NCBI RefSeq assembly: GCF_011009555.1
Contig: NZ_QXHD01000001.1
Coordinates: forward strand, 78,451 to 124,238
Direction of reading: 5' to 3'
DNA from: Adonisia turfae CCMR0081
GTDB lineage: Bacteria > Cyanobacteriota > Cyanobacteriia > Phormidesmidales > Phormidesmidaceae
Length of the DNA: 45,788 bases
Shown: positions 1-45,788 of the stretch, piece by piece
Layout of the letters: each line of letters opens with the position of its first letter
How positions within the stretch are numbered: the stretch's first letter is position 1
Translations under genes and position numbers: made by a program
Notes under the pieces: model-generated
What the model was told of the DNA's origin: nothing
What the model saw: only the letters and a program-made list of their open reading frames with translations
The model's database searches: none

Positions 1-1085
1 CGCTGCGTCGGGCCAATTTAAGAGGTGTTGATCTGAGCAGTTTTAACCTGAGTAGAGCCGACCTGAGTGGAGCTGACCTGAGTGGAGCCAACCTGAGGAC
101 AGCTCAAATGTTGGGAACTGATTTTGAGAAAGCTGTGTTAACGGGTGCTTGTCTAGAAGATTGGAATATTAACAGTGCTACCAATTTTGATGGTGCTATT
201 TGTGACTATATTTATCTCAAACAAGGTCAAGATGAACGTCGCCCTAGAGAAGGCACCTTTAATCCAGGTGAGTTTGCAACTCTTTTCCAACAAGTTGTAG
301 ATACCGTTGATCTCATTTTCAAAGATGGCATTGACTGGCAAGCATTTTTCCAATCGTTTCAAGAGATGCGCAGTCGATATCCAGAACAAGATTTCGCGAT
401 TCAGGCAATTGAGAAAAAACAAGATAATGCTTTTGTTGTTCGTTTAGAAGTATCTCAGAAAACTTATAAAGCCTTAGTTGAGAGCCAATTCAAAGAACTC
501 TATGAGACTAAGTTAGTGCTCATGGAACAACGCTACCGAGCTGAGCTGCAAGCGAAAGATAGCGAGATTGTTGCTTATCGTGAGCAGAGTGCGAGCTTGA
601 TAGAGATCGTTAAACTACAGGCTAGTAGACCCATCACTGTCGAGGCAACTGCCGTGGCAGAGAATAGTAATCGTAAAACTGACCTTCGTGGCGCTCAATT
701 TGGCGGCGGCTTCGCCGAAACCGTCGAGGGCGACCAAATCGGTGGCACCATCAACAATTATGGCCCCAACGCCGAAGACATCACCCGTCTACTCACCGCT
801 CTCCGCGACCAGGCCCAAACCTTCCCCACCGAACAAAAAGACGACGCCAACGACGTCCTCGACGACCTGGAGCGCGACCTCGCAGAAGAGCAGCACGACC
901 AAGGCCGCATCGGTCGCCGTCTGAAAAAGCTCGTTGCCCTGGGCGCTGCCATCGGTACGATCGCCAGCGGAGCCGCCGCCGTCTCGGGCGATGTTTCTAC
1001 GTTTACCGGCAACGTCATCGAGCTAACCGAGCAGCTGGGGATTCCTATCGAGCAAGTGCAGCTGCCAGCGTCTGACACCCCATAA
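1..1085 (+). CDS. Pentapeptide-repeat protein, C-terminal part (5' end outside window)
   Basis: The frame is open from base 3, so the ATG at 108 is internal and the true start lies before the window. The first ~35 codons are A(D/N)LSG-type pentapeptide repeats. They are followed by LTGACLEDWNIN (about 138-173), a conserved mixed region (RRPREG, FKDGIDWQAFFQSF) and a coiled-coil stretch. Then comes the linker FGGGFAETVEGDQIGGTINN (about 700-760) and a ~105-residue C-terminal domain rich in Asp/Glu/Arg with an Ala/Gly hydrophobic stretch. The first two thirds closely match the protein at 42623-44818, but the domain after the linker is different. Base composition shifts from AT-rich to GC-rich near position 690, just before the linker, so the 3' part may have been acquired separately. 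Function is unknown. It may be the continuation of the partial gene at 44881-45788. Confidence 0.85.
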   Translation, partial: LRRANLRGVDLSSFNLSRADLSGADLSGANLRTAQMLGTDFEKAVLTGACLEDWNINSATNFDGAICDYIYLKQGQDERRPREGTFNPGEFATLFQQVVDTVDLIFKDGIDWQAFFQSFQEMRSRYPEQDFAIQAIEKKQDNAFVVRLEVSQKTYKALVESQFKELYETKLVLMEQRYRAELQAKDSEIVAYREQSASLIEIVKLQASRPITVEATAVAENSNRKTDLRGAQFGGGFAETVEGDQIGGTINNYGPNAEDITRLLTALRDQAQTFPTEQKDDANDVLDDLERDLAEEQHDQGRIGRRLKKLVALGAAIGTIASGAAAVSGDVSTFTGNVIELTEQLGIPIEQVQLPASDTP

Positions 1086-1261
1086 GTTGCAGTAGCAACC
1101 GTTCTCACTATTACCTATCGGCTATTCTGTAGGCTCTAAGTTAGCAGCAACTACCCTACGTGAGTAGCCTAAATTCTGTCTGTCTACTTAAACAAAACCG
1201 CAAGCATTCTGATAGTTTCCTACCGTAGAAGATAGGGATATAAACAATATTTCAACAAAAG

Positions 1262-1300
1262 TGGTTTTCTGGCGTTTACGCAAACTTCACCCGAAAACCA
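1262..1300. repeat. Inverted repeat in 5' intergenic region
   Basis: The arms TGGTTTTC and GAAAACCA are 8-bp perfect complements separated by 23 bp. They lie in the 285-bp gap between the pentapeptide gene and the DNA-binding gene at 1371. No T-run follows, so it is not an obvious terminator. Confidence 0.45.
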
Positions 1301-1323
1301 GAAAAACCCCGTAAAATTTTTTA

Positions 1324-1353
1324 CTCAGTATTTCCCATAATATGGGTGCTGAG
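1324..1353. promoter_or_regulatory. Nested palindrome, probable operator
   Basis: Two nested inverted repeats share almost the same centre: CTCAG...CTGAG outside and CCCAT-AAT-ATGGG inside. They end 17 bp before the ATG at 1371. Their position just upstream of a DNA-binding protein gene suggests an autoregulatory operator; this is inference. Confidence 0.5.
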
Positions 1354-1370
1354 TTTTGAAAAAATTTTCG

Positions 1371-1919
1371 ATGACCGACCAGAAGTCTACCGTTGAGCAG
1401 CAGATTCGCCCGAATGTCTTGCAGGACCAATTAGGTATAAAAAAGGACGCTTACTACGCCTACCTAAAGCATTTGGGAATCACCGCTGAGAAGGATTCAA
1501 ATGGTAAGGCATTTCTCACAGAAGCTCAGGCAAAATCGATTCGGTTGCTGCGTGAGCATGTGGTAGCGGGTGGAAAAATCGACGAGTTTGATATTCATGA
1601 GGCGATTCAGTCAGCGCTGGCTATTGCGGGTGAGACGGCGCTCGGTGATGTGGCTGAGCAACCGATTGAAGTTGACCCAGCTCAAAACTTGAATATGGAA
1701 GCGCTGTATTTAGAGGCATCTGAGCTGGCAGGTCAGCGTCTAACAGCGAGTCAGCAGGTGGTGATGGCGATGGCCAACCAGATGAGCTACGAGGATCTGC
1801 ATCCGACGACAAAGGCGAAGGTAGACCAAGTACGGGCAGCATCTGCCCCAAAGTTCAATGCTCAGAAGATAGCCGCCGATCTTCTCAACCAATGCCGTCA
1901 ACAGATGCAGGTTGCCTAG
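1371..1919 (+). CDS. Plasmid-type DNA-binding protein (putative)
   Basis: A 182-residue protein if read from the ATG at 1371; an in-frame TTG at 1356 would add five residues. The N-terminal ~60 residues (NVLQDQLGIKKDAYYAYLKH, then FLTEAQAKSIRLLREHV) resemble a MerR/excisionase-type helix-turn-helix in which a specificity helix is followed by a 'te-aq' helix. The rest is helical with no recognised domain. It has a similar plan to the minus-strand protein at 19102-19659. The 3' end overlaps the next gene by 28 bp, so the two are probably co-transcribed and coupled. A nested palindrome sits directly upstream. A role as regulator of the following backbone genes is inferred. Confidence 0.7.
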   Translation: MTDQKSTVEQQIRPNVLQDQLGIKKDAYYAYLKHLGITAEKDSNGKAFLTEAQAKSIRLLREHVVAGGKIDEFDIHEAIQSALAIAGETALGDVAEQPIEVDPAQNLNMEALYLEASELAGQRLTASQQVVMAMANQMSYEDLHPTTKAKVDQVRAASAPKFNAQKIAADLLNQCRQQMQVA

Positions 1920-2746
1920 ATAATCACTCCGAAGACTTCCAAAAGGTGTGCGCTGCTATCGAGTCGGGTAGCAGCGTTTTGGTGTTGGCGGAAACTGGAA
2001 TGGTGGGGGAGATGCCCCGGCAGCTGGTGAAGCGGTTTAGTGATGAGTTTGCGATCTCAATCGCCATCTACAAAGGCAGCGGCAAACGGTTCTTTGTGCG
2101 CCTGGCCGAGCAGCTGGATATCCCCACTGAGGAAACCAAGTACGACAAGAACGGTGAGCCCTGTGGTGAACGCGCACTGACGATGGATCAGCTAAAGGAT
2201 GAGATTGCCGAAAACGTGGGACCGCAAACGCTGCTTATCCTGCCTGAGGCGAAACGGCTCTCTACGGGTATTCGTTACTGGCTGGAAGACTTGATTAATG
2301 CTGGTGTTCGCGTCTGCTGCTTTGCGGCGGCGAACCCAGGGAAGGACATCTTTCTAGAGATGTTAGAAATAGAGCTGGAGCTACCTACGGATCAGATTAT
2401 TCGCGAGACGATGCAGGCCGAGGCGGAGCGGATGGGACTACAGCTGAGTAAGTCGCGATTGGCGGCGTTGCAACCGTTGGCGGGACGTAATCCGATGTTG
2501 GCGCGGAAGGTAGTACGCAATGAGCGGTTGGGGCTGAATCGGTCGGCGAGTCCGCAGCATACGCAATATGTGGTGGTGATGCCGATTGTGATCGCCTGTT
2601 TGATGGCGTTTGGCATCGTGCGGTTTATTGGCATGGGTACGCGTAATAAAAGTCTATATATCTTTGGTGGTACGGCTCTTGTCGCTGGGATGACGATGAA
2701 GCAGTTGGGGCAGGTGCGTGGGGCGAGGAAGCGGTTGGGGCAGTGA
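1892..2746 (+). CDS. Membrane-anchored P-loop/AAA-like protein (putative)
   Basis: 284 residues. Near residue 30 is a P-loop-like segment, VLVLAETGMVGEMPRQLVKR. It has the position of a Walker A loop but not the canonical GxxxxGKS/T, so nucleotide binding may be lost. A hydrophobic strand followed by acid (QTLLILPEAKRL, ~residue 110) could be the Walker B region, and the next strand VCCFAAAN fits a sensor-1 strand. The organisation resembles AAA_22/TniB-type ATPases with a helical lid. Two C-terminal hydrophobic segments (YVVVMPIVIACLMAFGIVRF and LYIFGGTALVAGMTM) predict a membrane anchor. It is the second gene of the plus-strand backbone series. Its substrate is unknown. Confidence 0.65.
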   Translation: MPSTDAGCLDNHSEDFQKVCAAIESGSSVLVLAETGMVGEMPRQLVKRFSDEFAISIAIYKGSGKRFFVRLAEQLDIPTEETKYDKNGEPCGERALTMDQLKDEIAENVGPQTLLILPEAKRLSTGIRYWLEDLINAGVRVCCFAAANPGKDIFLEMLEIELELPTDQIIRETMQAEAERMGLQLSKSRLAALQPLAGRNPMLARKVVRNERLGLNRSASPQHTQYVVVMPIVIACLMAFGIVRFIGMGTRNKSLYIFGGTALVAGMTMKQLGQVRGARKRLGQ

Positions 2747-2763
2747 GGACTGCCCTGGGGGTA

Positions 2764-3000
2764 TTACTCTTCATCATCGTCAACCTGAAATAGGTCTGTG
2801 GCTTTGCTGCCCAGTAGTCCGAAGATTGCACCCACTCCCATTTGCCATGTGGTGGTGGCACTTTCAAAGATACGATCTTGATAGAGGGATAGTTTCTCTT
2901 GAGCGGCGAGGGTGAGGGAGGTGCCACCGGACAATAGGGTGAGGAATACGACGGTGAAGAAGACTTGCTGGAACGCGGATGTAATGTTTAGGTTTTTCAT
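2764..3000 (-). CDS. Small membrane protein, unknown
   Basis: 78 residues. The N-terminal hydrophobic segment (FFTVVFLTLLSGGTSLTLAA) is either a signal peptide or a first membrane helix. A second weak hydrophobic stretch (WQMGVGAIFGLLGS) and an acidic tail (VDDDEE) follow. A good ribosome-binding site (AAAGG) lies 9 nt before the ATG on the minus strand. It is convergent with the P-loop gene and divergent from the NACHT gene. No family is recognised; it could be an accessory part of the NACHT locus or an independent small protein. Confidence 0.6.
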   Translation of the reverse strand: MKNLNITSAFQQVFFTVVFLTLLSGGTSLTLAAQEKLSLYQDRIFESATTTWQMGVGAIFGLLGSKATDLFQVDDDEE

Positions 3001-3177
3001 GGGTTAGCCTTTGGCTGTGGTGTACTGTATCCACTGTGCCAAGGGGCGTTTGGAGGTTACTCTCAAGCAGTGCCTGATATAGGCTTACATTGCCTGATTT
3101 CTCTCTAAAGCTTGCGGAGGAATCAGTTTTTCGTGGGTTACGCTAGCGTTAATCCACTCTTTACTACCATCGTGTTG

Positions 3178-5646
3178 ATGAGTTCCTTATCCCGTGAATT
3201 TTTGACGATGATTGCCCGTGGGTATGGACTTTCTGAAGAGCAAGAGGAAGTCTTTGTTGCACTCTACGGTAGTGATGGAAATAAGGTTAAGGTTGCTGAA
3301 TCGCTTCACATTTCACCGAAAGCGCTTCAAGCTCGAATGACGGGGGTGTATCGTAAATTCAGTGTTTCTGGGAAAGGTTCTGGGAAGTTTCGTCAGCTTC
3401 AGGTATGGCTACTAGAGAAGCAGCAAGCAACATCAGGAAAAGCAACTACTGCCTCTACCAACGTTGATATTGAAACGTTAGTAGAGGGCTGTCGGGAGAA
3501 TGTTAAGACCTTCATCCAGCAGCGCTGTGGCACTATGCGGGTGCTGGGAATGGAACAGCCGATTGGTATTGGAGACATTTATATCAATGTCAATATTCTA
3601 GAAAAACTGACTGGACGACGACGGTTGGATATGGCCGACCTGTTGGAGAACTTTAATCCAGATGATTTTGATCGGTTTGGCTTGGGTCAAGTTGTACAGA
3701 AACGAGTGTCCGGGCTAGAGGCTGTGCAGCGGTACAACAAACTGATGGTGTTGGGAAAACCTGGAGCTGGAAAAACCACCTTTCTAAAATATTTAGCAAT
3801 TCAGTGTATTGGAGGCGCATTTCAGCAGACTTGTGTTCCTATTACTATTACGCTTAAAAACTTTGCTGAAAACCGAGGTCAGCCAGATTTGCTGACATTT
3901 ATCCTCGGAATGTTAACCGATGTGAGTCATGCTGATTTGTTGACCATTCTTCAAGCTGGCAGAGCTTTACTGTTGTTGGATGGCCTGGATGAGGTACGAG
4001 AAGAAGATAGTAGTCGTGTTCTACTAGATATTCAAACGGTTGCGGAGCGATATCCAGATAATCAATTTGTGATGACCTGCCGTATTGCTGCTCAAGACTA
4101 TACATTCCAGCAATTTACTGAAGTCGAAATAGCTGATTTTGATGAGAAGCAAATTGCTGTGTTTGCTACTAAGTGGTTCTGTCCTCAGCACCCCATTAAA
4201 GCAGAGAGATTCATCGCCAAAATTAATGCAAATAAACGCATTCAAGAACTTGGGACAAATCCCTTGCTGTTGACACTTCTGTGTCTCATTTTTGAGGAGA
4301 AAGGGAATTTCAAAGATAATCGAGCTGAGCTCTATGAAGAGGGGATTGAACTCTTGCTAGAGAAATGGGACAGTAGTCGAGATATTGAACGAGACTCGGT
4401 ATATAAAAAACTGTCTCCTAAACGCAAGGAGGATCTACTTGGCCAAATTGCCTTTACCACATTTATCAAAAGCGAATATTTCTTCAAACGAAAAACCCTG
4501 GAGAAACCAATTTCTGATTACATTCAAAATTTGCCTGATGTCCAGGCTGATCCAGAGGCTTTACTGGTTAGTAGTCGTAAAGTACTGCGCTCGATTGAAG
4601 CTCAGCACGGTCTACTAGTGGCGAGGGCACAGGGCATTTACTCGTTCTCTCACTTAACCTTCCAAGAATATTTCACTGCCAGAAACGTTATTTTTGCCGC
4701 TAGTCATAATCCTCAGTATCTTGAACAGGTATTACATGAGCTAGTAGTTCATATTACAGAGAAGAGATGGCGAGAGGTCTTTCTTCTAGCAGCAGAGATG
4801 TTGCCATCGGCTGATTACCTGTTAGAGCTCATGAAAATCCAGGTTGATACCTTATTAGTTGAAGATGAGAAGCTACAAAAGTTTCTCTCTTGGGGGAAGG
4901 AAAAGTCTATCTCTGTTGATGTTCCCTATAGGTTTTCTGCTGTTCGTGCTTTCTGTTTCGATTTATCCTTTGCCTTATCCCTTGCTCGCTCTCTCGATCA
5001 CGCCCTCTCCCTCGACCGTACTTTGTCCCTTGCTCTAGATCTCGACCTATCCCTTGCACGAGTGCTTGACCCATCCCTTGCACGAGCCCTTGTCCGAGCT
5101 TTATCTCTTGACCGAGCTCTTGATCAAGATCTATCCCTTGCCCTCTCTCTAGACCTTTCTATCGATTTATCCCTCTCCCTTGCCTTATCCCTTGCCCTCT
5201 CTTTAGCGCTTGACCATACTCGCGCCCTCTCCCTTGCTCTTTCTCTAGACTTCTCCCTTGCTCTATCCTTTGACCTTGCCCTTGCTCTCGATCTCAATCG
5301 CGCTCTTGACCGCACCGTTGCTCTAACTAGTGATCCCGAATTAAAACAAGCTGTACATAACCTCAAAGCTCAATTATCTGATCCAGAGGACAATGTAGAA
5401 GTAGAAGTATTTAAACAGTGGTGGCAGTCAAACGGTAAGGCATGGATTAAAGGATTGCGAACTGTAATGATCAAATATCGCAATATTGGCCATGATTGGC
5501 AGTTTAGTGATGCACAAATAGAGAAACTAGGACAATACTACGAAGCTAATCAGCTGCTGTTGGACTGTCTTAATGGTGACTGCTACGTTACCCGTAAAGT
5601 GCGAGAAAAAATTGAAGATACACTTCTATTGCCAATATCTTCCTGA
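3178..5646 (+). CDS. NACHT-domain NTPase with N-terminal HTH and repetitive C-terminus
   Basis: 822 residues from the ATG at 3178 (a TTG at 3112 would add 22). An N-terminal helix-turn-helix-like region (LSEEQEEVFVALYGSDGNKV, ~17-70) is followed by a NACHT NTPase: Walker A GKPGAGKTT at ~193-201, Walker B LLLLDGLDEV at ~264-273, and a downstream helical/winged region with NPLLLTLLCLIF. Residues ~590-717 are a low-complexity tract built from Ala-Leu-Ser-Leu-Asp units. A C-terminal helical domain follows (FKQWWQSNGKAW). Bacterial NACHT proteins are NLR-related STAND NTPases, several of which give phage defence, so an immune role is plausible. Single-gene organisation with no adjacent nuclease suggests that the effector, if any, is within the protein. 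Confidence 0.9.
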   Translation: MSSLSREFLTMIARGYGLSEEQEEVFVALYGSDGNKVKVAESLHISPKALQARMTGVYRKFSVSGKGSGKFRQLQVWLLEKQQATSGKATTASTNVDIETLVEGCRENVKTFIQQRCGTMRVLGMEQPIGIGDIYINVNILEKLTGRRRLDMADLLENFNPDDFDRFGLGQVVQKRVSGLEAVQRYNKLMVLGKPGAGKTTFLKYLAIQCIGGAFQQTCVPITITLKNFAENRGQPDLLTFILGMLTDVSHADLLTILQAGRALLLLDGLDEVREEDSSRVLLDIQTVAERYPDNQFVMTCRIAAQDYTFQQFTEVEIADFDEKQIAVFATKWFCPQHPIKAERFIAKINANKRIQELGTNPLLLTLLCLIFEEKGNFKDNRAELYEEGIELLLEKWDSSRDIERDSVYKKLSPKRKEDLLGQIAFTTFIKSEYFFKRKTLEKPISDYIQNLPDVQADPEALLVSSRKVLRSIEAQHGLLVARAQGIYSFSHLTFQEYFTARNVIFAASHNPQYLEQVLHELVVHITEKRWREVFLLAAEMLPSADYLLELMKIQVDTLLVEDEKLQKFLSWGKEKSISVDVPYRFSAVRAFCFDLSFALSLARSLDHALSLDRTLSLALDLDLSLARVLDPSLARALVRALSLDRALDQDLSLALSLDLSIDLSLSLALSLALSLALDHTRALSLALSLDFSLALSFDLALALDLNRALDRTVALTSDPELKQAVHNLKAQLSDPEDNVEVEVFKQWWQSNGKAWIKGLRTVMIKYRNIGHDWQFSDAQIEKLGQYYEANQLLLDCLNGDCYVTRKVREKIEDTLLLPISS
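4960..5330. repeat. Degenerate tandem coding repeats in NACHT C-terminus
   Basis: The DNA reads as runs of CTC/CTT/TCC/GAC/GCC codons, giving repeated Leu-Ser-Leu-Ala-Leu-Asp peptides, with no fixed unit but an obvious 6-12 bp grain. The antisense strand is also open here because the repeat lacks stops. Length is likely to vary by slippage. Confidence 0.75.
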
Positions 5647-5649
5647 CCA

Positions 5650-5768
5650 TGGGCAACTTAGGGCAGTCAATTTTCCAATGTTTGGGTCAATGACGACTAT
5701 TTATACCGCGATCGCAACTCCCCCAATCCCAACCTAACCCCCATCCCTGGGCAACTTAGAGCTGTCCA
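5650..5768. repeat. Short direct repeat after NACHT gene
   Basis: TGGGCAACTTAG occurs at 5650-5661 and 5748-5759, each followed by a related RGC-GTC sequence. The pair brackets the ~100 bp between the NACHT stop codon and the small gene at 5784, and a HIP1 site lies between them. It may mark an old insertion edge. Confidence 0.35.
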
Positions 5769-5783
5769 ACACTGACAGCGACG

Positions 5784-6065
5784 ATGGAGCAGCCCACGAC
5801 GATTAAGCTCGAATATCCCGAATGGATGAGCGACGCGGAAAAGCAGGCAATGGACGATAAGCTCAACGCTCTGTTCGAGAATCGTGCCTTCACCAGTGAA
5901 GCTGAGATGGAGCAGGCGATTCAGGAAGCGGTGAAAACGCATCTGGGAATGGAGATGCAGTTTACGTCGTCCCCAGCGCAGCTATGGCTAGAGCGAGTAC
6001 CGTTAATTCTTAGTGTGGTGATTTTGGTCTTAGGGCTCTACCGCCGCTATGGTTTGGGCCAATGA
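5784..6065 (+). CDS. Small single-pass membrane protein, unknown
   Basis: 93 residues: a charged helical N-terminal two thirds (many Glu/Ala/Met) and one C-terminal membrane helix (VPLILSVVILVLGLY) with a short basic tail. Its stop codon overlaps the start of the next gene in the arrangement ATGA (6062-6065), which points to translational coupling with the YdjM-like hydrolase. No family is recognised. Tail-anchored topology with the N-terminus in the cytoplasm is inferred. Confidence 0.7.
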   Translation: MEQPTTIKLEYPEWMSDAEKQAMDDKLNALFENRAFTSEAEMEQAIQEAVKTHLGMEMQFTSSPAQLWLERVPLILSVVILVLGLYRRYGLGQ

Positions 6066-7081
6066 TGGCGATTACCCACGCCGCGATCGCAACCGCAGGC
6101 GCATCCTTACTCCTCGGCACTGCTCAACCACTCCCGTTAGCGCTTGCCGTCCTGGGTAGCCAGCTGCCGGACATCGATACTACGACGAGCATCATCGGCC
6201 AGGTCTTTTACCCCATCAGCTCATGGATTGAAGACCGCTTTCCCCATCGCAGCGTTACCCATTCGCTGGTGGCGACGGTGTCTATTGCAGCGGTATCCCT
6301 GGGCATTGGTGCAGCGCTGGGGGATATCAAGACAGCGGCGGCGGTGCCGTTGGGCCATGTGCTGAGCTGCTTTGCTGATTGTTTTACGCGCCAGGGTGTT
6401 CAACTGTTTTGGCCTGACCCGGCTTGGGCCATCAGTGTGTCTAACCCAAAGCGACGGATACGGACGGGGGGACCGGCGGAGTATTGGGTGTTGTCGGTGG
6501 CTGTGGCGTTGTTGCTGCTGGGTATCTGGTTAGCTGGTGCTGGTGGTGTGCAGACTCAGGTCAGTCAAGGCCTGGGCCTGCGAGATGGGGCGTTGGCGAC
6601 GTATAACACCCATGCGGCCAGCGCTGAGGTCTACGCGGAGATAACCGGCGTGTGGGCTGATGACCGCACCCGAGCGGATGGGCGCTATCTGATTTTGGAT
6701 GCGGTGGGTAGTGAGTTTGTGGTGACCGATGGTCAGGGTGTTTACCAGACGGGTAAGCAGCTGCTGGTGGAGAAGCTGACGACGGAGACCGGCGCGGCGA
6801 TGACGCGGACGACGCAGACGCTTACGTTGAATGATGAGGATGTAGTATCTCGGCTGCAGGCGCTGCGAATGGCGAATCCGTCAGCACGGATCTATTTGAG
6901 TGGTTCGATTACGGTGGATTTCCCGGAGGATGTGCAGCCTACGATGCTGCCGAGGCAGTTGCCAGCGGTGACGGTGACGGGTGAGTCGGTGGAGTTACAG
7001 TATTGTGAGTTGAAAGTTGCGATCTCGGTGTTGGATGACCAGTGGGCAACGGGGTTAGTATCAGTGCTTATTTTCAGATGA
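6062..7081 (+). CDS. YdjM/DUF457-type membrane metal-dependent hydrolase with extra C-terminal domain
   Basis: 339 residues. The N-terminal half has the family pattern: an early His (ITHAAIATAGASLLLG), then LPDID, then HRSVTHSL, within several membrane segments to ~residue 165. These Asp/His residues are the putative metal ligands of the LexA-binding/YdjM hydrolase family, whose substrate is not established. After the last membrane helix (VLSVAVALLLLGIWLAG) there is a ~170-residue soluble domain (AEVYAEITGVWADDRTRADG and beyond) not typical of YdjM. It is coupled to the preceding gene by an ATGA overlap; a second ATG at 6065 is also possible. The AT-rich minus-strand pair starts just after it. 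Confidence 0.8.
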   Translation: MMAITHAAIATAGASLLLGTAQPLPLALAVLGSQLPDIDTTTSIIGQVFYPISSWIEDRFPHRSVTHSLVATVSIAAVSLGIGAALGDIKTAAAVPLGHVLSCFADCFTRQGVQLFWPDPAWAISVSNPKRRIRTGGPAEYWVLSVAVALLLLGIWLAGAGGVQTQVSQGLGLRDGALATYNTHAASAEVYAEITGVWADDRTRADGRYLILDAVGSEFVVTDGQGVYQTGKQLLVEKLTTETGAAMTRTTQTLTLNDEDVVSRLQALRMANPSARIYLSGSITVDFPEDVQPTMLPRQLPAVTVTGESVELQYCELKVAISVLDDQWATGLVSVLIFR

Positions 7082-7086
7082 GCAAA

Positions 7087-7527
7087 TTAATCGTTAATTT
7101 GACGATTGATTTGCTGTTTGATTGTATCTAGCTCTTTCTGTAATTTTCTGTTGAGTGCAACATTGTCAGAGTATTGCTGAATTAATAAACGATAATTTTG
7201 TTTTATTTCTAAATCAGAAATCCCCTTCCGCTTAGCTATTTGTATTAATTTAAATGCTCTCTCAGCATCTGGAGAAATGCCAGAATTACGTTGAATTAGA
7301 AATTGAAAATTAAACAAAAATATGCTCAACGTTATCCAGCCTATAATGCTAACGCTGGAAATATCTACATTGAGTAAACTACTGATAATTGGAGATAGGA
7401 GGACACTAAACTCTTTCAAGATAACTCCAAATAAGAAACCCATACTAGTTCTAAATGGGTTACTTAGAAATACAGTGTCTATGGCTTGGTATAAGAGCTT
7501 GGTTATTGAGTCTGAGAATTGATTCAT
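7087..7527 (-). CDS. Membrane protein, second gene of AT-rich pair
   Basis: 146 residues from the ATG at 7527, which overlaps the stop of the upstream gene (ATGA at 7524-7527), so translation is probably coupled. Two hydrophobic segments (FRTSMGFLFGVILKEF and VSIIGWITLSIFLFNFQFLI) precede a basic, helical, probably cytosolic tail with coiled-coil character (LNRKLQKELDTIKQQINRQI). The AT-rich composition differs from the GC-richer hydrolase and HlyD genes on both sides, suggesting independent acquisition. No family is recognised. Confidence 0.7.
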   Translation of the reverse strand: MNQFSDSITKLLYQAIDTVFLSNPFRTSMGFLFGVILKEFSVLLSPIISSLLNVDISSVSIIGWITLSIFLFNFQFLIQRNSGISPDAERAFKLIQIAKRKGISDLEIKQNYRLLIQQYSDNVALNRKLQKELDTIKQQINRQIND

Positions 7528-8129
7528 GACAGTTCTCCTAGCTCTTTGTTTTGAGTCCAAATAGCTTTCTCTTGGTTATCCAGACTTATTTCACTGAAGA
7601 CTCTACGCCCTGGACCTCCATCTGAATCATCAAACATATCTGCGTTTCTTTCGATGAATCTTATTAAACTCCTAGCTTCATATGATGTCGTACCATATAA
7701 ACCCTTAGTTATTCGATATTCAAATATTTTATTTCTTATGAAGAGCAAGATGACAGGAATACTTAAGATAAAAAATACATGTGTCCCTTTTATCGGCAAA
7801 TCAACAAATAGATTGATAATTACTTTGAAAATGAAAGACAAGCAATATATAACAAAAACATTGATGAATTTCTTGTGTTCTGTTTGAAGAAGAGCTTCTG
7901 TGACAGCTAAATGACTAACCTTTGATTTCACGCTCCGTGATTCTTTAGCCGAATTAAAATCCTCGTTTTTAATTATTTCTATTTCTCCGGAATCACCAGA
8001 TAAAATAACTGTTGCAATTGTCTTTTTATATCTTTTATACTTTTCTCTCTCTTTTGTCTGGGGATTTTGAAAAAACAAGAGGATTAAAGATCCAGAGAGA
8101 ATGAGGCCAATAAGCATGTCTAGTGGCAT
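7524..8129 (-). CDS. Membrane protein, first gene of AT-rich pair
   Basis: 201 residues with an N-terminal hydrophobic segment (LIGLILSGSLILLFF), a cytosolic loop of ~60 residues, two further membrane helices (FVIYCLSFIFKVIINLF and VFFILSIPVILLFI) and a ~70-residue soluble tail containing SYEARSLIRFIERNADMFDD. The stop codon overlaps the start of the next minus-strand gene. The pair sits between two plus-strand backbone genes and is AT-rich, so it is probably accessory cargo. Its position on the same plasmid as the NACHT gene allows a defence role, but nothing in the sequence proves one. Confidence 0.7.
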   Translation of the reverse strand: MPLDMLIGLILSGSLILLFFQNPQTKEREKYKRYKKTIATVILSGDSGEIEIIKNEDFNSAKESRSVKSKVSHLAVTEALLQTEHKKFINVFVIYCLSFIFKVIINLFVDLPIKGTHVFFILSIPVILLFIRNKIFEYRITKGLYGTTSYEARSLIRFIERNADMFDDSDGGPGRRVFSEISLDNQEKAIWTQNKELGELS

Positions 8130-8198
8130 TTCTAAAAGCTCGTTAATTGTATTTAGATAGGGGAATTTTACGCATGTATTACAGTTTAATTTCTGCGT

Positions 8199-9083
8199 GT
8201 GAAGTCAGGTGTCTTTTACATACTTTCTTTAGTCGTCCTAGGAGGCGTTGCCATCGCCCAACAGCCTAGCTTCGTCACGCCAACTTCTCCCCCAGAACAA
8301 CCCACTCAACCTAACGAAGCCCCCCGCCGCCTCACCATCAACGTCTCCGTCACCGACCCCGCTGATCTCAAAGTCACCGAAGGCGATCGCATCTCCGTGG
8401 GCCAACTGATCGCCGACCGCACCCGCGATCGCAACCGCCTAGAAGCCCAAGCTCGACAGCTAGACCTCACGCTGCAACGCCTGGAGCATTCCACCATCAC
8501 CCCGCCGCTATCACCAGCTACTCCTCCACCCATTGCAACGCCCACCTACCTCGAAGAAACCGCCGCCATCGACCGCGCTAAGGCCGACGTAGACCAGGCC
8601 GAAGCGCTGATAACGGCGAAGCATCAAGAAATAGACTACCTGGGCCAGCTGCCCCACCTTGAACCGCTGGTGATGGAGCACGAAACCGCAAAGCTAGCGG
8701 AGCTGCAACGTGACCACACTGCCGCTGTGCGTGACTATCAGTTGGCCTTGGGGAAACGGTCCACCGCTGAGTATGACCATTCCGTCACCATGGCTGCCGA
8801 TGTTAGTAGCCGCACCCATGCCATGCTCAGTTACCAACAGCAGTGGGCTAACTATGAACAGCGTTTGCGGGACCGAGACTTTCAACAGGCCCAAACGCAG
8901 CTCAGGGTAGATGAGGTAGAAAATGCGATCGCAAACTTGGCAGTGGTTAGGAGTCCCTACGCGGGTCGTATCCGGCGTATCAAGTGGCTGGGGCAGGATG
9001 CTAGCGGTATGCTCAACGCTGAGATTACTCTTATGGTGCGCTCCAGTGCTGATTCAGGTGATGATGCTTTCTTTCCTGAATAG
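8199..9083 (+). CDS. HlyD-type periplasmic adaptor protein
   Basis: 294 residues from a GTG at 8199. A signal peptide (FYILSLVVLGGVAIAQQ) is followed by a proline-rich linker. A first lipoyl half-motif (LKVTEGDRISVGQLIADRT, ~58-76), a long helical hairpin of ~150 residues and a second lipoyl half (ANLAVVRSPYAGRIRRIKWL) then follow. This is the layout of membrane fusion proteins of type I secretion and efflux pumps, which bridge an inner-membrane transporter and TolC. The last residues (DSGDDAFFPE) look foreign: a better C-terminus is found 1.4 kb downstream at 10498-10635, beyond the inserted M23 gene. No ABC transporter gene is nearby. Confidence 0.8.
   Translation: MKSGVFYILSLVVLGGVAIAQQPSFVTPTSPPEQPTQPNEAPRRLTINVSVTDPADLKVTEGDRISVGQLIADRTRDRNRLEAQARQLDLTLQRLEHSTITPPLSPATPPPIATPTYLEETAAIDRAKADVDQAEALITAKHQEIDYLGQLPHLEPLVMEHETAKLAELQRDHTAAVRDYQLALGKRSTAEYDHSVTMAADVSSRTHAMLSYQQQWANYEQRLRDRDFQQAQTQLRVDEVENAIANLAVVRSPYAGRIRRIKWLGQDASGMLNAEITLMVRSSADSGDDAFFPE
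8999..9051. repeat. Direct repeat, left copy, flanking M23/tectonin gene
   Basis: This 53-bp segment at the end of the HlyD gene matches 10503-10555 at 47 of 53 positions. In one frame both copies encode the adaptor segment LNAEIT. In another frame they encode the hydrophobic start of the TolC-like protein. Confidence 0.8.
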
Positions 9084-9128
9084 CACTGGTATGCTGACTA
9101 ACTTTTTATGGAGGCAGGTAGCTTTACC

Positions 9129-10376
9129 TTATTTTCCATTGTTGACAACCCAGGGATTGCCGTCTTCATCAACTGCTATGCGTACGGCACCACCATCTTT
9201 AACATCCCAGTTACTACCGTTCCACTGGTAAATGCCATATCCACCAGTAACTTCGTTGGTGCCAACAATCCAGACAGAACCATCTCCACCAATGTCGATA
9301 TCTTTGGCCCGACCAGGGAGTAGTTGCCATGCATCGTTGACTCTGCGGTAAATATAGCCTTCATTGTTGACAATCCAGGGACTGCCGGAAGGATCAACTG
9401 CTATGCGTACAGCACCACCGTCAATGGGCGTCCAGTCAGTGCCATGCCAATACCAAATGGGATAACCACCGTTTACCTCGTTAGCACCAATAATCCAAAC
9501 ATGACCATTTTCACTGATGTCAATGTCTTTGGCTCGACCAGGAAGTTGTTGCCAAGTATTGTTTTCTCGACGGTAAATATAATCTTCGTTATTAATAACC
9601 CAAGGTTTACCGGAGGGACTGACAGCTATACCAACGGCTCCCCCATCGGTGACATTCCAATCATTGCCATTCCACTGATAAATTCCATAGCCACCATGAA
9701 CAGAATTTGCACCTATGAGCCAGTGATGCCCGTTGCTACTGGCAATGTCATGACCTATTCCAGGACGTAATGACCAGCCATTGTTGACACGTTGGAAAAT
9801 CTTACCGCCAGCTGTGTTTGTTGATCTAAAAGTACCTGAGGGATACGGGTTATCTGTGGTGAAAGTATATCCATCAAGGGTGAAGGGGACACTCGGTAAT
9901 CCCATATGCAAGTGTGGCCCTGTGGATGTTGCACAACCATGCGACGGTCTATCAGAGGCCACTATACCAATCTGTTGTCCTTGACGATAGATTTTCCCTC
10001 TTTGAACCGCATTATTATCTGCAAATACATGAATTAAAGAATATATTTGGTTGCTAGAAAGGGCCTGCAATTTAATTGCCCAGTGATTGTTGCCAGCATT
10101 ACACTGATCCATAATTTGGGAGTCTACAGGTGCTAAAACAGGTGTGCCTGCGGGGATATCAAAATCTATAGATTGTCCATTACCAACATAGCCATCGTAA
10201 TGGTTGCTGAGTGCTCCACGTTCTACCGTCCCAGGTACAGATGCAGGCCATGGTAATTTCCAGTTTTGGTTGGCTAAAGCGTGATTTGTCTGATTGCTCC
10301 AAACGCTGAATGCTAAAGTCAGCGCTATGCTGCTTGCTGCAATGGCTAGGATTTTAAGTTTCCTTGGTAATTTCAT
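9129..10376 (-). CDS. Secreted M23 metallopeptidase with tectonin-type beta-propeller repeats
   Basis: 415 residues. There is a signal peptide to ~residue 35. The M23 (LytM) domain spans ~55-165: GQSIDFDIPAGTPVLAP contains the Asp ligand with a His upstream, and GPHLHMGL is the HxH motif, so the zinc site appears intact. From ~190 there are about five repeats of ~36-40 residues with alternating cores GGAVRIAVD.G.PWIVNN, YIYRR and LPGRAKDIDI. This is the tectonin/TECPR pattern, which forms a lectin-like propeller. The last repeat stops abruptly after NPWVVNN, as if cut. The predicted role is binding and hydrolysing peptidoglycan or a surface glycan outside the inner membrane. It lies antisense within a plus-strand gene series and is flanked by direct repeats, so it is an insertion. 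Confidence 0.9.
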   Translation of the reverse strand: MKLPRKLKILAIAASSIALTLAFSVWSNQTNHALANQNWKLPWPASVPGTVERGALSNHYDGYVGNGQSIDFDIPAGTPVLAPVDSQIMDQCNAGNNHWAIKLQALSSNQIYSLIHVFADNNAVQRGKIYRQGQQIGIVASDRPSHGCATSTGPHLHMGLPSVPFTLDGYTFTTDNPYPSGTFRSTNTAGGKIFQRVNNGWSLRPGIGHDIASSNGHHWLIGANSVHGGYGIYQWNGNDWNVTDGGAVGIAVSPSGKPWVINNEDYIYRRENNTWQQLPGRAKDIDISENGHVWIIGANEVNGGYPIWYWHGTDWTPIDGGAVRIAVDPSGSPWIVNNEGYIYRRVNDAWQLLPGRAKDIDIGGDGSVWIVGTNEVTGGYGIYQWNGSNWDVKDGGAVRIAVDEDGNPWVVNNGK

Positions 10377-10497
10377 TGATTTTTGTATTACAACGGTAGA
10401 GCTAAAGAACAGAGCTTAGACACTTGTCATATATGCCTATTGACGCTAATGTTCCCGCCGAAAATTTTGATATATCGGGAATACAGTTCCTTTTAGT

Positions 10498-10635
10498 GAG
10501 GGTGCTAGCGGTCTGCTCAATGCTGAAATTACTTTGCTGGTGCGCTCCAGTGCTGGCGCTGCCGTGTCTGAACAGTTCGATGGATTGCCTGGAGACGTTG
10601 ACGCAACGGGCAATCAACCGTTCATCGGAGATTAA
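10498..10635 (+). pseudogene. Remnant of HlyD C-terminus
   Basis: In this frame the sequence reads EGASGLLNAEITLLVRSSAG and continues to a stop at 10633-10635. The first 20 residues match the C-terminus of the HlyD protein ending at 9083 (ASGMLNAEITLMVRSSA). It has no start codon of its own. It is best explained as the original 3' end of the adaptor gene, separated by the inserted M23 gene, and it overlaps the start of the TolC-like gene in another frame. Confidence 0.7.
10503..10555. repeat. Direct repeat, right copy, flanking M23/tectonin gene
   Basis: Partner of 8999-9051 (47/53 identical). Six substitutions indicate either an old duplication or origin from two related alleles. Confidence 0.8.
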
Positions 10636-11188
10636 GGCGATTAATGAGCAGTTGGAGCTAACGGCCCAGCGGCAGGACTATGCCGAGGCGCGGCAGTGGA
10701 CGAACTATTTGACCCTGGACCCGATCAGGCTGGTGCAAAACGTATTGGGCGGTGGCGATGTGCAACGTAGGGGACTTGAGATCGCATCCCTGGAACTGGA
10801 CGAAGCGGACCTGATCCGCCAGCGGGAAAATCAGGCTCAGCAGATCGCTGATGATGTCGTGGGCCTGGTGCTCAGTTATGAGAAATTAGGCCGAGAGTAT
10901 GAACTGCTGCATTCACGATTGCAAACCCATTTGCTTCAGGTTCAGGTGATGGAAGCTCAGTACCGCACCGGCCAGGGCAGTACTTCCAGGATGCTGACCA
11001 TGTGGCAGCGAACCGATGACATGAAAGCTCGATGTGACGAGAAGCGAATCGGGCAAGCTCAGGATAGACGCGAGTTGGAAATTTTGACGGGTGCCGACGC
11101 TGAGACGCAGATCTATCCCGCGCTTATTGGTGTCTGCGGTCATGGCGACACATCGACTATTCCCAGGGCGACGAGAGATAGCGCATAA
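10520..11188 (+). CDS. Short TolC-like outer-membrane efflux protein, 3' end frameshifted
   Basis: 222 residues from the ATG at 10520 (an upstream ATG at 10424 lacks sense). A signal peptide (MLKLLCWCAPVLA) precedes a helical domain (LTQRAINRSSEIKAINEQLE ... RQRENQAQQIADDVVGLVLS) typical of TolC-family coiled coils; TolC proteins are usually 400 or more residues, so this is about half size. After ~residue 205 the reading frame looks wrong. Another frame offers IDYSQGDER, a TAG at 11179, then INRNNLQQIEAELSQLVGYG, ending in a TGA that overlaps the ATG of the next gene (ATGA, 11268-11271). That coupling suggests the original stop was at 11271 and the gene now carries a frameshift. It presumably worked with the HlyD-like adaptor. 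Confidence 0.65.
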   Translation: MLKLLCWCAPVLALPCLNSSMDCLETLTQRAINRSSEIKAINEQLELTAQRQDYAEARQWTNYLTLDPIRLVQNVLGGGDVQRRGLEIASLELDEADLIRQRENQAQQIADDVVGLVLSYEKLGREYELLHSRLQTHLLQVQVMEAQYRTGQGSTSRMLTMWQRTDDMKARCDEKRIGQAQDRRELEILTGADAETQIYPALIGVCGHGDTSTIPRATRDSA

Positions 11189-11267
11189 ATAGAAACAACC
11201 TTCAACAGATTGAAGCCGAGCTGAGTCAGTTGGTAGGCTATGGGGCATCTGTGCCGCTGCCGTCTCC

Positions 11268-11810
11268 ATGAATCGCTTTGTCCAGCTTCCAAAATTTCCC
11301 AATGGGCGGATTACGGCCACCATCTGTTCACTAACCCAGGACCATGTAGAGCAGATTGACGTCATCTGGCGAGACATTCTTCTAGAGGCAGACCAGGCCG
11401 ATATCGGTTGGGACTGGGGCTATAAACTGCGCTTAGCCCTGGGGGATAGCCGTTACGAAACCTATGGCCTTGAGTTCGATGGACTGCTGCAAGGTGTGAC
11501 ACTGCTCGATATCCAGGGCCACCGCTCCTGGTTACCCCAGCGGTTTTCCCTGGTCTATGTAGAGTATGTCGCCTCGGCCCCATGGAATCGGCGTTTGATT
11601 GAAGATCCACCCTATTTGCGTCAGGTGGGGCGGACGCTCCTGGCGGTAGCACGGCAGCGAAGTGTCGAACTGGGCTATCAGGGCCGTGTGGGACTGCACT
11701 CACTGCCTGAAGTAGAGGGCTTTTACCATCACATGAAGATGCCAGACTATGGCCCTGACCCGGATAAAGATGGATTGGTATACTTCGAGTACCCAGCGTT
11801 GCAATCCTAA
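11268..11810 (+). CDS. GNAT-family N-acetyltransferase (putative)
   Basis: 180 residues. The fold pattern fits GNAT: a central strand LEFDGLLQGVTLLDI (~65-80), strand SLVYVEYVASAPWN (~98-111) with the typical bulge before the acetyl-CoA loop, helix LRQVGRTLLAVARQRSVELG, and the terminal strand/helix GRVGLHSLPEVEGFYHHMKM. The canonical Q/RxxGxG/A loop is only loosely present, so the call rests on the overall pattern. The start overlaps the probable original stop of the TolC-like gene. The next gene begins 10 bp after its stop. The substrate is unknown. Confidence 0.7.
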   Translation: MNRFVQLPKFPNGRITATICSLTQDHVEQIDVIWRDILLEADQADIGWDWGYKLRLALGDSRYETYGLEFDGLLQGVTLLDIQGHRSWLPQRFSLVYVEYVASAPWNRRLIEDPPYLRQVGRTLLAVARQRSVELGYQGRVGLHSLPEVEGFYHHMKMPDYGPDPDKDGLVYFEYPALQS

Positions 11811-11820
11811 TGTGACCCCT

Positions 11821-12351
11821 ATGGATGATCAGCTTCTGACCCAGCAACTCAAAAAAACGGGCAACTTATTAGACCTGCTCACCGAAGATAACTGGTGGGA
11901 GGGCGATGACTGGGATGGCCCGGTCGAAGCGGGCTCTATGGCGCAGCCCTATTTGGATGCACTTAAGGCAGCGTCACCGGAAGCTTTAAAGCGGCAGCGT
12001 CGATATATGCGACTGTTTTCTATATTGTTGCCAGAGCTGAAGGGATGGCTGCAGACCTGGGAACTGGGTCGCAGCTATGACGCCGTCTACACGGCAGCGT
12101 GGCGACGGATCTATGAGCACCTAAAGCAACCTACTCCAGAGCAGACTGAGTGGATTGCGGCATTGATTGCAGAGGATGATCAGAATTTGCCCAAGTCGGA
12201 GCGACCATTGAGAGCCCAGGTAATTCCTATGCTGTCAGCGCTGTTAACCCAGGAAGACCGGCAAGCTTTAGCGGATAAGGCAGCCCAGGGAATGGCCCAG
12301 GGCGTATTGCAGATGGTCCAGGTGGATACTGGTTCACCAGTGGCGGTATAA
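11821..12351 (+). CDS. Helical protein, unknown
   Basis: 176 residues from the ATG at 11821, chosen because it lies 10 bp after the GNAT stop; an in-frame ATG at 11749 would overlap that gene. The sequence is rich in Leu, Ala, Trp and Glu, with no signal peptide or membrane helix. Recognisable segments are LLDLLTEDNWWEGDDWDGP near the N-terminus and a helical C-terminus. No family is recognised. Tight packing with the GNAT gene suggests a common operon. Confidence 0.65.
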   Translation: MDDQLLTQQLKKTGNLLDLLTEDNWWEGDDWDGPVEAGSMAQPYLDALKAASPEALKRQRRYMRLFSILLPELKGWLQTWELGRSYDAVYTAAWRRIYEHLKQPTPEQTEWIAALIAEDDQNLPKSERPLRAQVIPMLSALLTQEDRQALADKAAQGMAQGVLQMVQVDTGSPVAV

Positions 12352-12454
12352 ATCTGTTTTTATTGTTGTTTTCTATGGGCTATAAACCTTTTGATATGGT
12401 CGCTTTAGCCGTTGTCTGGGATCTCTAGAAACGACAGCAATCAGAGAGTAGGAC

Positions 12455-13231
12455 ATGGGAGAACGGCTAAGGATTTGGCAGCGGCGGGGAGTCATGCCAA
12501 TAGTGGCGGTACTGGGATTTAGTGGTCTAGGTGTTGTGGCCCATTATTTGCCAGAGGCTACCGTAAACGCCGTTGAGTTAGTTCTTGCCAATGCCGTTCT
12601 AAGAGAGAAGCATCTGAGTCAGCATTTATGGTTAGTCCCTGGCAGCATCTACGATGGCGATACGCTGCGCGTAACGGATGGTACGACAGAAATTAAGCTG
12701 CGCCTCTGCGGCGTTGACGCTCCTGAAATCGTTCAGCCTATGGGCGTTGCGGCGCGTGACCACTTACGGGCGCTGGTCGATCAAGGTGAAGGTGGACAGA
12801 TCATTGTAGTGCCGATTGAGAAGGACCGCTATGGGCGAACGGTGGCGGATTTGTTTGTTCCTGTTGGTGGGGAAGAAGAGATCCATGTGAACTCTCAAAT
12901 GGTAATGGATGGGATGGCCTATCACTATGAGAAGTATTCGGGCAGATGCCCACAGCCGCAGGTGTTGGCGATGGCTGAGGAGAGGGCTAAGGCGCAATCA
13001 GCGGGGGTGTGGGCGAATCCTAATGCAGAAAAGCCTTGGGAATATCGGGAACGACAGCTACTGGACAGAAATTGCTTGATAGCTAGAGTCAGTTCGTACC
13101 CTAGCGAGTGTTTAAGGATGAGGATACAACCCGAAACCCAATGTTACGAGTTCGGCCCATTGAACCAAAATAATTTCGGTTCGCGGACCGACACCTATCG
13201 GGACGGTACCTCCATGAGCCTCCCCGTATGA
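12455..13231 (+). CDS. Exported thermonuclease-family (SNase-like) protein with abnormal C-terminus
   Basis: 258 residues. An N-terminal membrane segment (MPIVAVLGFSGLGVVAHYL) precedes an SNase domain at ~residues 65-200. IYDGDTLRV carries the metal-binding Asp and Thr, LRLCGVDAPE carries the catalytic Arg and Glu region, and KDRYGRTVADLFV carries the second catalytic Arg. Such enzymes cut DNA and RNA with Ca2+; export or membrane anchoring puts the active site outside the cytoplasm. After PWEYRERQ the sequence loses family character. The last ~44 codons (13101-13231) are antisense to the 3' end of the convergent FGE-like gene, so the natural stop was probably lost when that gene arrived. Confidence 0.88.
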   Translation: MGERLRIWQRRGVMPIVAVLGFSGLGVVAHYLPEATVNAVELVLANAVLREKHLSQHLWLVPGSIYDGDTLRVTDGTTEIKLRLCGVDAPEIVQPMGVAARDHLRALVDQGEGGQIIVVPIEKDRYGRTVADLFVPVGGEEEIHVNSQMVMDGMAYHYEKYSGRCPQPQVLAMAEERAKAQSAGVWANPNAEKPWEYRERQLLDRNCLIARVSSYPSECLRMRIQPETQCYEFGPLNQNNFGSRTDTYRDGTSMSLPV

Positions 13232-13889
13232 CACGAATAGATATCCTTTCATTTGTATCGAGAAGCCAGGCACTACCATCGATAGGGGCGTTTTCATAGT
13301 TCTCGTGCCAATCATCCTGACACCATTCATAAACGTTGCCATGCATATCACTAAGACCAAAACTGTTGGTTACATCAAAGTGATCTACTGAAGTCGTTCC
13401 TGGAGGATATTGAGCTTTTGGACCATATGGATATTTTTTTGGAGCCCGATAGTTTACTAGATCGGGAGTTATCTGATCACCAAAACAAAAAGGAGTTGTT
13501 GTACCAGCTCGGCAGGCATATTCCCATTCAGATTCAGTTGGCAGTCGATAAGGATGACCTGTATAAGTAGAGAGGCGAGTACAGAATTCTAATGCGTCCT
13601 GCCAGGAAACCATTTCAACAGGGCGATTATCTCCATCAAAATCAGAGGGTTGCGGATTTAACTGCCAACCGTTATCAGGCATAGTTGCTACTAATTTCCA
13701 TTGAGCCTGAGTTATGGGATATCTGGACATAAAAAAGTTAGAAATCATAACTTCGTGCTGAGGGCCTTCAAATGCAGTACGCCCTAACTCTTCATCTGGA
13801 GAGCCCATAAGGAATTTCCCAGAAGGAATTAGCACCATTTCGATCGCAACCTGGCTTTCTTCATTGAGAATTTCTCTATATTGTTGCAT
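13101..13889 (-). CDS. Formylglycine-generating enzyme (SUMF1) family protein
   Basis: 262 residues covering the FGE-sulfatase domain: MVLIPSGKFLMGSPDEE, PITQAQW, NRPVEMVSWQDALEFC, YRLPTESEWEYACRAGT, GNVYEWCQDDW, IRVIRGGSW and the final GFRVV. The domain is nearly complete but has no signal peptide. True FGE needs a reactive Cys pair near the C-terminus; I see only the Cys in DRCRSANR there, so it is more likely one of the many cyanobacterial non-sulfatase members with unknown substrate. It is convergent with and overlaps the thermonuclease gene by 131 bp. A short ORF ends 2 bp before its start. Confidence 0.9.
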   Translation of the reverse strand: MQQYREILNEESQVAIEMVLIPSGKFLMGSPDEELGRTAFEGPQHEVMISNFFMSRYPITQAQWKLVATMPDNGWQLNPQPSDFDGDNRPVEMVSWQDALEFCTRLSTYTGHPYRLPTESEWEYACRAGTTTPFCFGDQITPDLVNYRAPKKYPYGPKAQYPPGTTSVDHFDVTNSFGLSDMHGNVYEWCQDDWHENYENAPIDGSAWLLDTNERISIRVIRGGSWRYRPDRCRSANRNYFGSMGRTRNIGFRVVSSSLNTR

Positions 13890-13891
13890 TG

Positions 13892-14098
13892 TTATCTACT
13901 ATCCCATGAATTTTTTTGACAGAGAATTTTTACATCAATGACGGCTTTCGTAAGCTTTACGACAGTTGAGTATGCTTTGAACAGTTTTTTGGGGATGTAG
14001 AGGATAATTTGACAAGAAGTGATTTCTATTGTGATTTTTATTCCGCTACATTGAATCAATCCTGATGCTTTGATAGCAGTTTTGTCGACTAAGAGCAA
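13892..14098 (-). CDS. Possible small protein upstream of FGE-like gene
   Basis: A 68-residue frame on the minus strand whose TAA ends 2 nt before the ATG of the FGE-like gene, an arrangement compatible with translational coupling. It is rich in Ile, Lys, Thr and Val, with no recognised motif. It could equally be a chance frame in an AT-rich leader; the tight spacing is the only support. Confidence 0.3.
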   Translation of the reverse strand: MLLVDKTAIKASGLIQCSGIKITIEITSCQIILYIPKKLFKAYSTVVKLTKAVIDVKILCQKNSWDSR

Positions 14099-14436
14099 CC
14101 AAACGCAAATGGAATAAACTGTGCTATTTGTTTTACCTTTATCATCTATGGTTTTGGGTAATTACGTTGTTCAGGAGGGAGCTCACTTTTTAGCTGTTAT
14201 CTTGTCGCATCCTAAACTGGGGCAGCTGATTTTTCTCCAAATAGAGTTTAGCTCTTGAGTCTTTTATCTATAGTCAGCGTCTTCATAGATCTATGGTCAA
14301 AGCTCAGTCAAAAAAATGTTAATGAATTAACATTTGGATGTTGAGAATTTGAAAAAGATTTATGGGGTTCGATTCCAAGGCCAAGAATTGTAGTCTCTAA
14401 GATCTGTTCGGAATATCTCTTGATTCTTTAAAGGTT
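14099..14436. other. AT-rich intergenic region, no gene seen
   Basis: About 340 bp without a convincing frame. It probably carries promoters for the divergent FGE-like gene and the plus-strand gene at 14437. GGGGTTCGATTCC near 14363 resembles a tRNA T-loop by chance. Confidence 0.5.
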
Positions 14437-14928
14437 ATGGGTAAATCTCTTTTTAACTCGGCTAAGCTCTTTAAAGCTTGTCTGATTTTCTCAAGTTTGT
14501 GTTTAGTGCATGTAGAATCATCGAGAAGGTTTGGCGATTTGTCAGCTCAGCCCGTAGCTACTGCATCTGGTCTCCTTGAACCTGGCTGTAGTGGGCCTGG
14601 CCTTGATAGGAATGGTGTCTTTGGGACAATCTATAGAAACCCTTTTGCCACTGCTAGTACGAGTTGGACAAGTTCTGACATAGCTCGTACGGGTCAAGTT
14701 ATAGTAGCACTGGATCTTTTGATAAGTGGAAGAACTATTCCCTGGGGCTTTGATGATCACTCTTCTGGCCCTTCCTTTGCTGAAGTTATAGGGGCTGTGG
14801 CCTTTCCTAACTTTAGAGAAGCTGGTTTCTATCAAGCGAACTCATCTCATTCTGTTTTCGGGTTCGATGACATATTTTTATTCTCAGAAGGATTTTGCTC
14901 TAATAGCGATATGTCAGCGTTTGGGTAG
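14437..14928 (+). CDS. Putative exported protein, unknown
   Basis: 163 residues with an N-terminal hydrophobic stretch (FKACLIFSSLCLVHV) after Lys residues, consistent with a signal peptide. A Gly/Ser/Phe-rich mature region follows with no recognised motif, low in charge. AAAGG lies 2 nt before the ATG, closer than ideal. AT-rich composition and an isolated position suggest accessory content. It may pair with the exported protein 170 bp downstream. Confidence 0.5.
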   Translation: MGKSLFNSAKLFKACLIFSSLCLVHVESSRRFGDLSAQPVATASGLLEPGCSGPGLDRNGVFGTIYRNPFATASTSWTSSDIARTGQVIVALDLLISGRTIPWGFDDHSSGPSFAEVIGAVAFPNFREAGFYQANSSHSVFGFDDIFLFSEGFCSNSDMSAFG

Positions 14929-15100
14929 TAGGTATTTCTAGCTTTGTACTTTGAGTGCAAGGTGAAACTTTGAAAGAGTGATTTTTGCGCAATCGGGTAT
15001 GGCTAATCTGGATATAGAAAGCTTTATCCTTAGAGATCTCTCTCGATTCACTGACTAAATGCTACACGTAACCTGACAACGATTTTGGGGTTTTTGCTCT

Positions 15101-15898
15101 ATGCGCTTTAACAATTTTTTCTCTTTGCCGTTGAAGACGATCTTATGTATTCTTCTTCTCTCTATTCCTATTGTTCTGAGAGCATATATAGTCCAAGCTA
15201 ATAGAATCGAAGAAGCGAGGGGTGTCAATGTTCCTTTGACTGCCAATCCTGAAGATACGATGGAAGAATTTTCTCGTCGTACTACTCTAATCAGGAACCG
15301 CGCTAGTATGGTTGCCTCTGGAAGAGGAATTGGAGTGAGTCCTTTTCCAGTCTTGCCTGATTCTTTAGGGGAGTACAGAGTAATCGGAACGACTTCTCCT
15401 AATCGCCGTATTCGTGTCCGAGCACAAGACAATTCAGCCTTAGCGAGATTGTCTTCACTTCCTCAGGAAATAGATACGCAGATATCTACATGGATTCCTG
15501 CTACTAGGAGAGAAAGAGCGACATCCCTTCCTCAGGGAATTCAAAGTAGACCAGAATTACTTGGGAGTATCAGATATATAAATGATGCTCAAACAATCTT
15601 TGTGCATACTGTTCAGTATGTATCTAGACTTCCGAAGGGACAAGTTGACTACTGGTTGGAAGGAAGCACTTCTAATAATCATAGGTTGAGTGATGGAACA
15701 GAGGTGATGTTGATTCCGAGTTGCCAATCTTCTCCATCTGTAATAGCTGAATATTCAGGCTGTAAGCAAAGTCTGGCCTACCCGAGTCTTAATTACGCAG
15801 TTTTCTTGAGAGAAGATTCTGCTGTAACCATCGCGAGTGATATACCTGTTTCAGATTTGTTGGATATCGCTGAAGACGTTACCTTTACAGACGATTGA
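15101..15898 (+). CDS. Putative exported protein, unknown
   Basis: 265 residues. There is a clear N-terminal hydrophobic segment (LKTILCILLLSIPIVLRAYI) with basic residues before it. Beyond it are a Ser/Arg-rich mature domain, two Cys in LIPSCQSSPSVIAEYSGC that could form a disulphide, and an acidic C-terminus (DIAEDVTFTDD). No family is recognised. The region is AT-rich like the preceding gene. An extracytoplasmic location is inferred from the signal-like N-terminus. Confidence 0.6.
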   Translation: MRFNNFFSLPLKTILCILLLSIPIVLRAYIVQANRIEEARGVNVPLTANPEDTMEEFSRRTTLIRNRASMVASGRGIGVSPFPVLPDSLGEYRVIGTTSPNRRIRVRAQDNSALARLSSLPQEIDTQISTWIPATRRERATSLPQGIQSRPELLGSIRYINDAQTIFVHTVQYVSRLPKGQVDYWLEGSTSNNHRLSDGTEVMLIPSCQSSPSVIAEYSGCKQSLAYPSLNYAVFLREDSAVTIASDIPVSDLLDIAEDVTFTDD

Positions 15899-16081
15899 TC
15901 AAGCTAAATTTATTGCGTCTTTAAGGCATAGTGTATTTAAGCATTATGTCTTAAAGATAATCTTGAGTTATTCGGTAGGTGTTTTAAATTTTTGCTTTCC
16001 TAGTAAGTTCAGTTCTTAAAGGGAACATTAAATTCTGTTTGGCTTTAGTTAGTATTGTCATAGAAGCTATCAGGACCGTTG

Positions 16082-16294
16082 TTATATCAGCTGCACCAAC
16101 TTTTTGACCTGCTTTTCTAAGGTAGTAAGCCGTCGTGCCATGGATGCTACACCATTGGGGTCTGTTTTCTCTAGATACAGTCCAATGGCTTCTTTAACCA
16201 CCTCGCTGGGAGTACGTCCGGTTTCGGTTGCGATCGCACGTATTTGCTCATCCCAACTATGGGGAATGCGGGCGGCGGCGATGGGCTTGCTCAT
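16082..16294 (-). CDS. CopG/RHH-type DNA-binding protein
   Basis: 70 residues. The N-terminal part fits a ribbon-helix-helix fold: short strand PIAAARIPHSW, helix EQIRAIATETG, turn, and helix TPSEVVKEAIGLYLE. The C-terminal 25 residues look like a coiled coil (RRLTTLEKQVKKLVQLI). RHH dimers bind short repeats. Two clusters of GTAAACAG/GTTAAC repeats lie just upstream of this gene (16299-16396) and are the likely autoregulatory target. Copy-number or partition control is possible. Confidence 0.75.
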   Translation of the reverse strand: MSKPIAAARIPHSWDEQIRAIATETGRTPSEVVKEAIGLYLEKTDPNGVASMARRLTTLEKQVKKLVQLI

Positions 16295-16298
16295 GGTC

Positions 16299-16396
16299 GT
16301 AAACAGTGTAAACAGCGTTAACCCATGGCGGATACGTCATGGACTTCTTTGTTATGTCCGAAAGCTGTAAACAGCGTTAACCGTGTAAACGCTTAC
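16299..16396. promoter_or_regulatory. Two clusters of GTAAAC repeats, probable operators/iterons
   Basis: Cluster 1 (16299-16322) reads GTAAACA-GT-GTAAACA-GC-GTTAAC. Cluster 2 (16367-16396) reads GTAAACA-GC-GTTAAC-C-GTGTAAAC-GC-TTAC. Half-sites occur in direct and inverted orientation with ~8-bp spacing, as for RHH repressor or replication-initiator sites. They lie between the RHH gene and the recombinase gene. Confidence 0.7.
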
Positions 16397-16503
16397 GAAC
16401 ATTGAGTTAAGCCACATGTGACAGTTGGTTTTTACCTATGGCTATTCTCAATAAGAAATGACGAGTTTTGGACGTTTCAGCCAACCAGTTGCAAATTGGG
16501 TAT

Positions 16504-16541
16504 TCTAAAGTTGCTAATTTCTATAAAAGAGCAACTTTAGA
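16504..16541. promoter_or_regulatory. 11-bp inverted repeat directly upstream of the recombinase
   Basis: TCTAAAGTTGC and GCAACTTTAGA are perfect complements separated by 16 bp, ending 2 bp before the GTG start of the recombinase. There is no T-run, so it is not a terminator. It may be the recombinase's own crossover/binding site or an operator; the 16-bp spacer is longer than the 6-8 bp usual for Xer or Cre sites. Confidence 0.55.
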
Positions 16542-16543
16542 CT

Positions 16544-17092
16544 GTGGCTAAGTGCGATCGCAACGGACAAGCCGAAATTTTTACCGATGAGCAGTTGGAC
16601 CAGGTGCTCGGTGAAATGAGTTTGCGGATGCGGGCGTTATTTTCGATTTGTCGTTATACCGGCTGTCGAGTTAGTGAAGCGCGACAGCTGCGAGCGGAAG
16701 ATTTGGTGAATAATGCCATTGTGTTTCGTCGTGGAAATACAAAGACAAAGAAGACTCGCGAAGCCCCGATACATTCGATGTTAAAGGCGACGTTGCAAAT
16801 GGCAGCGTTACCGACAACGGGGTATCTCTTTCCAAGTGGTCATCGAGGTCGTGGTTCAGGACCGGTTTCGCGCCAGGCTTGCGATAAGGCATTACGGATT
16901 GCCTGTGACCGGTTGGGTTTGGAGGGCTACAGTACCCATAGTTTCCGGCGTTCGGCATTGACGAAGATGTCGAATGCGGGCATCCCACTGCGGCTAGTTC
17001 AGGAGATTTCAGGCCACAGCGATTTAGGGTCCTTACAACGATATTTGGCTGTACAACCCCAGCAGTTAGAGAATGCGATTTCTAAGCTGTAG
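16544..17092 (+). CDS. Tyrosine recombinase, catalytic domain only
   Basis: 182 residues from a GTG at 16544. It contains the whole catalytic set: Arg in TGCRVSEA (~42), Lys in the NTKTKKTREAP hairpin, HSFRR (His and second Arg), SGHSD (His) and the nucleophile Tyr in LQRYL. It lacks the N-terminal core-binding domain of normal integrases (usual length ~300-400), like short cyanobacterial plasmid recombinases. A HIP1 site lies within codons 4-6. The likely role is plasmid dimer resolution or integration. The inverted repeat just upstream is a candidate site. Confidence 0.88.
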   Translation: MAKCDRNGQAEIFTDEQLDQVLGEMSLRMRALFSICRYTGCRVSEARQLRAEDLVNNAIVFRRGNTKTKKTREAPIHSMLKATLQMAALPTTGYLFPSGHRGRGSGPVSRQACDKALRIACDRLGLEGYSTHSFRRSALTKMSNAGIPLRLVQEISGHSDLGSLQRYLAVQPQQLENAISKL

Positions 17093-17303
17093 GTTTATTG
17101 GGTCTTAGTCATTGTCCAAACTATCTATCATCGCCTGAGCCCTTTTCCGATTTGTCCGCTGCTAATGTGCTCTTTCAATCTGGAATCGCACTCCCACCCA
17201 TCCCAAAGCAACCACTTCCGCCTGGTCTCCCGACTCATCTGCCGCAGCGTAATCCTTAGATTAATGGTTCACTTTTAGACATCAGCCATTCAGGGAGAGG
17301 CTA

Positions 17304-17774
17304 GTGGAAGATGCACTTGATGTTCTGACTTATATTCCAGATCACCACAAACTCGTTATTGAGAAGTTTCTGATTGATAAATGGATTCAGCTGGCGGCTG
17401 AATGTTACAGCAATTATCTCCAAGTAGGTCGCGGCATGATGACTGTATTTGTTGGCGATGACACCTTAACTCTAGGGTATGTGCCCTGGTCTAGGCTCCA
17501 AGCTAATTGGGATGACTGGCTCAGTGATGCTGATGCTTCTATACGCGGTTCAATTGCCTATTTGGTTCCTGCCTATGCCCCAGAGGATGAGATTGTCTTA
17601 TTGTTTGAGTTTGAGGATAATTCACCATCAACGGTGATACGAGTTACTAAGTCGGTGTTTGCAAAGGTTAGTCACCGGCCTGGTTCGGCAGCGCTACGGC
17701 TACAGCGGTATGAAGGAATGACGCCGAAAGTGGCCTATGAAACTTTGGTTAGCGTTAAGGCTAAGGAAAATTGA
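17304..17774 (+). CDS. Unknown protein upstream of partition genes
   Basis: 156 residues from a GTG at 17304. Acidic protein with aromatic residues (VPWSRLQANWDDWLSDAD) and mixed alpha/beta character; no signal peptide, membrane helix or known motif. It lies ~110 bp before parA, with a HIP1 site and the upstream centromere-like repeats between them. A place in plasmid maintenance is suggested only by its neighbours. Confidence 0.6.
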   Translation: MEDALDVLTYIPDHHKLVIEKFLIDKWIQLAAECYSNYLQVGRGMMTVFVGDDTLTLGYVPWSRLQANWDDWLSDADASIRGSIAYLVPAYAPEDEIVLLFEFEDNSPSTVIRVTKSVFAKVSHRPGSAALRLQRYEGMTPKVAYETLVSVKAKEN

Positions 17775-17850
17775 TAACGGTTGCGATCGCAACCCCAAAC
17801 TCAACGTATCGCCTACCCCCTTGACTCCTCAACGCAGCATGGTAGAACTA

Positions 17851-17877
17851 TTACTGCAATACTGCCTTACTGCATTA
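17851..17877. promoter_or_regulatory. Partition-site-like repeats upstream of parA
   Basis: TTACTGCA, ATACTGCC and TTACTGCA occur head to tail every 8-10 bp just before the parA ATG at 17882. The reverse complement (TGCAGTAA) recurs after the RHH gene at 18760-18787. The repeats are therefore likely binding sites of the RHH partner, acting as operator and centromere. Confidence 0.65.
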
Positions 17878-17881
17878 AGTA

Positions 17882-18463
17882 ATGATTGTCACCCTCTGCC
17901 AATTCAAGGGGGGCGTGGGCAAAACCACCAGCGCTATTCACTTTGCAGCGCTGCTTCAGGCGAAAGCCCCCACGCTTCTGATCGACTCAGACCCGAATAA
18001 GTCAGCTTCCCTATGGGCCAGGAAAGGACTGCTGCCGTTTGACGTTTGCCTGGAAGCCGAGGCCCCAAAGCGGCTAATGAAAGGCAACTATACCCATACG
18101 GTTATCGATACCCCAGCTCGCCCGTCATCCGATGAGGTGGAAAGTATCGCCAACGGTACGGATCTCTTAATCCTGCCGACGACTCCCGATCCGCTCTCAA
18201 TTTCTGCATTGATTCAAATGGCTGGGAGTCTACCCGAAGGTACTAACTATAAATGCCTGATCACTTTGGTCCCGCCACCACCGCAAAAAGATGGGGCTGA
18301 AGCTAAGGCAGCATTGGAGCGCCATGGATACCCAATATTTCAGCGAGCAGTTCGACGGTATAAGGCGTATATCCATGCGGCGAGTAATGGTCACACAGTG
18401 AAAGGTCCTGCTCAAAATGATTGGAAAGCTATCTGGGAGGAACTGAGTGATGAACTTGGATGA
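17882..18463 (+). CDS. parA: ParA-family partition ATPase (small, ParF-like)
   Basis: 193 residues. The deviant Walker A motif FKGGVGKTT lies at ~9-17, the second segment LLIDSDPNKSASLW follows at ~33-46, and the Walker B strand is HTVIDTPA. Its size, the lack of an N-terminal HTH and the partner being an RHH protein match type Ib systems (ParF/ParG). The ATPase forms a nucleoid-bound gradient that moves plasmid copies through the RHH-centromere complex. The 3' end overlaps the RHH gene by 14 bp. Confidence 0.93.
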   Translation: MIVTLCQFKGGVGKTTSAIHFAALLQAKAPTLLIDSDPNKSASLWARKGLLPFDVCLEAEAPKRLMKGNYTHTVIDTPARPSSDEVESIANGTDLLILPTTPDPLSISALIQMAGSLPEGTNYKCLITLVPPPPQKDGAEAKAALERHGYPIFQRAVRRYKAYIHAASNGHTVKGPAQNDWKAIWEELSDELG

Positions 18464-18755
18464 TGTGTTTGCAGCAGCACAAAGTAAGCCCCCAGTTAAG
18501 AAGGGAAAATCTAAAGCACCTAAAGCTGAGTCAACGGATACTCCTGAGTCAAAACCTCAGGCTCAATCTAATTCAGAAATTCTGGCTGATATCCTAGCGC
18601 CGACTGATGCACCGGAACGCAATATCAGATTTACGGCTGATCTACCGGAGTCATTACATCGACGCCTAACCATGGCAGCGGCCACCAGTGGTAAGCGTAA
18701 GGTTGATATTGTAAGAGCCGTCCTTGATGCTGTACTTCCTCAAGTAAATGAGTAA
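18450..18755 (+). CDS. RHH centromere-binding partition protein (ParG-like)
   Basis: 101 residues from the ATG at 18450 (a GTG at 18447 immediately precedes it). A flexible Lys/Pro/Ser-rich N-terminal tail of ~55 residues is followed by a ribbon-helix-helix: strand RNIRFTADLP, helix ESLHRRLTMAAATSG, helix KVDIVRAVLDAVL. ParG-type partners have this same mobile tail plus RHH layout; the tail stimulates the ATPase while RHH dimers bind the iterons. The gene overlaps parA and is followed by TAATGCAG repeats. Confidence 0.85.
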   Translation: MNLDDVFAAAQSKPPVKKGKSKAPKAESTDTPESKPQAQSNSEILADILAPTDAPERNIRFTADLPESLHRRLTMAAATSGKRKVDIVRAVLDAVLPQVNE

Positions 18756-18759
18756 TTAT

Positions 18760-18787
18760 TTACTGCAGTAATGCAGTAATGCAGTGC
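18760..18787. promoter_or_regulatory. Partition-site-like repeats downstream of the partition pair
   Basis: TTACTGCAG is followed by TAATGCAG twice and then TGC, in tandem with 8-bp period. This is the same element, in opposite orientation, as upstream of parA. It is a candidate centromere. Confidence 0.6.
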
Positions 18788-18901
18788 TGTTTTAAGTGTT
18801 TGATGCATTGAAAGGAGTCTGAATTATGTGGGCCTGGGCTTTCAGGCGTTTAGGAACCTCAGAGAGGCAATATTTGATTGTCTGTTTGTATGAGTATGCA
18901 A

Positions 18902-19123
18902 TTATTCGTCATTAGATACTGGCTCCCTTGTCTCAAGATAACGGATCTCGCCAAAGACTCGCTTACTGTTGTCGATACCGTTTGTGCTGACATAAATGTA
19001 CAAAGCGGCTATGAGTACTATTGGGGCTAGGAGCAGGGATATGATTTTCATGGGTGTGACGACTGAGACGGTTTTTTCTAAATAGGATGAGATCGCAAGT
19101 TTTAAACCTTCTCTACTTTCCAA
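18902..19123 (-). CDS. Small membrane protein, unknown
   Basis: 73 residues with one strong membrane helix (IISLLLAPIVLIAALYIYV) and a short polar tail. The ATG at 19123 overlaps the end of the upstream minus-strand gene by 22 bp; a second in-frame ATG, just before the membrane helix, would give a 49-residue protein. No family is recognised. It probably shares a transcript with the DNA-binding gene before it. Confidence 0.5.
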   Translation of the reverse strand: MESREGLKLAISSYLEKTVSVVTPMKIISLLLAPIVLIAALYIYVSTNGIDNSKRVFGEIRYLETREPVSNDE

Positions 19124-19659
19124 GCCGATTCCGTTCCATTTTTACCCTGGCGAGTGAATCGGAACCCATAACGTTCAAACTCATTGCCACTAATGGTCGA
19201 TAGCTCCAATATTTCGCACAGTTGACTAGTGCTTGGCCGCCAATCATGATCAGCAATTGCCTGAAGATCTCTAAAGACAGCTAACCGATCTGGCTGAACC
19301 ACTGGTCGCTGTACACTAGCTAGCAATAACCCAATCAAGTCACGAGTCGATAGATCTGAGCTGTCCTGTCTGGCCAGACTGTCCGGCCAGACGTCTGGTT
19401 GGGTCATGGCTTTTGAGCGTGCTCCTAATGCTTGCTCAGCGGCTTCATCGGTTGTGAGCCCCTGCTGTAGTAATGCTGCAATGCTATCTAGGTGGCCCAG
19501 TAGCTCACTACTAACAAATGATCTGCGCCCACGTCTGACAGGAACCAAGGACGGATCGATTTTCTTGATAGCATCCAGCCTTACATAAATTTGAGACCGA
19601 TTTACTCCATACCGCTCCATCAAGGATGCAACCGGTAGCCCATCAAGTTCACTCATCAT
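19102..19659 (-). CDS. Plasmid-type DNA-binding protein (putative)
   Basis: 185 residues; two consecutive ATGs at the start. The N-terminal region (LPVASLMERYGVNRSQIYVR, then VPVRRGRRSFVSSELLGHLD) has the helix-turn-helix plus 'specificity' helix layout of MerR/excisionase-like proteins. The middle is Ala/Gln-rich and the C-terminal part (LAVFRDLQAIADHDWRPSTS, GNEFERYGFRFTRQGKNG) is compact and unassigned. It has a similar plan to the protein at 1371-1919. It is divergent from the gene at 19895. Confidence 0.65.
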   Translation of the reverse strand: MMSELDGLPVASLMERYGVNRSQIYVRLDAIKKIDPSLVPVRRGRRSFVSSELLGHLDSIAALLQQGLTTDEAAEQALGARSKAMTQPDVWPDSLARQDSSDLSTRDLIGLLLASVQRPVVQPDRLAVFRDLQAIADHDWRPSTSQLCEILELSTISGNEFERYGFRFTRQGKNGTESAWKVEKV

Positions 19660-19805
19660 CCAACCAATGCAACAGGGATAGTTTATCGACTAGGGCAATG
19701 AAACGAGATGTCCTTTTTGTTGTCTGGCTTTACAGTGCTTGGTATATAGATGTTGTAGAAAATGTCTTGTGAGGTGTCTGGAGTTTTGTTATAAGATATT
19801 TGTGC

Positions 19806-19860
19806 GTGAGCCGCACACCTATTCGCACGGTCAAGCACAGTAGGCGTGCATCTGGCTCAC
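19806..19860 (+). promoter_or_regulatory. Long stem-loop upstream of 19895
   Basis: GTGAGCC (19806) pairs with GGCTCAC (19854). Nested inside, GCACACCTA pairs with TAGGCGTGC with one G-U. The two stems together give about 16 bp around a ~20-nt loop, 35 bp before the ATG at 19895. GCACA/TGTGC motifs continue into the gene (about ten between 19800 and 20005). It could be a structured leader, an iteron cluster or an operator. Confidence 0.5.
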
Positions 19861-19894
19861 ACTCTCAAACCCTTGTAGTCATAGGATTCAACTT

Positions 19895-20467
19895 ATGAAT
19901 AGCACAAATCCGCGCACCGTTGCGGACATCCAGTCGCACATGTCTGCACACTACACCGCACAGGAAATCGCAAAATCGCACAATGTAGCGGAGTCCACTG
20001 TGCGAACTCGTTGGTTTGACTGGATTCGTCAGGTGGCTCCGGCTGAATTACTAAAGGATGGGCGGGGATATTCTGAGCTGGCTCGGACTCTCTTCGGTGA
20101 GTTTGCTGTGGTGAAACTTTGCGATCGCAACCAATGGGTCATCGATACCAAAGCCCGCTACGCCCATGAATGGGAAAGCGCAGGCGTCATCGAAGGCGAG
20201 CTAATGCCCGAGGAAGTCGGCAACGTGTTGGCCCTGCGTGAATCCCAGACCAATGAGCTAGAGCTATCCGTTGCTCAGCAGCTGCAGAGTCTTGAGGCAT
20301 TAATTGACCAGGCCAATACTGCGGAAACCAATCTATCTGAAGCCGACTTAAAAGCTGCCGTTACGCGGGGGCAGCAGCGAGCGGTGATGCTCTATCAGGC
20401 AGAGCTACAGGCAGAATTGCAGACCATTAACTCCCTGAAGCAGCGGCGCATGGGGGGCGGCCAGTGA
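19895..20467 (+). CDS. HTH-containing plasmid protein, unknown
   Basis: 190 residues. TAQEIAKSHNVAESTVRTRW at ~22-41 is a good helix-turn-helix, followed by a basic/aromatic linker. Residues ~120-190 are predicted long helices rich in Gln/Leu/Glu, likely a coiled coil. The first 90 bp are dense in CGCACA motifs that may also be protein-binding sites. The stop overlaps the start of the next gene (GTGA), so the two are translationally coupled. A role in replication or regulation is possible but unproven. Confidence 0.65.
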   Translation: MNSTNPRTVADIQSHMSAHYTAQEIAKSHNVAESTVRTRWFDWIRQVAPAELLKDGRGYSELARTLFGEFAVVKLCDRNQWVIDTKARYAHEWESAGVIEGELMPEEVGNVLALRESQTNELELSVAQQLQSLEALIDQANTAETNLSEADLKAAVTRGQQRAVMLYQAELQAELQTINSLKQRRMGGGQ

Positions 20468-20817
20468 CGCGAAATATTGTGGGACTGTTGTGGATTGCGA
20501 TCGCAACAACCAGCTGCCCAGAAGATCTAAACCAGATTCTACAGCCGCCAGCCGTTGAAGCCGTAGAACCCTCCGCCGTGCCGCCCGCTGGTATTCAACC
20601 TTACGGTGTAGACGGTGAGCTGAGCGAGGCAGACATAAAAGCATTGCTATATCTCCAGTTCCCTCAGTCCTATGAGGCTATCTCTGACCGATTTGGCTTC
20701 CCAGCCTATCGGGATAGTACGTCTGACTATTACGGATTGCCCAATGGTCGATGGGTGGCGATCCAGTATGCGGGTAAAACTGCAACAGGTCTTAAATTCA
20801 GTGATTCAGGCGACTAG
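20464..20817 (+). CDS. Putative lipoprotein
   Basis: 117 residues from a GTG that overlaps the previous stop. The N-terminus (NIVGLLWIAIATTSC) is a short signal peptide ending in a lipobox-like TTSC, so Cys18 may be lipidated. A proline-rich linker precedes a small domain (IKALLYLQFPQSYEAISDRF, GFPAYRD, GLPNGRWVAIQY) reminiscent of BamE/SmpA-like folds. The protein at 32448 has a similar fold pattern. Function is unknown. Confidence 0.6.
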   Translation: MTRNIVGLLWIAIATTSCPEDLNQILQPPAVEAVEPSAVPPAGIQPYGVDGELSEADIKALLYLQFPQSYEAISDRFGFPAYRDSTSDYYGLPNGRWVAIQYAGKTATGLKFSDSGD

Positions 20818-20831
20818 GAGCGCGTTAATCT

Positions 20832-21329
20832 ATGGGTAATGCCAAACTATTGGTCGTCATGAAACTGCCAGAGCTAAAGAAGCGAGTGAGACGCACCTGG
20901 GACATTCTTAATCGATGTCATGGGATAGTTTTACAACCTGAGAATTTCAATAAGGAAATGGCTACCTTTGGTGATCGCAGGTACAAAAAAACCTGGGTCA
21001 ACGCTCTGTGCAAGTTCGAGGCCATGTTTGCCTACAAGAGCTGCTTGGACTCTTGGATGTTACTCACTAATACTTTCGCCTTTCGGCCAGAGCGTTGGGA
21101 TTACGAATATCGTCATCAAATTTTTGAAGAATTCCTTATGTATCCTGACGCTTTGGAGCTAATTAAAAGCGGTCTGGAAGACTTGTTTGATAAGGACTTT
21201 GACATCAAAGAGAGAGAAAAAGCAGATGATTTTTTCGGACTTTTGGAAGAACGAGAAGGAGAGGCTGGAGCCCTCGGATTCTCAACTAGACTTGTTGGGC
21301 AACTCGAAGGAGCTGCTGCCGCAGCGTAA
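20832..21329 (+). CDS. Helical cytosolic protein, unknown
   Basis: 165 residues; M10 (20859) is an alternative start. Rich in aromatic and charged residues (CKFEAMFAYKSCLDSWMLL, FRPERWDYEYRHQIFEEFLM). It ends in GAAAAA and overlaps the next gene by ~100 bp, an unusually long overlap that suggests one of the two ends or starts may be shifted. No motif or membrane segment is recognised. Confidence 0.55.
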   Translation: MGNAKLLVVMKLPELKKRVRRTWDILNRCHGIVLQPENFNKEMATFGDRRYKKTWVNALCKFEAMFAYKSCLDSWMLLTNTFAFRPERWDYEYRHQIFEEFLMYPDALELIKSGLEDLFDKDFDIKEREKADDFFGLLEEREGEAGALGFSTRLVGQLEGAAAAA

Positions 21330-21678
21330 GCGCTTTGATGGCGCTATGGCGTTTAGACGGTTTACCGATACCATCAAAGCCAATGGTGGTGACGATGAAG
21401 CGTATAGACAAGCCGTTATTACTGAAACGGAAGAGCTGTTTGATTGTGAAGTGCGTGAGTTGTATCGGCTTACTGGAGGTAAACCGAATAAACGCCATAC
21501 TCTTCCCCATGAGGTTCAGCAAGCTTATATGGTAAATGAAACCCTATCAGCGTATGAGCTAGAGCGTATGGAAGGGACCATCGGTGGTGAATCTCAGCAG
21601 GAGGTGAACGACCAGATTGATGCTGTGGTTAGGGAGCAGTCTAAGCAGACGCGGAAGTGGTTGCCTTGGGCGAAATGA
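21226..21678 (+). CDS. Cytosolic protein, unknown
   Basis: 150 residues from the ATG at 21226, chosen over the in-frame TTG at 21187 because a purine-rich GAGAGAGAAAAA precedes it. The protein is charged and helical (RKRFDGAMAFRRFTDTIKAN, EAYRQAVITETEELFDCEV) and ends in basic WLPWAK. It overlaps the previous gene by about 100 bp in another frame. No family is recognised. A rho-independent terminator follows at 21762. Confidence 0.6.
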   Translation: MIFSDFWKNEKERLEPSDSQLDLLGNSKELLPQRKRFDGAMAFRRFTDTIKANGGDDEAYRQAVITETEELFDCEVRELYRLTGGKPNKRHTLPHEVQQAYMVNETLSAYELERMEGTIGGESQQEVNDQIDAVVREQSKQTRKWLPWAK

Positions 21679-21761
21679 TGGGCGTTGCGATCTCACAACC
21701 GCTCTAACGAAGCACTGCAACCTCGTTGTTACCCTAGTTCTAATAAAATAGTACTAACTTG

Positions 21762-21785
21762 GCCCTGGCATTGCTGGGGCTTTTT
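21762..21785 (+). terminator. Rho-independent terminator
   Basis: GCCCTGGC-ATT-GCTGGGGC forms an 8-bp stem (two G-U pairs) followed by TTTTT. It closes the plus-strand group ending at 21678. A near copy with the same leader (GTACTAACTTG) is at 30524-30548. Confidence 0.85.
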
Positions 21786-21858
21786 CGTGGGTTGCCGATC
21801 TCAATTCAAAATAGCTCCTATTGTCGATATCGTTTGACGTTTATTATTTTGGGCATTC

Positions 21859-22620
21859 TTGACGCTGAAATTCATTCGAGACACTATCGTGCTTAATGTT
21901 TGCCATTTGACTGATGATTTCTGTATAGGGAGTTATCTGCAAAAGGATTACTGGTCAGATGACGACTATCCCGACGACAGATATACTGCTTTCATCTTAG
22001 AAATCAAGAATTGTCATCAAGAGTCAATTCAAGAAGCGATTAAGCTATTCAGCGATTGTCTGAGCGGTTTTGATGCGGTTGCTGTAGTACCTTCGCATCA
22101 TGTCAACGGGCAGTTATCTGGCATACGTCAGATTGCGTTGGGATTAGCTCACCGCAGTCAGAAGCAAGATGCGACTGCTTGTCTGCGACGTCATCGCCCT
22201 ATTCATAAGCTTTCAGAGGATGGTGAGCGCTCAATAGGAGTGCATCTTCAGTCTATTGAGCTAGATCATGCGAATCTCATCAAAGGCAAGCGAGTGCTGC
22301 TGCTAGATGATGTTAGGTCTACAGGTCATTCTTTGGCAGCTTGTCAGCAAATATTAAAAGCTGCCAAGCCAAAATCGGTACATCCTTTAGCTCTAGGACA
22401 GTCTTATGGCCCTAGTGGTTCTGATCCAGAGAAAAATTACTGCCATGTAGATATCGCTATTCAAGATGAATATCAACAGCAAATTGACGCATGTGATTCT
22501 CCAGGTACAGATGATGAAGCCGCTATAGAAGCTCATTTAGAGCGTGTTGAAAACATCGAAATTGCTGCCGATCTAGAGAGAAAAACTCTTGATCAATTAC
22601 GGTTATTTGCTGGTGTGTGA
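21859..22620 (+). CDS. Phosphoribosyltransferase-domain protein (ComF-like)
   Basis: 253 residues from a TTG at 21859. The PRTase fingerprint is VLLLDDVRSTGHSL (~145-158), where the two Asp bind Mg-PRPP and RSTG is the phosphate loop. A hydrophobic strand FDAVAVVPSHHVNGQ lies before it and SVHPLALGQSYGPSG after it, as in ComF/orphan PRTases. The N-terminal ~60 residues (acidic DDFCIGSYL, YWSDDDYPDD) and the C-terminal ~60 residues (LERVENIEIAADLERK) are extra. Reaction and substrate are unknown. It is flanked by two terminators, one on each side, which suggests a self-contained inserted cassette. Confidence 0.8.
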   Translation: MTLKFIRDTIVLNVCHLTDDFCIGSYLQKDYWSDDDYPDDRYTAFILEIKNCHQESIQEAIKLFSDCLSGFDAVAVVPSHHVNGQLSGIRQIALGLAHRSQKQDATACLRRHRPIHKLSEDGERSIGVHLQSIELDHANLIKGKRVLLLDDVRSTGHSLAACQQILKAAKPKSVHPLALGQSYGPSGSDPEKNYCHVDIAIQDEYQQQIDACDSPGTDDEAAIEAHLERVENIEIAADLERKTLDQLRLFAGV

Positions 22621-22661
22621 TAGTTCATGCTAGCGAAGCTAGCCTTCGGCCATTGAGCCTC

Positions 22662-22692
22662 GGCCTAGCCCTGGCAACTGCTAGGCCTTTTT
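22662..22692 (+). terminator. Rho-independent terminator after PRTase gene
   Basis: GGCCTAGC and GCTAGGCC form a perfect 8-bp stem with a 10-nt loop followed by TTTTT. Confidence 0.9.
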
Positions 22693-22929
22693 GCTGGGCT
22701 GCTGCGCTCTAAAGCGCAGTGATTGTAGCATGGGCCTTTGAATTGGGTTGCATTCTCGTTACAACGTTGTATGTGCATCGTCTATAGGCCTGCGCATTGC
22801 CAACAGAATTACCACCACCACAGCCGCTCAAGGTTACCCGTCATCGCGCTGTTCAAGCCAAGCTGCCAGCCTCCGTTATCAAGGCGTTGGAACATTGCGA
22901 TCTCTATCGTACTCCGTCTGTCAGTGCGC

Positions 22930-22964
22930 TTGACATGAGTCAGCGGTAGCAATGCAAAGCATTG
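22930..22964 (+). promoter_or_regulatory. Conserved promoter-like box and hairpin in repeat A
   Basis: TTGACA at 22930 matches a -35 box; 17 bp later TGCAAA is a weak -10. A CAATGC-AAA-GCATTG hairpin overlaps it. The stretch is identical in copy 2 (31183 onward), so it is under constraint or recently copied. Confidence 0.45.
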
Positions 22965-22998
22965 GGTGAATGGATCGCGTTGTGTTGGTTTTAGCGTT

Positions 22999-23301
22999 AT
23001 GCGTTCTGTTCCATTTGAGTTTGTGTCTGGTTTAGCCGCTGAGTTTGGCGCGGTCGAGTGCTGCTGGCGCGAGTCTGAGCGGTCCTTTACGGGCTACGTG
23101 GCCGAGTGCTGGTTTGCGCAGCTGCCGTCAGCGTTTGCTACCAAGTGGGCTGCGGTGGTTGGTTACCAGGTGCGGGTGCGTTGTGTGTCGGCTGGGCCTG
23201 CGCGGTTTGCGGTGTCGGTGCCGGTGGTGGTGCCTGAGGGGCAGGTGTTGCTACGCGGTGGTCAGCGTGGGGGGCGAGTGCGGGTGCGGTTGGTGCGTTA
23301 G
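22999..23301 (+). CDS. Repeat-A small protein, copy 1
   Basis: 100 residues from the ATG at 22999 (a GTG at 22966 is in frame but lies within the conserved leader). Starts MRSVPFEFVSGLAAEFGAVE, contains CCWRES and CWF (three Cys), and ends in an Arg/Val-rich strand-forming tail (GGRVRVRLVR). No signal peptide. Family unknown; the beta-rich, basic C-terminus could bind nucleic acid. The paralogue at 31252 is nearly identical for the first ~38 residues and ~55-60 percent similar afterwards. Confidence 0.65.
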   Translation: MRSVPFEFVSGLAAEFGAVECCWRESERSFTGYVAECWFAQLPSAFATKWAAVVGYQVRVRCVSAGPARFAVSVPVVVPEGQVLLRGGQRGGRVRVRLVR

Positions 23302-23391
23302 TTGGGTTGGGGTTGTGGTCGTGGTTGTAAATTGAGAGCGCAACCCCAATTACCCCAGCTTCTAGCAGTGATTGTGGAAGTCAGGGTATTC

Positions 23392-23748
23392 TTAATCGCC
23401 TATTTTCAATTCTTGTTCTGAGTCAAGACTAGAAGACTTTGGATGAGTGGTTTTATCGGTGCCCCATCGCTTACGTAACTCTTGTACATCCTCTAGGGAG
23501 AAGCTACCAGCCTTAGGCTGCTCAGCTTCCGGATCATCTACTTGTTGGATTAGATCTTTGAGTTCACAGTTAAGGATGGCACATAATTTCAAAAATTTAA
23601 TGATTTGTTCTACCCCTGATTTGCCACTTTCCCAGTTCTGAATAGTGTTTGTCGTAACTCCCACCAAGACGGCAAGTTGGGCTTGTGTCAAACCTGTTAA
23701 CTCTCTCAGGTCTGCAATCCTTGAAACAGCTTTAGTAGGGTGCGACAT
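23392..23748 (-). CDS. XRE-family HTH transcriptional regulator
   Basis: 118 residues. A typical Cro/CI helix-turn-helix spans ~13-65: IADLRELTGLTQAQLAVLVG, VTTNTIQNWESGKS, ending with a LCAILNCELKDLI helix. The acidic, Ser-rich C-terminal tail is unassigned. It lies 123 bp downstream of the PIN-like gene on the same strand and may regulate it, as in toxin/antitoxin pairs. Confidence 0.88.
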   Translation of the reverse strand: MSHPTKAVSRIADLRELTGLTQAQLAVLVGVTTNTIQNWESGKSGVEQIIKFLKLCAILNCELKDLIQQVDDPEAEQPKAGSFSLEDVQELRKRWGTDKTTHPKSSSLDSEQELKIGD

Positions 23749-23871
23749 ACTGCTGACTCCATTGAATGTCCATGCACGGGTAATTAGATTACAGTTATCA
23801 TGATAAGCGCACCCAAAAAAATAGGTGTGTTTATTGAGTATAGATATTGATGCTTAAGCTGGCAAGCTTTA

Positions 23872-24489
23872 TTAGTTACGCCAGTTCCAATATTCGTCCA
23901 TCTCACCCTGCTGTAAATACTTGTAATAGGTATTGGGATGAATGCCAGCAGGTACTACCAAGGTGCAACTACTAAAGGGGATAAAACTCTTCTCGGCTTG
24001 TGGTTGTGTTAACGAGACAACAGAATCTAGATAGTTTTCTTGTGAATTAGGAAGCTGATAAAGTTCCTCAAAATAATGAGCTGCAAACTGTTGGATGGTT
24101 AAGATTGGTCCATCAAAGTTTATATATTTGCTGGGGGAATTGCTGATAATAATGTCAATTCCATCTTTCTGGGCGCAAAATGATTCAATTGCTCCTTCAA
24201 AGCTCTGATAATCAGAAGCTATCGCTTGATGAATACAATCAGAAGTAACTTGAATTACTCGATCAAATATAGTGTGAGCTTGTGTGACTAGTTCAGCACC
24301 GTCTGTATTGTCATTCAGCTTGGCTCCCAAGAAACGTATGTTCCGGAGAAACACATCTGAAACACATCGTTCTACCTGAGAAAAATTTCCGGGCTGCAAC
24401 AAGCTGTGAATAGAGCCAATACCGACATTGTCTGCTGGATAAAGGAAAAATTCTAAGCCCAGTTCTGAGTCAATCAACACTTTCATCAT
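23872..24489 (-). CDS. PIN-domain-like protein (tentative)
   Basis: 205 residues; starts MMKVLIDSELGLEFFL, the first strand/helix of a PIN fold with its Asp. The region DGIDIIISNSPSKYINFDGP and ILTIQQFAAHYFEEL (~115-150) resembles the end of PIN domains (strand, variable Asp, then the 'xVLTPEEF' helix). About 60 further residues follow. Only some acidic active-site residues are obvious, so nuclease activity is uncertain. It lies upstream of an XRE regulator on the same strand. A possible toxin; the assignment rests on pattern alone. Confidence 0.45.
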   Translation of the reverse strand: MMKVLIDSELGLEFFLYPADNVGIGSIHSLLQPGNFSQVERCVSDVFLRNIRFLGAKLNDNTDGAELVTQAHTIFDRVIQVTSDCIHQAIASDYQSFEGAIESFCAQKDGIDIIISNSPSKYINFDGPILTIQQFAAHYFEELYQLPNSQENYLDSVVSLTQPQAEKSFIPFSSCTLVVPAGIHPNTYYKYLQQGEMDEYWNWRN

Positions 24490-24642
24490 TTCTACTTTCT
24501 CTCACACCAAAGCGTTTATTAAGACTCATCCCATATCCACTGATCTTAGCACTGCAATCGAAAAACGACATCAAATATAAAACCAATGCTCAACACCTAA
24601 TTTTTTTGGTATTATTATTAAACGTAAGCGTTTTGGTGATTT

Positions 24643-24819
24643 ATGAAAATATCACTCCTTGGAGCTGTTTTGGTTTTTCTAGTTACGTTCGCTATCGTTG
24701 GAACATATTGCTGGAAAGCGCTGAGTCTAGATGACGGAAGTATCCGATTTCGATTGGCAGGCCCTGCTGGTATTGGTTTGGAAGCAGAGCTTGATAAGCG
24801 TACTTCTGATGAGGATTAA
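24643..24819 (+). CDS. Small single-pass membrane protein
   Basis: A 58-residue frame read directly from the sequence. It starts MKIS, has one membrane helix (LLGAVLVFLVTFAIVGTYCW) and a short polar tail (LDDGSIRFRLAGPAGIGLE) ending in TSDED. It occupies the same place in module 1 as the membrane gene at 32448 in module 2. Function is unknown. Confidence 0.55.
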   Translation: MKISLLGAVLVFLVTFAIVGTYCWKALSLDDGSIRFRLAGPAGIGLEAELDKRTSDED

Positions 24820-24876
24820 ATGTGTGCAGAGTTCAATGTCAGCAGCTTGATTCAGTTAGCTCAACTCCCAACCCCA

Positions 24877-24907
24877 CAAAAAAGCCCCCACCATATCGGC
24901 AGGAGCT
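24877..24907 (-). terminator. Rho-independent terminator (minus strand) of repeat-B gene
   Basis: On the minus strand AGCTCCTGCC-GATAT-GGTGGGGGCT forms a 10-bp stem with G-U pairs followed by six T. Conserved in copy 2. Confidence 0.85.
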
Positions 24908-25031
24908 CTGGAGAGTGTGTTGTAGGGAAGAGTCTGAGTGGGAAAAGGGTGCCCTGAAAATGAAGCTTTCACAGATTACGGAGTCTGCACCGGGCACCCA
25001 ATCTTGGGTACCGCAACAGCTCAGTAATCTG

Positions 25032-25436
25032 TTAGCGGATGGACTTGGTACGAGCATCCAGTGCATCTAGGCGAGTCTCTTGGATGTTGTCAACGGCTTT
25101 AGTTTGGTTATTGAGGTGCTCAAGACGTAGCTTGTGAACGCTGTTCTTAGTGCGAGCATCCAACGCATCTAGGCGAGCTTCTTGAATGTTGTCGATAGCC
25201 TTAGTGCGAGCGTCTAGGGCGTCTAGGCGAGCAGCTTGGATATCTTCGATAGCCTTGGTTTGGTTGTTGAGGTGCTCAAGGCGTAGTTTGTGGACAGTGT
25301 TCTTAGTGCGGGCGTCTAGCGCTTCGAGGCGAGCGGACTGAATGTTGAAGCTAGCAGGCTCAGCGGCGGATGCGATGGGTGCGATCGCAGCGGAGGCAAC
25401 GAGAACGGTTAAGGCGGAAAGCAGTGTGCGTTTCAT
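25032..25436 (-). CDS. Exported alpha-helical repeat protein (repeat B, copy 1)
   Basis: 134 residues from the ATG at 25436, selected because AAGGAG lies 9 nt upstream; an upstream ATG would add seven residues and swallow that site. Signal peptide LLSALTVLVASAAIAPIASA, then alternating ~15-18-residue helical units of two types: RLDALDARTKAIDNIQE and LRLEHLNNQTKAIEDIQ. Perfect periodicity, no Cys, no Pro after the signal: a rod-like coiled coil in the periplasm or outside. The paralogue at 33015 is almost identical. Function is unknown. Confidence 0.85.
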   Translation of the reverse strand: MKRTLLSALTVLVASAAIAPIASAAEPASFNIQSARLEALDARTKNTVHKLRLEHLNNQTKAIEDIQAARLDALDARTKAIDNIQEARLDALDARTKNSVHKLRLEHLNNQTKAVDNIQETRLDALDARTKSIR

Positions 25437-25655
25437 GGTTAAAGCTCCTTGGGGCATCAGTGGTTGACTTCATTGATTACAAGAATGCCGGGGGTAGCTG
25501 AACGCTATGTGACGGGTAACTGAAAGTTGCTTAAAGGGTTTCTGAGATTGGCTGAGGAATGTTGGTGATGGGGGTCACAAGGTGAATTACGGGTTGCGAT
25601 CTCAACTCCATTTATTTCGTTGATCCAGTGAATAGATGCAAGATAAAAAACGAAT

Positions 25656-25699
25656 AAGTGTTCAGCTCTTAGTGAAGACCTTCACTAAGAGCTGAACAC
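25656..25699 (-). terminator. Strong hairpin terminator downstream of the lipase gene
   Basis: A 20-bp perfect stem (AGTGTTCAGCTCTTAGTGAA and its complement) with a 4-nt loop. On the minus strand it is followed by TTATTCGTTTTTT, so it ends the lipase transcript. Confidence 0.88.
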
Positions 25700-25746
25700 T
25701 AGTTAAGGCAAATCAGCGTACATAGGGATTCACCTGTAGTCGGTGT

Positions 25747-26889
25747 TTATTGGTTTAAGGCATTCCGATAGGTGCTACCCAGATTGTGGTTACCGGCCAC
25801 CGTACCCGTTTGCTTTGTAAAGCCTACAGGTACGCCAACATGCTGATAAGTCATATCAGTTAAGCCACCAGTGAATTCTTCAATGGTTTCACGTGCTAGG
25901 CCGACAAACTTCTGGAGGGGGCTATTATCTTTGAGCATCTCATCATCCAAAATTAAGGTAGTTGGCAGCGGCACAGCCTGGATTAAGTCTTCGCTATTGA
26001 TAATTCGGTAAGCCTCTTGAAGTTGTGCGATGGATTGGGAAAAGGCTTCATCACCAACACGGGGGCTAGCAAAGGTATAAAGAATGGGATTTATGCCTAC
26101 TTTCTTGACAAGGTGAGCGGCTGCGAGGATTGCTAGTCCGGCTCCTAAGCTATGACCAGTAATAAATATGCGTGTTTTTTCGAGTTTGTCCTTGGGATAT
26201 TGATTGAAATAGGTCTCAATGGTTGTGCGAATTGTTTCCCGGTCACCTTTACCCCTCTTTTTGTTATAGATGCGATAAAAACCATTCCGCACTTGGCCAT
26301 ATTGGTCATTTTCTAGGAATGTCAAAGGGCCAACTCGAAAGTTATTAAACCATTCTGCATTTTCACGTGTTCCACGGAAGACAAGAAATAAGCCATGTGT
26401 TCCGCCTTCTAGTTCTCGTTCTGCAATAAATCCGAAAACCTGATCGCGCATGCCCAATCTAGGGAGAGCCCATCTCTCATCAGCACCTTTGTTCATTCGT
26501 TCGGATAATTTTTCCCAAACCTTCAGAACATCAGTTTGCAAGACATCGTTAACGTCTTCGAAAAAGTCCTCACCAGATGTTTGAGAGTACCAAAAGTTAG
26601 TAACTCGCTTATATGCAAGTCTTGTATCATCAGAGGCTTGATCCCAGGAGGCATTAATCCTTCCATAGTCCTCATCTCGATTATCTCGATATTTATCTAA
26701 ATTGACTAATGCTGATGACCCTAAAATGGTTTCCTCGTCAGGTGCCCCCAGTTTCTTTCCTTCTGCTCCATGCTTATCCCAAATCTCATATTCGTCGTAA
26801 GCAACCATAATGAGATTTGCTAATTCGATGGCACGTTTGCAGTCGAAGTTCGAGTCAGCAGGAGGATGCACCTTTGAAAAATCTAACAT
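25747..26889 (-). CDS. Class 3 lipase-family alpha/beta hydrolase
   Basis: 380 residues from the ATG giving MLDFSKVHPP; an in-frame upstream ATG would add 12 implausible residues. The nucleophile elbow ITGHSLGAGLAILAAAHL is at ~242-260 with Ser ~246. GLFLVFRGTRE supplies the oxyanion strand, INSEDLIQAVPLP the probable Asp region, and YQHVGV or NHNLG the His. These are hallmarks of fungal-type lipase_3. There is no signal peptide, so export would need another route or act on host membranes. First cargo gene after repeat B copy 1, upstream of a strong terminator. Substrate presumably phospholipid or acylglycerol. Confidence 0.9.
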   Translation of the reverse strand: MLDFSKVHPPADSNFDCKRAIELANLIMVAYDEYEIWDKHGAEGKKLGAPDEETILGSSALVNLDKYRDNRDEDYGRINASWDQASDDTRLAYKRVTNFWYSQTSGEDFFEDVNDVLQTDVLKVWEKLSERMNKGADERWALPRLGMRDQVFGFIAERELEGGTHGLFLVFRGTRENAEWFNNFRVGPLTFLENDQYGQVRNGFYRIYNKKRGKGDRETIRTTIETYFNQYPKDKLEKTRIFITGHSLGAGLAILAAAHLVKKVGINPILYTFASPRVGDEAFSQSIAQLQEAYRIINSEDLIQAVPLPTTLILDDEMLKDNSPLQKFVGLARETIEEFTGGLTDMTYQHVGVPVGFTKQTGTVAGNHNLGSTYRNALNQ

Positions 26890-27147
26890 GATGTTTAACC
26901 TTATTATGTTTGTAAGAAAGCACATCTCGTTTTTGTCTGAACAAAGAAAAAATTTGTTTGAATCAATTCCAATGTGATCTTTGTTCTTCTTGCGTGTGTT
27001 CTTGCTCTCGCATAATTGCCATACGATTTCGTCTCATTAGGTGAGATCTGATTTTGTAGCTACCTCAATCTCAGTTTCATATTTGAAATTTTCTGATTTT
27101 TTTAGTGACTTGAGAACGATACCCACCAGAACTACAGTATTATTTGA

Positions 27148-27708
27148 TCACTCTGTACTACTAGTTTGATCATCAATAGGGGCTACGTCGTCATCCTTAG
27201 CTCTAACTGTTAAAGTCCTGGAAATAATGTTAGGAACAAACTTTTCAGAAAATCCTGCTACAAAGCTCCAGACGAGTAGTTTAGCTAAATCTTTATTTGT
27301 ATCAGGGTTAACAGATTTTACATAGGCAATCGCGTTTTCGTAATCCTCACCTGCAGCTCGAAATTTTGGAAACAAGTCTCCAGTAAGAATCTCAGCAGTA
27401 AAAATCAGGGTCAATAGTATTGCAAAAATGATAGCTACTAGGGATTTCCAGATGATATAAGACATCAGAGAAAAGACATCTTCTTCGGATGTTTCCTGAG
27501 CATTTCTGAATGGCTGATTAACGAGTGATCCCGCAAGTGCAGCAGCGATAACAAAGGTTGCTTGTGGATATCTCTGGCCGTCAACTTCATTCACCATGGC
27601 AGGTGAAGCCAGAAATGCAATCATACTTACAATAAGCGATGTAAGAAAGAATAGAAGTAAAAACCTTGGAGCATTTCTCCTAAGAAGCTTTGTTAATTGA
27701 ATTCTCAT
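27148..27708 (-). CDS. Membrane protein with conserved 'WSFVAGFSE' segment
   Basis: 186 residues. Four hydrophobic segments: FLLLFFLTSLIVSMIAFLA, ATFVIAAALAGSLVN, LVAIIFAILLTLIFTAEIL and LAKLLVWSFVAGFSEKFVP. The last resembles a segment seen in cyanobacterial membrane proteins of unknown function. Basic N-terminus, acidic C-terminus. It lies between the lipase and the muramidase genes on the same strand. A pore or holin-like role is possible from context only. Confidence 0.7.
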   Translation of the reverse strand: MRIQLTKLLRRNAPRFLLLFFLTSLIVSMIAFLASPAMVNEVDGQRYPQATFVIAAALAGSLVNQPFRNAQETSEEDVFSLMSYIIWKSLVAIIFAILLTLIFTAEILTGDLFPKFRAAGEDYENAIAYVKSVNPDTNKDLAKLLVWSFVAGFSEKFVPNIISRTLTVRAKDDDVAPIDDQTSSTE

Positions 27709-27979
27709 TGATTTATCTTATCTGAACCTAAGATTAATGTAGGTTTCACTTGTCACTTGATATAGCTATCGCGCTAGTCTGTCTGAACCTACTGAAATTC
27801 TGGGTCGTTAACTTCTTTATGCATAGTGACTCTCTCCTAATTTTGTTCAACGTTCTCCTCAAATTGGTTGCCTTAATTTATTAAACGCGATCAACCAATA
27901 GCTGCTCCTTATTGGAAAAGGATTTCAGAACTTTCAAGCTATGCGACACTAAGCAAAAGTTTCTCCAGAGCTAGACCGA

Positions 27980-29488
27980 TTAACCTAATCTAGCTTTCCA
28001 TTTCTTATATGCGTTGGCTAGTTTTCTGTGATATCCGAGCCTTTCATATGCTCTTCCGTTATATCCTCTGGAAAAGTCTCTCCATGCATCAGGGTTAATG
28101 GATGGTCTCTGGAGAGCGGGTATGAGTCTATTAGAACGGATATAGTTGAGCATATGGTTCATTTGTTGGGATTCACCCTGATGAGCTTCTATCACAAGCT
28201 GTTGAACACTGTCACACCCTGCCGCTTTAAAGTTAAAGCCCATAACCTGACCTAGTCCCCAAGAAGCAGATCTCAATGCTGGAGTAGGATCCCATTTCAT
28301 TGCATCTAATAGACGTTCCCATTCAGCACTACCACCTCTGTAATACCTACTCGTGTAAGACGGAGTTGCTAGATCTGGGCGATGTCTACTTACAGGCTCT
28401 GGCGTTTCCCTGTAGAAAATATGAGCTTCGAACAGAATTTTTGGTCTTGCTGGTGGAGGTTCATGAAGTAAAAAGCCGCTGTTACTTGCTTCGACTTCTA
28501 AAACAGCACGTAGGACAGCCACTTCAATTCCAAAGTCTGATGCTGCTTTTTCGATGTCTTTGTCCGAGACGGCTTCTTGCACAAAATCTTTGGGAATCGT
28601 GACTATAAACTGCCGATTAGCATACTGAATGGGTGGATATACATACTTGAATTCTGAAATAGGAATTCCTGTAGTAGGGGCTTGGGCTCGTTGATACTCT
28701 TTCTCCAGCCAAAGACTCATTTCTTCGCGGGTTGATAAATCGGCTTCCCCCGTTACTTGTCCTGAAAAAGTTCTTGTCACCCTGATCACGTTTCCATTCT
28801 GATGACGGTGGTCTCCCATCGACGCCTGTTGAAATAGCCTCAGGGCTGTTCGTGTCGTATCCCCAAACCATCCATCTGTTTCACCGGCAAGAAACCCTAG
28901 AGCTGTTAGGTGAGTTTGGAGCTCTACTACATATTTGCCAGGTACATTGGCCTGTTTCCCAAAACGACTAGCCCCTGCAGTATCGATATCGCCGTATTTA
29001 AGATTAAGGCGATTGTCATGCAGATAGGAATCAAATAAAGGAGGCAGAGGCGGTGGATTATCTTCTCCATCAGGGATAGGTATTACAGGTGGAGAGACTA
29101 CAGGAGGAGGAGCATTGGGCGTTGTATCTATACTATCTCCTGAAACAGAGTCTATACTGTCTTCATCGAGAATATGACCAACATTGCCTAAAGCTGAGAG
29201 ACTAAGCGGCACTGCAAACTTTCCCAGTGAGACGTGCTGAGGTAGGCCTTTCTTGAAATGTACATAAAATGTCAGCCTTGGTTTTGGAGGTAAAAAACCC
29301 GTAAAATCTACGCCAAATCCCTCAAAGCGATAGTCTGGATTACCTTTTATATTTCCATTACTCAAGTCAAACGCTGGAGGAAGACTTTTTTCTGAGGCCT
29401 TAGAATTGATTGAGTTTACTGCTTTAGTTGAACCTGCTAGTACAGATGTCAAAAATATTATGCCGTTCATATTGAGATCTCTTTTCAA
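27980..29488 (-). CDS. Peptidoglycan-binding N-acetylmuramidase-family protein
   Basis: 502 residues. N-terminal ~120 residues unassigned, then a Pro-rich linker (SPPVIPIPDGEDNPPPLPP). A PG_binding_1 repeat (VVELQTHLTALGFLAGETDG, WFGDTTRTALRLFQ) is at ~190-235. The C-terminal ~190 residues match the DUF3380 endolysin type: VLRAVLEVEASNSGF with the catalytic Glu, RPKILFEAHIFYRET, SASWGLGQVMGFN and YNGRAYERLGYHRKLANAY. Such enzymes cleave the glycan strand of peptidoglycan. A second in-frame ATG (MNGIIFL) is an alternative start. It completes a lipase/membrane protein/muramidase set able in principle to attack all envelope layers. Confidence 0.88.
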   Translation of the reverse strand: MKRDLNMNGIIFLTSVLAGSTKAVNSINSKASEKSLPPAFDLSNGNIKGNPDYRFEGFGVDFTGFLPPKPRLTFYVHFKKGLPQHVSLGKFAVPLSLSALGNVGHILDEDSIDSVSGDSIDTTPNAPPPVVSPPVIPIPDGEDNPPPLPPLFDSYLHDNRLNLKYGDIDTAGASRFGKQANVPGKYVVELQTHLTALGFLAGETDGWFGDTTRTALRLFQQASMGDHRHQNGNVIRVTRTFSGQVTGEADLSTREEMSLWLEKEYQRAQAPTTGIPISEFKYVYPPIQYANRQFIVTIPKDFVQEAVSDKDIEKAASDFGIEVAVLRAVLEVEASNSGFLLHEPPPARPKILFEAHIFYRETPEPVSRHRPDLATPSYTSRYYRGGSAEWERLLDAMKWDPTPALRSASWGLGQVMGFNFKAAGCDSVQQLVIEAHQGESQQMNHMLNYIRSNRLIPALQRPSINPDAWRDFSRGYNGRAYERLGYHRKLANAYKKWKARLG

Positions 29489-29741
29489 TCAATAAAAACA
29501 TTGAGCAATGGGGAAATGAGCCTACCTCTCCATCCCATCTACTAATACTATTCAAACTCTCTCTTCAATTAAGCAGATTGACATACGAAAATACGCCAAT
29601 CATTAGTTGCAGAAAAGAGTGTAGTGAATATTGAAAGTGGATATCTGATATGTAGATTTTGTAGTATTTCCGGGAGAATCAACTACATCTTTAGTATATT
29701 TTCCAAATTGCTGGGTCATACTTTTGAATTCCTCCCGTTTC

Positions 29742-29885
29742 AACACCTAAATACCCAAAACCTCACCCCGTGGAGTACCACCGGCTGCTACCTCATTCAG
29801 ATCTAACCGCTTCAAGAAAAGCCGTTGTGCCCGTGTACTCACACCGGCATGTCTCAGTTTCGCTCGTCCCTCGCTAGTGGCCACC
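29742..29885. repeat. Repeat C, copy 1
   Basis: Non-coding stretch similar to 34252-34396: shared blocks include CGTGGA-TACCACCG, GTTGTGCCC-TGTACTCACA and TCAGTTTCGCTCGT. It closes module 1. Nothing coding is convincing between 29489 and 30020. Confidence 0.7.
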
Positions 29886-30020
29886 CTCCGCCCTCTACGC
29901 CACAGGCTACCACAGCGCATCTATGGCCTGACGTACACTTGAGATCGCATCGACAAAGGCTATCAATGCTTATTGTGGCTATGACGATAATCCAGCATAT
30001 GGAACCCTATAGCCTTTCTT

Positions 30021-30347
30021 CTATTCAAGCAGCCCCAATTCTTCCGCATTCTCAATATCGACTTCAATGAAACAGTAGTACATATCGGCTTCAGAATCCG
30101 CATAGCTCAATAGCAAATCAATTTGCCGTCTGAGGTCGTCTAGGTCGCTATGGGTGAACCTCAGCAGGTAATCATTGCCACCAAGGTCTTGTTCTCGTAG
30201 GCCGTAGTTCTGAAGGCAGTACTGTTCGATGGTTTGCCTCACCTGCTTTGCGTAACGAGCAACAAACTTACTATGGCCTTGTACATGAAGGTAGAGAGCC
30301 ACTTCAGTGACGATCAAAGGCTGGGTATCGTTGGCTGTGTCGTCCAT
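30021..30347 (-). CDS. Small acidic protein, unknown
   Basis: 108 residues, acidic, with alternating strand/helix character (VTEVALYLHVQGHSKFVARY, DLDDLRRQIDLLLSYADSEA, MYYCFIEVDIENAEELG). No membrane segment or known motif. It lies alone between module 1 and repeat A copy 2. A regulator or immunity-like protein is possible; nothing proves it. Confidence 0.55.
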   Translation of the reverse strand: MDDTANDTQPLIVTEVALYLHVQGHSKFVARYAKQVRQTIEQYCLQNYGLREQDLGGNDYLLRFTHSDLDDLRRQIDLLLSYADSEADMYYCFIEVDIENAEELGLLE

Positions 30348-30523
30348 CCAGGGAAGTGCCTATATCTTTTGGGTCAATACGGTTTAAGGATATCGAGGTT
30401 TGGCAGCGGTGGGGGGCGATGGCGAAGCCGCTCCAGCAAAGCATCGCAACCTGGCAGCTAGGTTACCTACTTAGCTGCATCGCCCCGAGTAATGTTTTAG
30501 GCTGGATGAATAGTACTAACTTG

Positions 30524-30548
30524 GCCCTGGCCGTCGCTGGGGCTTTTT
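30524..30548 (+). terminator. Rho-independent terminator, near copy of 21762-21785
   Basis: GCCCTGGC-CGTC-GCTGGGGC followed by TTTTT, with the same AGTACTAACTTG leader as the one at 21762. No plus-strand gene is evident immediately upstream, so it may be carried as part of a copied segment. Confidence 0.75.
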
Positions 30549-30897
30549 GCTGGGCCGCTGCGCCCTAATGCGCAGTGATTGTAGCATGGGCCTTTGAATT
30601 GGGTTGCGATCGCAAATTTGGTCTCCCAATCATCTTTTCTAAAGCTCCCCACATTTTAAGTGTTCAACGCTAGAATCGCTTTAAGTTATGCGGGTATGGC
30701 AGGTGCCATCCTAAAAGCTTGGGTATAAAGATTCTACGGGAAGGTTTCAGTGACTGCTTAACAGTACGCAATGGGTTCCTGTCTTTTGTCAGTATGAAGG
30801 AATGGAATTGGTCCTTGTTCTTCGTCAACATTAAGGAGGCGCTTATGAACGCATCTGTTAATCATTTGATTTTTGGTATGTGTGGGTTGGCATTACT

Positions 30898-30997
30898 GCA
30901 GGGAAGGATTACCCAGGCGTACTGAGAGCAGTGCTGAAGTTGGAACATGAGTCTTCCAAGAGCTAATGCCAAGAGGGTTCGATTCCCTCTACCTGCA
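30898..30997 (+). tRNA. tRNA-like sequence, probably a remnant
   Basis: GAGGG-TTCGATT-CCCTC is a perfect T-arm with the canonical 7-nt loop. It is followed by TACCTGC-A, which pairs at 6 of 7 positions with GCAGGGA at 30898. The part between is ~100 nt overall, too long, with no convincing D-arm and only an irregular TTGGAA/TTCCAA anticodon-like hairpin. CTA, not CCA, follows the discriminator. A degraded tRNA or a tRNA 3' end carried as an attachment site fits better than an active tRNA. Confidence 0.35.
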
Positions 30998-31251
30998 CTA
31001 TTTGATCAAAGGGTGTTTGTATTGCTGGTATTCCCATAGATCTACTCCCACCCAAAGGAATTACCCCCACCACAGCTGCCCAATTTTACCCGTCCAGGCA
31101 GCGCGTCAAGCCAAGCTGCCATCCTCCGTTATCAAGGCGTTGGAACGTTGAGATCGCAATCGTACTCCGTCTGTCAGTGCGCTTGACATGAGTCAGCGGT
31201 AGCAATGCAAAGCATTGGGTGAATGGATCGCGTTGCGTTGGTTTTAGCGTT

Positions 31252-31566
31252 ATGCGTTCTGTTCCATTTGAGTTTGTGTCTGGTTTAGCGGCTGAGTTTG
31301 GCGCGGTCGAGTGCTGCTGGCGCGAGTCTGAGCGCTCGTTTACTGGCTACGTGGCCGAGTGCTGGTTTGGCTTTTTGCCTAGCTTTTTCGCTCAGCGTTG
31401 GGCGGCGGTGGTTGGTTACTCGGTCCTGGTGCGGTCAGTGTCCAGTGGGCCTGGCCGCTTCATGGTTTCGGTGCCGGTCACGGTGCCTCAGGGGTCCATT
31501 CGGTTGTCTGGCGGCCAGCGGGGTGGGCGTGTTCGGGTGGTTGTTCATCCGCCGTCTAGTTACTAG
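31252..31566 (+). CDS. Repeat-A small protein, copy 2
   Basis: 104 residues from the ATG at 31252, the position equivalent to 22999. N-terminal ~38 residues nearly identical to copy 1. The rest is homologous but diverged (FGFLPSFFAQRWAAVVGYSV, ending GGQRGGRVRVVVHPPSSY). It has its own terminator at 31573. The old 3' tail of a copy 1-type gene remains downstream, so the 3' half seems to have been replaced by recombination. Confidence 0.65.
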   Translation: MRSVPFEFVSGLAAEFGAVECCWRESERSFTGYVAECWFGFLPSFFAQRWAAVVGYSVLVRSVSSGPGRFMVSVPVTVPQGSIRLSGGQRGGRVRVVVHPPSSY

Positions 31567-31572
31567 CGGTGT

Positions 31573-31593
31573 GGGGCTTCGGCCCCTTTTTTT
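31573..31593 (+). terminator. Rho-independent terminator of repeat-A gene copy 2
   Basis: GGGGC-TTCG-GCCCC, a 5-bp GC stem with a stable UUCG tetraloop, followed by seven T. Confidence 0.92.
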
Positions 31594-31612
31594 GAGGTCT
31601 GAATTTATAAGA

Positions 31613-31665
31613 CAGGTGTTGCTACGGGGGGCAGCTTGCGGGGGCGGTTGGTGCGTTAGTTGGGG
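31613..31665 (+). pseudogene. Residual 3' tail of a repeat-A gene
   Basis: CAGGTGTTGCTACG and GGTTGGTGCGTTAGTTGGG match the last ~60 bp of the copy 1 gene (23242-23306) with a short internal deletion. It lies after the terminator of copy 2 and has no start. Confidence 0.7.
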
Positions 31666-31669
31666 AGTA

Positions 31670-32119
31670 CTATTTCTGATTCTTACTTTTAAGAGTCTGT
31701 CGAGTTTTCTCAAGTGCAGCACTATCAATCCATTCCTCCATGGGTCTGAGTCTGTATTTTGTCGTGCTACCTTGTCGTTTTTCTTCGCTAATCAATCCTG
31801 CTTCGCACAGAAATCTTAAAGAGTATCTGACTTTTCGAGGGCTCATTTTACAGACAGTGGCCATGTCGCTCACTTTTGAAAAACAGACACGGTGCCGTCC
31901 TGCTCTGCGAGCTACGTGACTATAAACTCTAAATTCATAGGGATCAAGTCCATAATCATCTAGCTCCCTGTGCAGGTTCATAGGAGAACGATACTTATTC
32001 TCCGTAGTCTTAGCTTCTGATGAAGCCTGATTTTCTTTGAGAATATCTTCCATTTTTCTTGGTCTAATAAGCCTTTTGCCTACTATGTTTCTTCGATCAC
32101 CCTGGTAATTTCTCCTCAC
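31670..32119 (-). CDS. Winged-helix DNA-binding protein (HTH_36/DnaD-like)
   Basis: 149 residues. Between ~55 and 125 is a winged helix: LDPYEFRVYSHVARRAG, then FSKVSDMATVCKMSPRKVRY as the recognition part, then FLCEAGLISEEKRQGS and the wing TTKYRLRP. This pattern is common in plasmid replication and phage regulatory proteins. Start may be at the internal MEDILKENQ. It takes the place in module 2 that the XRE and PIN-like genes take in module 1. Confidence 0.75.
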   Translation of the reverse strand: MRRNYQGDRRNIVGKRLIRPRKMEDILKENQASSEAKTTENKYRSPMNLHRELDDYGLDPYEFRVYSHVARRAGRHRVCFSKVSDMATVCKMSPRKVRYSLRFLCEAGLISEEKRQGSTTKYRLRPMEEWIDSAALEKTRQTLKSKNQK

Positions 32120-32327
32120 TTAAAAGCTTAATTATCTTATTTGAGCTTTACATTAAGGGGATACATTAGGTAATTTACATGATTCCTGAAACTCTTTTGT
32201 ATAAATGCTTTTGCTTGTGATTAATCCTGTATTTAAACTGCACACAGTGCATTCCCCTTGGCACTAGAAGACCACCAATACTAGAATAGCAAACATATCA
32301 GGATCAGGCATACAGGGGAGCAAAAAA
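32120..32327. other. Intergenic region, no gene seen
   Basis: AT-rich region upstream of the winged-helix gene; likely its promoter. No frame or repeat of note until the hairpin at 32328. Confidence 0.5.
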
Positions 32328-32359
32328 AGCAGCGCTGATGCTCCAACACCAGCGCTGCT
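32322..32359 (-). terminator. Orphan minus-strand terminator
   Basis: AGCAGCGCTG pairs perfectly with CAGCGCTGCT around a 12-nt loop. On the minus strand seven T follow. No minus-strand gene ends here, so a short transcript starting between 32360 and ~32860 may end at it. Confidence 0.65.
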
Positions 32360-32447
32360 TCTATGGCAACCAGTTTCCCTCGATTAGAAACTAGGTTGCA
32401 CCTGATATTTGGCCCACAGTTATCGATGAACAAATGGACACTGAATT

Positions 32448-32819
32448 ATGACTATTCTAACAGAACCACCTTCTTCAGAGGCTCAGCCCAGCTCCTTGAT
32501 TGGGCGCAAGATCGTTTCTACTGTTTTGGGGATTGGTATCACTCTTGGATCAGGACTATATTTAGGCATTACACAAGGTCTATCGACGAGCATTAATAAC
32601 CAAGCACGGACTCAACCTAAGGTTAGTCGAGCTGATTATGAAAGAATCAAACTTGACATGACACAGGCCGAAGTTGAAGCAATCTTAAATCCTGGTATTG
32701 AAGTTCGGCGTTCGAAAGATTCCAATTGGCTTATATGGGAGAATTCTGACCAATCAAAAATTGAGGCAGAGTTCCATGATGGAGTTCTTGTTTACAAGGA
32801 GCAGTCGGGCTTGAAATAA
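32448..32819 (+). CDS. Membrane-anchored small protein with BamE/SmpA-like domain
   Basis: 123 residues. Polar N-terminus, one membrane helix (IVSTVLGIGITLGSGLYLGI, ~22-41), then an extracytoplasmic domain: ADYERIKLDMTQAEVEAIL, a strand SNWLIWEN, and KIEAEFHDGVLVYKEQSG. The 'I..GMT..EV..iLG' helix and the 'v.F.dG.v' strand are the BamE/SmpA pattern, also used by peptidoglycan-hydrolase inhibitors. It is the module 2 counterpart of the membrane gene at 24643. Confidence 0.7.
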   Translation: MTILTEPPSSEAQPSSLIGRKIVSTVLGIGITLGSGLYLGITQGLSTSINNQARTQPKVSRADYERIKLDMTQAEVEAILNPGIEVRRSKDSNWLIWENSDQSKIEAEFHDGVLVYKEQSGLK

Positions 32820-32862
32820 AGACACTCACCTTAGGATCATGTATTGTTCAGTTGAAACCCTA

Positions 32863-32893
32863 CAAAAAAGCCCCCACCATATTGGCAGAGGCT
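32863..32893 (-). terminator. Rho-independent terminator (minus strand) of repeat-B gene copy 2
   Basis: AGCCTCTGCCAATATGGTGG read on the minus strand folds as in copy 1 and is followed by a T-run. Confidence 0.8.
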
Positions 32894-33014
32894 TAGAGTG
32901 TGTTTAGGGAGAGTCTGAGTGGGAAAAGGGTGCCCTGGGAATGAAGCATTTCACAGATTAACGGAGTCTGCACCGGGCACCCAAGCTTGGGTACCGCAAC
33001 AGCTCAGCAATCTG

Positions 33015-33419
33015 TTAGCGGATTGACTTAGTACGAGCATCCAATGCGTCCAAACGAGCGGCTTGAATATCCTCAATGGCTTTAGTTTGGTTATTGAGGT
33101 GCTCCAGACGTAGCTTGTGAACGCTGTTCTTAGTGCGAGCATCGAGGGCGTCTAAGCGAGCCGCTTGAATGTTGTCGACAGCTTTAGTGCGGGCGTCTAG
33201 AGCATCTAAGCGAGTGGCTTGGATATCTTCGATGGCCTTGGTTTGGTTATTGAGGTGCTCAAGGCGTAGTTTGTGGACGGAATTCTTAGTACGAGCGTCA
33301 AGCGCTTCGAGGCGAGCGGATTGAATATTGAAGCTAGCGGGCTCAGCGGCGGATGCGATGGGTGCAATGGCAGCGGAAGCAACGAGAACAGTTAAAGCGG
33401 AAAGAAGTGTGCGTTTCAT
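33015..33419 (-). CDS. Exported alpha-helical repeat protein (repeat B, copy 2)
   Basis: 134 residues from the ATG at 33419 with AAGGAG upstream, as in copy 1. The signal peptide is identical. In the helical repeats only a handful of residues differ (for example AARLDALDARTK where copy 1 has EARLDALDARTK). Synonymous differences outnumber amino-acid changes, suggesting that the protein is maintained by selection. Predicted periplasmic rod. Confidence 0.85.
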   Translation of the reverse strand: MKRTLLSALTVLVASAAIAPIASAAEPASFNIQSARLEALDARTKNSVHKLRLEHLNNQTKAIEDIQATRLDALDARTKAVDNIQAARLDALDARTKNSVHKLRLEHLNNQTKAIEDIQAARLDALDARTKSIR

Positions 33420-33583
33420 GGTTAAAGCTCCTTGGGGCATCAGTGATTGACTTCATTGATTACAAGAATGCGGGAGCTACCTGAATGCTATCTGACGGGT
33501 AACTGAGGGTTGCTTAAGGGGTTTCTGAATTTGGCTGAGTAAGTTGGGTGATGAGGGTCACAGGGGTTGTTAATCTAAACAGT

Positions 33584-34165
33584 TTAGTATCTCTCAAGTA
33601 TGGCGGAGATTCTAGAGCAATGTGAGCAAAAATCTCCAATTATGAACTCTACAATCGAATCGGGTTGGTGATTAGGCTTGTTTACACTAATAACAAAAAT
33701 GTGTTCTCCTTTATTACCAACTCTAAAATTCGACAAATCAGAAATTCGATGCTTGATCTTATTAAGAAGTCTTTCCATCTTTAATGGTTGACCCTTGAAA
33801 GGAAGTGAGCCATTTCCTGGACCGACGGTAACGAGTGCCTCTTGCTGAGCTCGTGTAACTGATGAAGAAGCTAGACCACAGAACTTTCGTAGCTCTTGAG
33901 CCAAATCTGAACCCTTAAAATTGCCTATAGTCTTTGCATCATCTCTAGCGCGTAGAATGTCATTTACAATGTGATCAAGATGTACCATCGCTTCCATGCT
34001 CGCATCTGAGGCTTGATCTAATTCTGGAGGATTTCTTTGCCAAGCATCGAGGAAAACGGCAGAGGAATCCTCCAGTTGCTGAATAGACGTACGAATTGCT
34101 GTCAAACGATTTGTAATCTTTCCTGAAAGGGCAGAATTACGTGAAAGAAAAATTTTTTTACCCAT
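33584..34165 (-). CDS. Unknown protein, sole cargo of module 2
   Basis: 193 residues, no signal peptide or membrane helix. N-terminal half helical (ITNRLTAIRTSIQQLEDSSA, MEAMVHLDHIVNDILRARDD); the middle has PGNGSLPFKGQPLKMERLLN; near the end GDFCSHCSRISA has a CxxC. It occupies the position held by the lipase/membrane/muramidase genes in module 1. No family is recognised. Confidence 0.65.
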   Translation of the reverse strand: MGKKIFLSRNSALSGKITNRLTAIRTSIQQLEDSSAVFLDAWQRNPPELDQASDASMEAMVHLDHIVNDILRARDDAKTIGNFKGSDLAQELRKFCGLASSSVTRAQQEALVTVGPGNGSLPFKGQPLKMERLLNKIKHRISDLSNFRVGNKGEHIFVISVNKPNHQPDSIVEFIIGDFCSHCSRISAILERY

Positions 34166-34251
34166 ATCTTCGCTACTTTACCTAATTCCTTATAGCTACT
34201 ACTTAACTTCTCAGTAAACTACTCATAGCTATGAGATACATCTACCTTGAC

Positions 34252-34396
34252 GCAACACCAACTTTCAAAGCCGCATTCCGTGGATTACCACCGAATACTA
34301 CTCAATCTACATTTAGCACGTTAGGAAAAAAGCTGTTGTGCCCTTGTACTCACATCGGCACGTTTCAGTTTCGCTCGTTCCTCACTAGTGGGCCAC
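34252..34396. repeat. Repeat C, copy 2
   Basis: Partner of 29742-29885, closing module 2. Confidence 0.7.
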
Positions 34397-34809
34397 AGCC
34401 AAGACATTGAGTGGTTGCCCGCTTGTTTGTTTGTGCGTCCGCTCCGCTCCCCGCACTATTGGTGTCGTTGGGCTCTTTTTTGTTTGCCGCCCTGCGACCC
34501 TTTACGCCACCGCCGAATAGGCTACCGCACCGCGCCCATTGATCAAGGGCCGCTGCGCTCTCCGCATTCGCTACGCCCTTGACAACGGGTCCCCACGCTG
34601 GTGCGGTTCCATGTGGCTGCGTGGCGTGCGGTGCTCGGGCGGGTCTTGGCTGTGGCCGTTGGTAGGGCTTCTCCTAAAAAACAATTTGGTGCCCTGTGAT
34701 AAACTTGCTGACCCTATGGGGAGGGGCACCCACGAGCATACAATCGAGTGGGGCGGAGACCCGCGTAGGGTCAGCGAAGCGATTCTACGTGGGTCTCTGC
34801 CGCTAGTGG
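34397..34809. other. GC-rich non-coding region with a long inverted repeat
   Basis: No convincing gene. At 34753-34803 GCGGAGACCCGCGTAG pairs with CTACGTGGGTCTCTGCCGC around a 16-nt loop (imperfect, ~14 pairs). It could be an RNA hairpin, a protein site or part of an origin. Confidence 0.45.
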
Positions 34810-35100
34810 CTACCAGGGTAGATAGTTTCCAGCTGTTAGACTCCCATGGCTCTCCGGTCTGGGCACCCACCCCAGCAGCTCCACCGCGCACCCACCGACC
34901 AGCAACGCCGCATACTGCCCCCGATCGCTAGCTACTGCCTTACACCGCCATCCCTGTGCCCGTAGCCACGTAGCCAGCCCATAGGGCAGCGGTGCAGGTA
35001 CGGCGAGCACTACGCCGCAGGCGACACCGTCGCGGTGTGGGCGTGCCCATGGGCACGCGTTGAGGATGTCAGGTTTGGGCGTTAGTTCTAGTTGTTGCAT
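34810..35100 (-). CDS. Possible small protein, unknown
   Basis: 96 residues with normal amino-acid balance: MQQLELTPKPDILNACPW, a compact Ala/Val/Leu-rich core with four Cys (GVACGVVLAVPAPLPYGLAT, GWRCKAV, GGCAVELLGW). GC-rich. It stands alone, so evidence is limited to length and composition. Confidence 0.4.
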   Translation of the reverse strand: MQQLELTPKPDILNACPWARPHRDGVACGVVLAVPAPLPYGLATWLRAQGWRCKAVASDRGQYAALLVGGCAVELLGWVPRPESHGSLTAGNYLPW

Positions 35101-35493
35101 TGCTTCTGTTGTTGTTGGTCAGCCTATGAGGGGAACCGTTTAAGATTGTTTCCCCTCTTCTTCAGGTTGCTGTTCTCTCCCAGTGGCTTTTCTATAGCGT
35201 GGGTCGTGTCCTGTTTCCCTGGGCTGTGTGCGCCCCTAGCTGTGGCCTTTGGCTAGGGTGGGTTTTCAGTTCGCCGTTGCGTCTGCTGCCGTTGTTTGGT
35301 TACTGCCTGCTAGCAAGGCTCTGGCCGTTTCTCCGGTCGGTTTCCTGGTGTCTTCTGTGCTTAGTTATCGCTGCTCCGTCTTTGTAGGGTTTCCGCCCTA
35401 GCTCGCCGGTTTCTGTTTAGGTCCGCCTTATGGCTGCGTTTCTGTTTAGCGCCCCGAGTCTCACGCGATGTTCTAAGTCCCCTGCGTTAATAC
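35101..35493. other. Intergenic region, doubtful short frames only
   Basis: A Leu/Cys/Trp-rich 62-codon frame on the plus strand (35199-35387) exists, but codon make-up and composition do not look like a gene. No other feature until the palindrome at 35494. Confidence 0.4.
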
Positions 35494-35529
35494 TATTGTA
35501 CCATTTTTAGCGCTAAAAATGGTACAATA
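35494..35529. promoter_or_regulatory. Perfect 36-bp palindrome
   Basis: TATTGTACCATTTTTAGC is followed directly by its exact reverse complement. There is no spacer and no mismatch. It starts 213 bp before the gene at 35707. Candidate operator of a dimeric or tetrameric repressor, a resolution site or an origin element; as RNA the T-run inside the stem makes it a poor terminator. Confidence 0.8.
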
Positions 35530-35637
35530 AAAGAGTTAAAGGAGAGTTTTAGAGATGTCTGTGATTATTGTATATCAATGGTTTTAGATGTTTCTTGAGT
35601 TTGATAAAAACTCTCTTTGGGTGAGTTGTGTATAGGT

Positions 35638-35667
35638 GGAATGATCTGGTTGCACCCAGATCATTCC
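35638..35667. promoter_or_regulatory. Perfect 12-bp inverted repeat in the leader of 35707
   Basis: GGAATGATCTGG and CCAGATCATTCC flank TTGCAC. It ends 39 bp before the ATG at 35707. Likely an operator or a leader hairpin controlling that gene. Confidence 0.65.
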
Positions 35668-35706
35668 GTGCACATCTTGCCTACCAATCTACGAAAAGGA
35701 AACAAG

Positions 35707-36057
35707 ATGCACGAGTTAGATTTTAGTACCTGCCAGGAACGGCGGGAAAAACAGGATGTGGCAGAAGCTGAAGAATGGGGCTTTGCCATGCTGGAGCTGG
35801 CGGAGCTGGTGAAGCGCTGGGGAAAGCAAGCCATCGCAAACGAACTAGCTAAGTTACCAGACACCTCACCGATGCAGCATCAGCCTCTATGCGCTCAGTG
35901 CGTCAACTGGCGGCCACCGCGACCTATTCCACTATCCAATGGCACCACCCATATGAGCTTGGGGTTATGTGAGCTACGAGCGGCTAGCGACCTGGCGCAG
36001 CTGCCTCAACACTACGCGGGTAAGTGCAGTTTTTACGAACCTGATACGCCGTTTTAG
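35707..36057 (+). CDS. Cys-containing small protein, unknown (plasmid control region)
   Basis: 116 residues from the ATG at 35707, chosen because AAAGGA lies just upstream. The N-terminal half is helical and acidic (REKQDVAEAEEWGFAMLELA). The C-terminal half carries CAQC, LCEL and GKCSFY, four Cys arranged like a small zinc site. No family is recognised. Two perfect palindromes precede it, suggesting tight control. The gene at 36117 follows after 59 bp. Confidence 0.65.
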   Translation: MHELDFSTCQERREKQDVAEAEEWGFAMLELAELVKRWGKQAIANELAKLPDTSPMQHQPLCAQCVNWRPPRPIPLSNGTTHMSLGLCELRAASDLAQLPQHYAGKCSFYEPDTPF

Positions 36058-36116
36058 AAGCCTTTGCACCTACGCGGGAGTGGTGCCCCGCTGTTCGCCA
36101 CATCAACTACAAGACT

Positions 36117-36635
36117 ATGACTGCATTAGCAACAACCTCAGCAACCGTCTGGCAATGGGCCAAGTTAAAATTCGATCCATCTGAACCGCGTACGTCTAAC
36201 CCTGAGTGGCAGGCGCAGCATGGGGTGTTAGTGGTGTTTACCGATGGTCAGGAACACCGCATCTACTACAATCCTGGCGTGCTATCGCTGTTGAAGCGAG
36301 GGGATACGGTGCTTTGTCATTACCGTCGTGGTAAATGGCGGATGGCGGCGGAGCAACCACCAGAACTTATCCAAAAATTGGAGCAGCGCCGGATTGACTC
36401 GCCTGCTCATAGTGAGTTTGATCCGGTACCGCAGGCTCCCAGCGTTTCAGCGGTGCCCTCAGCGCCGCCAGCTGCTCCCGCACCGGCTAAGCAGCCGACG
36501 AGTCGTGATGTGGCCGAAATCGTGGATATCTTTCAGGAGTTGAAGGCAGCGTTGCCAGAGGCGCAGGAAACGACGATACGGGCGTTTTCGAGCACGTTGT
36601 TTATGCAGCGGCGGAAGGAGGAGCCGGAGTTTTAA
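36117..36635 (+). CDS. Unknown plasmid protein with small beta domain
   Basis: 172 residues. N-terminal ~75 residues look like a small beta-barrel (AQHGVLVVFTDGQEHRIYYN, RGDTVLCHYRRGKWRMA), possibly OB/SH3-like and nucleic-acid binding. A Pro/Ala-rich linker (~100-125) and a short helical tail (DVAEIVDIFQELKAALPEAQ) follow. The architecture recalls single-strand-binding-type proteins with a flexible tail, but key residues cannot be assigned. Confidence 0.55.
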   Translation: MTALATTSATVWQWAKLKFDPSEPRTSNPEWQAQHGVLVVFTDGQEHRIYYNPGVLSLLKRGDTVLCHYRRGKWRMAAEQPPELIQKLEQRRIDSPAHSEFDPVPQAPSVSAVPSAPPAAPAPAKQPTSRDVAEIVDIFQELKAALPEAQETTIRAFSSTLFMQRRKEEPEF

Positions 36636-36755
36636 GAATCGTTTGCGGCCTTGACAATGGCTCAGGGCTGCGCCATCAGATACCCTTACCCTTCGCTCTC
36701 TTCTCTCTTCTCCTGCAAGCATGAATGGTGAAGTCAACCGACCAATCCCCCACTA

Positions 36756-36825
36756 GTGCATTGAATCCCAAGGCAGAGCGGCTCACAACCCCTTGTGATA
36801 GAGTGTTGCCTTGAATTCAATGCAC
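36756..36825. promoter_or_regulatory. 70-bp cruciform-like inverted repeat with inner hairpin
   Basis: GTGCATTGAATCCCAAGGCA is mirrored by TGCCTTGAATTCAATGCAC (two small mismatches/one gap). Between them CACAA-CCCC-TTGTG forms a second hairpin. It lies in the 265-bp gap between convergent genes ending at 36635 and 36901. Candidate origin, transfer origin or resolution site. Confidence 0.65.
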
Positions 36826-36834
36826 GGAACTGAA

Positions 36835-36863
36835 ACGTGAGCTTTGCGAACAACAACTCACGT
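36835..36863. repeat. Inverted repeat beside the cruciform
   Basis: ACGTGAG and CTCACGT, 7 bp each, separated by 15 bp; 9 bp from the larger inverted repeat. Confidence 0.5.
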
Positions 36864-36900
36864 CACGAGAACAGAAAGTTGGGATATGAAAGATTAAGTT

Positions 36901-37161
36901 TTAGCCCAGGTTTCGCACTTTATCTGCAATCAACTCCAGGGTTTGACAGAGTTCTAGATAATCCATGTTTTTAACTGCCTCTTCCACTGCAGTGCAGCTA
37001 GTCGCAACGACTTTGATGTCTTTTGTATTCAGCAAGTATTGTGCCAGCGCAGCTTTTTCGAGTAGCGAAAGCTGGTCAATGCGTTGGTAAATCTCTGTGA
37101 TAGATTGTTCGCGATTTTCTCCAGTAACGTTCTGAATCCTCTTTCTAGCCAAATCACCCAT
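36901..37161 (-). CDS. Small helical protein, unknown
   Basis: 86 residues, helical (ITEIYQRIDQLSLLEKAALA, YLELCQTLELIADKVRNLG), no motif. It follows the XRE-type regulator at 37206-37532 on the same strand after 44 bp, so the two may form an operon and possibly an antitoxin/toxin-like pair. Confidence 0.55.
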   Translation of the reverse strand: MGDLARKRIQNVTGENREQSITEIYQRIDQLSLLEKAALAQYLLNTKDIKVVATSCTAVEEAVKNMDYLELCQTLELIADKVRNLG

Positions 37162-37205
37162 GAAAACTTTGCACCCTACAAATACATATGGGTAAATATG
37201 CGGAA

Positions 37206-37532
37206 TTATGCAGAAATGGGGGATTGAGAGATTACGGATTCTTGACTGTGTTCTGGAACACCTTGAGTTTCTTTCAGACGACCTGCTAGGAGTCCCAACA
37301 TGGTCGCAATGGCGGGAGGGTTTAAGTCATCAACAAAGACTTTCAGGAATAGAAACTGCTTTGCATCTGGTGGTAAAGCTTTGATTAGCTTTTCTAGGCT
37401 GTCAGTTCGAATATCACTACCATTCCGAAAGTTGCTAACCGTAGCTTCTCGAACACCTGCGTTGACAGCAACGGCCTTGCCAGTTAAGCCGAATTCTTTC
37501 AACGTCAAATCAAATGCTTTTGAAAAATTCAT
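37206..37532 (-). CDS. XRE-like HTH regulator
   Basis: 108 residues. Helix-turn-helix at ~10-50: FDLTLKEFGLTGKAVAVNAG, VREATVSNFRNGSDIRTDSL, ending EKLIKALP. A helical C-terminal part (FLFLKVFVDDLNPPAIATML) follows. It is divergent from the replication-type gene at 37770. Two palindromes in between are probable operators, so it may set copy number. Confidence 0.8.
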   Translation of the reverse strand: MNFSKAFDLTLKEFGLTGKAVAVNAGVREATVSNFRNGSDIRTDSLEKLIKALPPDAKQFLFLKVFVDDLNPPAIATMLGLLAGRLKETQGVPEHSQESVISQSPISA

Positions 37533-37548
37533 ACGGTTACGCTTTAAA

Positions 37549-37571
37549 GTAATCGACTAGTGTATGATTAC
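37549..37571. promoter_or_regulatory. Operator-like inverted repeat 1
   Basis: GTAATC and GATTAC separated by 11 bp, just upstream of the XRE-like gene. Confidence 0.45.
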
Positions 37572-37593
37572 TATCAACTTTTAGAATAGGACT

Positions 37594-37619
37594 ATAAATT
37601 ACTGTAGAAAGTAATTTAT
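37594..37619. promoter_or_regulatory. Operator-like inverted repeat 2
   Basis: ATAAATTACT and AGTAATTTAT, perfect 10-bp arms around GTAGAA, in the divergent promoter region between the XRE-like and replication-type genes. Confidence 0.65.
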
Positions 37620-37854
37620 GACTCTATTATGCCATCTTTGTCAAATAGGCTTCCTCATTTTTCAAGGATCTGGTCCAAAAGTTAAAACCCCACCTCCGGC
37701 CAGAGATGGGGCAAATGCTTGGATGCATTACTGCGGTCAAGCACCAATTAAATTACCTGTGCATATTCTATGGCAAAAATACGTAATTCTTCCAGTCCCC
37801 CGGAAGAAAGTTCGCGCTATGTGCTTTTTGATGAAGCAACGGTTAACCGTTTGA
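37618..37854 (+). CDS. Possible Cys-rich leader protein
   Basis: 78-residue frame beginning MTLLCHLC and containing MHYCGQ, a possible CxxC...HxC zinc pattern. It overlaps the start of the 37770 gene by 85 bp in another frame. It may be a short leader peptide; equally it may be chance. Confidence 0.25.
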   Translation: MTLLCHLCQIGFLIFQGSGPKVKTPPPARDGANAWMHYCGQAPIKLPVHILWQKYVILPVPRKKVRAMCFLMKQRLTV

Positions 37855-38885
37855 TCGATGCAAAGTTAACCGCTGCTCAGTACCGTACAGTCCTTTATTT
37901 CTCCCTAGTAGATCCCTTTGGCAATCGGTTTGTAGATACCGGCGGCAAAATGGCCAGGCAACGCTTAGGGATTAGCAAGTCAACTTACTACGAGGCTCTA
38001 GCCGTTCTAGAACGTGAGCAGCTCTTTGAATTTGAGGACGTATCTTTACGAGTCAGAAGCAGAATTGGCAGTAAAGCGCCCGAAAAATGCTTCAGCGAAA
38101 AAATAGTCCGAAAAATTAAACCTAAGTCCGAAATTTCGGAAAATCGTCCAGAAAATCAAACTTTAGTTCAAGAAATCGGAACGCAGTCCGAAATTTCGGA
38201 AAACCAATCGCTGAAACCTTCTGACATCAAGGACTCTAAGCCTTCTCAATATCATTCAATAGATCTCAATCAAAGTCAGAATAATTCAGTAAGAGAGAGA
38301 AACAGTCAAATTCCAATTTTTGAAATAGAGCCAGATTACAAAGATTGGTTGCTTGCTAAGGCCAGTCGATTTCCAGACCCGCCAGCACTTCGGGAACTGT
38401 GGTTAGAGAAACAGAGCGTAAATCCTGCTAATTTGCGTGAATACGATGCATGGCAATCGGTACAGCAGCAAATAGATCCCCTTCCGCCGCCGTGTTCCCC
38501 AGAGCAGTCTGAGTCGGAAGACGAAAGCATCGCCGCGCGGCTAGCACGCTATCAGCGTCAGTGGGCTGTAGTGCCCATGCGTAAAGGGATGCAAAATGCG
38601 ATCGCAAATCATCCCGAATGGCACATCGACATTGGCCCCGATGGCCCCCGCTGGAAACCTACTCCCCCAGAACAGATTGCTGCGCCAGATCCGGAGCCCG
38701 AACCCTCAGCAGACCAGGTATTGCATCGTCTAAAAAACGCCATTGAAACGCAAGGGTCCATTACGCCGCAGCTGCAGGCCGACGCTGAACGCTGCCATAT
38801 CGATATTCCGCAGCTCCAGGCAGAATGGGAGTTAGCAGCCAGCCCACCGGGCCATGCTGACGACCAAATGCGGCAAGCGGGGTGA
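37770..38885 (+). CDS. Winged-helix replication-type plasmid protein
   Basis: 371 residues. N-terminal domain ~15-95: LIDAKLTAAQYRTVLYFSLV, then KMARQRLGISKSTYYEALAV and LEREQLFEFED, a winged helix of the HTH_36/RepA-N-like kind. A Ser/Gln/Asn-rich AT-biased linker follows with a repeated SEISEN motif. A GC-richer C-terminal half (FEIEPDYKDWLLAKASRFPD, LARYQRQWAVVPMRKGMQNA) ends the protein. The composition break at ~codon 185 suggests fusion of two parts. Candidate replication initiator because of fold and the adjacent palindromes; not proven. Stop lies 4 bp before the next start. Confidence 0.7.
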   Translation: MAKIRNSSSPPEESSRYVLFDEATVNRLIDAKLTAAQYRTVLYFSLVDPFGNRFVDTGGKMARQRLGISKSTYYEALAVLEREQLFEFEDVSLRVRSRIGSKAPEKCFSEKIVRKIKPKSEISENRPENQTLVQEIGTQSEISENQSLKPSDIKDSKPSQYHSIDLNQSQNNSVRERNSQIPIFEIEPDYKDWLLAKASRFPDPPALRELWLEKQSVNPANLREYDAWQSVQQQIDPLPPPCSPEQSESEDESIAARLARYQRQWAVVPMRKGMQNAIANHPEWHIDIGPDGPRWKPTPPEQIAAPDPEPEPSADQVLHRLKNAIETQGSITPQLQADAERCHIDIPQLQAEWELAASPPGHADDQMRQAG

Positions 38886-38889
38886 TGGT

Positions 38890-39480
38890 ATGAATCTATC
38901 TCCAGACAATGTGAAACAGCTATGGGAAGCAGAGCATTACACCCCCAAGGGCTATCTGTATCATTTGCTGTTGGCCCATCGCCCCCCAGGCGAGCCGTGG
39001 AAAATCGAGAGTGTGCCTGAGTTCTGCCAACGCTGGAATTTCCCCGAGCGCCAGTTTTATAAAGCCAAAGCAGCGCTGATCGCCGACGACTTGATCGATG
39101 AAACGATCACCGACTGTGTTGAGCTAACCGTTCTTTCTCTCGATATCTCGGAGTTGTCCATGCCTGCGTTAGGCGAGTTAATCGCTGAAACGCTGGATGC
39201 TCATCCAGGGCCGACGACCGGCAACAGTGAATGGGCGACCTGGTACGACGAAGCGCGGCGGCGGGGCTTAGTGCTAGCGTCTCAACGTCAGGGTGACACG
39301 ACGCTTGTATGTCTGGTGGATGAACGGTGGGCACCGTTTGAGCAGTTGCGATCGCAATCGTGGGACGAGCTAGAAGCCCAGCTACAGCCAATGATGGTGG
39401 AATCTGTTGCCGAAGCGACGGAGCTAACGCCAGAGCAACAAAAGATTCTAGCGGCGATGTCTCGGTTAACAGGAGGATAG
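38890..39480 (+). CDS. Winged-helix-like plasmid protein
   Basis: 196 residues from the ATG at 38890. N-terminal region (GYLYHLLLAHRPPGEPWKI, VPEFCQRWNFPERQFYKAKA, ALIADDLIDETI) has the same helix-turn-helix plan as the upstream protein. The C-terminal half is acidic and helical. It is tightly packed between the replication-type and HNH-like genes (4 bp on both sides), so the three form an operon. Confidence 0.65.
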   Translation: MNLSPDNVKQLWEAEHYTPKGYLYHLLLAHRPPGEPWKIESVPEFCQRWNFPERQFYKAKAALIADDLIDETITDCVELTVLSLDISELSMPALGELIAETLDAHPGPTTGNSEWATWYDEARRRGLVLASQRQGDTTLVCLVDERWAPFEQLRSQSWDELEAQLQPMMVESVAEATELTPEQQKILAAMSRLTGG

Positions 39481-39484
39481 AACG

Positions 39485-40249
39485 ATGCCGATGGATCGCA
39501 GTCTCTATCCTGACAACTGGGATGAGCTAGCCCTAGCCATCAAAACCGAAGCCCACTGGTGCTGTACCGAATGCGGGCGGCCCTGCCGCCGCCCTGGCGA
39601 AACGCGAGAGGCGGCTATCTTTCGGCTAACGTTGACCGAGCATCCTACGGTGGCAGAGCTGTGGGAGCCGAGCGGCGCTGATGCGGTGGTGTCTAAGCTG
39701 GGGCGATTTACGTTGACGGTGGCGCATCTCGATCATCAGCCTGGAAATTGCGATCGCACCAACCTAAAAGCTCTCTGTGCTCCTTGCCATGGTACGTATG
39801 ACCTCAAGCAAATGGGTCGTAAGCGTGTGCTCAAGGCAGAACGAGCGGGGCAGCTGCGGATCGATGATGCTCTGAACGGTACGCAGCTGGCGTTGTTACC
39901 GGAGCCGGTGGTCTATCAGCGTCTAGATCCACGTTCTGGGGGACGGCGGACGGTGGTGCGGAAGCCGCTAGATGCGGTGGGGAGTAAGCGGAAGCATCGG
40001 GCTCCCGGTAACGCCTCAGGCTGGATTGAGGAGCGGATGGGTAACCGGAAGCGGGCGAACCCGAGTGTGAGTTATTACTACCGGTGGGATAGCCATAAAG
40101 GCCGGGTGAGCGAGTATATACGGGCGAGTCAGGTGACGCGGGTGGCGGGGCTGATTGAGGCGGAGCGGCCTGCGTTGGAAATTTTGCGGGTAGTGGTGGA
40201 CGGAAAACGAAAACTTTCAGCGGTTTCAGCGGAATTGCTGGGTAAATAA
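39485..40249 (+). CDS. HNH-like zinc-binding protein
   Basis: 254 residues. WCCTECGRPC (~26-35) and ALCAPCHGTYD (~96-106) supply two Cys pairs; VAHLDHQPGNCDRTNLKALC is the HNH core with AHLDH in place of the catalytic His region and an Asn downstream. This is typical of small HNH endonucleases. The C-terminal ~100 residues (GWIEERMGNRKRANPSVSYY, YIRASQVTRVAGLIEAERPA, LEILRVVVDGKRKLSAVSAE) form a basic domain, likely DNA-binding. Its last 32 codons recur as fragments at 42518 and 44820. Confidence 0.78.
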   Translation: MPMDRSLYPDNWDELALAIKTEAHWCCTECGRPCRRPGETREAAIFRLTLTEHPTVAELWEPSGADAVVSKLGRFTLTVAHLDHQPGNCDRTNLKALCAPCHGTYDLKQMGRKRVLKAERAGQLRIDDALNGTQLALLPEPVVYQRLDPRSGGRRTVVRKPLDAVGSKRKHRAPGNASGWIEERMGNRKRANPSVSYYYRWDSHKGRVSEYIRASQVTRVAGLIEAERPALEILRVVVDGKRKLSAVSAELLGK

Positions 40250-40333
40250 CCCAAAATCCTATCAGGAGAAGCATCAATTAGACTTGATGGCCTAATCCAT
40301 TGTGTGCGAATGGTGTGGATATGGAGTGAGCAT

Positions 40334-42511
40334 GTGAAAGCTGCTGAAGTATTGCGGCTTTATAAAGCCGGTGAGAGAAACTTCAAGGGGGTCAACCTTA
40401 AAGGTCAAAATTTTAAAGGCAAAGACTTATCAGGAGTAGATTTTAGCGGGGCTGATATCCGTAGTACGAACTTCACCAATGCAAATTTAACCAATGCTAA
40501 CTTTACCCAAGCTAAAGCAGGGTTGCAGGGGTGTCGAGCTATTGGATTAGTGGTTTTATCCTGGGCTGCATCAGGGATTTCCGCCCCTTTTATCGCTTCT
40601 GCAAGCTATTTTTTAATGAGAATTTTCTCTGGTTATGATTTTGTTGAAGTCCAAGTAATGAGATTGGTTCTTCTGGTAGCTTTGTTTGTATATCTCTTTG
40701 TGACTGTTCGTCAGGGGATAGTTATAGGTGCTTTCTTGTTTGCATTTTTAGTTACGCCTGCAGTTGCCGTCATCACTGGAATTGTAACTACAATCCAGGT
40801 CGGAAATCCGGCTGGCTATATGACTGAAATCGTAAACATAGCTATATTGATGCTTGCTGTTGTAGTTGGAGTTTTAAATGTTGTCACAGCTACAATCGCA
40901 ATCTCGATCGCAAATGCCATCGCAGGTATAGGTGCGGTTGTAATAGGATCTCTATCGGCATGTGTAGGCATAGGAATGGCTATACGCGTGGCTGTAGGCA
41001 TAGATGTTCCCTTGTACGAAATTATAGTTGTGGTCTCAGTCTCAGTCATGGCTACGTTGCTAAGCACGTACTTTGGTTGGCAAGCTTTGAACAGCAATCA
41101 GCGAGATGCTTGGATACCGTCTTTTGCAATTGCATTTGCTGCTATTGGGGGTACTAGTTTTCGAGAGGCGACGCTAACCAATGCTAATTTCTCTCAGGCA
41201 TGCCTTAAAAGCACTGACTTCAGGCGATCAGTCTTACTTCGTACTCGTTGGCGAGAAGCCATAAAACTAGACCGTGTGCGTCCAGGAGAGACCTATCTCA
41301 ACAACTCTAAAATTCGTGAGTTAGTCCTAACGGGGAATGGCCAGGGGCAGTCCTACGAAAATCTCCTCAATCTCGCAGGCATTAACTTACGAGGAGCTAA
41401 CCTGGTTGATGCTGACTTCTCCGGTTCTAATCTTAAGAATGGAGCGATGCAAGGAGCCAACCTTGCCAATACCAGTTTTATTGGTACTAACCTCAACTGT
41501 GCTTATCTGCAAGATGCAGACTTATCCAATGCCAAATTAGCCCAAGCCCAGCTCGACGAGGCTGACTTAACGGGCTCCACGCTCACCGGAGCCTGTATCG
41601 AAGACTGGAACGTCACCACCCGCACCAAACTTAACGGCATTCGCTGCGACTACGTCTTTATGCGTCTGCTCTCCGACCGCAGACCCGACCAAAACCCCCA
41701 CCGCAAACCCGACGACTGGAACAAGACCTTTGCCGATGGTGAGTTTGTTGACTTTATTGCTCCCATGATCGAAACCCTCGACCTGTACCACAACCAGGCC
41801 GTAGATCCCCGTGCCGTCGCCATTGCCTTTAGCGACCTACGCCAACAAAACCCCAATGCCGACCTCGAAATCATCTCCATGGAGAAACGAGGTCAGAACC
41901 TAGATAAGTTCAACCTTCGAGTCCGCACTAGTCCCCAGGCCGACCTCTCCCAACTCCACCATCAATACTTCGACCGCTATGAGCATCTATTAACCCTGCC
42001 TCCCCAGGCCCTGATAGCGCTTCTGATGGAGAAAGAGGAGAAGTCCCAGATGTTAGCCGGGATGATCGGCACCGCCATCAGTCGCCCCGGCACCCATATC
42101 AACACTTACCAAAACCAAGGAGATACTACCGTGTCTGAGCAAGGATCTAACGCCTCTAAATATAATCTCAGCAATGCCCAGTTTGCCGGAGGCTTCGCCG
42201 AAACTGTCCAAGGCAATATGGAAGGTGGCACTATCAACAACCAAGCTGCTGAAAAAACATCCCTTGCCAAAGCCGCCGCCGAAATCCAAGCCTTACTCAA
42301 ACAGCTAGAGCAAACCGCCCCAGCCGAGACTATGACTGAAAAAATGACCCTGGCAACCCAAGCCATTGCCCAAATTGAATCCAACCCCACATTTAAGCAG
42401 CGTGCCGTTGTTGCCCTTTCCGCTGGTGGCATGAAAGCCTTTGAAAAGGCAATTGATCACCCCGTCGCCGCTTTCGTTGTAGGGGCGATTGAGGAGTGGA
42501 AGAAGTCGTAG
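40334..42511 (+). CDS. Pentapeptide-repeat membrane protein, paralogue 1
   Basis: 725 residues from the GTG at 40334, chosen by alignment with paralogue 2 and a GGAG just upstream. Pentapeptide block 1 (~12-55; FKGVNLKGQNFKGKDLSGVD), a ~180-residue hydrophobic region with several membrane helices, pentapeptide block 2 (~250-415), LTGACIEDWN at ~416, a conserved mixed region, the linker FAGGFAETVQGN (~616) and a helical C-terminal domain (QRAVVALSAGGMKAFEKAID). Pentapeptide repeats form a right-handed quadrilateral beta helix; here two cytosolic blocks flank a membrane domain. Function is unknown; the C-terminal domain resembles that of paralogue 2. Confidence 0.88.
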   Translation: MKAAEVLRLYKAGERNFKGVNLKGQNFKGKDLSGVDFSGADIRSTNFTNANLTNANFTQAKAGLQGCRAIGLVVLSWAASGISAPFIASASYFLMRIFSGYDFVEVQVMRLVLLVALFVYLFVTVRQGIVIGAFLFAFLVTPAVAVITGIVTTIQVGNPAGYMTEIVNIAILMLAVVVGVLNVVTATIAISIANAIAGIGAVVIGSLSACVGIGMAIRVAVGIDVPLYEIIVVVSVSVMATLLSTYFGWQALNSNQRDAWIPSFAIAFAAIGGTSFREATLTNANFSQACLKSTDFRRSVLLRTRWREAIKLDRVRPGETYLNNSKIRELVLTGNGQGQSYENLLNLAGINLRGANLVDADFSGSNLKNGAMQGANLANTSFIGTNLNCAYLQDADLSNAKLAQAQLDEADLTGSTLTGACIEDWNVTTRTKLNGIRCDYVFMRLLSDRRPDQNPHRKPDDWNKTFADGEFVDFIAPMIETLDLYHNQAVDPRAVAIAFSDLRQQNPNADLEIISMEKRGQNLDKFNLRVRTSPQADLSQLHHQYFDRYEHLLTLPPQALIALLMEKEEKSQMLAGMIGTAISRPGTHINTYQNQGDTTVSEQGSNASKYNLSNAQFAGGFAETVQGNMEGGTINNQAAEKTSLAKAAAEIQALLKQLEQTAPAETMTEKMTLATQAIAQIESNPTFKQRAVVALSAGGMKAFEKAIDHPVAAFVVGAIEEWKKS

Positions 42512-42517
42512 GCGAGT

Positions 42518-42613
42518 CTGATTGAGGCGGAGCGGTCTGCGTTGGAAATTTTGAAGGTTGTTGTTGAAGGAAAGCGAAAAGTTTCGGGTGTGATGTCTGA
42601 GTTGCTGAGGTGA
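42518..42613 (+). pseudogene. Remnant of the HNH-like gene 3' end, copy 1
   Basis: Reads LIEAERSALEILKVVVEGKR, then KVSGVMSELLR and stop, matching the last 32 codons of the gene at 39485-40249. It lies between paralogues 1 and 2 and has no start. Confidence 0.85.
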
Positions 42614-42622
42614 GGAAGGAGT

Positions 42623-44818
42623 GTGGAAGCTGCTGAGGTATTGAGACGTTACAAAATAGGTGAAAGAGGCTTCCAGGGCGTGAGCCTCAGGGGACAAAAT
42701 TTTAAGGGGCAGAATCTAGCAGGAGCCGATTTCAGTAGAACGGATATCCGTAGTGCTAACTTTACTAACGCCAATCTCTCAGGTGCCATCTTTCAAGGAG
42801 CTAAGGCTGGCCTTCAACGTCGTTGGGTTATTGGGCTGTTGCTAGGCCTCTTACTTCTACTTCTGTTACTTTTACTTTTGTTTTCTAACGTATCCTCAAT
42901 CTTTTCAGAGTTGCTAGCTTATTCTGCATTTCGTTTAACTTATTTTGAAAATCAGGTTGCTGGCTACTTTTCACTAGCCGCTTTATTGCTATTTGGATTT
43001 GTCCTATTCCGTAGAGGAATATTAGTAGGCTCCCTTGTCTTCATCGTAGCCTTTTGCTCAGCTGGAACCTTCGCTGGATTCGTATCCCTCGCTTTAGTCT
43101 TTGTATCCGACGCCGTAACTGAAGTCGTATCCGACGCCATAGTCATAGCTGTAGTCCCGTCCGTAGCCATAGTTGCAGTCATAGCCATAACTGTAGTTGC
43201 ATCCGTAGCTATAGCTACAGCTATAGCCATAGTTACGGGGCTGGTCATGGCTATGGCTATGGTCATAATCATAACTGCGGTCGTAGTTGTAGCTATATCC
43301 GTAACCGTAGCTATACTCGAACCCATGGTTGTAGCTACAGCTATAGCTATGGGCATAGTCGTAGCCTTGACGTTGTTGAGTGCCTATATTGGCTGGCGCG
43401 CCCTTCGGGGCGATCCGCGAGATGCGTGGATTCGTTCGGTGGCGGTAGCGGTGGCGGCTATTGGCGGCACTAGCTTTCGTGGAGCCACGCTTATAGATGT
43501 AGATTTTTCTAGGGCTTATCTCAAAAGTACTGATTTCCGTCGTGCATTACTTCGTCATACCCGCTGGCGTGATGTAAACAAGCTTGACTGTGTTCGTCCC
43601 GGTGAGACATATCTCAGTTATGCCAGTGTTAGAGATCTAGTACTCACTGGTGCTGGTCAGGGACAATCATATCGTGAATTATCTAATCTTGTCGGTCTCA
43701 ACCTTCATGGCTTTAACCTTGTTGAAGCTGATTTTTCTGGATGTAATTTAGAAGGTGCTGATCTAAGCTGGGCGAATCTCAAGGGAGTAAACCTGAGTGA
43801 CGTAAACCTTAATGAAGTTAATCTGATCGGGATTGACCTGAGTTGTGCCAATCTCAGTGGATTGGACTTCAGTCGTTTTGACTTAAGTTGTGCCAGTCTG
43901 CGTGAAGCGAATTTAAGTCGGACTCAGATGCTGGGCACCAAATTTAAAGAAACTATTTTGACAGGCGCATGTTTAGAAAATTGGAATATCAACAGTGATA
44001 CTAACTTTGAGAGTGTTATCTGCGACTATGTCTACCTTAAAGCCGATCAACAAGAACGTCGTCCTAGAGAAGGCAACTTCAATCCAGGTGAGTTTGCTTC
44101 TTTATTTCAAAAGGCTGTCGATACAGTAGATCTCATCTTCAAAGACGGTATTGATTGGCAAGCCTTTTTCCAATCTTTTCAAGACCTCCGCAGTCGGTAC
44201 GCTGACCAAGACCTCTCTATCCAAGCTATCGAAAAGAAACGTGATGGGGCGTTTGTTGTCCGTGTAGAAGTCCCACCAGAGGTTGATAAAACTGTTATTG
44301 AGAGTCAAGCAAAAGAACTCTATGCTTCTGAGGTTAAGGCTTTGGAAGCTCAGTATGAAGAACGTTTGCGATTGCAAGGACAACATCTTGAGGATGCACG
44401 TCAGACAATTGAAGTTGAACGTCGAGATAAAGCAACATTAATGGCGGTAATGTCCACTATGGCCAGCACTCAGCAAGGGCCAAAGTACGATCTGCGAGGT
44501 TCCCGATTCGCAGGCGGCTTCGCCGAAACCGTCCAAGGTCACCAAGTCGGCGGCACCGTTAACAACGCCGCCGCTGAAGTATCCTCCCTTGCCGAAGCTG
44601 CTGCTGAAATCCAAAACCTACTCAAGCAGCTAGAAGCATCTAATCCTAATGCGACCGAGGCAGACCAAACAGCTTACTTGAATGCGTTGATTCCGCCAAC
44701 GCGGCGGGATCGGTTTGTTGGGGCGTTGAAGGCGGCTAGCGGAGCTTCGATAGAGGAGGTGCCGTATGGGGCGGTGCTGAAGGCGTTGGTTGAAGGGTGG
44801 CAGAGGGCGGATGGGTAG
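42623..44818 (+). CDS. Pentapeptide-repeat membrane protein, paralogue 2
   Basis: 731 residues from a GTG with GGAAGGAG directly before it. Same plan as paralogue 1: pentapeptide block 1 (FQGVSLRGQNFKGQNLAGAD), hydrophobic region ~69-254 including a highly repetitive Val/Ala/Ile/Thr stretch, pentapeptide block 2 (NLSDVNLNEVNLIGIDLSCA), LTGACLENWN at ~445, RRPREG and FKDGIDWQAFFQSFQ, a coiled coil, the linker FAGGFAETVQGHQVGGT (~628) and a helical tail (EIQNLLKQLEASNPNATEAD). The middle region is closest to the left-end partial gene, whereas the C-terminal tail is closest to paralogue 1: a mosaic. Confidence 0.9.
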   Translation: MEAAEVLRRYKIGERGFQGVSLRGQNFKGQNLAGADFSRTDIRSANFTNANLSGAIFQGAKAGLQRRWVIGLLLGLLLLLLLLLLLFSNVSSIFSELLAYSAFRLTYFENQVAGYFSLAALLLFGFVLFRRGILVGSLVFIVAFCSAGTFAGFVSLALVFVSDAVTEVVSDAIVIAVVPSVAIVAVIAITVVASVAIATAIAIVTGLVMAMAMVIIITAVVVVAISVTVAILEPMVVATAIAMGIVVALTLLSAYIGWRALRGDPRDAWIRSVAVAVAAIGGTSFRGATLIDVDFSRAYLKSTDFRRALLRHTRWRDVNKLDCVRPGETYLSYASVRDLVLTGAGQGQSYRELSNLVGLNLHGFNLVEADFSGCNLEGADLSWANLKGVNLSDVNLNEVNLIGIDLSCANLSGLDFSRFDLSCASLREANLSRTQMLGTKFKETILTGACLENWNINSDTNFESVICDYVYLKADQQERRPREGNFNPGEFASLFQKAVDTVDLIFKDGIDWQAFFQSFQDLRSRYADQDLSIQAIEKKRDGAFVVRVEVPPEVDKTVIESQAKELYASEVKALEAQYEERLRLQGQHLEDARQTIEVERRDKATLMAVMSTMASTQQGPKYDLRGSRFAGGFAETVQGHQVGGTVNNAAAEVSSLAEAAAEIQNLLKQLEASNPNATEADQTAYLNALIPPTRRDRFVGALKAASGASIEEVPYGAVLKALVEGWQRADG
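43100..43370. repeat. Degenerate hexamer repeats in the membrane region of paralogue 2
   Basis: GTAGCTATA/GTAGTCATA/GTTGCA-type units repeat for ~270 bp, encoding alternating Val-Ala-Ile. The minus strand is open too. Likely prone to slippage. Confidence 0.7.
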
Positions 44819-44819
44819 G

Positions 44820-44870
44820 GTTGTTCGAGAAGAGAAAGTCTCGGGTGTGTCGGCTGAGTTGTTGAGGTGA
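44820..44870 (+). pseudogene. Remnant of the HNH-like gene 3' end, copy 2
   Basis: Reads VVREEKVSGVSAELLR and stop, matching the last ~16 codons of the HNH-like gene. It lies between paralogue 2 and the pentapeptide gene at 44881. Confidence 0.75.
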
Positions 44871-44880
44871 GGGTGATTGA

Positions 44881-45788
44881 GTGGCGAATGAGGAGCATCT
44901 AAAACAGATTAAGCAGGGTCAGGAGCAATGGAATCAGTGGAGAGAGAAAAAAACTGATATTGAACCTAACCTGAATTCTGCTGACCTGGGGGCTGCTGAT
45001 CTGAGTGGAGCTGACCTAAGTGGAGTCGACTTAGGTGAAGCCAACCTAAGTGAAGCCAACCTAAGTGAAGCCAACCTAAGTGGAGCCAACCTGTATGAAG
45101 CCAGCCTAAGTGGAGCCAACCTGTATGGAGCCAACCTGTATGGAGCCAACCTAAGTGAAGCCGACCTAAGTGAAGCCAATCTAAGTGGAGCCAACCTGCG
45201 TAGAGTCAAGCTACTTGAAGCCAGCCTGCGTAGAGCTAACTTAAGTAAAGCCGACTTCTTTAGAACCAACCTAAGTGGAGCCGATCTGCGTGGAGCTAAC
45301 TTAAGTGGAGCCGACTTCTTTAGAACCAACCTAAGTGGAGCCGATCTGCGTGGAGCTAACTTAAGTGGAGCCGATCTGCGTGGAGCTAACTTAAGTGGAG
45401 CCAAACTGCATGGAGTCAACCTAAGTGGTATTGATTTGATTGACGCTGACCTAAGTGGAGCCAACCTGTATGGAGCCGACCTGAGTGGAACCGACCTGAG
45501 TGGAGTCAACTTGTGTAGAGCCAACCTAAGTAATGTTGATTTGAGTAATGTTGATTTGAGTAGTGTTGTTGATTTGCGAGAAGTCACGCTGCGTCGAGCT
45601 AATTTAAAAGGTTTTAATTGGAGTATTTTTAACCTGAGTGGAGCTGACCTGAGTGGAGCCGACCTGAGTGGAGCTGACCTGAGTGGAGCTGACCTGAGTG
45701 GAGCTGACCTGAGTTTTGTGAATCTGAGTGGAACGCATCTGGGCAAAGCTAATTTGAGTTCAGCAAATTTGAGCGGTGTTGATCTGAG
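44881..45788 (+). CDS. Pentapeptide-repeat protein, N-terminal part (3' end outside window)
   Basis: At least 302 residues from a GTG at 44881. N-terminal HLKQIKQGQEQWNQWREKK is the usual cyanobacterial pentapeptide-protein lead-in. Then ~50 almost perfect A(D/N)LSG repeats follow with no membrane region, unlike paralogues 1 and 2. DNA repeats (CTAAGTGGAGCCAAC and variants, 15 bp) are so regular that assembly may be collapsed. The frame is open to the last base and may continue into 1-1085. Confidence 0.9.
   Translation, partial: MANEEHLKQIKQGQEQWNQWREKKTDIEPNLNSADLGAADLSGADLSGVDLGEANLSEANLSEANLSGANLYEASLSGANLYGANLYGANLSEADLSEANLSGANLRRVKLLEASLRRANLSKADFFRTNLSGADLRGANLSGADFFRTNLSGADLRGANLSGADLRGANLSGAKLHGVNLSGIDLIDADLSGANLYGADLSGTDLSGVNLCRANLSNVDLSNVDLSSVVDLREVTLRRANLKGFNWSIFNLSGADLSGADLSGADLSGADLSGADLSFVNLSGTHLGKANLSSANLSGVDL

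Follow-up and report, generated by a model that had tools for sequence, protein, structure and literature searches.

Two neighboring gene arrays in the window, by which we mean the whole stretch of 45,788 nucleotides of Adonisia turfae CCMR0081 analyzed here, raise the question of whether they are copies of a single frame whose genes are exchanged and, if so, how the exchange takes place. The sequence-only reading had proposed that three repeat pairs, A, B and C, surround non-homologous cargo in both modules. Comparison of the window with itself confirmed these pairs as real, collinear and of one orientation, namely B (24870-25582 and 32856-33565; 88.5% over 715 columns, E=0.0), A plus its upstream region (22800-23286 and 31052-31539; 83.6% over 494, E=8.5e-144) and C (29756-29884 and 34266-34396; 78.8% over 132, E=4.2e-21). 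The positions proposed as the starts of A (22684 and 30543) were repeated as well, but both fall upstream of the A gene proper, in a fourth repeat that we term A0 (22668-22751 and 30524-30607; 89.3% over 84, E=6.6e-25). As the four repeat pairs are collinear and co-oriented, chance matching is excluded, and the objection that the similarity might be limited to chance short matches does not hold at E-values of 0.0 to 4.2e-21. The interval between A0 and the A upstream region is 48 bases in module 1 and 444 bases (30608-31051) in module 2. The parts of the two modules are as follows.

22668..22751, plus strand: A0 of module 1; by eye a terminator-like hairpin, then the beginning of the A upstream region
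22800..22998, plus strand: conserved A upstream region of module 1 (self-comparison, A copy alignment)
22999..23298 (approximate), plus strand: A gene of module 1, 100 aa; 172 proteins detected
23311..24869, no single strand: slot 1 of module 1; HTH_3 protein (minus), 205-aa protein (minus), 58-aa putative membrane protein (plus)
24870..25582, minus strand: B unit of module 1; terminator-like end, 3'UTR, gene 25032-25436, promoter side with a CRP-type site
25583..29743, minus strand: slot 2 of module 1; class 3 lipase (Lipase_3), membrane-like protein, N-acetylmuramidase
29744..29884, plus strand: C of module 1; conserved stretch in which no gene is evident
30524..30607, plus strand: A0 of module 2 (self-comparison, boundary alignment)
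31052..31251, plus strand: A upstream region of module 2 (self-comparison, A copy alignment)
31252..31566 (approximate), plus strand: A gene of module 2 (self-comparison, A copy alignment)
31605..32855, no single strand: slot 1 of module 2; HTH_36 protein (minus), 123-aa protein (plus)
32856..33565, minus strand: B unit of module 2, gene 33015-33419 (self-comparison, boundary alignment, CRP-site scan)
33566..34265, minus strand: slot 2 of module 2; 193-aa protein, phrog_29562 (PHROGs, function unknown)
34266..34396, plus strand: C of module 2 (self-comparison, boundary alignment)

A0 looks like a terminator followed by the beginning of a promoter region. The B gene of module 1 encodes 134 amino acids, predicted to form an exported coiled-coil protein. 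The family search confirmed the cargo as proposed, with a lipase, a membrane protein and a muramidase in module 1 and one protein in module 2; no Pfam family above cut-off was found for the membrane-like protein. No Rfam match at gathering level and no tRNA or tmRNA (ARAGORN) were found in the window.

The frame was also found in relatives. Part of A, together with B and with C or postC (the block following C, see below), occurred in the same order and orientation at five loci outside the window (L037, L041, L045, L047 and L057), of which L057 and L037 make up one double-module locus on plasmid LPA.4 of Leptolyngbya PCC 7375, albeit the loci have common ancestry and such counts are not independent. 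Two exceptions to the layout were found: A and B lie on one strand in L064, and C/postC of L045 is inverted with respect to the B copy that comes next, L053. In four genomes of the genus, B lies within ~2.5 kb downstream of A in the canonical orientation for nine of the 16 A copies (one further copy, at a contig edge, was dropped). The opposing possibility, that the parts occur independently and never in this order, was partly borne out: of 192 genomes (weak matches and the own genome included), 10 have A but no B and 13 have B but no A, yet the order does recur. Altogether, a recurring frame of repeated genes surrounds two slots on plasmids of a cyanobacterial group, and the slot contents are unrelated between plasmids.

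LPA.4 carries the orthologous double module. Compared with the window, identity was 95% in the A region of module 1 and 91% in that of module 2 (upstream part only), 87% and 85% in the gene part of B, 83% and 76% in the B 3'UTR, 92% in C of module 1 and the 108-aa gene between the modules, 88-90% in postC, and 94% over 5 kb of the right block. All four slots were unrelated to those of the window: no blastn match at E<=1e-4 was found except in the first 20 bases past B in slot 2 of module 1, and no protein match at E<=1e-4 was found between the two sets of slots (47 cargo ORFs, see below). Other cargo thus occurs at the same position in LPA.4. The constancy ascribed to A was not upheld, since both A copies of LPA.4 are broken, one by an internal deletion and one by truncation within the upstream region; the second C (module 2) is mostly missing. 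The frame itself therefore erodes too, which touches its constancy and not the mechanism of exchange.

We surveyed the cargo in 12 frames, counting ORFs of at least 75 aa (LE_050 has no A in the locus; HI_056, HI_038 and Ch5894 have no C). The count omits the 149-aa HTH_36 gene of module 2, which overlaps a longer ORF and was dropped by the ORF caller. In a different step of the analysis, candidate scoring covered the 7994 candidates that had most words in common. Most cargo was not common to different frames. The annotated cargo was mixed (lipase, muramidase, RTX, pentapeptide, HicB, transposase, intron reverse transcriptase and kinase), and many cargo proteins had no family. Minus-strand cargo, pointed out for both window modules between B and C, is not a general rule, with 32 ORFs on the plus and 15 on the minus strand. 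The stretch between A and B had been read as DNA-binding gene(s) plus a small membrane gene; this applies to the window modules, but other genes stand there in other frames, so the stretch is a second exchange slot and not a constant regulator with a membrane gene. Of the original proposal, a frame that takes up exchanged, non-homologous cargo is supported.

The cargo of module 1 bears on a functional reading, in which B and the cargo would form an exported antibacterial or surface system, with the membrane protein as immunity and A or the HTH proteins as regulators. A lipase beside a muramidase is what such a system might contain, signs of export were also seen in part of the remaining cargo (RTX repeats, Tectonin, Peptidase_C11), and B is itself predicted to be exported and to be regulated by CRP. 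A CRP-type site, GTGA-N6-TCAC, was found within 200 bases upstream of B in 33 of 36 copies (three of the 39 B loci had no recognizable start and were left out), with 17 different spacers and against a background of 0.074 per kb; a TGTGA-N6-TCACA-type consensus for cyanobacterial CRP sites is given in PMC2633013. However, cargo elsewhere comprises a transposase, a group II intron reverse transcriptase, a HicB antitoxin, a histidine kinase and an S24 peptidase, the content of slot 2 can be common while slot 1 differs (L045 and L047), and A and B also occur apart. We regard the functional reading as very improbable.

The conserved plasmid backbone carries the frame further on both sides, with the following neighboring features.

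19092..21791, plus strand: left backbone block of plasmid genes with no known function; adjoins A0 in L056
21859..22620, plus strand: phosphoribosyltransferase-domain protein (Pfam Pribosyltran, 4.5e-07), an extra gene between the left block and A0
30021..30347, minus strand: 108-aa protein encoded between the modules; the LPA.4 counterpart stands at the orthologous place and is split by transposase genes
34397..36757, no single strand: right backbone block (postC); a conserved 96-aa gene lies at 34810-35100 (minus)

Among the 16 loci listed, the left block was matched, in whole or part, at the same place in L045 (81%), L056 (74%), L041, L047, L057 and L038; in L056 it meets A0 directly, without the phosphoribosyltransferase-domain gene. 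The right block was found in L037 (88-94%) and, in whole or part, in L041, L045, L047, L050 and L060. Such synteny well past the frame would be expected from ordinary plasmid descent, in which transposition, deletion and illegitimate events bring genes into the gaps of an old common backbone or remove them, and A, B and C have no special role. The scarcity of common cargo, the broken A genes of LPA.4, and the transposases and group II intron in the LPA.4 slots and its 108-aa gene agree with this explanation as well. As IS elements and the group II intron lie in or beside the LPA.4 slots, processes other than recombination alter the slots too.

Two observations are not predicted by ordinary descent. 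First, 14 A copies showed mosaicism, with two 5' and two 3' haplotypes in all four combinations, albeit 8 of the 14 match none of the combinations in full. One 5' haplotype comprises W1, W2, L057 and L045 (93-96%) and the other L056, L047 and L038 (89-93%), with 78-80% identity between the two; one 3' haplotype comprises W1, L056 and L101 (88-95%) and the other W2, L045, L057 and L038 (86-91%). Single-breakpoint fits for six triplets were equaled in 0 of 20000 shuffles each, with the right part of the sixth agreeing with the second parent at 64% of sites. Second, among 39 B loci on different replicons, 12 pairs share the adjoining left flank and 20 the right, and only 2 share both (the short or cut loci L054, L058, L059, L063, L066 and L068 were left out, as were incomplete second copies in L046, L048 and L062). 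In pairs sharing the right flank, similarity is raised at the 5' end of B (53/2000 permutations) and not at the 3' end (697/2000); in those sharing the left flank it is raised most at the 3' end of B (0/2000), but at the far, 5' end too (18/2000). The combined contrast was reached in 89 of 5000 permutations. Left and right flanks thus reassort around B. Ordinary descent alone thus strikes us as unlikely. We consider it probable that both window modules are copies of one plasmid frame in the order A0-A-slot 1-B-slot 2-C, and that the unrelated genes in the slots are exchanged through homologous recombination in A and B. The cargo would be swapped inside the repeated A and B genes by ordinary RecA-type recombination, perhaps often enough to matter to the host.

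Exchange could instead be site-specific, acting at a short palindrome, TTGCGATCGCAA (HIP1 core), at the slot boundaries through a dedicated enzyme, perhaps the XerD-like recombinase at 16544-17092. With up to 2 mismatches, the palindrome lies 12-17 bases beyond the B CRP site at 10 of 33 loci, against ~1 expected from its intergenic density, though this constant offset may reflect common ancestry; it also stands 7-20 bases before 6 of 8 C copies, but is absent from both C copies of the window. L045 has five exact copies, which stand at the edges of B and C and between cargo genes. Of 570 intergenic ends of similarity, 47 lay within 30 bases of TTGCGATCGCAA, compared with 24.0 +/- 4.7 for shifted controls (maximum of 300, 37), yet more than 90% of similarity ends lie away from the palindrome, and the clearest breakpoints sit within A. 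The short recombinase, on the same plasmid and 87% conserved in LPA.4, matched the XerD/XerC type far below cut-offs. HIP1-type palindromes are frequent in cyanobacteria, which counts against a dedicated site. Since most similarity ends lie elsewhere, we rejected the palindrome as the main agent and retain it as a rival only, one that we consider unlikely and slightly less probable than ordinary descent.

The proposed recombination within A and B leads to the question of how far B might serve as a joint. The window strain has nine B copies, on plasmid and chromosome. The sharp conservation limits of B have an ordinary reason, as the unit is bounded on one side by a terminator-like hairpin and on the other by a CRP-type site; it is thus probably no transposon, and no terminal inverted repeat was noticed on inspection of the boundary alignment. 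Each dispersed copy could offer a homology landing site of ~700 bases, at which circular plasmids might integrate and excise, with A, C and the backbone as additional homology sites. On the chromosome of the window strain, two direct B copies lie 22.2 kb apart, whereas PCC 7375 has one B between flanks of 95% and 97% identity. The intervening segment contains pieces of the window's plasmid at 91%, 86% and 80%, which are remnants of plasmid frames. The single B of PCC 7375 fits a hybrid of the two when the flank is included (106/140 sites, 0/10000 shuffles) and weakly within the B unit (56/86 sites, 918/20000 shuffles). As the bounding copies are only 83% identical to each other, any such event would be an old one, and it may have run in either direction. 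Further indels were found at the site, of 102 bases and ~3.5 kb in PCC 7375 and ~0.75 kb in the window strain. At another site, Ch4523, PCC 7375 lacks most of B but retains ~80 bases of its 3' end, fitting a deletion and not a clean crossover. That the dispersed, putatively CRP-controlled B family, aided by A, provides portable standard joints for cargo swaps between plasmids and for integration or release of whole plasmids, with recombination inside B leaving B whole, is a tentative proposal that we consider less likely than not.

Exchange between conserved ends is already known elsewhere; the dispersed gene family as a joint is the new part. As set out in Lopez-Perez et al. (2014, PMC4033161), replacement flexible genomic islands code for functions that resemble each other, exposed structures as a rule, and pass from one clonal frame to another by homologous recombination. 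The window and LPA.4 resemble the islands so described in having different genes between kept flanks at one genomic place and a recombination signal in conserved boundaries (the A mosaics, and the B ends with flank sharing). The frame differs from that description in its functionally mixed cargo, in its location mainly on plasmids with two adjacent slots each, and in the dispersed paralogous A and B copies, which seem to act as joints on the chromosome too. Integrons and gene cassettes likewise combine a stable platform with variable cargo, but the frame slots hold multi-gene segments on either strand, and the window yielded no integron integrase, its tyrosine recombinase (16544-17092) scoring 38.7 bits where the cut-off of the integron model TIGR02249 is 265. 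The p-dif modules of Acinetobacter plasmids, bounded by XerC/XerD sites, are also plasmid gene modules of exchangeable content. In the frame, however, the common units are whole transcription units of ~500-700 bases, and no XerC/XerD sites were noticed in the boundary alignments, which together with the palindrome scan show HIP1-type sites.

Many genes on cyanobacterial plasmids are unknown, and the turnover of plasmid content is little described in the open-access literature searched, where no description of this frame was found. The recurrent two-slot frame is a ready place to seek accessory genes, and it offers a testable model of a conserved gene family doubling as homology for cargo trade between plasmid and chromosome.

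For the A protein, no convincing family was found in Pfam, PHROGs or NCBIfam. A helix, VSGLAAEFG, resembles the LAGLIDADG motif and prompted consideration of a homing endonuclease, which we do not claim: such enzymes topped the Foldseek PDB list without a significant match, VIA-align scored them equal to unrelated folds, and profile searches of PDB and Pfam gave only weak, unrelated matches. B was found neither in the plasmid collection nor among viral contigs, and A in no record of the phage collection; A was present in one record of the plasmid collection and in one viral contig.

The central idea of the sequence-only reading, a fixed frame with exchanged cargo, was retained in a corrected form, namely a plasmid frame with two exchange slots in the order A0-A-slot 1-B-slot 2-C. 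The repeats had been claimed to share order and orientation, and comparison of the window with itself indeed recovered four collinear pairs between modules 1 and 2:

A0 (short piece upstream of gene A), 89% identity over 84 bases
Gene A plus upstream region, 84% over 494 bases
Gene B, 89% over 715 bases
C (conserved block), 79% over 132 bases

Between the modules, third codon positions account for most of the changes in B (11, 2, and 35 at the first, second, and third positions; 33 synonymous and 9 non-synonymous codons), and the bias is less clear in A (16, 16, and 32). The window corresponds to 78451-124238 of contig C1 (125,377 bases) in a genome of 8.66 Mb and 17 contigs. C1 is likely a plasmid, since it encodes a tyrosine recombinase as well as a ParA-type protein. 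The recombinase (182 aa; 16544-17092) is short and XerD-like and lies near ParA, and its DNA is 87% identical in LPA.4, a plasmid of Leptolyngbya PCC 7375. Elsewhere in the window, an 844-aa protein (3112-5646) resembles by eye an NACHT-type NTPase with a putative N-terminal HTH, and 40304-44818 and 108-1085 contain paralogous genes, pentapeptide-like by eye, in which segments are repeated. The insert separating A0 from A in module 2, of which the sole other match in the genome is ~50 bases at 77%, contains a tmRNA-like remnant (30882-31000; Rfam RF00023) of only 119 bases, scoring 18.6 bits against a cut-off of 47 (E=1.3e-05 in a 461-base search).

After the loci of relatives were turned to the window orientation, part of A was followed by B and then by C or postC (the right backbone after C) in L037, L041, L045, L047, and L057, and partial frames were found in L028, L038, L049, L050, L056, L060, and L065. 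Two loci fall outside the pattern: in L064 a single strand carries both A and B, and in L053 the C/postC, common to L045, is inverted. Several frame loci are flanked by backbone blocks that match window 19092-21791 and 34400-36757 wholly or in part. The strongest case is LPA.4, in which L057 and L037 overlap to give an orthologous double module. A pentapeptide protein and a protein with RTX repeats occupy its slot 1, the genes of its slot 2 include an S24 peptidase, a group II intron reverse transcriptase, and a transposase, and no match was found between these contents and the window slots. The frame in LPA.4 is imperfect: A of module 1 lacks an internal stretch, module 2 has an A truncated in its upstream region, and C of module 2 retains the right end alone. 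Transposase genes, IS3-like by eye, interrupt a 108-aa gene between the LPA.4 modules (L037 reversed 6204-7333). Comparison of 47 cargo ORFs from 12 frames, whole or partial, gave four matching pairs between frames at E<=1e-4: L045 and L047 have one slot 2 protein in common (61%; nuclease-like by eye), and the other three matches are all of pentapeptide proteins, one pair being LPA.4 slot 1 and L050 slot 2 (42%).

The grouping of 14 A copies by the 5' part disagreed with that by the 3' part. Window copy 1 combines 5' type I with 3' type a; window copy 2, L045, and L057, type I with b; L056, type II with a; and L038, type II with b. L047 (5' type II) and L101 (3' type a) were left unplaced at the other end, and the remaining six copies fall into other groups. 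As all four combinations exist, either recombination or repeated convergent change is required. In six triplet tests, none of 20000 shuffles each reached the observed signal, with breaks at ~22991-23117, albeit the right part of the sixth triplet (L047) fitted poorly (0.64).

Among 39 B loci, 12 pairs have a common immediate left flank and 20 a common right flank, but both are common in only 2. LPA3_053 (prefixed names denote the same loci in the B set) has the same left flank, a UmuD/UmuC-like pair by eye, as two B copies on the chromosome of the window strain; on the right it matches LPA3_045, LPA4_047, and HI_049b, of which the left flanks are different. LPA3_045 and LPA4_047 have the same slot 2 content and B 5' ends 92% identical, whereas their slot 1 contents are unlike and the B 3' ends are 72% identical. 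Left sharing was associated with identity of the B 3' end (0/2000 permutations) and the 5' end (18/2000), and right sharing gave 53/2000 for the 5' end and 697/2000 for the 3' end. When locus labels were permuted, 89/5000 permutations reached the contrast between right-sharing (14 usable) and left-sharing (10 usable) pairs. Judging from these mosaics rather than direct observation, the slots are most likely exchanged via homology in A and B. A 12-base palindrome with a HIP1 core occurs at B and C edges above expectation, and the ends of similarity are about twofold enriched near it (47/570 vs. 24.0); the palindrome may contribute to exchange but cannot be its main agent. Five B loci, two on the chromosome and three on plasmids (L033, L032, L039, L042, and L053), have a common left flank (87-96%), which in L033 and L053 is a UmuD/UmuC-like pair by eye. 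Many loci carry, on the promoter side of B, a second dispersed repeat of ~0.7-1 kb that contains no clear gene; in the window orientation it stands right of B in L047 (reversed 11262-12143), L069, L026, L051, L045, and L053.

The window strain possesses nine B copies, three on C1 and six on C11, the largest contig (7.7 Mb), which we took as the chromosome. Two direct chromosomal copies, 83% identical, lie 22.2 kb apart, while PCC 7375 has a single B, of which the left and right flanks are 95% and 97% identical to the outer flanks of the window strain, with smaller indels on both sides. The intervening 21.4 kb contains pieces matching window 2428-2746 (91%), 8244-8521 (86%), and 22666-22909 (80%), the last being A0 and the region upstream of A, and also holds left-block (pre-A0 backbone) pieces of other frames; the loci compared gave no match for the greater part of it. 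Integration of a circular molecule at B would leave such a structure, as would the loss of that molecule from PCC 7375, and the change may have run in either direction. A hybrid origin of the PCC 7375 B was strongly indicated with the flank included (106/140 sites; 0/10000 shuffles) and weakly within B alone (56/86 sites; 918/20000 shuffles). The frame works in a mode like that of replacement islands as outlined in PMC4033161; however, we do not class it among them because the cargo here is of mixed function. The new elements are a dispersed gene family as the joint and the link between plasmid and chromosome.

B matched in 20 and A in 17 of 192 genomes, including that of the window strain (E<=0.001): both in 7, A alone in 10, and B alone in 13. 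In four genomes of the genus, B lies downstream of A in the canonical orientation for 9 of 16 A copies, one further copy at a contig edge being dropped. The relatives of B are mainly in Leptolyngbya and Leptothoe. The N-terminus of B resembles a signal peptide and a charged pattern repeats after it, and B is read as a predicted exported coiled coil. Its conserved unit extends from a terminator-like hairpin to just past a CRP-type palindrome. Of the 36 B copies with a recognisable start, 33 have GTGA-N6-TCAC at a distance of 124-139 bases from the start codon, with half-sites exact by search design, with 17 different spacers, and against a background of 0.074 per kb; the consensus given for cyanobacterial CRP sites in PMC2633013 is TGTGAN6TCACA.

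A encodes a protein of ~100 aa, for which 172 relatives were detected; among the best 120, all that carry an organism name are cyanobacterial. No convincing family was found in Pfam, PHROGs, or NCBIfam, and structure searches with the predicted fold (mean pLDDT 83) gave no clear match. A0 looks like the terminator of an upstream gene plus the start of the A promoter region, and C is a block of ~130 bases without a clear gene. On contig C10 of the window strain, an A copy lies between two C copies inverted relative to it (L035, 9443-10574), and L047 has a similar inverted A-C pair within postC. A viral contig (L131; IMG/VR, 18.9 kb) encodes a relative of A with 62% identity.
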